Shown here: positions 1 through 64,000 of the stretch, one piece after another
Position numbering within the stretch: the stretch's first letter is position 1
How the letters are laid out: each line of letters begins with the position of its first letter
Assembly: GCF_014633365.1 (NCBI RefSeq)
Contig: NC_068339.1
Location: 13,911,925 to 13,975,924 of the forward strand
DNA from: Diospyros lotus
Taxonomy: Eukaryota > Streptophyta > Magnoliopsida > Ericales > Ebenaceae
Direction of reading: 5' to 3'
Length of the DNA: 64,000 nucleotides
Translations under genes and position numbers: made by a program
The notes under the pieces: generated by a model
The model's input: the letters and a program-made list of their open reading frames with translations, nothing else
The model's database searches: none
What the model was told of the DNA's origin: nothing

Positions 1-833
1 TGGGAGAGGGGGAAAGTGACAAAAACAGTTAGAGGGCAAAAAGGGGAAGAGCAGCCAAGGGAGCATGGCTGATAGCTGAGGCGTTGGAGGGGAGTGTCGC
101 TGGATAACAAACTATAAATAAGAGAGGCTAGGAGAATATTAGGGAGAGGATTTTGGTATTGAGTCTTGGGGAGAGTTAAGGGCCTCTCGAATGCCCTATT
201 GTTCTTATTTTTCCTTGCTGCAAATTATTGGAAACCATTGATATTCGATTGCTGTGAAATTGCTATCTGGTATCCTATCAGGACACCCCTTTCATCTACC
301 CTACAAACAAGAGGGTGAAAAACAGAAAAAAAACTGGTTTTGCCATTTTAATACTTTTTTTTTACCACAAATGCATGCAATACCAATGCTAACGAGGACG
401 AGCTTTAGAATCAAGGTCAGGTTGCTTTTATGAGTGAATAGTTTGAGTTGTGGAAACTTCTTTTGGAAAAATCAAGGTGTGGTCCGTGTACAATAACAGC
501 CATCCCTCAACCTTTGCAAACTGAGGAGTCTCGCGCACTTGGAATGTCCTTTTGATTTAAAACAATACTAAAAATTATGTACACAAATACATGTATATAT
601 CAGTACTAGACAATAAAATTTTGTTGGATAGATAGTCATCATGAGGTTTACTGTGCTCAAGGTCTTGAATCATATTCTGTCCTCAACCAGTCAGCCCCTC
701 TCCATTTCTTTTCCTTATGTTGAGAGATATGTCTCTTGATTTATCACTCTAGAACTCTGCGATCATCAAACAGTAGGGAAAATTACATGTGGTATATATA
801 CCATACATGGATGTTATATGGAGTCTCCAAATT
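1..833. other. Intergenic DNA, possibly a retrotransposon LTR fragment at its left end
   Basis: No gene is supported here. The first 300 bases are richer in G and C than the rest and contain a TATA-like CTATAAATAAG at about 113-123, followed by a run that resembles the transcribed part of a plant LTR. No second LTR, primer-binding site or target duplication is visible, so this is a weak inference. From about 300 to 833 the sequence is AT-rich and shows nothing recognisable. Confidence 0.3.
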
Positions 834-1588
834 GGCTAAAAATATATCTATGCCCCTGTACTTGCCTCGTTTAACCACTTATGCCCTTTAACTTGAGAGG
901 GGACCTATTGTGCCTCTCAAGTTGCAAAAAGGACCTATTACACCCTTCAAATCCCAAATACTTGCGTGTGACATACACGTGTTTGGACAAAATTTTATAT
1001 TAATATAATATATATGTTAATAAAGTATACACAATTATTTTATTATTGATAAATTATATATAATTATTAAAAAATAAATTAATACAATATATATGTTAAT
1101 AAATTATACATAATTATTTTATTATTAGATGATAAATTATACAAAATTATTAAAAATATATTAATACAATATATATGTTAAATATATATATACACACAAT
1201 GATGAGGATGGGGACGTCGACAATGGAGGAGGCGGCAAATGGAGGTGTGGGCGGCGGCGAACAACGTTGGTTGAGAAGCTGTGTGTGGATGACAATGATG
1301 GAGACGGCGATGGCAGCGGACGATGGGGATGGGGCTGGAGGCGACAGCTGGCCGCTACCATGAAGGAGATGGAGGCGGCGATAGAGAGATGAGAGACCCA
1401 TTTCATCTCTCATCTTTCTCAATCGCGCGTGATTTCACCCATGTCATCTCTCATCTCTCATCTCTCATGGATAATGAGGTATACGATGGGTTCAAAATTG
1501 AAACTGAGGGACATAATAGGTCTCCTCTCAAGTTAAAGGGCATAAATGGTTAAACAAGGTAGTGCAGGGCATGGATATATTTTTAGCC
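834..1588. mobile_element. Non-autonomous Mutator-like element with long inverted ends
   Basis: The 755-bp element starts GGCTAAAAATATATCTATGC, and its right end, read on the other strand, starts GGCTAAAAATATATCCATGC. The similarity continues for about 75 bases, through a shared TTTAACTTGAGAGG segment. An exact 10-bp target duplication, TCTCCAAATT, lies at 824-833 and 1589-1598. Duplications of 9-11 bp and long TIRs are the hallmark of Mutator-like elements. The interior holds an AT-rich stretch and a GC-rich GGCGG-type stretch that makes short chance reading frames; no transposase is present. Confidence 0.85.
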
Positions 1589-1663
1589 TCTCCAAATTAG
1601 ACTGTGTGACAAGATAAAAGTCTTCTATCTAATTGTAAAAAGTTGCATCTTAATCTGTAAGCA

Positions 1664-1666
1664 CCC

Positions 1667-1697
<31 letters not shown>

Positions 1698-1711
1698 AAA
1701 AAAAAAAAAAA
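1664..1711. repeat. Poly-C/poly-A homopolymer junction
   Basis: Twenty-four C are followed directly by twenty-four A. Such a junction is prone to sequencing and assembly error, so the exact length should not be trusted. Confidence 0.9.
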
Positions 1712-4260
1712 GAAACACTATGAGCATCATTTTATATTGCATAAATATATATAGGTATTTAGAAATAGAAAAATTAGTGTACGTTTATGTCCATAAAAAA
1801 TTATTAGAATCTAACACTTGGATAAAAAAACTGCACCTGTTGCCAATACCAAAGTCTGTGTGATAAAAGAGATGTATATATATAACTCTTTCTATGTAGG
1901 TTATGTAGACCTATGCACAGACATCACATCACACTGGAAAGACAAAAGTAGATACTTGCATGGAACATAGTAAAAATGAGTTGGAGCTTTTAGTGTCACC
2001 ATTAACAATAATCGTAACAACCACCATGCATAGCCCAATTGGAGGAAGAAGTGAACATCTAGGAAGTGAAATATGTTGGAGCAAGTGGTTGTTGCCAAAA
2101 AGTGCCAGTACTACCATTATCATGTTCAATGCTGGTTTTGCTGTCCATTCTTAGTCTGATTGCCTTCGTCTGAATGTGTTCGCAAAGATATTGAGAGAGG
2201 ATAAAATTGGTGATGTCAAAGGCAGTGAGGGACATGTTAACAGATGGGGGAACACAGCAATGAAATTCAATCAGCCTGGTAGTGCTGGAGGCAGTGAGAT
2301 GTTGGCTGGAGCAGCGTTTTTAAAGGCTCTAAGTGCACTCAAGAGCAAAGGCCCTCTAAAAAAACTTATGTATGAAGTGCGAAGCGCAAGCACACGCTCA
2401 ATTGAAACAAAGTGCACATATTAAAAAAATTAAGAAATAATATAATAACTATAACTAAATTACTATATAATTTTGTCATGATAAAAAATTCATGCTAAAA
2501 AAGAACAAATGAGGGCCTTTTAATTCGTTTTGGATGATTTTGTCTAGATTGAGAAAGTCATCTTTATCATTGGAGTTATAGTTCTCAATCTCATGATCTT
2601 CCTTATCAGTGCCATCCAATTGTTTTCTTCAACCAAAACTGGTCGTGAACTAGAAGTTGAAGCTGGTATTCCAGTTGTTGCATTGCCGCCTTTGCATCTA
2701 ATATTAAATCTAGATTCTTCAACTCTAGCTATATTGTTAACAATACCCATGTCAAAAAATCAGGACTAAATACTAAATCATTCCAAGATACTTGTATAAT
2801 ATTTGAGTGTGTTTTGGTGTATTAGGGTACATAGTAACTCTTTTTTTTTTTTTTTTTTTACTCTGAAACAATTTTAGCATGCTTAACAAAAAAAGCCCTT
2901 AAGCTGGCTTTCTCATTTGCGCTTTGCCTCGACACAAAAAAATAAAAAAAAAAGGCACTAAAACTGCACTTTGTGCTTTATTGGTGCTCAAACGCGGGTT
3001 TAACACCGCCGGGTTGGAGAGATAGGAAAGATGAGTGACTATAGAAGAATTGGGGCTCCTGAGGTTTCTCTTTCTGTGTACTCCGATCCTAGTTTGTCTT
3101 TGGTTGCTTGCTCTATCCTGTCTTTCTTCACATGGATGGTTATTTGTTATGACTGTTATTTGGTAGAGAAGTTATCTAGCAGGAGAAGAAGAGATATAGG
3201 GAAGAGAGAGGGGATAGAGAAGAATAAGAATAAGAAGTCAACAACAAAGAATTGGAGGCGCTGGGAGAGAGAAAGAGCTCAAAGTTATACCAAGAATTCA
3301 ACGTTTATTCATGGACTCAAAATAATCATTTCAGATTGCTCCAATAAGTCTGCTGTCTATGTGGCTAGATAAAACTTCTAAAAAAATTGTAACTCGTTTA
3401 GAACTACTGCTATCTAGTATGGCAACCGAATATGCTAATATTCTATGAAATAATCTGTTAAAAAGTCCTAAAAAGGGAGCATTTTTCAAATTCTCTATGG
3501 AAAATGAAAATTAGAAATTTTAGAAAATTGGAGAAAGAAAACTGGAAGTCATTTTCCACAACTAAACAACTCCCTAGTTGCACAATAAAGTAGATTCAAC
3601 ATTCTCTTTTAGTTCCCACAACTGTTGGAGATCTTTGAGTACAAATGGCTACAGTTTAAATCTTCCATAATCTTTGGGCCTCTTTTGGCAATGCTTCTTG
3701 CATTGTTGTTTTTTAACTTTCATTTCACAGTTTTTGAAATTAATAGTTATAAAAAATTTTGAAAACACCTTGTTTCCTATAGTTTTTGTTTCCAAGTTAC
3801 GATGATTTTTCTACCTAGCAAAACATTTCCTCTCCCATGTTTCCTGTACTGGAAGATATTTAGACATTAAAAACAGTCTCCAATGCTCAAAGCTCTCTGC
3901 TCCGAGACGGTTGGGGGAGGTCTTTTTATACAACCTTCCCCATGCTGTTATGTGAAGGGAATGTTTTTTTATAACTAGAATCCATGTCCTTCTAAACATA
4001 GAAACAACCTTATGGTCACAAGATTGGGGAAGGGTGTCCAGTGCCTAGTATCAATTTCTTGACCTATCAATGGGAGCTTAACATTTGGAAGAAGAAATCA
4101 ACACAACATGAAGCACCGGACACAATATTTGGTTACAAACGGAATGACAACACTGATATGAGCAGGTTGTGCAAATGATTACATCAAAAGATCTCTAGCA
4201 AATGTTTGTTGGTTCTTCCAAATGGTTAAATTCAACATCAGAACAACCTGCCATTGGGAG
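1712..4260. other. Intergenic DNA without a recognisable gene
   Basis: Open frames of 60-113 codons occur, the longest at 3031-3372. They are rich in low-complexity residues, lack convincing splice context and show no domain I know. Homopolymer T runs near 2841-2859 and repeated words such as GCACTTTGTGC suggest old repeats, but I could not define any ends. Confidence 0.5.
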
Positions 4261-4728
4261 TCAGAGGCAGAAAGCAAAAGCAAGAAAACCCACAACAACA
4301 TGCCCAATTGCTGCTGAAAGAACAGGCAAGGGGCTCGCTCCACTGCGAGACTTTGGAGGGCGTTTATAGATGTCTGCACCTCCGTAAACTCCTTTCCTTT
4401 TGTGAATAATTTCGTGCACTTCACTTGCTCGTCGTCGTTGATCATCTTGTCGATATGTCTCACTAATGGCGTTCGTTTCATCTGTGTAGGATTAACGACA
4501 AAATAATGAGCTTAACAGTAATAACATATTGCATGTTATAGTTTCATGAATTTTAGTTCGCCAGTTGAGTTCATATACGCTAAACTCTTTACCTCTGAAT
4601 TGCTTTTCGCACAGGAGAAGCTGGTCGGAGCCTCTAGGTTTGGGTGTGATGGAGCTTTCAGATGCACGGCATGGCAAAGCTCTAGCGCAGAGGAAGAAGA
4701 AGAGCCATACAAGCACTTGAGCTCTCAT
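4261..4728 (-). CDS. Small secreted or surface-anchored protein, 118 aa, two exons, unknown family
   Basis: Two minus-strand exons join in phase: 4593-4728 (45 codons plus one base, donor GAG|GTAAAG) and 4481-4261 (acceptor ACACAG, stop TGA at 4261-4263). The 111-bp intron is ordinary for a plant. Residues 1-22 begin MRAQVLVWLFFFLCARALPC, a clear signal-peptide pattern. The middle is hydrophilic and basic, with a distinctive KRKGVYGGADIYKRPPKSR stretch. The last 18 or so residues are hydrophobic after small residues (SGAS), like a GPI-anchor signal or a C-terminal membrane segment. This suits a secreted peptide precursor or a small surface protein. I do not recognise the family, and a role in signalling is inference only. 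The start is the first ATG after an in-frame stop in the leader. Confidence 0.6.
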
Positions 4729-5059
4729 CTCTGGAGAGATCTAAAACCAGGTAGATTATGTTGATGAGCTTCAGCATTAGATAAGGAGTTAATATATACA
4801 GAGATGCTTTGGAATAATATAGTGTGAAAATATGTATTGAAAGGAAAGAACAACCCAAACAAAGCTAAAGTTAAAATGTGTAAAGTGGCAAAACTGACCG
4901 GAGAATTAGGTTCCAGATCAAAGAATTCGGCTACACACAGATCTTGTCTGCCCAGGCTGGGCTGCTCTGGTTGTTACCGTTGTTATATTAAGTTGGAGGC
5001 TACAATATTACGAAAATAATAGTCATAAAATTTTTATATTAACAATGTTAGGTAAAATT

Positions 5060-5890
5060 GGAGGATATATTAAAAAAAATTGTAATAATCACTCCTAAAA
5101 TTTAACGTCATGGCAAGAATTATCCTTCATGTTTTAGAAATAGCAATGACTATCTCTATTGTTAAATAAATAAACAAAATGATCATTTTATCTTTTATTC
5201 TTTTTTTTCTATCGTTTGATTTTAAAAAAATAAAAATAAAAAAAGACCAACAATTGTCAGCAACTACTAGGTATTTGGGTTTTGATCAAACACCATATGA
5301 ATTCGTAAATAAGAGAACTTAATGGTGTTAGCCCCTGATTTGCATGACGACAATAATATAAGGATTTTTCTTTATCTTTTTTTCTTTTTTGTTGTCATCG
5401 AATAAAATCCTTTGTAGATCACCGCATCAAAGGGTTTGTAACATTTCAATTTACAGAGAACTCTATACAAATCAAACCCTTTCAATTTACAAAGAAGTGC
5501 AAATCAAAGAGAGTGAGAGAAGTAAGGATAAAGAGAGAGGTGATGAAGAAGATCTTAGTCTTTGACAGAGAAAAATGATTATCCTTCTTGTGAATTAATG
5601 CCATCACTAGAAATGAGGGATTGTCACCATTCTTGTTGGCAAACTGAGAGAGAAAGTTGGTTTAAGATGAGAAAGAAAGAACAATGAGAAAAGAGAGTTT
5701 TTAAATGAGAAAAGAACTGAGTTTTTAAATATAAGAGCACTTTGGGCATTTTAAAATATTTAATGGTAAGAAAAATTGAAAAATAGTACTGAATTTTAAG
5801 GCTACTTGCTGTATTTTTTTAAAAGTCAAGGATAGGTCTTCCAATTATCCTAAATTTTAGAGGTATCACATGTAATTTTTTTTGTAAAAA
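5060..5890. mobile_element. Candidate foldback/Mutator-like element, ends uncertain
   Basis: The left segment near 5080-5160 (around CTCCTAAAATTTAACG and TTATCCTTCATG) pairs imperfectly with the reverse complement of about 5800-5885 (around CCTCTAAAATTTAGG and CTATCCTTGAC). The arms run roughly 80-110 bases. I could not find a convincing target duplication, so the boundaries are approximate and the class is inferred from the look of the ends. The interior has no transposase. Confidence 0.4.
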
Positions 5891-6088
5891 AATTACTTCA
5901 GATATCTTGAATCAAGCATTTAAAAGGATGGAGGGATTAATAAGAATGTTATTTATATGATAGCAACATTAGATCCAATTTCTTGACCAAAAAAACATTA
6001 TCCTATCCATATATTTGCAAGATATTTGTCTTATATAGATGAAAATGTTAAGTATGGATGTGGAATCATAAAATAAAAGAAAAAGTTG

Positions 6089-7179
6089 GGTCAAATACAT
6101 AAAATCTTTATACCTATCACGTTTTTTTTTTTTTTTATTTAAATGCTTGAACTTTTTATTTTTTGAATTATACTCTTGAGCTATATAATTTTGAGTCAAT
6201 TTAATTCTTTATATTTGGATATTTTTTCGTGAAGACATTTAAACTTTTTATTATTTCGAGTACACTCATGATTTATGTATTTTTAAGTCAATTTAACATT
6301 TTCTCAAGAATAATATTATGTGTGATTAGTATATCTAACAATTATATTGATTAAACACACGACAAATTATACAAATATAGAAGTGTTACATTAAATGTTA
6401 TTTTAAAGTGTTCAAATATCATTTTTTTTTTTTTATAAATCATTGTTTTAAATATGTTTTGTAAACTTATAAATTAAATAAATAATTATATAATACTAAG
6501 TTACTAACTTTTTTTAGATACAATTAAAGAATAAAGTATTAAAATACTAACAGAAAATTAAAGAAAAATTTAAAAAAAATCTACATATAATAAAATTGAA
6601 ATTTCAAACCAAATGAGAGCTCATTGGCGTAAAATTGAAGTTTCAAAACTTGTTATATTTTACAGTGGCACCATATCTGCATTCAATTCTTTCATTTAGT
6701 TTGAAGTTTCAATTTTATTACATGTAGATTTTTTTAAAAAAATTTCACTAATTTTCTGTTGGTATTTTAATACTTTATTCTTTAATTATATTTGAAAAAA
6801 AGTTAGTATTATATAATTATTTATTTAATTTATAAGTTTACAAAAAATATTTAAAACAATTATTTATAAAAAAATGATAGTGAACACTTTAAAATAATAT
6901 TTAATGTTACACTTTTATATTTATGTATTTTGTTGCGTGTATAATCAATACAAGTGTTAAATATACCAATCGCACAAAATATTATTGTTGATAAGAGATT
7001 AAATTGACTAAAAAATGTATAGTTTAAAGGTGTAATCGAAACAATAAAAAGTTCAAATATTTATATGAAAAAATTATCAAAATATAAAAGTTAAATTATC
7101 GTAATTGAAATAGTAAAAAAGTAAAGAGTATCTAAATAAAAAAAATGTGTAAATACATGAGAAAAATATATATTTAGCC
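6089..7179. mobile_element. Foldback element with arms of about 500 bp (Mutator-like MITE)
   Basis: The sequence is nearly one large inverted repeat with its centre near 6640. For example AATAATTATATAATACTAA and TAAAGAATAAAGTATTAAAA of the left half reappear inverted in the right half. The ends are flanked by AAAAAGTTG (6080-6088) and AAAAAATTG (7180-7188), a 9-bp duplication with one mismatch, as expected for an old Mutator-like insertion. There is no coding capacity. The unpaired centre (about 6610-6680) is short. Confidence 0.75.
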
Positions 7180-7188
7180 AAAAAATTG

Positions 7189-8203
7189 CATATAAACTTA
7201 TTTGTAATAAGTTGAAATAGATTTTATTAAACATAAAATATATAAATAAAATTAAAATTATTTAATTATGGGAAAAGGAAAAGCTATTTTGAGACAAGTT
7301 GATGACAAGTCACAAGCATCTAGGAAAAGGTAGAGTAAAGCTAAAAAGTATTTAGCGAGAGATACCAAAATATGATACACGAGTATAAATAAAAATGATT
7401 AATGACCCTACAAAATAATAAAGTTTGATATGTCATAAATTTTTTTTTTTTTTAATTTTTTGAAACGATATGTTGGAATGTTACCTAAATGACACTGTTG
7501 TTATATTTTTTATAACTATAAATTATTTTAGTCAGTCTATTTTTGATTCAAATGTAAGGTTGGTAATAAGTTTCTTTATTCCACAATTTTTTGTCTATAT
7601 ATTCTTACCCCAATTTTATGTCGTGTAATTGATCATTATAAATAATCTCCTATAAAGTTCTTTGCTAATTCTCTACAAATAAAAAAGTTAACTAAATTTT
7701 TATATTGGAATGATCTGGCCTTTTTTTGAGTTTCATTACATCAAAATAAATTATCCATTAAATTGGTTCATATTTTTAAAATTTTCAGTAATTATTTATG
7801 TAAAAGAAATTGTCAACATAACAATTTCTACTTCTTTCTAGTCTATATATACTTTACATATAACAATTTTTGGAGATATTTATTTTTTTTATTATTGAAG
7901 TGAGACAAAAAGTTATTCGAATAGTGTAAAGGTTGACACATCACATGTGCTAGCAGTTATTGTAATAAATTTAAAATTTGTATACGCATTTAATTATTCG
8001 TATGATGCCGCCCTAAAAGTTTCAACTTTTTTGTTTTTTCAAAGATGCCTTTAAACTTGCAGCTGAAGGTAAGTTAAAAATTTTCATCTTGAAATCCATA
8101 CATTGTACCTATGTTAAGAATACATTGTAACCTGTAGCTCCCTTGAATGCATATTTGACATTCGGAATAATGCTTTTCATGTTCACACTAACGACAATGC
8201 ATG
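7189..8203. other. AT-rich intergenic DNA, nothing recognised
   Basis: The stretch is very AT-rich with homopolymer runs. No open frame, RNA gene, inverted repeat or element end stood out. Confidence 0.5.
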
Positions 8204-8209
8204 GAAAAT

Positions 8210-9366
8210 TGTTTAGAATATTTGACAAATCATCCTTACTCTATGGATTCTATAAATTGAGGGATCATGTATCTATATTTTCTGGATGTCTTATCTCTCT
8301 TACTTGGATGGGGATGTGTGAGTAAATTTATATGTGTTAAAAATTATTTAGAATATGAGTGAAGATATCATTTATCTTGTAAGATTATATGGTATCAGAA
8401 CCCAAGTCAATCGCCATCGATTTGCCATTCTTCTAGTAGACAAGTCAGCGTTGCTATCAAAATGCTAGGAACAGAGAAGCTTCGGCGTTTGTTGTCATCC
8501 CAACCTCCCACAACCACCGTCGATCTGCCACCATTCTAGCAGACGAACTCACCACTACAGTCAAAGGCCAAGAGCGGAGGCCTTTTATTTGGCGTTTCTA
8601 GAAGCTGTGTCGTCCATAGCCCATCATTCACGTTGGTTCTCCACAACCATCTCCTTGCGCTAACCATTGTCATTGTTTTCTCTTATCCCCGGCAACAAGG
8701 TCACCGCCAGACCTCTGTCGCGGTGCATACCTCGAGCATCCGCCATCAACAACCAACAACTAAGTATTGCACAAAAGTTTGGGGTAATTATGGAGAAACA
8801 AAAAACAGTCCGTAATTGCTCGAAACAATGCAGAAATAGAATATAGAGCCATAACTCAAGGAACATGTGAACTCATTTAGATATAGAGATTGATGACAAA
8901 CTTAAACATGCCAGTAACAGGTTTTATGAAATTATTTAGTGACAACAAATCAACTATTAATGTAATCCATAGCCTAATTCAACATGATTGAATCAAACAT
9001 GTGAGAATTGACAAAGACTTCATCAAGTCAAAGACTAAGAATGAGATTATCGCCTTGTTGTACATTCCTACCAAATCTCAAGAAATTGATATTCTAACTA
9101 AAGTACTTCAGAAATTAAGTTTCAATATCTGTATTTACAAATTGAGAATGACCAACATTTATTCTCCAACTTGAAGAAGAGTGTAAGAAATGGAGACAAA
9201 ACATCTTTACTTTATGAGATCCCACAAATTGAGGGATCATGTATTCATATTTTCTGGATGCTTTGCCTCTCTTAGTTGGATGGAGTTGTGTGAGTAAATT
9301 TGTATATAATGTATTGAAGATGGTTTAGAATATGAGTGAAGATATCATTTATCTTGTAAAATTATA
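8210..9366 (+). mobile_element. Internally deleted Copia retrotransposon
   Basis: Two similar LTRs lie at 8210-8389 and 9182-9366; both contain AAATTGAGGGATCATGTAT and GAGTGAAGATATCATTTATC. The first is followed at once by TGGTATCAGAA, the initiator-tRNA primer site used by plant Copia elements. The direct repeat GAAAAT flanks the element at 8204-8209 and 9367-9372. About 790 bp of interior remain. The 3' part still encodes a broken Copia RNase H (AEIEYRA, then SDNKSTINV), with stops at several places. Gag, protease, integrase and reverse transcriptase are gone. Confidence 0.8.
8815..9150 (+). pseudogene. Copia RNase H remnant
   Basis: Translation shows the family order for the end of Copia Pol: a residue run ARNNAEIEYRAI, then FSDNKSTINVIHS, then HVRIDKDFI and ALLYIPTKSQEIDILTK. 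In-frame stops break it at several points. It is what remains of the polyprotein of the deleted element that surrounds it and has no function of its own. Confidence 0.7.
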
Positions 9367-9372
9367 GAAAAT

Positions 9373-10371
9373 AATTTTTTTAAGTAATTTTTGGTTTAAA
9401 ATATCATTAAAAGAATATTTTTATAGTTATTTGTAAGAAAAATGAAGTCCAAATTTATGTGAGGTCCCAAACGAGACCGAGGAAAAAAATGTTGAAAATT
9501 ATTTGACAATTTTTATTCAAAAGAAAATTTCGAGCACATCACCCATTACATGCCAAAGCGTGGCTTTCTTAATTAATCCTATCCCCAAATTGTTAGTCCA
9601 GAACTGTAAAATCAGAAGGATTCAAGTGGGCAGCTACAACAGATAATTTAATTCTTCACGTGGCTGATGAAGGGATATTCTATACCCATTCTAGACTCCT
9701 AATTTGCTTGTTTCTCGGGAAAAAGGAGAGAGAAAAATTCATATCATTTTGCGTGCAAGACAATGGGCATCTTTGGCACCGAAAGAGAGGAATCTGCCAC
9801 TAGTGAGTGAGAGAAAGTCAGAAGGATGAAAGGGAGACTATGTTGAAGGAAAGAAGCAATAAAAGTTTTACTTGGTGATTGGATTTGCTACGCAGCCAGC
9901 CTTGTGGTTGCTTTGAACGATGAGATATAAAGGAATAATGCCTAATTTTCCTCGTTAAGATCTTTATCTAATCTAATCTAATCTAAATGCCACGCTTGCA
10001 AATTTTTATTCACGTCCTTCACAGTGCTTAACGCTAAACAGCTGTTTTTTCATTTGCCGCCACCGGTTCTTTTTTTTTTTTTTTTTGTCTACTTTTCAAA
10101 TAGATAGAATAACTAATCTAAACAAACTATTACATAATGTTTCATATTTGTTTCTAAAATGTATGAGTCCACTAACCAGCTTAATTACTAGCATTCTTGT
10201 GCTGTTATTAAAAGGATCGACCACGTTGATGATGAATGAAATGAAAAAGCCAATGAATGAATCAAGTTGCCCAAATATGATATCTCAGTTAGTACTCACT
10301 ATACACGGGAAGTGAGTTCCTAGGAAGTGCCCTTCAGTTTGCTATTTGGTGAAATGTAGATTAAGCTCCAG
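9373..10371. other. Region downstream of the MPS1/PRD2 gene
   Basis: This AT-rich stretch should include the 3' untranslated region of the minus-strand gene that ends at 10372. A short TCTAA tandem run is at about 9967-9986 and a T-rich run at about 10069-10086. No other gene was found. Confidence 0.5.
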
Positions 10372-13300
10372 TCAATGTAATAGGTTTGCTAAAATATCAG
10401 GGTTCAGATGATTCTGAAGAGATGAAACCTGACCTACTTGTTTGGCGACACCTCCCATCATTCGATCCATGTACAGCACGTAAAGCCCGTTCCTATTTTC
10501 CAAGAGTTCTAATGCTTTCCTTGCATGAAGAATCGATGCTACCCAGTCTTCAAATAGCCCTGCGGATTCACCATCAGAAGTCATTTTTCTAGCCATTTGC
10601 ATATATACCAGGAACTCCAGGCTCTTTCCCTTCTAGAATATTAAGAACACTTCTCTTGTTAAGCCTCTTGGAGTTATGATCATCAGCTACGATGAATAAG
10701 AATTACGCAAGTTCAAGAAAGGAAAATCTTAGAAGGTTGGTACGATCATGTGTGTGCTTACTCATGTCGAAATCTTGACTGCTTGACCAGGTGAGTAAGT
10801 GGTCCGATACCAGAAATTCAATAAGCTGGATCCTGTCATCCACATTAACAAATGTGATGAAGCTATCCTCAAATCATCAATTTTAGAAACATTTGCACGT
10901 ATATATGTGTGTGTATGCATATACCCTATGATTTCTTATTTGATTTCAAATTGAAATGTGGAGTATGGCATCTAATAGAACTTTATTAAAGTCTGATACA
11001 AGAACCACGAGCTTGATCCGTTGTTAATTAGAAGGATTTGCAAAAGACTGATGTCAATAGGAACAATAATCAGCCTATAGTTAAGTTCCATGGCTACTAG
11101 AAAGAGGCAAACCACATTATAGGCATCATATAAGGTTGAAATAGAATATGGAGATGTAGAGCATTAAAGATGAATAGAAATGTTAGACACAGTTTAACCT
11201 GCAACAATGGGAACATTTATTGCGTGAACAATGGAGCAAGTATATTCAGAGAGATATGAAGAGAATATATAGAAAAGGGAATTCAAAGTGCCTCAAAAGG
11301 AATTGATACTAATAATCTGAAAGACACCAAGTGCATCACATGATGGCAATATGATAATGCTTAGTTTGTGATTAGTAAACATAACCGTTTGGTGCCAGAG
11401 AAGTTCATTAATGCTATTTTTGGATGGGTACAGAGGAGAAGAGATAGGATGGGAAGGGAGAATATTTTCCTTATTTTGACAAGAGTTTTATAATGGAAGG
11501 GGGAAGTAACATAATATCTTTTTGTCTTTTTTTTATACTCTTATTTTACTTACACCCCAATTTATAAATATATTATTATTTTTATTATCTTACTCTTATT
11601 TTTCGCTAGTTTATTTATTTTGAAAGTAAATGGATATAATTGTAATTTTATTTTCTTCTTTTATCGTTATGTCCCTTCCATGTTGGAAGTGAGTGTGTGT
11701 GTGTGTAGTTTTTATTTTTATTTTTATCTTTCTTTCTTGCTTGGTCCCCAAGGTGTTCTAGATTTCCTTAGCCCCCAAGGTCTTCTAGATATACTTGGCC
11801 CCCAAGTTCTTCTAGATTGGCTTGGTCTCCAAGTTTCCTTCATTGCTAAGTTTATGGGGTGCCTTTATATATTGGTTGTGTTGGCTTATTTTTGTGGGTG
11901 TGAAGTTTTCCATTCCTTTATAAGTTTTCATGGTTTTCACTCCTCTCAAGTTTTGCCTCCCATCTTGAGTTTTCTTCACTGAGAGCAAGCCTGTCTTGAG
12001 TTCTGCTAGCTCCGATTGTTCGTGGCTGCCATTCACTGGATAGGTCGTTTTATCCTGCTAAGATAGTCGCCGTAGTCTGTTTGCTGCTGGTGTAGGGCGC
12101 TAATTGTCTTCAGGACAACGCAAAGCGCGACTCAACCTACTTCTATTCCTGCCTCTTCCATGTTCCAGAAGTTTTGTTCATGTTTCCTTGCCATTCTAGC
12201 TGCAAGCGTTGCTATTCAACCGTCTTCTCCACTTTGTTGTTTTGGTCTGGTAACATTTGTTCCTTTGTTGTTGCTGGTTATAAGCTTTTGTTGTTATTAA
12301 TATCAACTGTTATAATAGTGGTCAAGTGTTGTAGTTTATGTTTCTTGTACCGTAGTGGGCTAGAACTGTTTTCTTATATCAAGAAAGTTATTTCTGTATA
12401 ACGTACGCATCTATATTCTCTGTATCCCTAACATTCCATTCTCCATCTAAACAAAATAAAGTTATATTACACTCATTTACATTTTATTCTTCCCAAACAA
12501 TAAAATAATAACGAACTTTACATTATTTCCTTTACCCTTCATGTTCCATCATGTATCTTTTGGTTCTTTACCCACACTCTCTCCCAAATATAAGCTAAAA
12601 ATCTAAATCATACCTAAGTCTCTTGCAAGCCTTCACATAGAGAGATAGAAAGAGACCTTGCATGTGGAAATATTATGATAGGCCCTCACCTAAAAGTGTT
12701 ATTATCAAGTAAAATAACAAGATCTCCTTAATAGATTATTAATGTGGGATTAGATTGTGACACTTCTCCTTTTAGACCCTAGCATCTTTGTTACTCCATA
12801 AATCTCATCTCACCACAATTCTAACCCATGTTAAGTTCCAAATGATTTCTCTGTTAGTGATGTATACCCTAATGCTAGATTTTGATGACATCTAATATGT
12901 AGTAGGCATACATGTATTATATTCTTACAATTAATAAAATGATCATTTCTTCATTCATTGCTCTCCAAATGTGTATGAATGAGTCCCTAGATTTCCTGAT
13001 GGTCCTATTCTTAAGTTGTTAAAAATATGTGACAAGAATCTATAACACATGATTTCTTAAAGATATTCCTAGTCCTTAGATTTATGAGATGGCGACTATG
13101 ATGAATTGATTATGGACTAGCACATGGGCTACTATATTTGATTAGTATGAGATATTAATGATAAATGTAGAAAAAAGGAGAAAGAGAAGCGTTATTCCCC
13201 TATGATTTTATTAATATGAGCAAAAATATTTATACAAGAGATACCCTAAGAATTCTCTTAGATTACATCATTATTATCTAGATTTCCTTATATCTAGAAC

Positions 13301-16300
13301 TAGATTACAACACTATTTAAACTTACAACAAAGAGATAAAACAAAAAGATAAAATAAAAGATAAAACAGATAAATAAAACACTAAACTCTAATTATCTAA
13401 TTATCTCCAAGTCTTCTTGTCTTGAAAGACTCTTTGGCTTAAAAGACTTCTTTATTCTTCAACACTCACCCTCAAACTGGTGAATGAATATCTACCATTC
13501 TAACTTGCTTACTAGCTCCTCAAGGCGCTTAATGGGCAATCCTTTAGTAAGGATGTCTGCCACCTGTTGATTAGATGAAACATAGGAGATGTGTAGCAAT
13601 CCAGATTCCAATTTTTCTTTAATAAAATGCTTGTCATTTTCAATGTGCTTAGTTCAGTCATGTTGTACCGGGTTATGGGCAATATTTATTGCTAATTGGT
13701 TATCATATAATAACTCAATGGGGTGTTGTATTTGAATCTTCAAGTCTTCAAGAATTATCTTTAGCCACAAAAGTTCACACACACCAAGGGCCATAGCCCT
13801 GAATTCAGCCTCAACAGTTGATCTTGCTACCACCCCTTGTTTTTTACTCCTCCAAGACACCAAATTACCCCTTAAGAACACACAATATCTAGTTGTGGAC
13901 CCTCTATCCACTAGAGAGCCTCCATAATCTGTATCTGTGCAACCTTGAACCTTTAAATTAGCTCCTGGTGCAAACAATATACCTTTTCCTGGGTTAGCCT
14001 TTAGATAATGAAGAATTCTTCTTACTGCTTGCATGTGTTCCTCATTGGGGCTAGGCATTAATTGACTTACTAGGCTGACTCCAAATGCTATGTCTAGCCT
14101 AGTATGTGAGAGGTATATCAACTTACCCACCAATCTTTGGAACTGCCCTTTATCTATTACTTCTCCAGATTGATTTTCCAACAACTTGATGTTTGGATCT
14201 ACTCGAATCTGTGCTCCTTTTCCTCCTAGCAGATCGGTCTCAGCCAATAAGTCAAGTGTATACTTACGCTGAGATAGTAATATCCCTGTTTTGGAGTAGG
14301 CTACCTCAATCCCTAAGAAGTATTTTAGTCTTCCAAGGTCCTTAATTTCGAATTCCTTAGCAAGCTTTTGTTTTAAGCTTTTTTGTTCAACTTCATCATT
14401 ACCTGTCACAACAATATCATCAACATAAACCAATAAAGCAGTTACCTTATTTCCTGTATGTTTGATGAAGAGAGTGTGGTCCCCTCGGCTTTGATGGTAC
14501 CCCATAGTATTCATTGCTGTAGAAAATTGCCCAAACCAGACTCATGGGGACTGTTTGAGTCCATATAATGCCTTCTTCAACCTGCACACCTTTCCTGCTT
14601 TGTTCTGTGAAAAACTTGGAGGTAATTCCATGAACACTTCTTCCTTTAAATCCCTATGTAAAAATGAATTTTTAACATCTAATTGTTGCAACTTCCACCC
14701 TAATTAGCTACTAATGATATGAGTACTCGAATAGTTGTCATCTTGGCTACTAGGGTAAAGGTCTCAAGGTAATCAATCCCATAGGATTGAGTGTAGCATT
14801 TGGCAACTAACCTTGCCTTGTATCTTTTAAAGGTACCATCAGCTTTATACTTTAGATTGAAGATTCACCTGCAACCCACAGGTCTAACTCCATTGGGTTG
14901 AGACACTAATTCCCACGTTTGGTTCTTGTGCAAAGCCCTCATCTCTTCTAACATGGCTTCCTTTCAATTTGGATCCTTTAGTGCCTCATCCACTGATTTT
15001 GGAATAACAATAGAACTAGGGATGTTAAGAAGCTTTTGTGGGTAGGAGAAAAACAATGATAGGATAGGAAATTGGCTAAGGGATGTTTAGTGCAATTTCT
15101 GACTCCTTTTCGAATTGCAATTGGAAGCTCCAAATCAATAAATTCTAGTTCTGGTTGGTTTGTATTTGTTTCTCTAGGTATGTGTTCTTCCATGCTCGAA
15201 TCAGGGGCTGCAATTGGTGCGGGTTGTGGACCATCACTAGGTTATCTTCTCTTGTACACATAGGGGAATCCTTTGTACCTGTTAGAAGAATACAATTGCT
15301 GGTTTGCTGGTTCAAGCTCTGTTGAATGAAGAGAAGAGGCTGTTGATGGAGTGAACTGAGGAGAGGAAGGTTGGGATGGCTTTGAGAGTTGATGGACAAC
15401 ATCAATAGTTGTTTCTGGAAAGGAGAATAGGCTATCCAGATTGGTTTCAGATTGATTATCCTCCCCCTTAGGTTGAGAGTCAAAGAAGGGTTGAGACTCA
15501 ATAAAGGTTACATCTTTAGAAACATAGATTTTTCGTGAAAAAGGATTGCAACACTTATAGCTCTTTTGGGTTGGAGAATATCCAATGAACAAGCCCGGAC
15601 CTATAGCCAAATTCAAGAGCCCATTGTCTCAGGACCCATGATTTTTCCAATTTAAGGGGGCCCATAAATTTGAAAAGAAATTTACTATTTTGCCCCTGTG
15701 TCAAAATGACAACTTTGCCCCCATATAAATCTCCCCCCCTCCCAAAAAAAAAATCTGTTGAACGCAAAAACTCTCTGGCAAACTCTCTCTCCTTCTTTCT
15801 TTCACTCTCTCAAGAAGAACAACTCTTTAAATCATTGATTTTTTGAAATCCAGCCATCTGATCTTAGATCCAACCGTATTTTTATAGTGAAAGTGGCCTC
15901 GATCTACAAGAGGGTATGTCTTTTTGTTTTATCAACAATTATTTTCAATATAGATGCATGATATATACATATATGCACACGGTTTGGGCTAGGCCGAAAG
16001 TTTAATCTTAGATCTATAAAGATTCGACCATTGGACCTTGTTGGTTTTTTGGTATGTTGGTCGATGGGGATAAGGGTGTTAGGTGGTTGCCTCTGATCGT
16101 TGGAAACCACCGGCCATGGTGGGATCTGCCAATGAGATCTATTTTTTGTGCTATTTATATTTTTGTTATTTTTTATAGAATATATATATTCTGTAAATAT
16201 ATATATATATATATGTTAATGGTGATCACGAGTGGTTGCTTCAATTATTTCAAGATATAATCACTTGTTTAATCTTCTAACTAAGGTGATACATCAGTTC

Positions 16301-19300
16301 ATTGATTCGTTTTTGGGTGGCAGAATCTGTTTGTAAATGTAATTTTTTTAAGTTTATATATTCCTAGATGTTAATGTTTTCTGTGTGCCTTAGGTATACA
16401 AGTTTTGTGATATAGAATTTGATTTTATAGTTTGAAATCAAGACCCAACAAACATATTTAATTGGGTTTAATTATTTCTATTTTATTTGATAATTTAAAT
16501 TTATAAACTCAATTATGATTAACTAGAATCTTAGTGAATTAGAAGCTCTGGTAATGGGTTATGGGTAACTAGCTAGGATTTTATGCATTTATTGATTTGT
16601 GAATTTTTATTGATTTGTTGGATTATAATTTAAAAATTAAGTTTAATGTTATTATTGCTTAAGCGAGTTGTGTATTGTTATAATAATTGTTTTTTTCCTT
16701 TTGTTAGGCTTAAGCAATAATCACAAATCATGTATTCTAAACATATGTCTGGAGCTCAAAAAAGAAAAAGGAAACAAAGGGAAGAATCATTAGTTCAATG
16801 TCAAGCCGATGATATGTTTAAATACTTTAATAGCAGCAAAATAACAAAGAGGACAAAAATAGTTAAAAACTTGAATGAAACATTGGTGGAAGAACAAGAA
16901 ACTTGGAATGACAATGTTAATGAACAATGTGAAAAGGTTGATGAATTTAATGAAGACAAAGACGATCACGTTAATATCAATGAATTGAACAATGAAGAAG
17001 AAAAAGAAAATGTTGATGTGAATCAATTGAATGAGGAAGAAGAAGAAAATGTTCAACATGAAGATTTGTTGATTAATTTTTATGATCCAGGGTGTTGGGA
17101 TAAAATTGATCAAAATATGAGGGATTTTTTAATAGAGAGAGATCCAAAAAGAGTTGATCGAGTATTGTTTCCTAAAGATAGTATTGGCAGACATTTTGAA
17201 TTATCACAATATAAATGAGTATTGCCTAATGGAGAAACAAAAGATAGGAGATGGCTAGTATATTCAGTTCATTTGGACAGGATTTTTTGCTTTTGCTATA
17301 AGTTATTCAAGAGTCAAAAAACAATAAGTAAAATTGGTCAGTTGGGAAATGAAGGATACAAAGATCAGCATAAGAGGAGTTGGAGTCTTAAAAGTCATGA
17401 AGCAAGTAAGGAGCATATAGATTGCATGACTAGTTGGATCGAATTAGAAACAAAACTGCAAAAAAATAAAACAATTGATCAAAGTGTGCAAACTGAAATC
17501 AATAAAGAAAGAGAACATTGGAGACATGTGTTGAAGAGGATAATAGCTGTTGTGCAAAGATTGGCAAAAAATAACTTGGCATTTCGAGGAGATTGTGAGA
17601 AGCTTTATGTGGAAAACAATGGTCTCTTTTTGCAAATAATTGAAATGATTGCTGAATTTGATCTGATTATGAAAGAGCACATTCGACGTATTCAAGCACA
17701 TGAGACTCATTATACATATCTGGGCCCTAAAATTCAGAATGAATTGATACAAATGTTGGCAAATGAGGTGAAAAGTTCAATTGTTAGAAAAGTTAAACAA
17801 GCAAAATATTTTTCGATCATATTAGATTGTACTCCAGATGCCAGTCATAGGAGCAAATGTCTCTTGTAATACGATGTGTGGATGATTCGGCAAACTCTAC
17901 AATGGTAGAAGAATATTGGATAGAATTTTTGAAAGTTAATGATACATCAGGGCTTGGACTTTTTACTGAGTTTAAAAACATGTTGACCAATCTTGAGCTT
18001 GATATTGACAATATAAGAGGCCAGGGATATGACAACGGATCTAATATGAAAGGGAAGCATAAAGGTGTACAGATAAGACTACTTGAAATAAATTCGAGGG
18101 CTTTCTATACTCCATGTGGTTGTCATAGTCTTAATTTGACATTATGTGATATGGCAAATTGTTGTCCTAAAGCTATGAGTGATACAACACATCTATACAT
18201 TGTTTTCTTTTTCTACCAAGCGGTGGAAAATTTTTAAAGATCATGTAAAAGGTCTTACACTTAAGCCATTGTCACAAACACATTGGGAAAGTCATGTTGA
18301 AAGTGTTAGGCCTATAAAAGAGCAAACTATACAAATAAGAGATTTTTTATTTGACTTGGCAGATACTAGTGAAGATCCTAAAACAAGGAGTGAAGCTGAG
18401 TCCTTAGCAACATATGAACTTCAAAATTTTGAGTTCTTGCTTGGTATGGTAATTTGGTACAAGTTGTTGCATGCCATTAACACTACAAATAAATTTCTTC
18501 AAGCTGAAAATATGGATATTGATGTTGCAATCAATCTTTTAGAAGGATTTCTTTGTTTCTTGATGATTATAGAGAATTTGGATTTGATAAGGCTATGGTT
18601 GAAGCAAAACAAATGGCAAATAAAATAGGAGTTGAAGTTGTATTTCGAGAAAAACGCATGATTCGAAGAAAGAAACAATTTGATGAAGATGGAAGTGATG
18701 AGGTAACACAATCAGCAGAAGATTCTTTTAGAGTAAATTATTTTCTCTTCATAATTGATCAGGCTCGTTCTTCACTTCAAACTAGATTTGAACAATTTAA
18801 AAAATATGAGGAAACATTTGGATTTTTATTTAATTTGGAGAGTTTGAAGTATGCTGATGATGATACTTTGTTAGGGTCTTATAAGAATCTTGAAAAATCC
18901 TTGACGCATAATGGTCATTCCGATATTGATGGAGATGATTTGTTTTTAGAGTTGTCAGTCTTGAAATACTCTTTACCTACAGAAACAAAAAAAGCAATTG
19001 ATGTGGTAAATTATTTGAACAAAATGGATGAGTGTTTCTCAAATGCTTGTGTTGCTTACAAAATTTTGCTGACTATACCTGTTATAGTTGCATCTACAGA
19101 AAGAAGTTTTTCCAAATTGAAGTTGATCAAGACTTATCTCCACTCAACTATGTCACAAGACAGATTGAATGGATTGGCTATGTTGTCTATTGAGAAAAAA
19201 ATGCTTGAACAACTTGATTATGTAAATTTGATTGATATTTTTGCCTTCAAAACTGCAAGGAGAGTAGTTTTTAGTTGATCAGTTATAAAATTTTTAATTT

Positions 19301-22300
19301 TATTTTGATATGGTATGAATATTTTTTTTATATTTTATTATGAAAAATAAAATTTGAATGTACACTATGATTTGGGGGCCCATTTTTTATATTTCAACTC
19401 AAGGCCCCGAAATCTCAGGTACGACACTGCCAATGAACACACACCTTTTTACTCTACGGTCTAGTTTGTCCCGATGAATCTTAAGTATGTGAACAAAGCA
19501 TACACATCCAAAAACTTTGAGAGGCAAAGGAGAATGCAACTTTAGGTCCAGGTAAAAATCGGTTAGACATTGGAATGGACTTAGATTATTAAGAACCTTG
19601 GATGGGATCCCATTAATTACATAAGTGGCTATCAAAATAGCCTCCCTCCATAGATATTTAGGAACATTGTGATAATGAAGAAGGGCTCAAGTGACATTAA
19701 GGAGATGTCTCATCTTCCTTTTAGCCACTCTATTTTGTTGTGGAGTGTCTATGCATGAAGATTCATGGACTATCCCCGCATTTTGGGAAAAAAAAATGAT
19801 GTAAGTGAGCATTGAAATAATCATTTGCATTATCTGTCCTAATTTTTTTAATTGGAGTTCCAAATTGAGTGTGGATCATTTTGCAAAAATAGGGCAGAAC
19901 AGTCCCAATGTTAGCCTTATCTTTTAAAAGAAAAATCCAACACATTCGGGTGCAATCATCTATAAAAGAAACAAACCACTTTGCCCCTAAATAGTTTGGT
20001 ATTTTTGAAAGACCCCAAACATCTGAATGAATTAAAGAAAATCTATGATGAAAGTTTATTGCTAATGGGATAAGAAGATCTATGATGTTTTGCCATAACA
20101 CACACATCACATTGAAAGTTGCTAGAATCAAGAGTTTTAAATAAAGTAGGGAACATTCCCTTCAATAGACTAAAAGGAGGATGACCAAGACAGAGATGGT
20201 GAAACCAAATTGTAGCTCGATCAGATGCTGAATTTTGGGTTGAGTAGGCTACCTGCAGGTTGTCTTCTTTAGGCAAAGAACTCCTCCCTTGTAGGATGTA
20301 CAACCCATGTTTGTCTTTAGCCACACTAATCGTACTCCCCATGTTCATGGCCTGAAATTTACACCCATATGGAGAGAAAACAACATTGCAATTGAGATCT
20401 TTTGTGAGTTGTTTTATGGAGATAAGGCTTAGGGTTAAATCTAGTACATAGAGTACCTGATTTATTGATAAATATGGGCCAAAACTCACTTTGCCTTTTC
20501 CTTTAATGGGAATGGAGGTCCCATTGGCAACAATGATTCATTTGGTTGTTTCAAAAGGCTCATAGGACATGGAAATTGGGTGTCATAGGTCAGTAGCTCC
20601 TGAATCCAAGATCCATATGTTATTCCTATCAGTATTGAAGATCAAAAAAGGAGTAAAATACACTTGTTTACCTTGTTGTGCAATAGAGCAGGATACACCT
20701 CCATCAATCTTGGATGGTCTTTAGGAACTCTTTCAAGCTGTTTATCTCCTATTTATTGAGCTGGTTGGGATCTGCTCCAGAACTGGCTATTTCTTCCTTT
20801 TATGATTCTTTCTCTTGCTCCTTGGTTGAAAGATAACTTAGTGGATATTTTTGTGGATTACCTTGATTTCTCATATTCTAAAGCCCACCAATTCGACTAA
20901 GAACCGCCTCTTTCCCATGTAACTTGAAGCATGTCTCTCTGGTGTGCCAGGGCTTGTTGCAGTAAGTGCACCACTGTCCTTCACATCCGGAAGCCTTGGT
21001 TCGGGCTGCTGGTGGTTTTCATGTTTTTCCTCCTACTCCTTCCTTAGTATTGGACAGAAGTGCTGACTGTTCCATGTTAGATCCACTAAGCATAGCACCT
21101 CTCCTATTTTCTTCACTCCTCACAATAGCAAATACCTCATTTAAATTAGAAAGATTATCTTTACCAAGAACTTGTATACGAACCTGATCAAACTCGGGAT
21201 TTAGGCCTACTAGGAACTCCACTATCCGGTCTCTTTCAAGGATTCAGTAGTGTCTTCTTTGCATACCATCTTAATAGCTTGATATTGGTTAAGCTCTAAT
21301 CATAGGCCTCTCATCAAATTGTAATACTTGATGACAGACAATTGGCCTTGTTTTGCAACATTAATCTTTGTTTTAACATCAAAGATCACTGAGGCATCTT
21401 TGACCTTCGAGTAAGTTTGTTGAATAGTCTCCTAAATCTCTCGAGCAATGCCGAGAAACATAAAGTTCTGGCTGATTTCAGGTTGCATCGCACTCCACAA
21501 CCATGACATGATGTGTGAATCTTCAACATCCCAAGCGTTAAAGTTGGGATCTTCTTCTGCTAGGGAATTGTCGGTGAGATGACTACCTTTCCCTCGTCCT
21601 TTGAGTAGAGTCTTGATCAATTGAGACCATTGAAGGAAATTTCGACCATCCAATCGATAGGACTAATGAACTGTTGGTAAGTCACCAGGAAAGAAGGACT
21701 GATCCACTGAAATTCCTTCCCCAATGGTGATGGTTGGAGTGGAAGAGCGTCTGTCCGCGGTTTCTGACATGGCTGCCAAGGAGAAGCAACACAAAGGAGG
21801 CTACAGGGGTTTGGCAGTAACAGGAACAAGGAAGAACAGATGTGGCGGAAGAGAACCTTGTGCAATGAAGGCACCAGGGATGGGCTAAACAGATGTCAGA
21901 AGTGTAATATGGAGCAGCTGGAGGTGAAAGGGTGTTGGACGTCGCCGGTGCGTGAGGGCTCCGTTAACGGCGAGTCTCCAATGGTCAGCCGATCTGATGA
22001 CGACGAACCTGATGGTAGTGGCAGTGCAGGTAGACAGTGGCTGAACAGTGGTGTTTTGAGACTTGGACAGAAGCGATGATGAGAAGAAAAAAAAAAAAGG
22101 TTTTTAGGGTTCTTCTCATTGGTGCAATGAAGGCACTCGAACAAAGCAATGAAGGCCCTAGGGTTTACTGTATCATCCTATTAACGAGGCTCTGATACCA
22201 TGTAGGAAAAAGGAGAAAGGGAAGCGGTATTACCGTATGATTTATTGATTTGAGCAAAAATATTTATACAAGAGATACTTCTCCTAAGAATTCTCCTAGA

Positions 22301-25300
22301 TTACATCCCTATTATCTAGATTTCCTTATATCTAGAACTAGATTACAACACTATTTAAACTTACAACAAAGAGATAAAACAAAAAGATAAAACAGATAAA
22401 TAAAACACTAAACAAATAAAACACTAAACTCTAATTATCTCCAAGTCTTCTTGTCTTGAAAGACTTCTTTATTCTTCAACAATAAATGAAGGTGAGTTAC
22501 ATGCCATACTGTATGAGATGCAACTAGTAGACATGTGGGTGAATGTTAGTTGAACATCTACTAAATGTGATGCTTGCAATAAATCACATGGCTGAGAAGA
22601 TTAATGATCTATTACTGGTTTTTGATTGTATCTGATCCTCAGACCAGAGGTGACATACTTATCTTATGCATTGGTATTGGAGATTTGTCGTTGAGCGAAA
22701 TCATCCAGTGTGAGAGATGAGAATGCTCTATGTGTGGTCTCTGTGCAGTGGTGTATGAAGGCATATGCTCACCAATGAGATCCATTGATCTTTGGCAATA
22801 GGGGTGAACATCTTATGCGGTCGCAGTTGGTTGTGGTTGGAAAACCCCTGGCTAAGGTGTGCATGATCGAAAAGAATTTCTGATGTTGGAAGGAGTTTCG
22901 ATGTGAGAAGAAGTTTTGATGTGTCATCTCAACCACACTATACTGTATCTTAGTATAGTTATCGAGTCTTGTGAGTTTAATTAGTCCATAGCTCTCACTC
23001 GATTGGGATGTTAGTTAGTGGAAGGATTATAGTGCATGATAATCGAGAGCCCTAATAGGTTCATTGAAATATTGACTTTATTGCCATTAAGATCATTCTG
23101 ATATTATGCTAAAGGTCACTCAGGACCTTTCAGGGTGCTGTGACGAAATGTAGAGTTTCTCATAGTAGACCGAAATGTTCGGTCAACGCAAAAACAGTGT
23201 TCTAAAAATCAGCCTAGGCGGCCATTGTGAATTTGGCCTAGTTGACCCCCCTAGGTGCCTACCCAATTAATCAGTCAGCGACGGAGGCTAAGCGCCGCTT
23301 GGGACGCCTAATTTTTTGCTTATCTCTCAGTCGTCTCCCCCTTTCTCTAGCCTAAGGCTGCTACTTCCTGAAAGCTGCCGGTACCTCATCGCTGCCTCCA
23401 GCTTCTTCGTGACCTCCTCATTGCCTTTATGCCATCGCCATCGTCAAGCTCCATCCTTGCGGACTCAAGTTCCATTTCCGCTATTTTTTCTCCACCCTAG
23501 CCATCTCAGTTTATATATATATAAGTTTCTGTATAAACAATATATTAATAAATCTATTTATATATTTATCTGTTTATATATATAAATATATATATAAGTT
23601 TTATTTGTCTTTTTAACTTTAATTTATTTGAAAATAACATGAAATTATATTAAAAACTTAAAAAAAAAAACAACAGTCCGCCTAGGCATCCTAGGCACTA
23701 GGCCCTAGTTTGGCGCCCGCCTAGCGCGTTTTAAAACACTTCGCAAAAAAGTTTGGCGTGTCCTGATTGCTACATAGTAGTGAACCTAGAAAGTCATACA
23801 CATACTAGGTAATGCATTGGATTAGTGATTCCTTGTTGTGTGTTCTCAATCATCATTAAAAGTTAATGATGATGATGATGATGGATGTGTTGTTAAGAAT
23901 TAACTAATGGATCAACAATCTGTTGAGAGTTAATAGAGGGAGACCGTTAATAATTAACGGGGACCTTGGTTCCATTAAGAGTTAGTGGAAGAGTCATTAA
24001 GACTTAATGGTGGGCTTGAATGCAATTTGGTAAAAATTTGAGAGAAGAACACAAAACGGTCGACAATTCTTGGATCGGTTGACACTTTTGGAATTGTCGA
24101 CACTTCGTCTTGAACAGTCAACAATTTCGTTCAATGAGATTAGATCTTTTCTTTTGTTGTTTCAGTCAGTAGAGCATTAATGCTCTATTGAGGCTATGAT
24201 TGCATCTTGGAGACACAAATCTGAAAAGAGGGAGAGGGAAGAAATTAAAAAAAGAAGAAAAGAAGAAAAAAGGGAAGAGAAGCAACGTATGAGATACACC
24301 ACTCCACTCTCCCATCTCCTTCGTCCATTTCATTGAGAAAAAAAAAAAGCATAGGCAAGCTCATCCACTGTTCATCTTCTTTTTCATTTGCTTGATTGCT
24401 TTCCTCTCTCTTGCTCCATGTGTTCTGTTTGTCCAAAGGTCGTGAAACGATCAAGTCATCCGAGGAGAACCTAGGTCAAGTTGGAGTCACCTTCATTCTC
24501 GCTTGTCTAACACATGGGTGAGACGAAGGGTTCTGGAGTAGCCTAAGTGTGGACTAACTTGGTCCCCTATATTTGTGAGGGTGGCTTGGTCATCCAAAGA
24601 GGCAAGTACCAGAGTAGATCGGCTTGGCGAAGCTATTCGTGACCGAAGGAATTCGGGCCCAGGTGCATCATGGAAGTAACTGACAGCAACATCTCTACGG
24701 AATGAGGTAAAAGTTACTTTGGTATTTCATTTTGATGCGTGTGTATTTGCATATGGTTGTCTATGCCTAGTCTTGCAAAGGTTATTTAGTATCCTTTCCA
24801 CTACGTGTGTGTTTTTGAAAAAGTTTTGAAAACCTTAGTGTCTCCCTTGCTTGATACACTAAGCGTTGGTACATTCCTTTCACTCTCTTCGTCTATGCCC
24901 ACATGATAGTTATCTTCTGTCAGCTCTAATGGCATTGGAACACTATGGATCTTTACCTAGAAGTCCTAGCTAACATTAACTTTTGAACTCTTAAAACCAT
25001 GTAATATGCCTAAAACTTTCATATAGGCTGCAATCTAGTATTGTGTTGCGAAAGGGAATAAGCACCAGCATGCTAGATGCAAGCTAATACTAAGCCCAAT
25101 CATCTTCTCGATGAGAAAAATGTTCACTTTACAACAAATATAGGAAACTAACAAATTAACATCTAACATGCATGCTACAAGAAGGATAACAAATGGGTGT
25201 ATGGCAACCAACCTGATAAGTTACGAATAAGAATAAAGTGATGCATCTTGAACAGTATAAAGTTGAAGTACAATGCTCACAGTATGTATATGCTGTCGTG

Positions 25301-28300
25301 AACACTAGGAAAAGCATCATCGAATAGATCCATGAAGAGTAAACTTTCTGCCAAAACAATGATTCTTTGAGAAACAGAAAGTATCACACGCTGCCCAACA
25401 TATGGCTCACTTCCAAGCTTGCGAAGCAAGTGCTGAATATACAACTGGGCATCAGGGTCAAAGTGATGTAGCTCTGAAACATAATGTTCAGAATCAATCC
25501 GCAATTAATTGAAATATCAAGAATAAAATTAGGGGCTGTCTAATTTAAGAACTGAAAGTAAAATATGTAAACAATTAAACTTTGAGCTATTATTAGCAAA
25601 TGTTATTAGAGATGGCAGCAAGATTGCAATGACAGCATATGTGAACAATAATAAACTTCGAGATTTCAGATTGATCCCAAGAACTGCTCATAAACAAGAA
25701 AAATGCTTTCAAATTTAACGTTTTAAAACTTTTGCCACAGATGGAATCTGACCTTGATAAGCTTTTAGTTTTTATTTATATAAATGCGGTAAAATCCTAT
25801 GTGGGATTTCTACTAAGTAGCTACAGTCCCTGCCTAAGAAACATTCTCATTCTTCCAGTTACTAAAGCCTTTTAACATTTAAGAACTATTTTGCAGTTTT
25901 GTATTGAGATGAATCCAATTCTCAAGCCCAAGCATACAGCTCTCTAGCTGGACCGTAACCCTGAAACCATTTGTAACTGGCATACGTGTGATTCACAGGC
26001 TGCCAAGCCCATTGCTGGGGAACATTTTTCATACGGGCCTGCCTTATGAGGCCAAACGTGTTATTCTTCTTTTCCTAGCAATTAGCTTAGTGTTACGCAT
26101 GTAATACTTAATAAATTTGATTTATTTTCATCTATTGTATTGCATGTCCTCTGTCTGTTTTTATGGCTATGCTCTTATCATAAGGCTCAACTTGGGTTCA
26201 AGCACAAAACTATTTGGCAGTATCACCAGCACTCCTAGTAAACCATGATCTTTCTTCCTTTGCATTTTCTCTTGGGGGCGCTCTAGAATAATAGAGTACA
26301 AACATATGCCAAGAAGTTTTACACAGACTTAAGCCCCACCTGTGGTCTGCAGAGCTTCTTTAAGAGCTTTCCTTTTTTCCACAATTGTATTGAGATAATA
26401 ATGGTCTAAAGATAGAATATAAAGAAAATACAGACTGGGAGGAAAACGCAAAATAAGTTATTTCTCTTCTTTATCTTTTATTTTTTCTTTATTTTAACAA
26501 TTTAAGAGTGAAGAGAACAGAAATGGATAATTTAATGTTTAAGTTTTAATGGCTTTGACATTTTCTAATGACGTTGGCATCTGGATTCTTCATTAATTAG
26601 CATTCTCAAAGGAGTAGCAATTGGTATGCATATATGATAAAGGTTTCTTTAATGCATGAGCCACCCTGCTTCGTGAGGTTGGGGGAGAGTCATTTATTAT
26701 GCAGGTTTATTTTTATTTTGTGAAAAAACTGTTTTCACAACGTAAACTCAGCTACAAGTCACAAGTAACAACCTTATCATTACCCTAGCTATTCCATCTA
26801 GTAGTTAATTAAAGGAGTACGAACCTTAATCTTATGAACTTGGTTTGTCTTCAAACATTAGGCCTCAATTTTCAGTGCACTTAATTAGTAAGATTCATTT
26901 CAATCAATCATAGTTGATTGTAGACTCATTTATATTGTCTACTCCAAAGATTTCACACACTTCTCTGAGAAGAAGGAACTCGAACTCTTTGGCTCCGACA
27001 TTATATCCTCAATCAATTTTTGATTTTCTTTAAACCATGACAAAAAATGTTATTAACATTCCTTATTATACATATTGAAAACTCAATCTAGCATTGAAGT
27101 AAAAGCTAAAATGATAAGATTTGGCTCTGAATGATATTATAATAATTTGGATAACAACCCTTCCCCATGTCACTTAACTAGCAAATAACAAGAATTATAA
27201 AAAAAAGGGTAGCAACACCAAGAGGCTTCCCCACTAGATGAGGTTCCCAACTTTGTGAAGGGTCAAAGGAGGGTTGCTTTTATAAGCAGCCTTACCATTG
27301 ATTCAAAGAGGTTATTTTCAAAATTCAAACCCATGACTTTCCAGTTACAAAAGCCCAACCTTGCTTTTGCTACAAGGACTTGTCCTCAATTGAAGTAACA
27401 ACACCATTCACCAAAAATTTTGGTTAGCCTATTCAAATCATGCAGACATTGCAAGCATGAAATTTCGTTGACCACCACTCAGAAATTACGCATAGAAGAA
27501 TAACAAAACAATTCATCATGGAATGAATGGCTAGAAACACGGAGCTAAAATAGGTTAGACTGGATAATAAACAGATTCATATGCTCACCATCTCCTTGCG
27601 AGGCAGTGCACATTCTTCTTACCAGACGCACAATTAACCTGCTGACAATTCCTTCAAGAAATTCTATGTCCTTTCTCTTCGACAATATATTCTTTAGTGC
27701 AGCTTCAAACATTAAGAGAAGGAACAAACAGATACAAAGGTCTTAAAGGCAATGACATGTAACAAGAAGAGAAAATACATCTTTAGTAGAATATTGGAGC
27801 CATACACTGAGCTGTAGTTGCAGCACTGCACAAGATAAACGAAACTTAAATATGAAAAAGAATTCCGAAATTAATTTCCAATAATAATCAGGTTTATCTG
27901 TTGAGCTATCCTAATGACACTCAGATGACATGCATCATCACTGTTGCATGTGAATAATAATTAATTAAAGGATAAAGAGACAATTTTTATGTGGGAAATC
28001 CTTACTAGAAAACCACAAGACCAACTCCAGTTCCAAACCCAATCACGCATTGTAATATATGAACAGTTCAAGGCACAACTTAAAACCCTTCCTCCTTAGA
28101 CTCCTTAACGTGCTGTCTCTAAATCTCTGTAAAGCTCCCAAACACTTTTTCAACAAATATTGATTCATCAACATACTGGCAGAGACTCAAAATCACCCGG
28201 TTTTTTAATTGAATGCTAAGTTATATCTCTAGCTTCTCTGTACTCTCTTTGACCTAATTAGTTTAATGTCTAAGCAGAGTAGTACTGGAATAAGAAGAAT

Positions 28301-31300
28301 TCCAGTCCTATACAAGTGCAGCTTGTCATTCTGATCAAGAAATAATCAAGAGCAATTTGATACTGATGTGACCATGACCATTATTCTGTGGCGAAGTTGT
28401 ACATTATTTGTGTCAAACCCAGCTCCCCTAAGATCCAATTGAGACATGTAAATATGAATTTTCCCCAGTTTTGTTAAAACATGCTCCCAGACTCTCGCAA
28501 TGCAATAAGTGCAAAAAGGAAGTTATGCAGCCAATGATTTGCTAGACGTATACCTATAGATGGATTTCTGCAACCATATCTCGGTACCACTGGATCCCAA
28601 TTACTAACAGAGTATTTGGGTTTAATTCATTGTATTTTTACTTTTGAGTTGTTAATCTGTATTTTGCTTCTGTTATTTCATTTCTAGTGTTGCAGTTAGT
28701 GTTGCTGTTTTGAACGATGGTATTTTAGTAATTTTGATGTATTAGTTTTAGGGCTAGTATTTAAAGGCTGAGATCCAATTAATGGATAGATCAATGAGGC
28801 TATTTACATTTTGTCTCTCTCTCTCCTCTGCTTTGTTATGGTATCAGAGCACTTTCTAAAACCCTAGGTTCGCACTTCCATCTCCATCGATCACGGTTCT
28901 TTCTCCATTGATCTTCGACTCCGACGAGCTCGACGAGTCTTAGGTACGTTTCCTCTCTTCACTATATTTTCTCTCTTCGTTGTGAATCTCCATTGTTCGG
29001 AGTTTTCCTCCTTTATATCTTTTGATCAAAGATCTGCAAATCGATCTCTTTTGATTGGAGATCCATGAATCGATGTCTTTCCGTGGCAGCTTCCTGCTAT
29101 TGTTTTCTTTCTCTTCGATCGTCCATACTTGTTCTATGGCGAATATGTTTCCAGAAATATCTTCTCCGTCAATGAGCAACTCATCTGCCACTAACGATGT
29201 CTCGAGCCCCTATGATTTGCACCACTCCGACAATCCTGGACTATTGCTGGTGTCGCAACCTTTAACGGGAGCAACTACTCATCATGGAGTCAGGCCATGG
29301 TCATCGCACTCTCGGTAAAGAACAAATTAGGGTTTGTAAATGCCTTGATTTCTCGGCCATCAAGTGATGATCCGGTTCTTAGCTCTTGGATATGGAACAA
29401 CAATACAGTGATTTCATGGATATTGAACTCTGTCTCTAAAGAAATCTCGGCAAATATTATTTTTTTTTATTCTGCTTATGGCATATGAAATGTTTTAAAA
29501 GAAAGATATCAACAAGCTAATGGTCCTCGAATCTTCCAACTTAGGAGAGAATTGATGAACCTGCAACAAGGACAGTTATCAATAAGTGCCTATTTTACCA
29601 AATTAAAGGTCATTTGGGATGAACTTAGCAGCTATAGGCCAACTTGTTCTTGTGGAAAATGTACATGTGGTGGTTTGAAGTCTTTAGCTGAATACTATCA
29701 TGCCGAGTATGTCATGTCTTTTCTCATGGGTTTAAATGATACTTTTTCTCAAGTTAGAGGACAATTATTGTTGATGGACCCTATTCCACCTATCAATAAG
29801 GTTTTTGCCCTGATTACACAAGAGGAGAACCAAAGAAACATACATAATGCATTTGTTAATTCTGATCCTGTTACACTATTGGTTAAGAATGACACATATA
29901 AGTCTAGTCAGGGTAAAAATCAGAAGAGGGAGAAGTCCTTTTGTACTCATTGTGGGTTTACTGGACATACCATAGATAAGTGCTACAAACTCCATGGATA
30001 TCCTCCCGAGTACAAGCCTAGACAAAGCGGAAATAATTCTGATCACATGGCTGTTAATAATCAGAATAAAAATCCTGTTGTGAGTCAGGTATCAGGATCT
30101 ATCTCTAGCTCCTCTCAGACTCAAGAAGTAGAAGGATTTATGCAGTCCCTGAGTCCACTACAATATCAGAGTCTTTTGAGCATGCTGAGTTCTCACCTCT
30201 CGGTTGTCAAGCAAGAAAATGCTGAGTCTACTCCTCCTGATGCCCCTTCTTCTTCTGGTCAGGCATCAGGTATCTGTTTTTCTATTAATATCAGTTCATT
30301 GCTTAGTAATCCTAATCATTGGGTGTTGGATTCTGGAGCCACAAGTCATGTGTGTTCTAATTTTGCATCTTTTGTTGAGTTGAAGCCTATTCGGGATGCT
30401 TATGTTACTTTACCTGACCACACACGGATTTTAGTTCAATACATGGGCTGTGTTAAGCTTACTCCACATATAGTGTTGGACAATGTTCTATATGTGCCTC
30501 ATTTTAAGTTTAACCTCATTTCAGTGAGTGCATTAGTAAGACAAAATTCTATGAGTCTCAATTTTACCTCTCATTCCTGTACAATACAGGATACACACAC
30601 TTTAAAGATGATCGGCAAGGCAGAATTGATTGCTGGCTTATATGTTTTGGATGCTATTTCTGGTGTAGTAGATTTTGGGGTTCCTGTGGCCATAGTAGCT
30701 CATGTTAGTAAGACTACTTGGCATAACAGGCTAGGACATCTCTCTTTCAAAAGATTGGATTCAATAAAGCCTCAACTTTAATTCCATAATACTGATCATG
30801 ATTTTTGTTCTGTTTGTCCCTTGGCTAAACAAAGGAGACTATATTTTATATCTCATAATCATCTATCACATAATGCTTTTGATTTGATTCATTGTGACAC
30901 TTGGGGTCCCTATCATGTGCCTACCTATGCTGGATATAAGTATTTCTTGACCTTAGTTGATGATTGCACGAGATACACTTGGGTTTTCCTTATGAGAAAT
31001 AAATCAGAAGCTAAGGACATTATCCCTAAGTTTTTTTCTCTGGTAGAGACTCAATTCAATAAGAGGATTAAAAGGTTTAGGTTAGACAATGCTCTTGAAC
31101 TTAAATTTGCCGATTATTTTGCCTCTAAATGAGTTATTCACCAGTTTTCATGTGTTGAGAAGCCTAAACAAAACTCAATGGTTGAAAGGAAACATCAGCA
31201 TCTCTTAAATGTGGCACGAGCACTTTTTTTTCAATCTAGGGTTCCTATTCAGTTCTAGGGTAATTGTATCCTCACTGCCACTTACCTGATAAATAGAACT

Positions 31301-34300
31301 CCTTCTCCTCTCTTGCATTCCAAAACACCTTATCAACTGTTATATCAGTCACCAGTTGATTATACCTCTCTTCGAGTGCTTGGTAGCCTTTGTTTTGCCT
31401 CCACATTGTCTTCTCATAGATCAAAATTTCATCATAGGGTTGCTGCCTGCATTTTTCTTGGTTATCCTCCAAATATTAAAGGTTACAAACTTTACGATCT
31501 TCACACCAAATCCATTTTCGTTTCCCGGGATGTGCAATTTCATGAGCACATTTTCCCTTTTCATTCTGTCACTCTTCCTGATCAAGTAGTTGACCCATTT
31601 CCTGATTTGGTGCTTCCAATCCCAGCCACTGACTTGCCTTCTTCTCATGCTCCATTGTCGGTTGTTCCTTCAAACTTTTCTACAATTGATCCTCTTTCCC
31701 CTTCTTTTCCTAATCCTATTGATAGTCCGACTTCTTTACCTAATTATGTCACTCCAGTTCGCAGGTCTACTAGGCTGATTAAACCTCCTACATACCTTCA
31801 AGATTTTCATTGCAGCCTTCTTTCTCACAAGACACCTCCTTCAACCAACAGTCCTTATCCCTTGTCTCAATATCTTTCTTATTCAAATTTTTCTTTGGCC
31901 CATAGCTCATTTCTACTTCAAGTGTCAGCTGATTTTGAGCCTCAATTCTATCATCAAGCTGTTCCCCATGCCCATTGGAGAGATGCCATGAAAGCTGAGT
32001 TAGATGCTATGCATCTTAACCACACTTGGACTGTCACTTCCTTGCCTTCTCACAAGCATGCCATTGGGTGTAAATGGGTTTATAAAATAAAATACAAGTC
32101 TGATGGGTCCATAGAAAGACATAAGGCTCGCTTGGTTACAAAAGGATATACCCAACAAGAAGGCTTGGATTTTTTGGACACTTTTTCTCCTGTAGCGAAA
32201 CTAGTTACTGTGAAAATTCTGCTGGCTCTTGCGGCTATGAATAGGTGGTCTCTTGTGCAATTAGATGTGAACAACGCTTTTCTTAATGGGGATCTTTTTG
32301 AAGAAGTGTATATGGAATTGCCTCTTGGATATAGGCCTCCAATCCCGGTTGGTTCAACAAGAGAGAAATTAGTTTGCCAGTTACATAAATCAATTTATGG
32401 TTTAAAACAGGCTTCAAGGCAGTGGTTTTCAAAATTTTCCAATGCCCTCCTTCAATTTGGTTTTGTTCAATCCAAATCTGATTATTCATTGTTTACTAAG
32501 GGCACGGGCTCTTCTTTTGTGGCTCTTTTGGTGTATGTGGATGATATCATCCTCACAGGCCCCAATCTTACAGCTATAAATGATCTTAAGTTGTTTCTCC
32601 ACAGCCAATTCAAACTTAAGGACCTTGAAAAATTGCGATATTTTCTTGGCTTAGAGATTGCTCAATCTGAAAAGGGTATATTCTTTTCTCAGCGACATTA
32701 TACGTTACAATTGTTGGAAGATTCAGGTCTCTTGGCTAGTAAGCCTATTTCTCTACCTATGATACCTAATCTGAAACTTAGTGCTTCTGATAGTAATTTG
32801 CTTGAGGATTCTTCCCTTTATCGAAGATTGATAGGCAGGTTGTTATATCTTACTATTTCCTGACCGGATATTACTTTTGCGGTTCACAAACTCAGTCAGT
32901 TTGTGTCCAGTCCTCGGCAATCTCATCTTGATTCTGTTTATCACTTGCTACAATAACTTAAGGCAACTCCTGGCCAGGGTTTATTTTTTCCAGCAACATC
33001 ATCTATGCTGCTTAGGGCTTTCTTAGATGCTGACTGGGCTTCTTGTTTAGATAACCGGCGTTCAATCATGGGTTATTGCGTGTTTCTTGGTGATTGTTTG
33101 GTATCTTGGCACTCTAAAAAGCAAGCTACTGTATCTCGTTCCCCAGCTGAAGCTGAGTATCGTGCCTTGGCTGCCACTGCTAGTGAACTCACTTGGATTA
33201 CCCAACTCTTGTTAGATTTCCAGGTTTCTGTTTCTGCACCTGCTATCCTATTTTGTGATAATCAAGCTGCTGTCCATATTGCTACTTACCCGGTCTTCCA
33301 TGAACACACCAAGCATATAGAGCTTGATTGCCATTTTGTTCGTGACAAGGTCTTAGCTAGTCAGATCAAGCTTCTCCCTATTCGGTCTCACCATCAACTG
33401 GCGAATATGTTTACCAAGGCTTTGCCTCGTTTCCAACTTTTTTCATTACTATCCAAGATGGCCATCCTCAATCCTCATAGTCCATCTTTGAGGGGGCGTA
33501 ATAGAGTACTTGGGTTTAATTCATTGTATTTTTACTTTTGAGTTGTTAATCTGTATTTTGCTTCTGTTATTTCATTTCTAGTGTTGCTGTTTTGAACGAT
33601 GGTATTTTGGTAATTTTGATGTATTAGTTTTAGGGCTAGTATTTAAAGGCTGAGATCCAATTAATGGATAGATCGGTGAGGCTATTTACATTTTGTCTCT
33701 CTCTCTCCTCTGCTTTGTTAATTACTCATTTAGTATATAGCAACAGACAAATGAAAGAATTTGAATTCACATTAAGAAGAGTTCACTGATACCTAGAATG
33801 AAGTCCACAGCTTGATGCAACCAGTTGACAAAATTAGTCTTCTCAATCTGCAAAACAATATTAAAATCATCTATTCTGAAAGAAGATTAAACTCATCTAG
33901 TCATATATAGGATAATAATCATATAAAGGATGTCATGATCAAAGGAATGCAAATAAATGCACCGAGTAACACACTTTCACAGGAGAAAGAGTTTCACACA
34001 GCTCCACAAGAAAATCAACCGAGGCCCTGAGCTCCTCCGTTTCATCCTCACTGCTAGCTTCTGCCATTAAGACGCGAAGAAACAATAGAAATCAGATTTT
34101 TATGTAGTACTTTTATACAAGTGAACAAATCACTGAAGTTAAGAGTAGATCTGGTTAATGTGCAATTCCCAAGTGTATAAACCTTATAACTTCAATATAC
34201 CATTCAATTTTACCATGGTCAGGATAAATCAAATTTCAGTGTCAATATAACTCGGTTTATCAGCAGACCATAGCAGCTTATATATACCAGAAAAATGATT

Positions 34301-34673
34301 TCTCTGTTTTAAGCTATCTTTTCTCCCTCGTCTTCTCTCGTTAAGCCGCACTGCAAAATCAAAAGCATCAGTTTGAACTAGGAACCGTGATACTTCAGGT
34401 GGAGGATAATGATAATGAATACTGGACCTAACTTGACCTTGTCTGAGAAATCTACGACGCAAAACGTCATTGAACCTCTGATCATAACTGTTTCCAGCCC
34501 GATTAAAAGTCAGTTTCCCCAAATGATCGAAGAAATGGCACTTGCAAGACGCATTTTGGGGGAACAGATCGCACAGAGAACCCTCTGAAGCCAGAAAACC
34601 AAAAATAGAAATTCTAAACAATCAACTCCGCCGTAGGCCAAAGACATATATACATACATATATATATATATAT

Positions 34674-34711
<38 letters not shown>

Positions 34712-35045
34712 TCAGCTTGGCGGAGGTCTTCTTTGAGCCTCAGAAGCTCTTGTTTTCGCTCCTTTGCCTGAAATTACAGATTCCGATTCCACATTTCTTT
34801 ATGTTTTACTTTTTTCTGATAACAGATCAGGAAGAAAGAGATGGAAGAGTGAGGCGGACCTTGCGCCTCCATTTCAGAGCGTCGGATTCGGAAGTTGAAG
34901 ATGATGGCGGTGGATGATCAGGAGGAGGAGCAGGAGCAGGAGCAGGTTGCTCACGGATTAGCTTTGATCGAAGAAGCGCCATTGCTATGGCGAGCTTCAT
35001 AGATGTATTTGGATCGGTCTTCGCTCGCTGTTCCTCCGACGACAT
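10372..35045 (-). CDS. MPS1: MULTIPOLAR SPINDLE 1/PRD2 homologue, nine exons, 415 aa
   Basis: The gene is read on the minus strand in nine exons: 35045-34860, 34767-34710, 34584-34288, 34060-33975, 33847-33793, 27702-27589, 25473-25281, 10832-10762 and 10559-10372. Every junction has GT-AG ends, the phases agree throughout, and the lengths sum to 1248 bp (415 codons plus TGA). Exon 1 begins [20 protein letters not shown]. Exon 2 ([19 protein letters not shown]) is a likely coiled coil. The most conserved-looking parts are residues about 265-350 ([28 protein letters not shown]) and the C-terminus ([20 protein letters not shown]). From memory this matches Arabidopsis MPS1/PRD2, a MEI4-type factor required for meiotic double-strand breaks and bipolar spindles. 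The neighbouring eIFiso4G gene supports this, as the Arabidopsis pair has consecutive locus numbers. Introns 5 (6,090 bp) and 7 (14,448 bp) carry transposons; the reading frame is undamaged. Confidence 0.88.
11744..11833. repeat. 27-bp minisatellite, about 3.3 copies
   Basis: Three consecutive 27-mers start at 11744, 11771 and 11798, followed by a partial copy at 11825. They vary around the words CCCCCAAGG and TCTTCTAGAT. On the plus strand one frame reads as a nine-residue repeat of the type GPQ..LD.L, but it lies inside an intron on the opposite strand and is probably not translated. Confidence 0.8.
15590..19429 (+). mobile_element. hAT element nested in the Copia
   Basis: The 3,840-bp element starts CAAGCCCGGACCT, and its other end read inverted starts CAGTGTCGTACCT; 8 of these 13 bases match. 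It is flanked by an exact 8-bp duplication, CCAATGAA, at 15582-15589 and 19430-19437. Removing the element and one copy restores the Copia frame FIG-YSPTQ. An 8-bp duplication and a transposase with a C-terminal dimerisation region place it in the hAT superfamily. Confidence 0.9.
16730..19278 (+). pseudogene. hAT transposase of the TTF/ZMYM1-like type, broken
   Basis: The frame opens at 16730 with an acidic, Asn-rich N-terminus and passes through [10 protein letters not shown]. It meets an in-frame TGA at 17216-17218 just before [15 protein letters not shown], a TTF-type zinc-finger-like region (FCFCYKLF). The DUF4371-type core follows (about 17520-18160, with [10 protein letters not shown] and [15 protein letters not shown]). 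It carries a frameshift near 17850 and another near 18180-18225. A further shift near 18555 leads to the C-terminal hAT dimerisation block ([23 protein letters not shown]). Overall it would be about 800 residues, typical of plant ZMYM1-like hAT transposases. With one stop and about three shifts it is dead. Confidence 0.85.
23195..23741. mobile_element. hAT-type MITE, 547 bp
   Basis: The left end CAGTGTTCTAAAAATCAGCC and the inverted right end AAGTGTTTTAAAACGCGC are similar and both run into TAGGCGG-rich sequence. An exact 8-bp duplication CGCAAAAA lies at 23187-23194 and 23742-23749. GC-rich CTAGGCG words next to both ends resemble subterminal repeats. The interior contains a TATA microsatellite and no transposase, so it would need a hAT enzyme from elsewhere. 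Confidence 0.8.
28605..33720 (+). mobile_element. Copia retrotransposon with TA...TA ends
   Basis: LTRs of 234 bp (28605-28838) and 222 bp (33499-33720) differ by about five substitutions and one 12-bp tandem duplication, so the insertion is fairly young. The 5' LTR starts TAACAGAG and both end CTTTGTTA, giving inverted TAACA/TGTTA termini instead of TG...CA. An exact 5-bp duplication ATTAC is at 28600-28604 and 33721-33725. The primer site TGGTATCAGAGC follows at 28839-28850, and the purine tract TTGAGGGGGCG precedes the 3' LTR. The interior encodes nearly complete Gag-Pol in standard Copia order. It sits antisense to the host gene. Confidence 0.95.
29136..33541 (+). pseudogene. Copia Gag-Pol polyprotein with one frameshift and about six nonsense changes
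   Basis: From 29136 ([10 protein letters not shown]) a frameshift near 29262 leads into one long frame that continues to 33541. Stops interrupt it at 29486, 30779, 31130, 31256, 32861 and about 32954. Domains in order: Gag ([15 protein letters not shown] near 29590); zinc knuckle [14 protein letters not shown] (about 29943-29984); protease [12 protein letters not shown] (about 30319); Gag-pre-integrase [13 protein letters not shown] (about 30720); integrase with HCDTWGPY and [12 protein letters not shown] (about 30890-31000); reverse transcriptase with [14 protein letters not shown] and [12 protein letters not shown] (about 32120-32560); RNase H with [13 protein letters not shown] and [11 protein letters not shown] (about 33020-33180). 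Most breaks look like single transitions, so decay has only begun. Confidence 0.93.
34656..34708. repeat. TA/GA compound microsatellite in intron 2
   Basis: An alternating TA run (to about 34675) passes into a GA run that ends one base short of the donor of exon 2 (GAAG|GTCTCTCTC on the gene strand). Length changes here would alter the sequence directly behind a splice donor. Confidence 0.85.
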
Positions 35046-35077
35046 CGTCCGATTCCTTCTTGCTCGCTCTCAGCCAC

Positions 35078-35085
35078 GCGGGAAT
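35078..35085 (-). promoter_or_regulatory. E2F-like site upstream of the MPS1/PRD2 start
   Basis: On the gene strand the bases read ATTCCCGC, which fits the plant E2F consensus WTTSSCSS. The site lies 33-40 bp upstream of the ATG, in the leader or core promoter. An S-phase or premeiotic factor binding here would suit a meiotic gene, but one 8-bp match is weak evidence. Confidence 0.3.
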
Positions 35086-35104
35086 TTTGAGCTCTGTTTA
35101 AACT

Positions 35105-35113
35105 AATTTATAC
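35105..35113 (-). promoter_or_regulatory. Possible TATA box of the MPS1/PRD2 homologue
   Basis: The gene strand reads GTATAAATT about 60-68 bp upstream of the ATG. If it is used, the leader would be only about 30-35 bases long. Only about 195 bp separate the ATG from the hAT insertion upstream, so little native promoter remains next to the gene. Confidence 0.35.
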
Positions 35114-35696
35114 GATGCCTTCGGGGGAAAAAAATGTTTGAAATGTCAAATTAATCCTTGTTTGTGGGCTAAATAGTAAATTCTCTTCTATTTAAAAAAA
35201 AAAAACTAAATAAATTCTCCTAGAATAGGGGGTGTTTAATGATTCAATTAGACATGGCCAAAATTGAACCGGACCGGCGGTTCGAATCGGAACCGGACCG
35301 GCCGGAACTGGACCCGGAACCGGCCGAACCGGAACCGGAACCGGAACCGGACCGAACCGGCGAAATTCGGTCCGGTTCCGGTTCAAGGTTCCGGAGAACC
35401 GGAACCGCCGGTTCCGGTTCCGCAGAACCGGACCGTTGGCCCCCCCTCCCCCCCCCCCCCGTGCTCCCCCCCGTCCTCGTGCGGCCGTGCCCCCCCTTCC
35501 CCAACGGTCCAAAATTGGACCGTTGGCCCCCCCTCGTGCTCCCCCCCCCCGTCCCCGTGCGGCCGTGCCCCCTCCCTTCCCCAACGGTCCAAAATTGGAC
35601 CGTTGGCTGCCACCCCCAGCCAATTTTATTTTATTTTTTTTAAATTTTATAATTTCTATCTATATATACCCCTCCCTCCCCCACTCATTTTTCACA

Positions 35697-35700
<4 letters not shown>

Positions 35701-35743
<43 letters not shown>
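35701..35743. repeat. CT microsatellite
   Basis: An uninterrupted CT dinucleotide run lies inside the hAT element between its TATA-like motif and the transposase start. CT-rich leaders are common in plant transcription units. Confidence 0.9.
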
Positions 35744-35747
<4 letters not shown>

Positions 35748-35924
35748 CTCAAGCTATTATTCTCTCAATTTTGTCTCTCATTTAATATTTCAATTTCAAT
35801 TTCTTCAATCTTCTCATTTTGTTATTTATCAATTTATTCAATTATATTGTTAATTATTTATTACTTGTTACTATATTATTTTATCATTATTATATTTTTT
35901 TATTATCATACTTTTTTCAAAAAA

Positions 35925-37949
35925 ATGGCAAGTGAAGGTAGAAATTTTGAAAATGTTGAGTTTGAAACTCAAAATTTTCAAACACAAGAGAGTGAAACTC
36001 AACAAAAGGGAGGTGGAAAAATTTTTACTTCTGATATTTTTAATATTCATTTCAAGAAAACACCAAAAGGAGATGGTAAATTTGATGTATCTTGTAATTA
36101 TTGTAATCAGGTATACAAATTCAAGCAAGGAGGTGGATATGGTACTTTCGCCCGACATTTGCAAACAAAGCACCCGCTCAAGGTTGGATTGAGCCGCGAT
36201 CAAACACAAATATCCGGGTTTGCTACCTCTTCAAACTCTCCTCAATTATTTCATTATAATGAAGCTAATTGTAGGTCTGGTTTAGCTGAAATGGTAGCAA
36301 TTGATCATTTATCTTTTAGTTTTGGTGAAAAAATAGGTTTTACTCGATTTTGTCAAAACTTTGTTAATCCTAGTTTTAAATCAATTCCTAGAAATACTTT
36401 GAAAAGGAATTTGTTAAAATTGTTTAAAAACTCAAAAATTGAATTGATAACATATTTTCAAAACAATAATATTAATGTTTCTATTTGTAGTGATATTTGG
36501 AGTGATCATTGGCAAACTCATTCATATATGGGTATTACTTGTCATTGGGTTGATGAAAATTATGTTTTACAAAAAAGAATTCTTGCATATCGATGTTTCG
36601 ATGAAAGTCATAATGCTGAAAATATTTGTAGATTAATTCAACAAATTTTACAAGAATATAGATTAGTTAATAGAATTTTTTCAATTTCTTTTGATAATGC
36701 ATCGGCTAATATTGCTTCTATTAATGAATTGAAAAGAATTTGCCAACCAAATTTTGGTGGAAGATTTTTTCATGTTAGATGTGCATGCCATGTTTTAAAT
36801 TTATGTGTTCAAGATGGTATTAAGTCACTTAATTCTTATTTAGATCCAATTAGAAATGTTATTTCTTATATTTGGGTACACCCTCGAACTGCAAAAGCAT
36901 GGGCACATTTTTGCACCTCCAATGGTCAAACCCCAAAACGTTTTTCAAAAGATGTCCCTACTCGTTGGAACTCAACTTTTAAATTACTTAATCAATCTTT
37001 TGAATATAAAGATTTATTGTGTTCTTTTGCAGCAAATTATATTCCACAATATCCTATTTTTCCAACTATGTAGAATGTTTGTAGTTCAATTTTGAATATT
37101 TTACGAATTTTTAATGATGCTACTCATACACTTAGTAGTGTTTATAAACCAACTTCACATCAATTTTTAATAGAAGCAATGAATGTGGCCGGTGTATTAA
37201 TGGAAGGAATTAATGTTGAAGAAATTTGTCATGCTGTTTTAGAAATGAGAGAAAAATGGTTACGTTATTATCAATTTATTCCTGAAATTTTTCTTGTTAC
37301 TATGGTATTTGATCCTAGGTGTAAATTTGATGGTTTCATTGAGTGTTTGTCTAACTATTATTCGTTGTTAGGATTAGAAAATAATGAAGAAATTGATGTG
37401 AATATTATAATTTCTAAGGTTAGAACTTTATGCAATCAATTATATGAAGCATATGTTATTGCTCCTAGTAGTGAAGAATCATTTCCATCCATGGCTTCGC
37501 ATTCCTCTTCCTCCCAACCAATGAAATGGGGTCATAAATTTTTAGATCAAAGGAGGAAAAAACCTAGATCGAGCTCACATTCGGAGTTCGAAACTTATCT
37601 AACCACAGTTTTTGAGTTTGGTGATGATACAGGTTTAAATTTTGAAATTTTGGAGTGGTGGAAAAGGCACAAGGAGACATTTCCAACTCTTGCAATTATT
37701 GCAAGTCAACTTCTTGCAGTTCCAGCTTCAACTGTAGCCGTTGAACAAACATTCAGTAGTGGAGGCAACATTTTGGACGAAAGAAGATCAAAATTGGCTC
37801 CAGAATCATTGGAAGCTCAAGTTTGCCTCGATGATTGGGAAAGAGCTAACATGCGACGTCAAGAAGAACTTATCCATTCATCATCATCTGACGAATGGGT
37901 TAATGATGGTTCAACAACGGCGACTTCCGACTCCAATGAAGATGCGTAG
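35925..37949 (+). pseudogene. hAT transposase (BED-finger, RICESLEEPER-like) with one in-frame stop
   Basis: The frame starts MASEGRNFENVEF and would encode about 674 residues, the usual size of plant BED-hAT transposases. A BED zinc finger is visible near residues 55-85 (CNYCNQVY, then HLQTKH). The RNase-H-like catalytic region follows (SICSDIWSDHWQTHSYMGI, SFDNASANI, RCACHVLNLCVQDG). The C-terminal dimerisation region reads LAVPASTVAVEQTFSSGGNI. The only defect I see is TAG at 37071-37073 after FPTM. Family sequences usually carry a residue such as Trp there, so a single TGG-to-TAG change is plausible. The next frame resumes NVCSSILNILRIF without a shift. In plants related domesticated genes exist (DAYSLEEPER, RICESLEEPER), but here TIRs and TSD are intact, so this is a transposon copy. 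Confidence 0.9.
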
Positions 37950-38639
37950 GATCCAAGTCCATATTTTATTTTTTTTCACATTTGTAAAAATTAATTACTT
38001 GTATTACATTTTTGTTGTAATTATTTTTTAATAAAATTAAGTCTAATTCTATTTTTTATTTTTTATTTTTCACATTTGTAAAAATTAATTACTTGTATTA
38101 CATACTTGTTTAGTTGTTTTAATTATTTTTAATGAAATTATTACTTATATTTCTTCAATTTTTAGTAGTGTTTTTTTATTAAAAATATGGTTGAGAATAT
38201 TTATATTTACAATTACATTTAACAATTAAAAATCGAAACCAAACCGAACCGAACAACGGAACAAGGACCAAAATTGAATACAACAATATTTAAAAAAAAT
38301 TAAAAAAATTCGGTTTGAACCGGAACCAGAACCGTTGACCGAACCGGCTCAAACCGTTGACCGAACCGGTCCAAACCGTTGATCGAACCGGCACGAACCG
38401 GAACCAAACCGTCCCAAACCGCCCTTGGGAGGTTCGGTTCAGGTTCAAAGATTTCTTGAACCGGAACCGGCGGTTCATGAACCGGAACCGGCGGTTCATG
38501 AACCGTGGCCATGTCTAGATTCAATAGGACCGGATTGGACCGAAATTAAAATTTTAATTAAAAATTTTAGATCAAAGATTAAATTATACAAGGGCAACAC
38601 TGGACCAAGACAGTCCAATCCACTCCTATTAAATTTAGT

Positions 38640-39264
38640 GGAAATTGTAAAAATTAAGCCCCTCCTAAATACAAAATTCGTTTTTATCCTTTTTTTTACA
38701 AAAAAATATTTTTACCCCCTCCAAACAAATAGTTGCAAAAAATAGTCACTTTACCACTTTAAACCATAACCTTTGACTTTTCAACAATCAACTTTTATTA
38801 AAAATTAAGAATAAAGACAAAGATAGTGAATTCCCAAACTACCCTCAATACAAAAAAAAATAAAAGGGTTAAATTTCTATTTAACCCCCACAACAAACCC
38901 ATAAACTTCCACCTCTTTTTAATTATTAAATATATATGTATTATTACATATAAATAAAATTAATTAACTAATAATAATTAAAAAAATTAAATATATATGT
39001 ATTATTAAATATATAATTGAAAAATTGATATTCAATGATTATTATTTAATTTTTAAATTGTAATAATAATTGCAAATCATAATTATAATAATAAATTTTC
39101 AACTATTAAATTATTATTATTTTCTAGTAATTATTTTTTTTTAATTATTATTTTTTTAATATTTTAATAACTGGTTCGGTTTCGAACACATGTTCGGTTC
39201 CCCCTAAAAAAATAATTTACTACTAAATACATTTTTCTAATAATTATTATTTTTTAAATTTTTA
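38640..39264. repeat. Left arm of a giant inverted structure
   Basis: Read inverted, this arm pairs with 55380-56188. Matching landmarks include GGAAATTGTAAAAATTAAGCC against the inverted GTAAATTGCAAAAAATAACC, the CCCCCTCCAAACAAATAG block, the GACTTTTCAA block and the TCAACTATTAAATTATTATT block. Ends of this type (GGTAAATTG..., followed by CCCCTCC and T-rich runs) resemble plant Mutator-like TIRs. I found no target duplication at its outer edge, so the exact boundary is approximate. Confidence 0.6.
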
Positions 39265-39979
39265 ATGCTAATGGAACACACTAATTCGAAAAAAATAAAA
39301 AATAATTAAAAATTTTCATTTTTGAGTTTTGTGGACCACAAAACCCGATGGCGAACTTTGTGGCCCACAATGCCTGATTTTTTTTTTTTTTTTTTTGCAA
39401 TGAGATATTTTCAAAGTTGCCCAATAATAGTATCAAAAAATAAATTATTGTTAAGAAATTACACTTTTATTCTTGAGTAAGTTTATTACCATAGCATTAT
39501 CTTTGTTTTATCCAATATTAGTTAGAACAATTGATTATGTATTGGTTGTGTTGATAGTGGATGGACATTCTCACACAAAGTGAAAGATAATGATGTTTGT
39601 TGTGATAAATACATTCAATTAACCCAATAAACGTAAAAAGACATCATTTTAGTGCTAATGGAACACACTAATTTGAAGAAAAAATCAAGAAAATTTTAAA
39701 AATTCATTTTAGGGTTTTGGGGGCCACAAAGTCCGATGGGACAAAGCCCGATCAGGCTTCGTCCACCACAAGGCCCGATGGGAAACTTTGTGGGTCATAA
39801 AGCCCGATGGGAGACTTTATGGGCAACAAAGCCCGATTTTTTTTTTTTTTTTTTTTTTTGCAATGGGATTTTTTTAAGTTGCCCACTAGTAGTCTAAAAA
39901 ATAAATTATTGTTAAGAAATTACACTTTTATTCTTGAGTAAGTTTATTATCGTAGCATTATTTTTGTTTTGTCCAATAT

Positions 39980-40668
39980 TGTCGACGTTCAATTTCGGCC
40001 AACCGTGATTCATTTTGGGCCGCAGTGAGTCAATCCAAAAATACCCAGAAGAAAGGAAACCCCCCCCCCCCCCAAAAAAAATTCCAAGCGTGTACACCAG
40101 AATCTTTACGTGGTTCGGCCAGAACAATGCCTAGTCCACGACCGCAGTCTGATTATTCTCTCAGAGCGGCGGTATCTGATTATTCCTCCTGTCCTTGCCC
40201 CTCATGGTCTCTTTGACTCTCATTTATACTGAGGGGCTTTTACAATTTAGATAATATATAAAAATACAGTGATTGTATAATGGGGGACAAACAGTTCTTA
40301 TCGCCTTCACAAGACCGGGAGTGGGATCCTCATTACGAGGGGCATGGGCTGTTACAGATAAAGTGATCGAACCCTACCTCTGACTTCTCAGCAGCTTTGC
40401 CACTCATGCGAGCTGGAGGTTTTAGGACAGCGACCTGGATGGACCAGCGATCTGGAGGATATTTCAGGAGCTCGTTAGTCGATTGCTTGGAGCTCGTTGG
40501 GGGATTACCGGGAGCTCGCCATATGCTCGCTTTACGAGTTCCGGATCTTTGGTGGAGGCTGGACTTTCCTTGACGAGGTCGTCCGGGCCTTCTTGGCCTT
40601 GGGTGATTGGGCCGGTTTATCGGACCGAGTCTGGCCCATGCGGGGTGATGCGGGAAATACATATAACA
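39980..40668. mobile_element. Solo LTR inserted in array A, 689 bp
   Basis: The segment starts TGTCGACGTTC and ends CATATAACA, so it has TG...CA ends. The 5-bp duplication AATAT flanks it exactly (39975-39979 and 40669-40673). Removing it and one AATAT restores normal unit spacing (1155 becomes 461). No internal retrotransposon sequence remains, as after recombination between two LTRs. A C/A homopolymer junction is near 40061-40080. Confidence 0.85.
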
Positions 40669-41330
40669 AATATTAACAAGAACAATTGATCATGTATTGG
40701 TGTTGCTAATAGTGGATGGACATTCTCACACAAATTGAAAGATAATGATGTTTGTTGTGACATATACATTCAATTAACCCAATAAACGTAAAAAGACATC
40801 ATTTTAATGCTAATGGAACACACTAATTTAAAGAAAAAAAATTAAATTTTTTTTTAAAAAAATCACTTTCGGGCATTGTGGGCCACAAAGCCCGATGGGA
40901 CAAAGCCCGAATGGGCTTCGTGGACCACAAGGCCCGATGGGGGACTTTGTGGGTCACAAAGCCCGATGAGAGACTTATTGGGCCACAAAGCCTGGTTCTT
41001 TCTTCTTTTTTTTTGCAATGTGATTTTTTTAAATTGCCCGCTAATAGTCTCAAAAATAAATTATTGTTAAGAAATTATACTTTTATTATTGAGTAAGTTT
41101 ATTATCGTAGCATTATATTTGTTTTGTCCAATATTAACTAGAATAATTGATCATGTATTGGTGTTGTTGATAGTGGATGGACATTCTCACACAAAGTGAA
41201 AAATAATGATGTTTGTTGTGATATATACATTTAATTAACCCAATAAACTTAAAAAGACATCATTTTAATGCTAATGGAACACACTAATTTGAAAAAAAAA
41301 AATCAAGAAGATTTTAAAAAAATTATTTTC

Positions 41331-41353
41331 GGGCTTTGTGGGCCACAAAGCCC
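41331..41353. other. Perfect palindrome in an array A core (example)
   Basis: The arms GGGCTTTGTGG and CCACAAAGCCC are perfect inverted repeats separated by a single G. Next to it lies the 16-bp perfect palindrome AAGCCCGATCGGGCTT (about 41347-41362). Equivalent copies occur in most array A units, and a slightly changed version with GGGG at the centre occurs in array B units. Confidence 0.9.
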
Positions 41354-43386
41354 GATCGGGCTTCATGGACCACAAGGCCCGATGGGAGACTTTGTGGGTC
41401 ACAAAGCCCGATGAGAGACTTTGTGGGCCACAAAGCTCCTTTTTTTTTTTTTTTTGCAATGAGATTTTTTTAAGTTGCCCACTAGTAGTCTCAAAAAATA
41501 AATTATCGTTAAGAAATTACACTTTTATTCTTGAATAAGTTTATTATCGTAGCATTATATTTGTTTTGTCTAATATTAGCTAGAACAATTGATCATGTAT
41601 TGGTTGTATTGATAATGGATGGACATTCTCACACAAAGTGAAAGATAATAATATTTGTTGTGATATATACATTCAATTAACCCAATAAACGTAAAAAGAC
41701 ATCATTTTAATACTAATGGAACACACTAATTTGAAAAATAAATCAAGAAAATTTTTAAAAATTATTTTTCGGATTTATGGGCCACAAAGCCCGATGGGAC
41801 AAAGCCCGATCGGGCTTCATGTACCACAAGGCCCGATGGGGGACTTTGTGGGTCACAAAGCCCGATGAGAGACTTTGTGGGCCACAAAGCCGGATTTTTT
41901 TTTTTTTTTTTTTTTTTGCAATGAGATTTTTTTAATTTGCCCACTAATTGTCTCAAAAAATAAATTATTGTTAAGAAATTACACTTTTATTCTTGAGTAA
42001 GTTTATTATCGTAGCATTATATTTGTTTTGTTTAATATTAGCTAGAACAATTGATCATGTATTGGTGTTGTTGATAGTGGATGGACATTCTCACACAAAT
42101 TGAAAGATAATGATGTTTGTTGTGATATATACATTCAATTAACCCAATAAACGTAAAAAGACATCATTTTAATACTAATGGAACACACTAATTTGAAAAA
42201 AAAATCAAAAAAATTTAAAAAAATTATTTTCGGGCATTGTGCACCACAAAGCCCGATGGGACAAAGCCCAAACGGGCTTCATGGACCACAAGGCCCGATT
42301 GGGGACTTTGTGGGTCACAAAGCCCGATGAGAGACTTATTGGGCCACAAAGTCGGATTTTTTTTTTTTTTTTTTTGCAATGGGATTTTTTTAAGTTGCCC
42401 ACTAGTAGTCTCAAAAAATAAATTATTATTAAGAAATTACACTTTTATCATTGAGTAAGTTTATTATCGTAACATTATATTTGTTTTATCCAATATTAGC
42501 TAGAATAATTGATCATGTATTGGTGTTGTTGATAGTGGATGGACATTCTCACACAAAATGAAAGATAATGATGTTTGTTGTGATATATACATTTAATTAA
42601 CCCAATAAACGTAAAAAGACATCATTTTAATACTAATGGAACACACTAATTTGAAAAAAAAATCAAGAAGATTTAAAAAAAATTATTTTCGGGCTTTGTG
42701 AGCCACAAAGCCCGATGGGACAAAGCCCGATCGGGCTTCGTGGACCACAAGGCCCGATGGGGGACTTTGTGGGTCACAAAGCCCGATGAGAGACTTTGTG
42801 GGCCACAAAGCTCCTTTTTTTTTTTTTTTTTGCAATGAGATTTTTTTAAGTTGCCCACTAGTAGTCTCAAAAAATAAATTATTGTTAAGAAATTACACTT
42901 TTATTCTTGAATAAGTTTATTATCGTAGCATTATATTTGTTTTGTCTAATATTAGCTAGAACAATTGATCATGTATTGGTTGTATTAATAATGAATGGAC
43001 ATTCTCACACAAAGTGAAAGATTATAATATTTGTTGTGATATATACATTCAATTAACCCAATAAACGTAAAAAGACATCATTTTAATACTAATGGAATAC
43101 ACTAATTTGAAAAATAAATCAAGAAAATTTTAAAAAATTATTTTCAGGATTTATGGGCCACAAAGCCCGATGGGACAAAGCTCGATCGGGCTTCATGTAC
43201 CACAAGGCCCGATGGGGGACTTTGTGGGTCACGAAGCCCGATGAGAGACTTTGTGGGCCACAAAGCCCTATTTTTTTTTTTTTTTTTTGCAATGAGATTT
43301 TTTTAATTTGCCCACTATTAGTTTCAAAAAATAAATTATTGTTAAGAAATTACACTTTTATTCTTGAGTAAGTTTATTATCGTAAC

Positions 43387-44240
43387 CAAGATTGTTAAAA
43401 TCGGGATTTTAAGTGGGATCGACAAAGGGTCCATAAAATCGTATCGTAAAATGGAATCGTAAAATCGTAAGATTTTAGAGATAATTAAAAATACCCTTTA
43501 ATTTTTGTAAATATATGTTTATAATAACATAATTTTGTAGAAAATGAATTAATATCATTTAATAACCTAATTATTCCTTATTATAATTCAAAAGATGATA
43601 TTTCCAAAATATAGCTCAAAAACTAGCAGGTTGGTATAAGCAATTTAAAGGCAAAATATAGGTAATTTAAAGGTAAAATATAGCTTAAAATTCTTTAGAG
43701 GATGCTTCCAACGTCTTCCATTAGATTTAGATTACAATTTTTTTCTTAATTTAACATTGATTAAATCAAGTAATATCCCGATTTGGAGTTGGGTGGTCCA
43801 TTAATTAATTACTTGTTTGTCTTGATTTACTTATGCAATCAATATTAGATCAAGTAAAAATTATAATTTAAATCAAATAAATTGGAACTTATGCAATTAA
43901 TGTTAGATGCTATGTGACATTGGAACTTATGCAATCAATGTTAAATCAAGTTCCAATTTAGAGACAAAATATAACAATTCATTGCATAAGTTCCAATGTC
44001 AGATGCTATGTGACATTGAGACGTTGGAAGCATCCTCTAAATTACAACTTAAATCAATGGAGGTCTTTGAATCGTAAAATCGTTTGGGGATCCTTGAAGC
44101 GTAAAATCGTAAAATCGTACATGTAAAATTGAGATTTTATAGGATTTTATCCCAAATTGGATTTTACATGGGATTTGAATCGTTTGGGGGTCTTCGAATC
44201 GTAAAATCATACGCATAAAATCGGGATTTTAACAACAATG
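43387..44240. mobile_element. hAT-type MITE inserted in array A, 854 bp
   Basis: The left end CAAGATTGTTAAAATCGGG and the inverted right end CATTGTTGTTAAAATCCCG are near-matching TIRs. The exact 8-bp duplication ATCGTAAC is at 43379-43386 and 44241-44248. Removal restores the unit spacing (1319 becomes 457). Subterminal TCGTAAAATCGTA words repeat at both ends. There is no coding region. Confidence 0.85.
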
Positions 44241-46918
44241 ATCGTAACATTATATTTGTTTTGTCCAATATTAGTTAAAACAATTGATCATGTATTGGTT
44301 GTGTTGATAGTGAATTGACATAATCACACAAAGTGAAAGATAATAATATTTGTTGTGATATATACATTCAATTAACCTAATAAACATAAAAAGACATCAT
44401 TTTAATACTAATGGAACATACTAATTTGAAAAAAAATCAAGAAAATTTGAAAAAAATATTTTCGGGCTTTGTGGGCCACAAAGCCCGATGGGACAAAGCC
44501 CGATCGGGCTTCGTGGACCACAAGGCCCGATGGGGGACTTTGTGGGTCACAAAGCCCGATGAGAGACTTTGTGGGCTACAAAGCCCGATTTTTTTTTTTT
44601 TGCTTTTTTTTTTTTTTTTTTTTTTTTGCAATGAGATTTTTTTAAGTTGCCCACTACTAGTCTCAAAAAATAAATTATTGTTAAGAAATTACACTTTTAT
44701 TCTTGAGTAAGTTTATTATCGTAGCATTATATTTGTTTTGTTTAATATTAGCTAGAACAATTGATCATGTATTGGTGTTGTTGATAGTGGATGGACATTC
44801 TCACACAAATTGAAAGATATTGATGTTTGTTGTGATATATACATTCAATTAATCCAATAAACGTAAAAAGACATCATTTTAATCCTAATGGAACACACTA
44901 ATTTGAAAAAAAAAATCAAAAAAATTTAAAAAAATATATTTTCAGGCATTATGGGCCACAAAGCCCGATGGGACAAAGCCCGAACGGGCTTCGTAGACCA
45001 CAAGGCCCGATGGGGGACTTTGTGGGTCAAAAAGCCCGATGAGAGACTTATTGGGCCACAAAGCCCGGTTTTTTTTTTTTTTTTTTTTTTTTTGCAATGA
45101 GATTTTTTTAAGTTTTCCACTAGTAGTCTCAAAAAATAAATTATTGTCAAGAAATTATACTTTTATTATTGAGTAAGTTTATTATCGTAGCATTATATTT
45201 GTTTTGTCCAATATTAACTAGAATAATTGATCATGTATTAGTGTTGTTGATAGTGGATGGACATTCTCACACAAATTGAAAGATAATGATGTTTGTTGTG
45301 ATATATACATTTAATTAACCCAATAAACTTAAAAAGACATCATTTTAATGCTAATGGAACACACTAATTTGAAAAAAAAGTCAAAAAGATTTAAAAAAAA
45401 TTATTTTCAGGCTTTGTGGGCCACAAAGCCCAATGGGACAAAGCTCGATCGAGCTTCGTGGACCACAAGGCCCAATGGGGGACTTTGTGAGTCACAAAGC
45501 CCGATGAGAGACTTTGTGGGTCACAAAGCCCGATTTTTTTTTTCTTTTTTTTTTCAATGAGATTTTTTTAAGTTGCCCACTTGTAGTATCAAAAAATAAA
45601 TTATTGTTAAGAAATTACACTTTTATTCTTGAGTAAGTTTATTATCGTAGCATTATATTTGTTTTGTCCAATATTAGCTAGAACAATTGATCATGTATTG
45701 GTTGTGTTGATTGTGGATGGACATTCTCACACAAAATGAAAGATTATAATGTTTGTTGTGATATATACATTCAATTAACCCAATAAACGTAAAAAGACAT
45801 CATTTTAATTCTAATGGAACATGCTAATTTGAAAAATAATTCAAGAGAATTTAAAAAATTTATTTTCGGACTTTGTGTGCCACAAAGCCCGATAGGACAA
45901 AGCCCGATCGGGCTTCATGGACCACAAGGCTCGATAGGGGACTTTGTGGGTCACAAAGCCCGATGGGAAACTTTGTTGGCCGCAAAGCTTGATTTTTTTT
46001 TTTTTTTTTTTTTGCAATGAGATTTTTTTAAGTTGCCCACTAGTAGTCTCAAAAAATAAATTATTGTTAAGAAATTACACTTTTATTCTTGAGTAAGTTT
46101 ATTATCATATCATTATATTTGTTTTGTCCAATATTAGTTAGAACAATTGATCATGTATTAGTTGTGTTGATAATGAATGGACATTCTCACACAAAGTGAA
46201 AGATAATGATGTTTGTTGGGATATATACATTCAATTAATCCAATAAATGTAAAAAGACATCATTTTAGTGCTAATGAAACATACTAATTTGAAGAAAAAA
46301 ATCAAGAAAATGAAAAAAAAAAATTCATTTCGGGCTTTGGGGGCCACAAAGCCAGATGGGGGACTTTGTGGGCCGCAAAACTCGATAGGACAAATTCCGA
46401 TCGGGCTTCGTGAACCACAAGGCCCGATGGGGGACTTTGTGGGTCACAAAACCCGATGAGAGACTTTGTGGGCCATAAAGCCCTTTTTTTTTTTTTTTTT
46501 GCAATGGGATTTTTTTAAGTTGCCCAATAATAATCTGAAAATATAAATTATTGTTAAAAAATTATACTTTTATTCTTGAGTAAGTTTATTATCGTAGCAT
46601 TATATTTGTTTTGTCCAATATTAACTAGAACAATTGATCATGTATTGGTTGTATTCATAGTGGATGGACATTCTCACACAAAGTGAAAGATAATGACTTT
46701 TGTTGTGATATATACATTCAATTAACCCAATAAACATAAAAAGAAATCATTTTACTATTAATGGAACACACTAATTTGAAGAAAAAGTCAAGAAAAATTG
46801 AAAAAAATTATTTTTGGGCTTTGTGGGCTACAAAGCCCGATGGGACAAAGCTCGATCGGGCTTCGTGAACCACAAGGCTCGATGGGGGGGCTTTGTGGCC
46901 CACAAAACCCGATAACAA

Positions 46919-47505
46919 TGTGCAGTTTCGAAAATTTTTTTTGTCACCCAAATTAGTACAGATTTAGAATGATATCTATCAAAATATATTCTATTCACAA
47001 TCACAATAATTCTACACAGCATTAATAAACAATGTGAATACAAAAATTATCTTAAAAAATAAAACAAATACAAATCAAATTAATATCTTGAGATTGAGTG
47101 AAATTATTTGTTGGAGAGAAAAAAATTTGTTGAATGGGACTTCAGTAAGGTCGTTGCGATTGATGAAGAAGATTGAATGACCCAACAAGTAAAAAGATTG
47201 AATATATGAAGAATTACTGAGTTTTGATAGTTTGATGATGGAGAGAAAGAGAGTAACGTGAGTGTTGAAAGAGGAGAGAGAAGAAAAGTTATATGAAAGA
47301 GACAAGGGTATTTTGGTAAAATAGACTAAGGACAATGTGGGTTTTCTATTTTAAAATCTCATTAAGGGTATTTTTGGTATCTTGCATAAAAGTGGCTATA
47401 AAGTGTAATTAGTTTGTTTGAATAGTCAAAAACGTTTTTTTTCTATGAAAAGTACAGAAACGATCTTATACATTTGAATTAGGTCAAATATGAATTCCTC
47501 CCATA
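46919..47505. repeat. Module C, copy 1, between the two arrays
   Basis: About 590 bp starting near ACAATGTGCAGTTTCGAAAA and ending near ATATGAATTCCTCCC. It has a second copy in the same orientation at 56277-56862. Shared landmarks are TCTATCAAAATAT, AATGACCCAACAAG, AAAGAGTAACGTGA, ATATGAAAGAGACAAGGGTA and AATTAGTTTGTTTGA. It separates arrays A and B, exactly where the unit orientation flips. Its T-rich far end resembles Mutator-like TIRs. Confidence 0.8.
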
Positions 47506-50500
47506 AAAAATAATGTATTTTTACATTTTTTGACTTGATTAAAATTATAATTCACAAGAAATAACAATGGAATGATAATAAAACACAACCAATACATAAT
47601 TAAGTGTTCTAACTACTAACAACATTGGATTAAATTGATGTAATGATTACAAAATTTATCTAAAAATAAAAGTATAATTTTTAAACAATAATTTATTTTT
47701 GGGACTATTGAATAACTTAAAAAAATACCATGCCCAATAAAAGAAAAAAAAAGGATAAAAATAACCATTTTAATAAAAAAAATCGGGCATTGTGGGCTCG
47801 AGTTTTGTGGGGCTATGAAACCTGATTTTTTTAATAAAAATGAATTTTTTTAATCTTTTTTTTGGGGGGGGCATGGGATTTTTCAAAGTTACCCAATAAA
47901 AAATAATGTATTTTTACATTTTTTGACTTGATTAAATTTATAATTCATAAGAAATAACAATGGAATGATAATAAAACACAATCAATAAATGATTAAGTGT
48001 TATAACTACTAACAACATTGAATTAAATTGATGTAATGATTATAAAATTTATCCAAAATTAAAAATATAATTTTTAAACACTAATTTATTTTTGGGACTA
48101 TTGAATAACTTGGAAAAATCTCATGGTCAAGAAAAAAAAAGGATAAAAAAAACCATTTTAATAAAAAAAATTAGGCTTTGTGGGACAGCAAAACCCGGCT
48201 CGGGCTTTGTGGGGCCACAAAACCTGATTTTTTAATAAAAATGGATTTTTTGATTTTTTTTTTTTTGCCATGGGATTTTTCGAAGTTACCCAAAAAAAAT
48301 GATCTATTTTTACATTTTTTTGCTTAATTGAATTTATAATTCACAATAAACAAAAATGGAATAATAATAAAACACAACTAATACATGATTAAGTGTTCTA
48401 ACTACTAACAATATTAGATTAAATTGATATAATGATTATAAAATTTACCCAAAAATACAAATATAATTTTTAAACAATAATTTATTTTTGGTACTATTTG
48501 ATAACTTGGAAAAATCCCATGGCCAAGAAAAGAAAAAAAATAACAAAATAACCATTTTAATAAAGAAAATTGGGATTTGTGGGGCCACAAAACCCGGCCA
48601 GGGTTTTGTGGGGCCATGAAACCTGATTTTTTAATAAAAATGGATTTTTTGATTTTTTTTTTTTGGCCATGGGACATTTCAAACTTACCCAATAAAAAAT
48701 AATATATTTTTACCTTTTTTTACTTGATTAAATTTATAATTCACAAGAAATAACAATGGAATGATAATAAAACACAACCAATACATGATTAAATGTTCTA
48801 ACTATTGACAACATTAGGTTAAATTGATGTAATGATTATAAAATTTATTCAAAAATAAAAGTATAATTTTCAAACAATAATTTATTTTGGGGACTATTGA
48901 ATAACTTGGAAAAATCCCATGGCCAAGAAAAAAAAAAAAAAGATAAAAATAAACATTTTAATAAAAAAAATCATGCTTTGTGGGGCCACAAAACCCGGCC
49001 CGAACTTTGTGGGCACAGGTTTTGTGGAGCCATGAAATCTGATTTTTTAATAAAAATAGATTTTTTGATCTTTTTTTTTGGGGGGGGGCCATGGAATTTT
49101 TCAAAGTTACCCAATAAAAAATAATGTATTTTTACATTTTTTGACTTGATTAAATTTATAATTCACAAGAAATAACAATAGAATGATAATAAAATACAAC
49201 CAATACACGATTAAGTGTTCTAACTACTGACAACATTGAATTAAATTGATGTAATGATTATAAAATTTATCCAAAAATAAAAGTATAATTTTTAAACACT
49301 AATTTATTTTTGGGACTATTGAATAACTTGGAAAAATCTCATGGCCAAGAAAAGAAAAAAAAAGGATAAAAATAACCATTTTAATAAAAAAAATCAAGTT
49401 TTGTGGGGCAGCAAAACCCGGCTCGGGCTTTGTGGGGCCACAAAACCTAATTTTTTAATAAAAATGGATTTTTTGATCTTTTTTTTTTTTTTTGGACCAT
49501 GGGATTTTTCGAAATTACCCAATAAAAAATGATATATTTTTAAAATTTTTTGCTTAATTGAATTTATAATTCACAATAAACAACAATGGAATGATAATTA
49601 ATAAAACACAACCAATACATGATTAAGTGTTTTAACTACTAACAATATTGGATTAAATTGATATAATGATTATAAAATTTACCCAAAAATACAAGTATAA
49701 TTTTTAAACAATAATTTATTTTTGGTACTATTGGATAACTTGGAAAAATCCCATGACCAAGAAAAGAAAAAAAAATTCAAAATAACCAATTTAATAAAGA
49801 AAATCGGGCTTTGTGGGGCCACAAAACCCGGCGGGGCCATGAAACCTGATTTTTTAATAAAAATAGATTTTTTGATCTTTTTTTTTTTTTTTTGGCCATG
49901 GGACATTTCAATCTTACCCAATAAAAAATAATGTATTTTTACTTTTTTTTACTTGATTAAATTTATAATTTACAAGAAATAACAATGGAATGATAATAAA
50001 ACACAACCAATACATGATTAAGTGTTCTAACTACTAACAACATTGAATTAAATTAATGTAATGATTATAAAATTTATCCAAAAATAAAAGTATAATTTTT
50101 AAACACTAATTTATTTTTGGGACTATTGAATAACTTGGAAAAATCTCATGGCCAAGAAAATAAAAAAAAAGGATAAAAATAACCATTTTAATAAAAAAAA
50201 AATCAAGTTTTGTGGGGAAGCATAACTCGGCCCGGGCTTTGTGAGGCCACAAAACCTGATTTTTTAATAAAAATGGACTTTTTGATTTTTTTTTTTGGGC
50301 AATGGGATTTTTCAAAGTTACCCAATAAAAAATGATGTATTTTTACATTTTTTTGCTTAACTGAATTTATAATTCACAATAAACAACAATAGGATGATAA
50401 TAAAATACAACCAATACATGATTAAGTGTTCTAACTACTAACAATATTGGATTAAATTGATATAATGATTATAAAATTTACCCAAAAATACAAGTATAAT

Positions 50501-53500
50501 TTTTAAGCAATAATTTATTTTTGGTATTATTGGATAACTTGGAAAAATCCCATGGCCAAGAAAAGAAAAGAAAAGATAAAAATAACCATTTTAATAAAGA
50601 AAATCGGGCTTCGTGGGGCCACAAAACCCAGCCCGGGTTTTGTGGGGCCATGAAACCTGATTTTTTAATAAAAATGGATTTTTTGATCTTTTTTTTTTTG
50701 TGGGCCATGGGATTTTTCAAAGTTACCCAATAAAGAATAAAGTATTTTTACATTTTTTGACTTGATTAAATTTATAATTTACAGGAAATAACAATGGAAT
50801 GATAATAAAACACAACCAATACATGATTAAGTGTTCTAACTGCAAACAACATTGGATTAAATTGATGTAATGATTATCAAATTTATCCAAAATTAAAAGT
50901 ATAATTTTTAAACAAAAATTTATTTTTGGGACTATTTAATAACTTGAAAAAATCTCATGGCCAAGAAAAAAAAAAGATAAAAATAACCATTTTAATAAAA
51001 AAAATCGGGCTTTGTGGAGCCACAAAACCCGGCTCTGGTTTTGTGGGGCCATGAAACCTGAATTTTTAATAAAAATGAATTTTTTGATTTTTTTTTTTTT
51101 GGGCCATGGGATATTTCAATGTTACCCAATAAAGAATAATGTATTTTTACCTTTTTTGACTTGATTAAATTTATAATTCACAAGAAATAACAATGGAATG
51201 ATAATAAAACACAACCAATACATGATTAAGTGTTATAACTACTAACAACATTGGATTAAATTGATGTAATGATTATAAAATTTATCCAAAAATAAAAGTA
51301 TAATTTTTAAACAATAATTTATTTTTGGGGCTATTGAATAAGTTGGAAAAATCTCATGGCCAAGAAAAGAAAAAAAAAGGATAAAAATAACCATTTTAAA
51401 AAAAAAAATCAGGTTTTGTGGGGCAGCAAAACCCGGCTCGGGCTTTGTGGGGCCACAAAACCTGATTTTTTAATAAAAATGGATTTTTTGATCTTTTTTT
51501 TTTTTTGGACCATGGGATTTTTCGAAATTACCCAATAAAAAATGATATATTTTTAAAATTTTTTGCTTAATTGAATTTATAATTCACAATAAACAACAAT
51601 GGAATGATAATTAATAAAACACAACCAATACATGATTAAGTGTTTTAACTACTAACAATATTGGATTAAATTGATATAATGATTATAAAATTTACCCAAA
51701 AATACAAGTATAATTTTTAAACAATAATTTATTTTTGGTACTATTGGATAACTTGGAAAAATCCCATGACCAAGAAAAGAAAAAAAAATTCAAAATAACC
51801 AATTTAATAAAGAAAATCGGGCTTTGTGGGGCCACAAAACCCGGCGGGGCCATGAAACCTGATTTTTTAATAAAAATAGATTTTTTGATCTTTTTTTTTT
51901 TTGGCCATGGGACATTTCAATCTTACCCAATAAAAAATAATGTATTTTTACTTTTTTTTTACTTGATTAAATTTATAATTTACAAGAAATAACAATGGAA
52001 TGATAATAAAACACAACCAATACATGATTAAGTGTTCTAACTACTAACAACATTGAATTAAATTAATGTAATGATTATAAAATTTATCCAAAAATAAAAG
52101 TATAATTTTTAAACACTAATTTATTTTTGGGACTATTGAATAACTTGGAAAAATCGCATGGCCAAGAAAATAAAAAAAAAAAGGATAAAAATAACCATTT
52201 TAATAAAAAAAAAATCAAGTTTTGTGGGGAAGCATAACTCGGCCCGGGCTTTGTGAGGCCACAAAACCTGATTTTTTAATAAAAATGGACTTTTTGATTT
52301 TTTTTTTGGGCAATGGGATTTTTCAAAGTTACCCAATAAAAAATGATGTATTTTTACATTTTTTTGCTTAACTGAATTTATAATTCACAATAAACAACAA
52401 TAGGATGATAATAAAATACAACCAATACATGATTAAGTGTTCTAACTACTAACAATATTGGATTAAATTGATATAATGATTATAAAATTTACCCAAAAAT
52501 ACAAGTATAATTTTTAAGCAATAATTTATTTTTGGTATTATTGGATAACTTGGAAAAATCCCATGGCCAAGAAAAGAAAAGAAAAGATAAAAATAACCAT
52601 TTTAATAAAGAAAATCGGGCTTCGTGGGGCCACAAAACCCAGCCCGGGTTTTGTGGGGCCATGAAACCTGATTTTTTAATAAAAATGGATTTTTTGATCT
52701 TTTTTTTTTGTGGGCCATGGGATTTTTCAAAGTTACCCAATAAAGAATAAAGTATTTTTACATTTTTTGACTTGATTAAATTTATAATTTACAGGAAATA
52801 ACAATGGAATGATAATAAAACACAACCAATACATGATTAAGTGTTCTAACTGCAAACAACATTGGATTAAATTGATGTAATGATTATCAAATTTATCCAA
52901 AATTAAAAGTATAATTTTTAAACAAAAATTTATTTTTGGGACTATTTAATAACTTGAAAAAATCTCATGGCCAAGAAAAAAAAAAGATAAAAATAACCAT
53001 TTTAATAAAAAAAATCGGGCTTTGTGGAGCCACAAAACCCGGCTCTGGTTTTGTGGGGCCATGAAACCTGAATTTTTAATAAAAATGAATTTTTTGATTT
53101 TTTTTTTTTTGGGCCATGGGATATTTCAATGTTACCCAATAAAGAATAATGTATTTTTACCTTTTTTGACTTGATTAAATTTATAATTCACAAGAAATAA
53201 CAATGGAATGATAATAAAACACAACCAATACATGATTAAGTGTTATAACTACTAACAACATTGGATTAAATTGATGTAATGATTATAAAATTTATCCAAA
53301 AATAAAAGTATAATTTTTAAACAATAATTTATTTTTGGGGCTATTGAATAAGTTGGAAAAATCCCATGGCCAAGAAAAGAAAAAAAAAGGATAAAAATAA
53401 CCATTTTAATAAAAAAAATCTGGCTTTGTGGGGCCAAAAAACTCGGCCCGGGTTTTGTGGGGCCATGAAACCTGATTTTTTAATAAAAATAGATTTTTTT

Positions 53501-55379
53501 TTTTTTTTTGACCATGAGATTTTTCAAAGTTACCCAATAAAGAATAATGTATTTTTACTTTTTTTAACTTGATTAAATTTATAATTCACAAGAAATAACG
53601 ATAGAATGATAATAAAACACAACTAATACATGTTTAAGTGTTTTAACTACAAATAACATTGGATTAAATTGATGTAATGATTATCAAATTTATCCAAAAA
53701 TAAAAGTATAATTTTTAAACAAAAATTTATTTTTGGGGCTATTGAATAACTTGAAAAAATCTCATGGCCAAGAAAGAAAAAAAATAATAAGAATAACCAT
53801 TTTAATAAAAAAAATCGGGCTTTGTGGGGCCACAAAACCCGGCTTGGGTTTTGTGGGGCCATGAAACCTGATTTTTTAATAAAAATAGATTTTTTGATTT
53901 TTTTTTTGCCATGGGATATTTCAAAGTTACCCAATAAAGAATAATGTATTTTTACTTTTTTTAACTTGATTAAATTTATAATTCACAAGAAATAACAATG
54001 GAATGATAATAAAACACAACCAATACATGATTAAGTGTTCTAACTACTAACAATATTGGATTAAATTGATGTAATGATTATAAAATTTATCCAAAAATAA
54101 AAGTATAATTTTCAAACAATAATTTATTTTTGGGACTATTGAATAACTTGGAAAAATCGCATGGCCAAGAAAAGAAAAGAAAAGGATAAAAATAACCATT
54201 TTAATAAAAAAAAATCGAGCTTTGTGGGGCCACAAAACCCGGGCTATAAAACTTGATTTTTTAATAAAAATGAATTTTTTGATCTTTTTTTTTGGGGGGG
54301 GGGCATGGGATTTTTCAAAGTTACCCAATAAAGAATAATGTATTTTTACATTTTTTGACTTGATTAAATTTATAATTCACAAGAAATAACAATGGAATGA
54401 TAATAAAACACAACCAATACATGATTAAGTGTTCTAATTACTAACAACATTGGATTAAATTGATGTAATGATTATAAAATTTACCAAAAAATACAAGTAT
54501 AAATTTTAAACAATAATTTATTTTTGGGACAATTGGATAACTTGAAAAAATCCCATGGCCAAGAAAAGAAAAAAAAAGTATCAAAAAATGCATTTTAATA
54601 AAAGAAACTGGGCTTTGTGGGGCCATAAAACTTGATTTTTTAATAAAAATAGATTTTTTGATCTTTTTTTTTTTTTTTGCCATGGAATTTTTTAAAGTTA
54701 CCCAATAAAAAATGATGTCTTTTTACATTTTTTAGCTTGATTGAATTTATAATTCACAATAAACAATAATGGAATGATAATAAAACATACACAATCAATA
54801 CATGTTTAAGTGTTCTACCTACTAACAAAATTGGATTAAATTGATGTAATGAGTATAAAATTTATCCAAAAATATAAGTATAATTTTTAAACATTAATTT
54901 ATTTTAGAGACTGTTGCATAACTTGAAAAAATACCATGGACAAGAAAAGAAAAAAAATAGATCAAAAAAACCATTTTAATAAAAGAAATCAGACTTTGTG
55001 GAGCCACAAAGCCCGACCTGGGTTTTGTGAGGCTACAAAACCTGATTTTTTAATAAAATAGATATTGATCTTTTTTTTTTTTTCGTCCATGGGATTTTTC
55101 AAAGTTATCCAATAAAAAATTATGTATTTTTACATTTTTTGGCTTAATTAAATTTATAATTCACAATAAACAACAATGAAATGATAATAAAACGCAACCA
55201 ATACATGATTAAGTGTTCTAACCACTAATAATATTGGATTAAATTGATATAATGATTATAAAATTTACCCAAAAATTCAAGTATAATTTTTAAATAATAA
55301 TTTATTTTTTGGACTATTGGATAACTTGAAAAAATCCCATGGCTAAGAAAAAAAAAAGATCAAAAAAATTATTTTAATA
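47506..55379. repeat. Tandem array B, about 20 units of about 400 bp, inverted relative to array A
   Basis: The CATGGCCAAG-type word recurs about every 380-422 bp, for example at 48121, 48518, 48918, 49340, 49752, 50148, 50551, 50957, 51355 and so on to 55338. Read inverted, the AT-rich part aligns with array A units: both contain AATAAATTATTGTT, ACTTTTATT and AATCATGTATTGGTTGTG or TGATCATGTATTGGTTGTG in the same order. Each unit also has a GC-rich palindromic core (GGGCTTTGTGGGGCCAC). Arrays A and B are therefore diverged relatives in opposite orientation. Short open frames in this interval are repeat artefacts. Confidence 0.88.
49340..53365. repeat. Recent 2.01-kb (five-unit) segmental duplication within array B
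   Basis: Units starting at 49340, 49752, 50148, 50551 and 50957 recur at 51355, 51765, 52158, 52562 and 52967. The offsets are 2010-2015 bp. Unit-specific variants are shared only between partners: GGGGAAGCATAACTCGG at 50215 and 52227, CTGCAAACAAC near 50842 and 52853, and the short GGCGGGGCC core at 49830 and 51842. The two copies are nearly identical. Confidence 0.9.
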
Positions 55380-56188
55380 ATAATTGAATAACAATTTTTT
55401 AATTATTTGATAATACATATATTTTCAATTATTTTTATTTAATCCATTTTATTTATTGTATATGTAATATTATTACATATATATATTTAATAATAAAAAA
55501 GCGAAGAAAGGGAACGAGCATGGGTTCGAGACTCAACTAGTTATTAAATTAAAAAAAAAAATAATTATTAAAAATAATAGTATTTATTTGAAAATACTAA
55601 TAATTTAATAGTTGAAAATTTATTATTATAATTAAGATTTGTATTTATTATTACAATTAAAAAATAATATAAGAATCATTGAATAACCATTTTTAGTTAT
55701 TTATTTAATAATACATATATATTTAAAACTTTTAATTATTATTATTTAATTAATTTTATTTATATATAACAATAGATATATTTAATAATAAAAAAGAGAT
55801 GGGGGACTCACCGTGGGTTCAAAATCCACCCAGTAATTAAATTATTAAAAAATAAGAATTCTATTGAGAAATAATAATAATATTTTAATAGTTAAAAATT
55901 TATTATTATAATTATGAGGGGTTTCTCGGATTTCTTTATGGGGTAAAATAGAAATTCAATTCTTTTGTTTGTTTTATATTGAGGGTAGTTTGATAATATA
56001 TTGTCTTTATTTTTATTTTTAATTTTTAATTAAAGTAGAGAGATGAAAAGTCAAAGGTTAAGGTGAAAAGTGGTAAAGTGATTATTTTTTGTAACTATTT
56101 GTTTGTAGGGGGTAAAAACGTTTTTTTGTCTAAAAAATGCTAGAAACGAATTTTCTATTTGTGGAGGGGTTATTTTTTGCAATTTACA
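55380..56188. repeat. Right arm of the giant inverted structure
   Basis: This arm is the inverted partner of 38640-39264. Landmarks are GGTAAAGTGATTATTTTTTG, TTTGTTTGTAGGGGGTAAAA and GGAGGGGTTATTTTTTGCAA. It also contains an internal direct repeat (near 55490-55640 and 55790-55915) around CATGGGTTCGAG and CGTGGGTTCAAA. No coding region is seen. Confidence 0.6.
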
Positions 56189-56276
56189 CATTTTTTATTT
56201 GGTAACTTTGAAAAATCTCATTGCCAAAAAAAAAATTGAAAAAATCAATTTTTTTAAAAAAAATCAGGTTTCATGG
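56189..56276. repeat. Fragment of an array unit
   Basis: GGTAACTTTGAAAAATCTCA followed by a poly-A run and ATCAGGTTTCATGGCCC resembles part of an array B unit. It leads straight into the second copy of module C. Confidence 0.6.
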
Positions 56277-56862
56277 CCCGATGACGTTGTGCAGTTTTGA
56301 AAAATTATTTTTTCATGGAAATCAGTATAGATCTGGAATAATATCTATCAAAATATGTTTTATTTACATCCATAAACATACTACACAATATTTATAAGCA
56401 ATGTGATCACAAAACAAAACAAATATAAATAAAATCAATTCTTAGAGATTCAGTCAGTGAAATTGTTTGTTAGAGATAAATAATTTTGTTGAGTGAGATT
56501 TCAATGAGATCGCTGTCATTAATGAAGATTGTTAAATGACCCAACAAGCAAAAAAATTGAATGTATAATGAATGATTGAGTTTGGATGGTTTGACAATGG
56601 AGAGAAAAAGAGTAACGTGAACGTTAGAAGATGAGAGAGAAGAGAAATGCAATATGAAAGAGACAAGGGTATTTTAGTAAATGAAGATAAGGACAATGTG
56701 AGTTTTCTAATTTAAAATCTCATTAAGGATATTTTAGGCATTTCATATAAAAGTGGGTATAGAGTACAATTAGTTTGTTTGATTTGTCAAAAATGTTTTT
56801 TTACTAGAAAGTGGTTAAAAACAATTTTTTAAATTTCTTTTAGGTTATTTATGAATTTCTCT
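56277..56862. repeat. Module C, copy 2
   Basis: This is a diverged direct repeat of 46919-47505 in the same orientation, from ACGTTGTGCAGTTTTGAAAA to ATGAATTTCTCTC. Both copies follow a piece of an array core, so array plus module C seems to have moved or been duplicated as a unit. Confidence 0.8.
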
Positions 56863-58524
56863 CAAGTAAATATTACTGTAAATATAATAGTTACTATATA
56901 AATACTATATTTATTTAATATAAATAGTAATTTATTTAGTCTTCAGTTTAAAATTAGAACTAGACCGAGGGTTGATTTTTTTAATTTTTTAGATTAAAGA
57001 CCAAACTGGAATTATTTAATTTAGGATCAAATAAGATTTTTTGATTCGGTTCAATCTAGTTTTTTAGTCCAAAATTTGAACACCCCATCGAGGAGATGTT
57101 CTCTCTCTTAAACAAATGTCATTTAAACATCATTTAACACCATTTATATTATGTGAATTGAGTTAAATTCATCTTAAATTAAATCTTAACTCTTAAAGTC
57201 AAAACTTTAACAGCATTATACATACTATGTTACTAGGGTTCTTGCATTTAATTAATTCGGTGGGGTAGAGTTCTTCAATTGCAAATGATCGTGTAAATTT
57301 AATTCTGAGACACAATTATTATAAAAAAAAATCAATTAAGGCTCGAGTTTGATTATGATTTAAATTAGAAGAAATATTATTTTTATATTTTAACTATCTT
57401 TGTTACTAAATTTGAAAATATAATAATTTATTTAATTATTTTGAAAGTAGAAAAACTAGTTTTATCACGAATTTTAAAACTTTTAAGAGTTAATAAATTT
57501 TGATAGTGAAAGAGTCAATTTAATAGTCACTTAAAAAAAATACATAGAAATAGAATATATATATATATTCAGTAGATAAATATATTTTTTATACTTTTTA
57601 TGTTAATAGACTAATAATATAATACGCTTTTGTATGATTGTAAAAGTTATTTTTTTATTATAAAAAACAAAATTTTATAACTTCTGCTATGAAAAACATA
57701 AAAACAAAAAAAAAAATAACTTTTTAATTAAATAGCCCTAAGGCTTAAGGAGCCCACAAACAAACCAAAAGGCAAAGTTCAATGGGTGAATTCCACTCAA
57801 ATCCCCAGCGATTATTTTTGCAGAATTTTTGTAATTAAATTTAACATTTAAAGTCAATATAACTTGGTTTTTATTTTTATTTTTTTCAAACTGCCCATTC
57901 TATCTAGGTCACGATTCACGCCATTTATCAAAAACGATATCATTCTTAACATCTCTAATATTAAATAAAAGGTTCCATAAAATTTATCATAATTTTGTAT
58001 AATATCTTTAGTAACTTGACTTAATAAAATTTAAACCACAGAATTTCTATAAAAATAACGTAAAACAAAGAGGTTCAGTGTGAAACTTCTAGCCTATATA
58101 ATTAGATATATCTACTAACAAAAATAAAAAAAACAAAAAACTAATTACTCCATAGAATGGTAGAATCAGAGAAAATTATGTAAAAACCAAAAAAGCTAAT
58201 CGTATAAAACAACTGTCAGTCCCAAGAAGGGCCGTTTACTTGAGCAACTAATTGGCCACACTCAAAACCCAGGGCACTACCCTGGTATACCGTCCTCTAA
58301 GAAACATTTTGCATGCTATGACCCCTGGAGAGTGTACAGGTCAATTAGAAAAAAAAAAAAAAAAACCCTGTTTCCTTCAGAAGTTCCACCTTTATCACAT
58401 GTAACATGGTTGGTAACCAACTGAAGAAAATCGAAGAGAAATTGGGAAGAAAAACAAAATTGCGTACCAAAACAAGTTCCATACATGAGGTCGCAGTCTC
58501 ACAGAGCTACCAAAATCAGGTTCC
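56863..58524. other. AT-rich intergenic DNA and 3' region of eIFiso4G
   Basis: No gene is supported up to the eIFiso4G stop codon at 58525. The last few hundred bases probably include that gene's 3' untranslated region on the minus strand, but I could not place a polyadenylation site. Confidence 0.5.
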
Positions 58525-61500
58525 CTAGAATAGGCTCTTGCAGGCCTCAATGTCAGATGCCTGTGACTCCAAAACCTTCTGCCCAGATGGGCTTGAAGCG
58601 ATGATCCTCGTTGCCGCGGCTAGTACTGCTTTCTGGAACATGTCATCCTCCATTTTCTTCAGGACCTCCTTTACCACCTTGAAGTCCAATCCGCCAGCCA
58701 AAATTAGTCGTCCGATTACCTCACCGAAATTATTAGGAGCTTTGGGTACATCAATGGCTATATCGTCCAACATTGAGCCGTAGAGCTGACATCCGGTCCA
58801 TATGTCGGTGGCTGTAAGGACATTCTTGGCGAGCAAGTAGTCGAGGAGCTTAAATACTGGTTCCACACAAGGAGGGCTTTTATTCAGAGCTAGTGAAATG
58901 GCCACCTCAACAAGCTCGGGATGGTAAGCCGAGGAGTTCAACTCCTCAACGCATTGTAACGCCTCCTCTAAAATACGGACGCCGAAGTATTCCTCCAGAA
59001 GAGAGATTGTTTTCTTCTTAAGTTCATCGGGATTCAACCCAATAGGAGCCGGTTTTCTCTCAGAAGCTGGAGGAATATATGCGGCTGGGGCAGGGCTGGT
59101 AGGAGTAGGGGCTTGAGATGCAGGGTCCATACCATATCCAAAATTAGGAGGGTTAACAGGAAGTGGACCACTGCCTTGCAATAGAGGACTAATCCTACGA
59201 CCTGTAAGGCCACCAATAGGCTGATGACCCTGAAGACGAATATTTTTCAATGGTGATGATGCCGTGCCAATAATTGGTGGCGGAACACGTCCAGTGGCAT
59301 GGATTGTAGATGGGTCATTTCTTGACATCGACCGGGACCTGGGAACCTCCCAGTTGTCATTATCAATTCCAGGCATCCCCGGCATCTGCCTTTTCCCTGG
59401 CATTCCAGGCATCATTCCCCCAGAGCCAGGTCGATTGATGGGGAAGCCCCCGGGGCTGATACTCCCCTGACCACTGGAAACAATGCCACGGCCAGTTCTA
59501 ATACCTGCCGTAGTACCAGGACGCAACCCCAGATTTTTTTCAGCTTCAGAATGAATTTCAGTTATGGTTTTGGCTCTAACCTGTAAAATTTAGGAGCAAA
59601 ATTATAATGCATTTAAACCAGCATCGAAAATCTAACTGATGAACCAGGAAAATTAACCTCTTCACGTCGGGGAACCCAATTATTTGCACGTAGATCAAGA
59701 ACATCACGGATCATGAACCTTAATCTTGGAGCAAGCTGAGGATTTGCTGAAAGTTCTTTCAATCGTCTGAAGTACATATCATTAATACGCTGTGACTTGG
59801 CAGACTCGTCAAGCTGTTTACCAACAGTATTTAAGAATTGACATATAGCCTCTACATTTTCCTCTTCCGGGCAGGTCTTGTTATCAGGACCTAAGAGTTC
59901 CTGCTTTACATGACAAGTAATTGTAAGACTGTATTTCTATTAGGTCTCTGTATGTGTTGGTGCAGAGAGAGAGGGAGAGAAATGTTTGAAGCTAGCCATA
60001 GAAAACAACTAGAACCTGAACAACGTGATGAAAGATCTTTTCAGGCACCATTTTCTGCTTTAGAAGCTCCCCAATTAGCTTGATGTTTCCAAGAGTGCGG
60101 AGTTTGACCATTCTTTCCTGATCTCTTCGCCCCAACTCTTGCTCGGGAGAAGTCATCTCTCTTACTTCTGCCCTAAGTCCATCAGCACCTTCAAATGCCT
60201 CCTGGCAGTTATTCAACAGGACTCGTTTAAATGTGATATCTTTTCCACCCGGTTCATCAGATGGGAATGGAGGGAGCCTCTCGTTGAGATCAGAACACAG
60301 CTGCGCATACATTGGGCAAAATGTTGGTTCCAGCACTGCCTTGTCAAAGATCAAAGAGATAACTCCCTGTATTGCAAGTAGAAACTGCATTAGCGTTTAC
60401 AATCACTAAGAAAGTAGCTGTTTTTATAATAGCTTGTATATCCAGAAAAGTGTCGAAGAAAAATAGGAACCTTCAGAATATCAGCTGTTGTGATCCCAGA
60501 GTCAATTAGCTGACCCTTGAGAAGATCAAACTTCTCTGGAGTCAGTTTATTCAGTATCCTACATGGCAAAAAACCACAATTTTTTTCAGAAACTGAAACA
60601 GAAGCCAAAGCAAATACAAAGGATTTTGAGCAATACTCATCTCCAGCTTATACCACATGTTATCGCACATTGCGTATTATGTTAAATATGACCGAGTGCA
60701 ATTTGCAAATTCTAAAAATCCCAACAATTAAAATTAAACAGGGAGGGATGAGGACCCAGCCGAATTTAATTAAATCACAGAAACAGTCAATTAACCAACA
60801 AGAAACTGAACAACGCACATGTTCACACTCTGTCAAGCATAGACATTTCAAAATCAGAAGCATTCAAGCGGTGTGACTGGTGATTGTTACATGTTAAAAT
60901 CCACCTACTAAGAAATAAATTTCAGAATTTCTTGGTTGATCAAATGATCTCTTGAACTTTCAGGGCCTGTTTGATTCGCTTCTGTTTTCTGTCTTCAGTT
61001 TTTATTCACTTTCTCTCAAAAACAAAAACAGTAAATGGCTTTTGGTGCATGTTTTTGTTTCCAAAAATGGACACGATTCTCGCTTTTAAAAAAAAAAAGA
61101 AAAAAAAGAAAATAGAAAATGGTCTGGCACATGTTCTCACCCTCCTCTCCTCTCCTCCCAATTCCTTTGAATCTTCTTCTTCCAACTTCCTAGGCTATGC
61201 CAACCTCTGGCACACTCCCTCTTCTCCTTCCCCAGCCCCAACTAACAGCCACCTTCTATGTGTTGTGTTGAAAGACATGTCAGCCCTTCAGTCTCATAGT
61301 GTCACCAGAAGGGCCAAAGGCTGCTCACAAAATGAAGGAAAATAAAATTGTGAGGTACCCAGACGGCCAGACCATTAGCAGCGGCAACCCAGGTCAGGGG
61401 TAGTGCAACCCAGATCTGAGGTTGCCAACCCTAGATCTCATGTTGGACAAGGGTTTGTTGGGCCCTCGCAAGCAGTGAAGAAGAAGAAGAAAATTAGAAG

Positions 61501-63750
61501 GGATGATAAATTCCAAAAATTAAATCAAATACTCCCTTGAATCAATATGGAAAAACAAATATCAGGAAATCAAAAAAGATATTCAGAAAAAATTACCCTT
61601 TCACTGTCTTCAAGACACGCTCCTTATCAGAGAGAGTCCCCCTTTGAGCTGACCACGGGACCTCAGCTTTAATTAGAACAGGTGCAGGTCCTACCTGGTT
61701 CATTGACAGAACATGGCCTGGTATTATTTCCAAAGTAACCATTTAACAGCAGAAATGGAAAATCTACTATCTAGGACACAAGTTATTATCAATCAAGGGA
61801 ATTCTTAGTTGGTAGAACCCTCCACTTACAATGAGTGTGAAACCTGAAACTGAATAGTAAACTAATGGCAGTATAATATATATTGATTGAGCCACTTGTG
61901 CACTCCAGATTTAAAATTTTAAACAACACTAAAGTTTATGTAAAAGATTCAGAGAGATATGGTCCCTGAGAAAGCTTACGTATAATCTCAAATCAGACAT
62001 GCATTAATTCCTCAAAAAGAGCAGAATTCTGCACTACTCAAGCATTACTGATGTAGCTATAAACTATGCACTATTAACTGATACGTGGACAAAGCATGTC
62101 AAAGCATTCCAACAATCCTTACAAGGAAGGTCTGTCTCACACACAAAACCTAAATGCCATGTAGGCTCAAGCCATGTTCAACCATGAGGGCAACATAAAA
62201 ATTGAACATCTAAAGATATCAACAATGCCAGACAATGCAAGCTTTATCTCAATCCCTAACATTTTGGCCTGAACATCTCGGCCCCTGTATCTTCTGCATG
62301 CAATGACACTACATAACTATAAAAAGCCACTGCCATAAGGTAGGAACAGACTGAATCCTTTATTTCCTTGCATACTAACACACAAAAAACATTTTCTCAT
62401 CGACTTAAGCATCAAAGAGCCTATTTGGGCACACTCTCAAGTAATTTTTCTATCTATAATTTCAGGTCACAACCGGCAGAAAGTAGCTTTCAACCGCTAA
62501 CCCATTAAGTTAAATATCGAATGCAGTTTTAAGCAATGGAGAAGCAAATATATTTCAAAATAAAAATAAAATATAGATCCAGGGATGAGAATAGTTTGCA
62601 AAAACTAAATCTGTGCACCCAAGAAACCTAGGTAACATACAGATATAAGCCCGCCCTATGCAGCCCAACAAAAAAAAAAAAAATATTACCACTTGGTTAG
62701 AAGAGATGTTTGCCCTAGCAAAATGTGAGCTGAGTTGGTCTTGGCGGTTATACTGGACTGATTCCTGTTGTCTAGAGTCGAATTGACCACCAAACTCTTT
62801 ATTCTCACGAATAGTTTCTCGTAATCTATCCTCTTCAGATGCAGGAAATTGGGCAGCCCTGCCGCGCCAATCACGATTGTCAGGCTCAGCATAACGACCC
62901 TGAGGCTGAACTTGCGGCCAAACAAAATTTTTCACATTAATGACTATACAGATAAGATAGGAAAAATAAGACAAACTGAAAGCCCTTGGCCAAGAAATTC
63001 ATCAGTGCACACAATCAAACAACAAGGTATTAAAATCAAGCAACAGATGAAGATGTGATATGAATTCCTGCAGGAAATTGTTACACAATCAGATTGAGAG
63101 TTCTTGCCAGATGACTAAACTTACAGTGGTTTCTGCACGAACCCAGATAGGATCTTCAACAGAAAATTCAGCTTCAACTTCTTGTTTGATTTTCAGTATA
63201 GCCTCAGGGGGGTTACCCACCTACAAAAAAATACACCCCATAATCAGAGTGTAGTTATGTTTATCATACAAAGAGAGAAAACATAAATCTGCCATACTAA
63301 AGTTGTTACCAAGATTCATTCTATATCCAAAATAAAATAGAATGGGACAAGCGAGAGGGGAGGAGGAGGGGGGTATAGAAGCTAAAAACATTCAAAATTA
63401 CAGAAACATTCCATTAATATGGGATTTGATAGGCATGCATCTCATGTGACTCCACATGGAAGGAACATGGTAAAAGTCCTGGTGCTATGAAAGGATAAAT
63501 AAACAAATCACAAATTCATAAAAGAAATAAGGAGAACTGATACCAATATGGTAAGATGGTTCAGATATCTTACAGGCAAAAAACACAGGTTGGTTTGTCA
63601 CTAATAACCAGTTAATGAGAAGCAATATCATCAAACAGTAACATATCCACATTAAGTGCATAATCTCAATAATGTTACCTCCCTAAGTTGTAACAGCTGG
63701 TTCCGTGTGTACTGCACACACTTGCAGCCCTCAAACCTAGAATCTCCAAT
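58525..63750 (-). CDS. eIFiso4G: Eukaryotic translation initiation factor eIFiso4G, 5' end beyond the window
   Basis: Eight minus-strand exons join in phase: 63750-63679, 63220-63125, 62905-62690, 61694-61597, 60558-60471, 60366-60016, 59900-59658 and 59580-58525. They encode 739 residues; the family is near 780, so only the N-terminal exon(s) lie beyond 64000. The protein is the scaffold of the plant eIFiso4F cap complex. It binds eIF(iso)4E, eIF4A and eIF3 in the cytoplasm. The eIF4E-binding motif YxxxxL-phi is YTRNQLL in the first visible exon. MIF4G spans about visible residues 150-388 ([29 protein letters not shown], [15 protein letters not shown]). A Pro/Gly/Met-rich linker follows, then MA3 (about 573-696, [18 protein letters not shown]). 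The start of exon 62905 is chosen at CCTCAGGG because only that acceptor keeps phase. No defect is visible. Confidence 0.95.
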
Positions 63751-64000
63751 CTACAATATCAAAACTATGAGCAGTCAAAAACTAAATCCAATTTTTTTTG
63801 TCAGACACAGATAAGTAAAACAACGTGAGAGGGAAAATGCTTCCAATAAAATATCGCTTGACATTGATGAATTGACTTGACAGGCTTAATTAGCAGCACA
63901 TTAAATAGATATAACTAAACATTAACAGCATGCATAAAACGTAGCAACACATATTATATTTGGAATGGTAACTAAATCAAAATTAATTATGACAAATTAG
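63751..64000 (-). other. Intron or upstream part of eIFiso4G
   Basis: The sequence directly before the first visible exon ends GATATTGTAG on the gene strand, a good splice acceptor. This is therefore intron, with the missing N-terminal exon(s) beyond the window edge. Confidence 0.7.

Follow-up and report, generated by a model that had tools for sequence, protein, structure and literature searches.

An apparent giant foldback structure in Diospyros lotus is a pair of neighbouring MULE-like elements, the second mostly inverted

Is the 17.5-kb inverted structure in this region of the Diospyros lotus genome one giant foldback transposon, or is it composed of smaller elements? The window, that is, the whole stretch of 64,000 nucleotides analysed here, contains in succession a left arm, array A, module C, array B and a right arm, and an earlier note had read this layout as a foldback element or a Mutator-like element with tandemly expanded terminal inverted repeats (TIRs). 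Our analysis partly supports that interpretation. The apparent giant foldback is two neighbouring MULE-like elements of about 9 kb each, hereafter E1 and E2, the second of which is mostly inverted.

Architecture of the locus

Self-BLAST and TRF, run within the window, recovered all reported parts of the layout, and the layout is real. As described before, the arms are inverted repeats: 38638-38888 pairs with 56189-55940 at 83% identity and 38909-39202 with 55802-55510 at 85.5% (self-BLAST), and the arm alignment scored 425, whereas 100 dinucleotide shuffles reached 57 at most. The corrected element termini are 38638, 47502, 56189 and 56863. Just past the right edge assigned earlier, at 56277-56880, lies a direct repeat of module C with 77% identity. 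The resulting features are collected in Table 1.

Table 1. Coordinates of the two elements and their flanks in the window
Feature	Position	Strand	Remarks
Presumed left target-site copy of E1, 9 bp, TTAAATTTA	38629..38637	+	without partner at E1 right end (4/9 between own flanks)
E1, complete non-autonomous MULE-like element, 8865 bp	38638..47502	+	left end GTGGAAATTG..., right end ...ATGAATTCCTCCC
E1 left end (earlier left arm)	38638..39259	+	
E1 array A, units of about 460 bp with 29-bp sub-repeats	39260..46913	+	two younger insertions inside
E1 right end (module C)	46919..47502	+	recurrent end point of C matches
Inverted E2 segment (array B and E2 left end)	47503..56189	-	
First copy of the rearrangement's 9-bp target duplication, ATAAAAAAT	47503..47511	+	adjoins E1 right terminus
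E2 array B, units of about 400 bp	47503..55383	-	each unit partly palindromic
E2 left end (earlier right arm)	55384..56189	-	terminus 56189; about 265 bp are duplicated internally, copies diverged (71%)
Second, inverted copy of the 9-bp target duplication, ATTTTTTAT	56190..56198	-	adjoins E2 left terminus
Remainder of the E2 array unit presumably used as target	56190..56276	+	
E2 right end (C')	56277..56863	+	terminus ...ATGAATTTCTCTC; recurrent end point of C' matches
E2 right flank, AAGTAAATA	56864..56872	+	without partner at E2 left end (4/9 between own flanks)

Array A has a consensus unit of 459 bp, a mean identity of 91.6% among 10 units and inserts at 39980-40668 and about 43387-44236. 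The consensus unit of array B is 404 bp, with a mean identity of 90.2% among 19 units, and units B6-B9 and B11-B14 are about 100% alike. These values agree with the unit lengths of about 460 and 400 bp given before. Self-comparison also bore out the opposed orientation of the arrays, as all 13 anchor sites of A lie on the plus strand and all 20 of B are opposite to them. Units of A and reverse-complemented units of B share 64.7% identity. The consensus of A scored 249.5 against the reverse-complemented consensus of B, compared with 43 against B reversed and 142 against the other strand of B, the last value being due to the partly palindromic nature of B. Hence, the description of array B as an inverted, diverged relative of array A holds. 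The arrays also contain a repeated motif, CACAAAGCCCGA. No Pfam domain was detected in the two scanned or listed frames of the structure, one of them at 40333-40689.

The E1 left end and C scored 26, below the shuffle maximum of 36, indicating that E1 has no long well-matched TIRs. Module C was likewise rejected as a copy of an arm: the similarity was weak and confined to the ends, the right arm scoring 42 against C with a shuffle maximum of 38, and the remaining three arm-C comparisons were below their own shuffle maxima.

Copies elsewhere in the genome

A genome-wide search for further copies with the same order of arms and arrays, as proposed in the earlier note, found a different order, and the two halves occur separately. 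The end searches scored 29-40 candidates each, and all counts below refer to the matches listed. Among 18 other near-full-length E1 left ends, 17 have C within 20 kb, and all 17 paired copies outside the window show the order left end, array A, C. Ten E1 copies were read through; every one runs from left end through array A to C and ends there, with no B-oriented anchors behind C in the stretch examined. The commonest end point of C (11 of 39 other matches) is query position 623, which corresponds to 47502 in the window.

E2 behaves similarly. The 39 arm matches outside the window include 27 with C' within 60 kb, 21 of them within 13 kb; six of the 27 pairs span 22-57 kb, and two C5 arms share one C'. 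C' lies on the strand opposite to the arm in all 27 pairs, and among the listed matches only the window has both on the same strand, because 47503-56189 is inverted. Two E2 copies read through consist of the arm (90-92% identity), a run of B units that all point the same way, and C' (92-94%). The commonest end points are query 690 for the arm (56189; 13/39 other matches) and query 674 for C' (56863; 19/39). The opposed array orientation in the window is thus a local inversion. A and B are two families, distinct elsewhere in the genome, and the notion that the arrays evolved apart since the inversion has to be abandoned.

A relative with matching ends is located at C1:48893231-48905197 and is flanked by a 9/9 duplication, TTGAATTAA. 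Its frame of 718 aa, on the minus strand, encodes a MULE transposase (PF10551, E 2.3e-21) with a SWIM domain (2.5e-7), opposite to a plus-strand Ulp1 domain (PF02902) that was detected in this copy (E 4e-11) and in a C16 copy (3.4e-11). Module C is 89% identical to the C end of this relative, the left end matches at 72-74% over 115-130 bp, and C matches the left end of the relative at 83% over 76 bp. The 9-bp duplication, the transposase in the relative, the reversed Ulp1 domain and the lack of long matched TIRs are those of ULP1-MULEs, or KI-MULEs. Judged by these sequence features, E1 and E2 appear to be related but distinct non-autonomous ULP1-MULE derivatives. The Mutator-like part of the earlier reading stands, given the 9-bp duplications and the ends shared with a carrier of MULE transposase, while one foldback element does not: both inverted, subrepeat-bearing ends within one unit and one target duplication were not found.

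Inversion breakpoints and proposed origin

The target duplication sought at the outer edges is not present, as TTAAATTTA (38629-38637) and ATTTTTTAT (56190-56198) differ. Each element also mismatches between its own flanks (4/9 for E1, 4/9 for E2), and the inner flanks of both are missing in the window. The right flank of E1, however, equals the left flank of E2 at 9/9 in inverted orientation. Both inversion breakpoints coincide with transposon termini, namely the right end of E1 and the left end of E2. When the breakpoints were rejoined and one 9-bp copy removed, a continuous B unit was restored with up to 89.9% identity to the array, and the local score was 180, compared with 159 when both copies were kept.

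Target duplications of 9 bp occur in other copies of both families, and 8 or 9 of 9 bp matched at the predicted termini in 24 of 42 non-window pairs. This count leaves out unpaired ends and the C4:14.178 left-end locus, which has no recognisable terminus, and does not take as a pair the C5:33.118 arm, whose C' is common with its neighbour. In the other 18 pairs no good duplication was seen at the precise termini, so that a missing mate by itself shows little. Between different elements outside the window, only 4 of about 3200 left/right comparisons matched at 9/9, and the shared 9-mer was in each case the simple TTTTTAAAA. When 118 flank 9-mers were scanned for further hybrid-end events, 12 cross matches came up, one of them the window pair. 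Eight of these involve TTTTTAAAA; two join copies of a single chromosome whose 20-bp flanks are identical and were rejected as segmental duplicates; and an inverted C10-C5 match was put down to chance, since the flanks of the C10 element itself agree at 8/9.

We consider it highly probable that the locus is the product of reversed-ends (alternative) transposition, in which a Mutator-type transposase used a hybrid pair of ends and a target inside E2. E1 and E2 would once have been adjacent in the same orientation with a spacer between them. The transposase would have paired their facing ends, the right end of E1 and the left end of E2, and the DNA between them would have been cut out. The cut ends would then have inserted at a 9-bp target in the final unit of array B within E2 itself, the right end of E1 joining the side that still carried the E2 left end. 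This joining would invert the 8.7-kb piece from the target to the left end and place a copy of the 9-bp target at each breakpoint, the two copies being inverted relative to each other. In agreement with such an event, the breakpoints comprise one right and one left terminus, and the inverted duplication matches at 9/9 and has the 9-bp length of the superfamily. Against this explanation, the duplicated 9-mer is AT-rich and present in 11 of 19 B units, and a single transposase must accept ends as different as those of the two elements (arms 83-85% identical, C modules 77%).

A history without transposase, in which E1 and E2 inserted independently and the inversion arose later by break repair or inverted-array recombination, seems unlikely. 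Opposed arrays or neighbouring related elements could serve as substrates, and some family copies lack duplications; recombination, however, should leave its breakpoints within matching units and produce no 9-bp inverted duplication, whereas the two observed breakpoints fall precisely on termini. We regard it as very improbable that the assembler flipped a correctly oriented E2. An orientation error is not expected to place inverted copies of 9 bp at two termini, and turning the segment back would still leave both elements without their inner flanks, even though the repeats are long and near-identical (B6-B9 and B11-B14) and the structure is known from assembled sequence. A single 17.5-kb foldback or Mutator-like element with ends made of arm plus subrepeat array, as the inverted arms and opposed arrays had suggested, is scarcely credible, given that no examined copy has this order, that each of the ten E1 and the two E2 copies read through forms a unit of its own, that C' lies on the other strand in 27/27 listed pairs, that the outer flanks differ, and that matches recurrently end at 47502 and 56863.

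MULEs with multiple tandem TIRs carry an extra TIR near the outer TIR and one duplication outside both (PMC3310237). This reading was rejected as well, since the ten E1 and two E2 copies have single ends and the outer flanks in the window mismatch. Nesting of E1 in the E2 array was dismissed because the left flank of E1 is not array sequence.

Relation to known systems and implications

Tetris is reportedly listed among foldback-type elements. KI-MULE (Kaonashi) is described as a non-TIR MULE of high copy number whose ULP runs opposite to mudrA (PMC2528002). The C1 relative resembles it in its MULE transposase, reversed Ulp1 and weak TIRs. The elements described here contain large arrays of 400-460-bp units. 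VANDALs are MULEs with degenerate TIRs whose noncoding tandem repeats, the targets of VANC proteins, change fast and carry a short repeated motif (PMC5735166, PMC10398659); the arrays of E1 and E2 resemble these repeats in being tandem and in bearing such a motif. Tm1 has composite TIRs of tandem repeats, 9-bp duplications and a Mutator-like transposase, and the same paper cites FARE as a foldback element whose transposase has a MULE domain (PMC3169594). Both inverted ends of a single Tm1 element consist of tandem repeats, whereas E1 and E2 have one array each, in one orientation.

Reversed-ends transposition of maize Ac/Ds involves two elements in direct orientation with facing ends, and gives inversions in which junction duplications were looked for (PMC8225341). 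The facing ends and the inversion are similar here, as is the direct pair that we infer. Ac, in contrast, makes 8-bp duplications, with one end family involved, while this locus involves 9 bp, a presumed Mutator-type transposase, two diverged families and a target inside an element. In Arabidopsis met1, a MULE-superfamily pair of VANDAL21 elements underwent end rearrangements with a circular spacer detected by PCR; that case is somatic, the pair is head-to-head, and the reads were too short to resolve all events with their duplications. A VANDAL5-mediated inversion was also suggested on Arabidopsis chromosome 4 (PMC12312487). CitMule of Arrufatina clementine, a MULE with degenerate TIRs, is inverted and has dissimilar 9-bp duplications 2 Mb apart; it involves one element and a deletion, and its authors found no match to alternative transposition (PMC4334395).

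In these sources, alternative transposition is best documented for Ac/Ds, and the MULE reports propose it from somatic reads with incomplete resolution. The window offers a probable chromosomal, base-resolved ULP1-MULE case with two end families, in which every end, breakpoint and target copy is readable. For genome scans, the signature is the right end of one copy and the left end of another with a common 9-bp flank, and giant foldback layouts should be checked for standalone copies before families are named. Tentatively, a Mutator-type transposase may be able to synapse ends that come from two diverged families of non-autonomous elements, and so to perform reversed-ends transposition in germline cells. 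Array-bearing MULEs might then recurrently generate inversions and foldback-looking structures, and some of the foldbacks described so far could be such products.

Layout of the window and copies of its parts

Self-BLAST of the window showed all pieces of what the earlier note had described as one 17.5-kb foldback structure, and its layout of arms, opposed arrays and a module C between the arrays was thus borne out. The arms are inverted repeats with 83-85% identity. Anchor sites lie in one orientation in array A (13/13) and in the other in array B (20/20). The consensus unit is 459 bp in array A and 404 bp in array B, with mean identities of 91.6% (10 units) and 90.2% (19 units) within the arrays, while array A and reverse-complemented array B share a mean identity of 64.7%. 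Absent from the earlier note were two insertions that break array A, and C', a 77% direct repeat of C directly beyond the right arm. A gene nearby has MIF4G and MA3 domains and resembles eudicot eIFiso4G proteins (65% identity, the best among the scored candidates).

Coordinates of features in the window (plain numbers) and elsewhere in the genome (C-numbered sequences)
Feature	Position	Remarks
Array A	39260-46913	self-BLAST
Array B	47503-55383	self-BLAST
C'	56277-56880	
9-mer ATAAAAAAT, two copies	47503-47511 and 56190-56198	mutually inverted in the chromosome
Insert in an array-A unit	39980-40668	resembles a solo LTR: 689 bp, TG...CA ends, AATAT duplicated (5 bp)
Insert	43387-44236	resembles a hAT-type MITE: ~850 bp, ends in short inverted repeats (TTGTTAAAATC...), with ATCGTAAC as 8-bp duplication
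Doubled four-unit block, array B	49612-53225	B6-B9 and B11-B14, ~100% alike; either recent unequal exchange or assembly doubling
hAT transposase piece	35268-37949, + strand	BED finger and hAT dimerisation domain; directly left of E1
hAT transposase piece	17219-19278, + strand	DUF4371 and hAT dimerisation domain
Copia-type polyprotein pieces	29489-32863, 13654-14541, 20043-20537	
AT-rich inverted repeat	6198-7097	self-complementary, 79% over ~900 bp (self-BLAST)
ULP1-MULE relative	C1:48893231-48905197	shares ends with the window elements
Tandem of three C modules	C9:30319176-30321456	spacing ~840 bp
E1/E2-type left end	C16:7166000-7173399, positions 3144-3876 of this stretch, minus strand	~1 kb from a ULP1-MULE

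The 630-Mb plant genome containing the window was then searched, the copy numbers of arms, C and C' being lower bounds. At least 18 further near-full-length copies of the left arm were found, and 10 of the 18 were retrieved, each with 18.5 kb counted from the arm start. All ten consist of a left end, array A (5 to 15 plus-oriented anchor sites) and C, and B-oriented anchors downstream of C were found in none of them. Minus-strand matches to the loose anchor (four errors allowed) numbered 0-2 inside each element. Because plus-oriented anchors occur beyond C in three of the ten copies (2, 2 and 7), further A-type sequence may lie near these three. Among the matches listed, C is found within 20 kb of the left end in 17 of 18 cases, with an identical order in 17/17, and one left end has no C. 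The shared order and the pairing of left end and C delimit a MULE-like element, E1, which spans 38638-47502.

The right arm (the left end of the second MULE-like element, E2, which continues into array B and C') and C' each have at least 39 other copies, with window positions 56189 (13/39 listed) and 56863 (19/39 listed) as the most frequent end points. Among the matches listed, C' lies within 60 kb of 27 of the 39 arms and within 13 kb of 21, and 12 arms have no C' within 60 kb. Arm and C' are on opposite strands in 27/27 pairs, which use 26 distinct C' matches (one C' is common to two arms on C5); the window, with both on the same strand, is the exception. Two copies of E2 were read end to end, one at C4:8.80 Mb (arm 92%, C' 94% identity) and one at C1:39.80 Mb (90% and 92%). 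The arm is followed in both by full-length and partial B units oriented from arm to C', with 83-97% identity to the window consensus. Minus-strand unit matches in these copies are the unit's internal palindrome, and one of the two has a single reverse anchor match when errors are allowed. Two pairs of E2 ends, at C5:33.09/33.12 Mb and C2:3.84/3.90 Mb, have outer flanks that are identical over 20 bp, which suggests a segmental duplication within each locality.

Termini and a proposed reversed-ends transposition

Target duplications settle the termini of the elements. Just outside the predicted ends, 8 or 9 of 9 bases are alike in 24 of the 42 non-window element pairs with both flanks read (E1-type 9/17, E2-type 15/25); the remaining 18 show no such match at zero offset. 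In the window, the two flanks of E1 agree at 4/9 positions, as do those of E2. The right flank of E1 and the left flank of E2 are one and the same 9-mer, ATAAAAAAT, identical at 9/9. Between different non-window elements, 9/9 left/right flank matches were observed in 4 of ~3200 comparisons, all of them TTTTTAAAA. When the breakpoints were rejoined minus one 9-mer, the resulting unit was continuous with array B (identity up to 89.9%), and ATAAAAAAT is present exactly and in the same phase in 11 of 19 B units.

The simplest history for the window is a reversed-ends transposition, presumably driven by a transposase. E1 and E2 would initially have stood in direct orientation. The transposase would have used their facing ends, the right end of E1 and the left end of E2, with loss of the DNA between them, and the paired ends would have entered a target in the last array unit of E2, inverting 47503-56189. 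Such an event explains why the breakpoints fall at two termini, why the 9-bp duplication is in inverted orientation, why the inner flanks are missing from both elements, and why E1 and C' share an orientation.

The description of Ac/Ds reversed-ends reactions in the available text of PMC8225341 fits the window case. VANDAL21, also a MULE, is reported in excerpts of PMC12312487 to undergo somatic rearrangements with spacer circles. For a citrus MULE, the accessible part of PMC4334395 gives dissimilar 9-bp duplications 2 Mb apart, which its authors found not to match alternative transposition. MULEs with multiple TIRs, as far as the available text of Ferguson and Jiang 2012 (PMC3310237) describes them, have a layout unlike that of the window. 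In the titles and abstract openings listed for open-access papers on alternative or reversed-ends transposition of Mutator or Mutator-like elements, no ULP1-MULE was found with a reversed-ends product resolved to the base.

A relative carrying transposase and Ulp1

The relative on C1 was reached via more diverged copies of C. Its left end, GTGGAAATGG, is of the same kind as the arms (72-74% over 115-130 bp), its C is 89% and its array-A-like units are 77-81% identical, and a 9/9 duplication, TTGAATTAA, flanks it. A minus-strand frame of 718 aa contains SWIM as well as the transposase domain of MULEs (E 2.3e-21), and a plus-strand frame contains an Ulp1 protease domain (E 4e-11), which is also present in a copy on C16 (E 3.4e-11). 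KI-MULEs, a ULP1-containing type, are described in the available text of PMC2528002 with reverse-oriented ULP and without TIRs, and the C1 relative resembles them in having ULP reverse-oriented to the transposase. As the C16 left end lies so near a ULP1-MULE, such close neighbours exist elsewhere too.

The arrays have the motif CACAAAGCCCGA in common. With up to two mismatches allowed, 5.4 kb of array A hold 72 copies, 7.9 kb of array B hold 41, and the 45.8 kb of the window beyond E1 and E2 hold a single one; the C1 relative has 23 in 2.2 kb of array and 46 in the remaining 9.8 kb. The VANDAL anti-silencing protein targets fast-changing noncoding repeats, according to the available text of PMC5735166 and PMC10398659, and by analogy a similar role for the array motif is only a guess.

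The shared ends, the transposase and the Ulp1 domain of the C1 relative make the window elements non-autonomous relatives of a ULP1-MULE, and the C1 relative is a candidate source of their enzyme.
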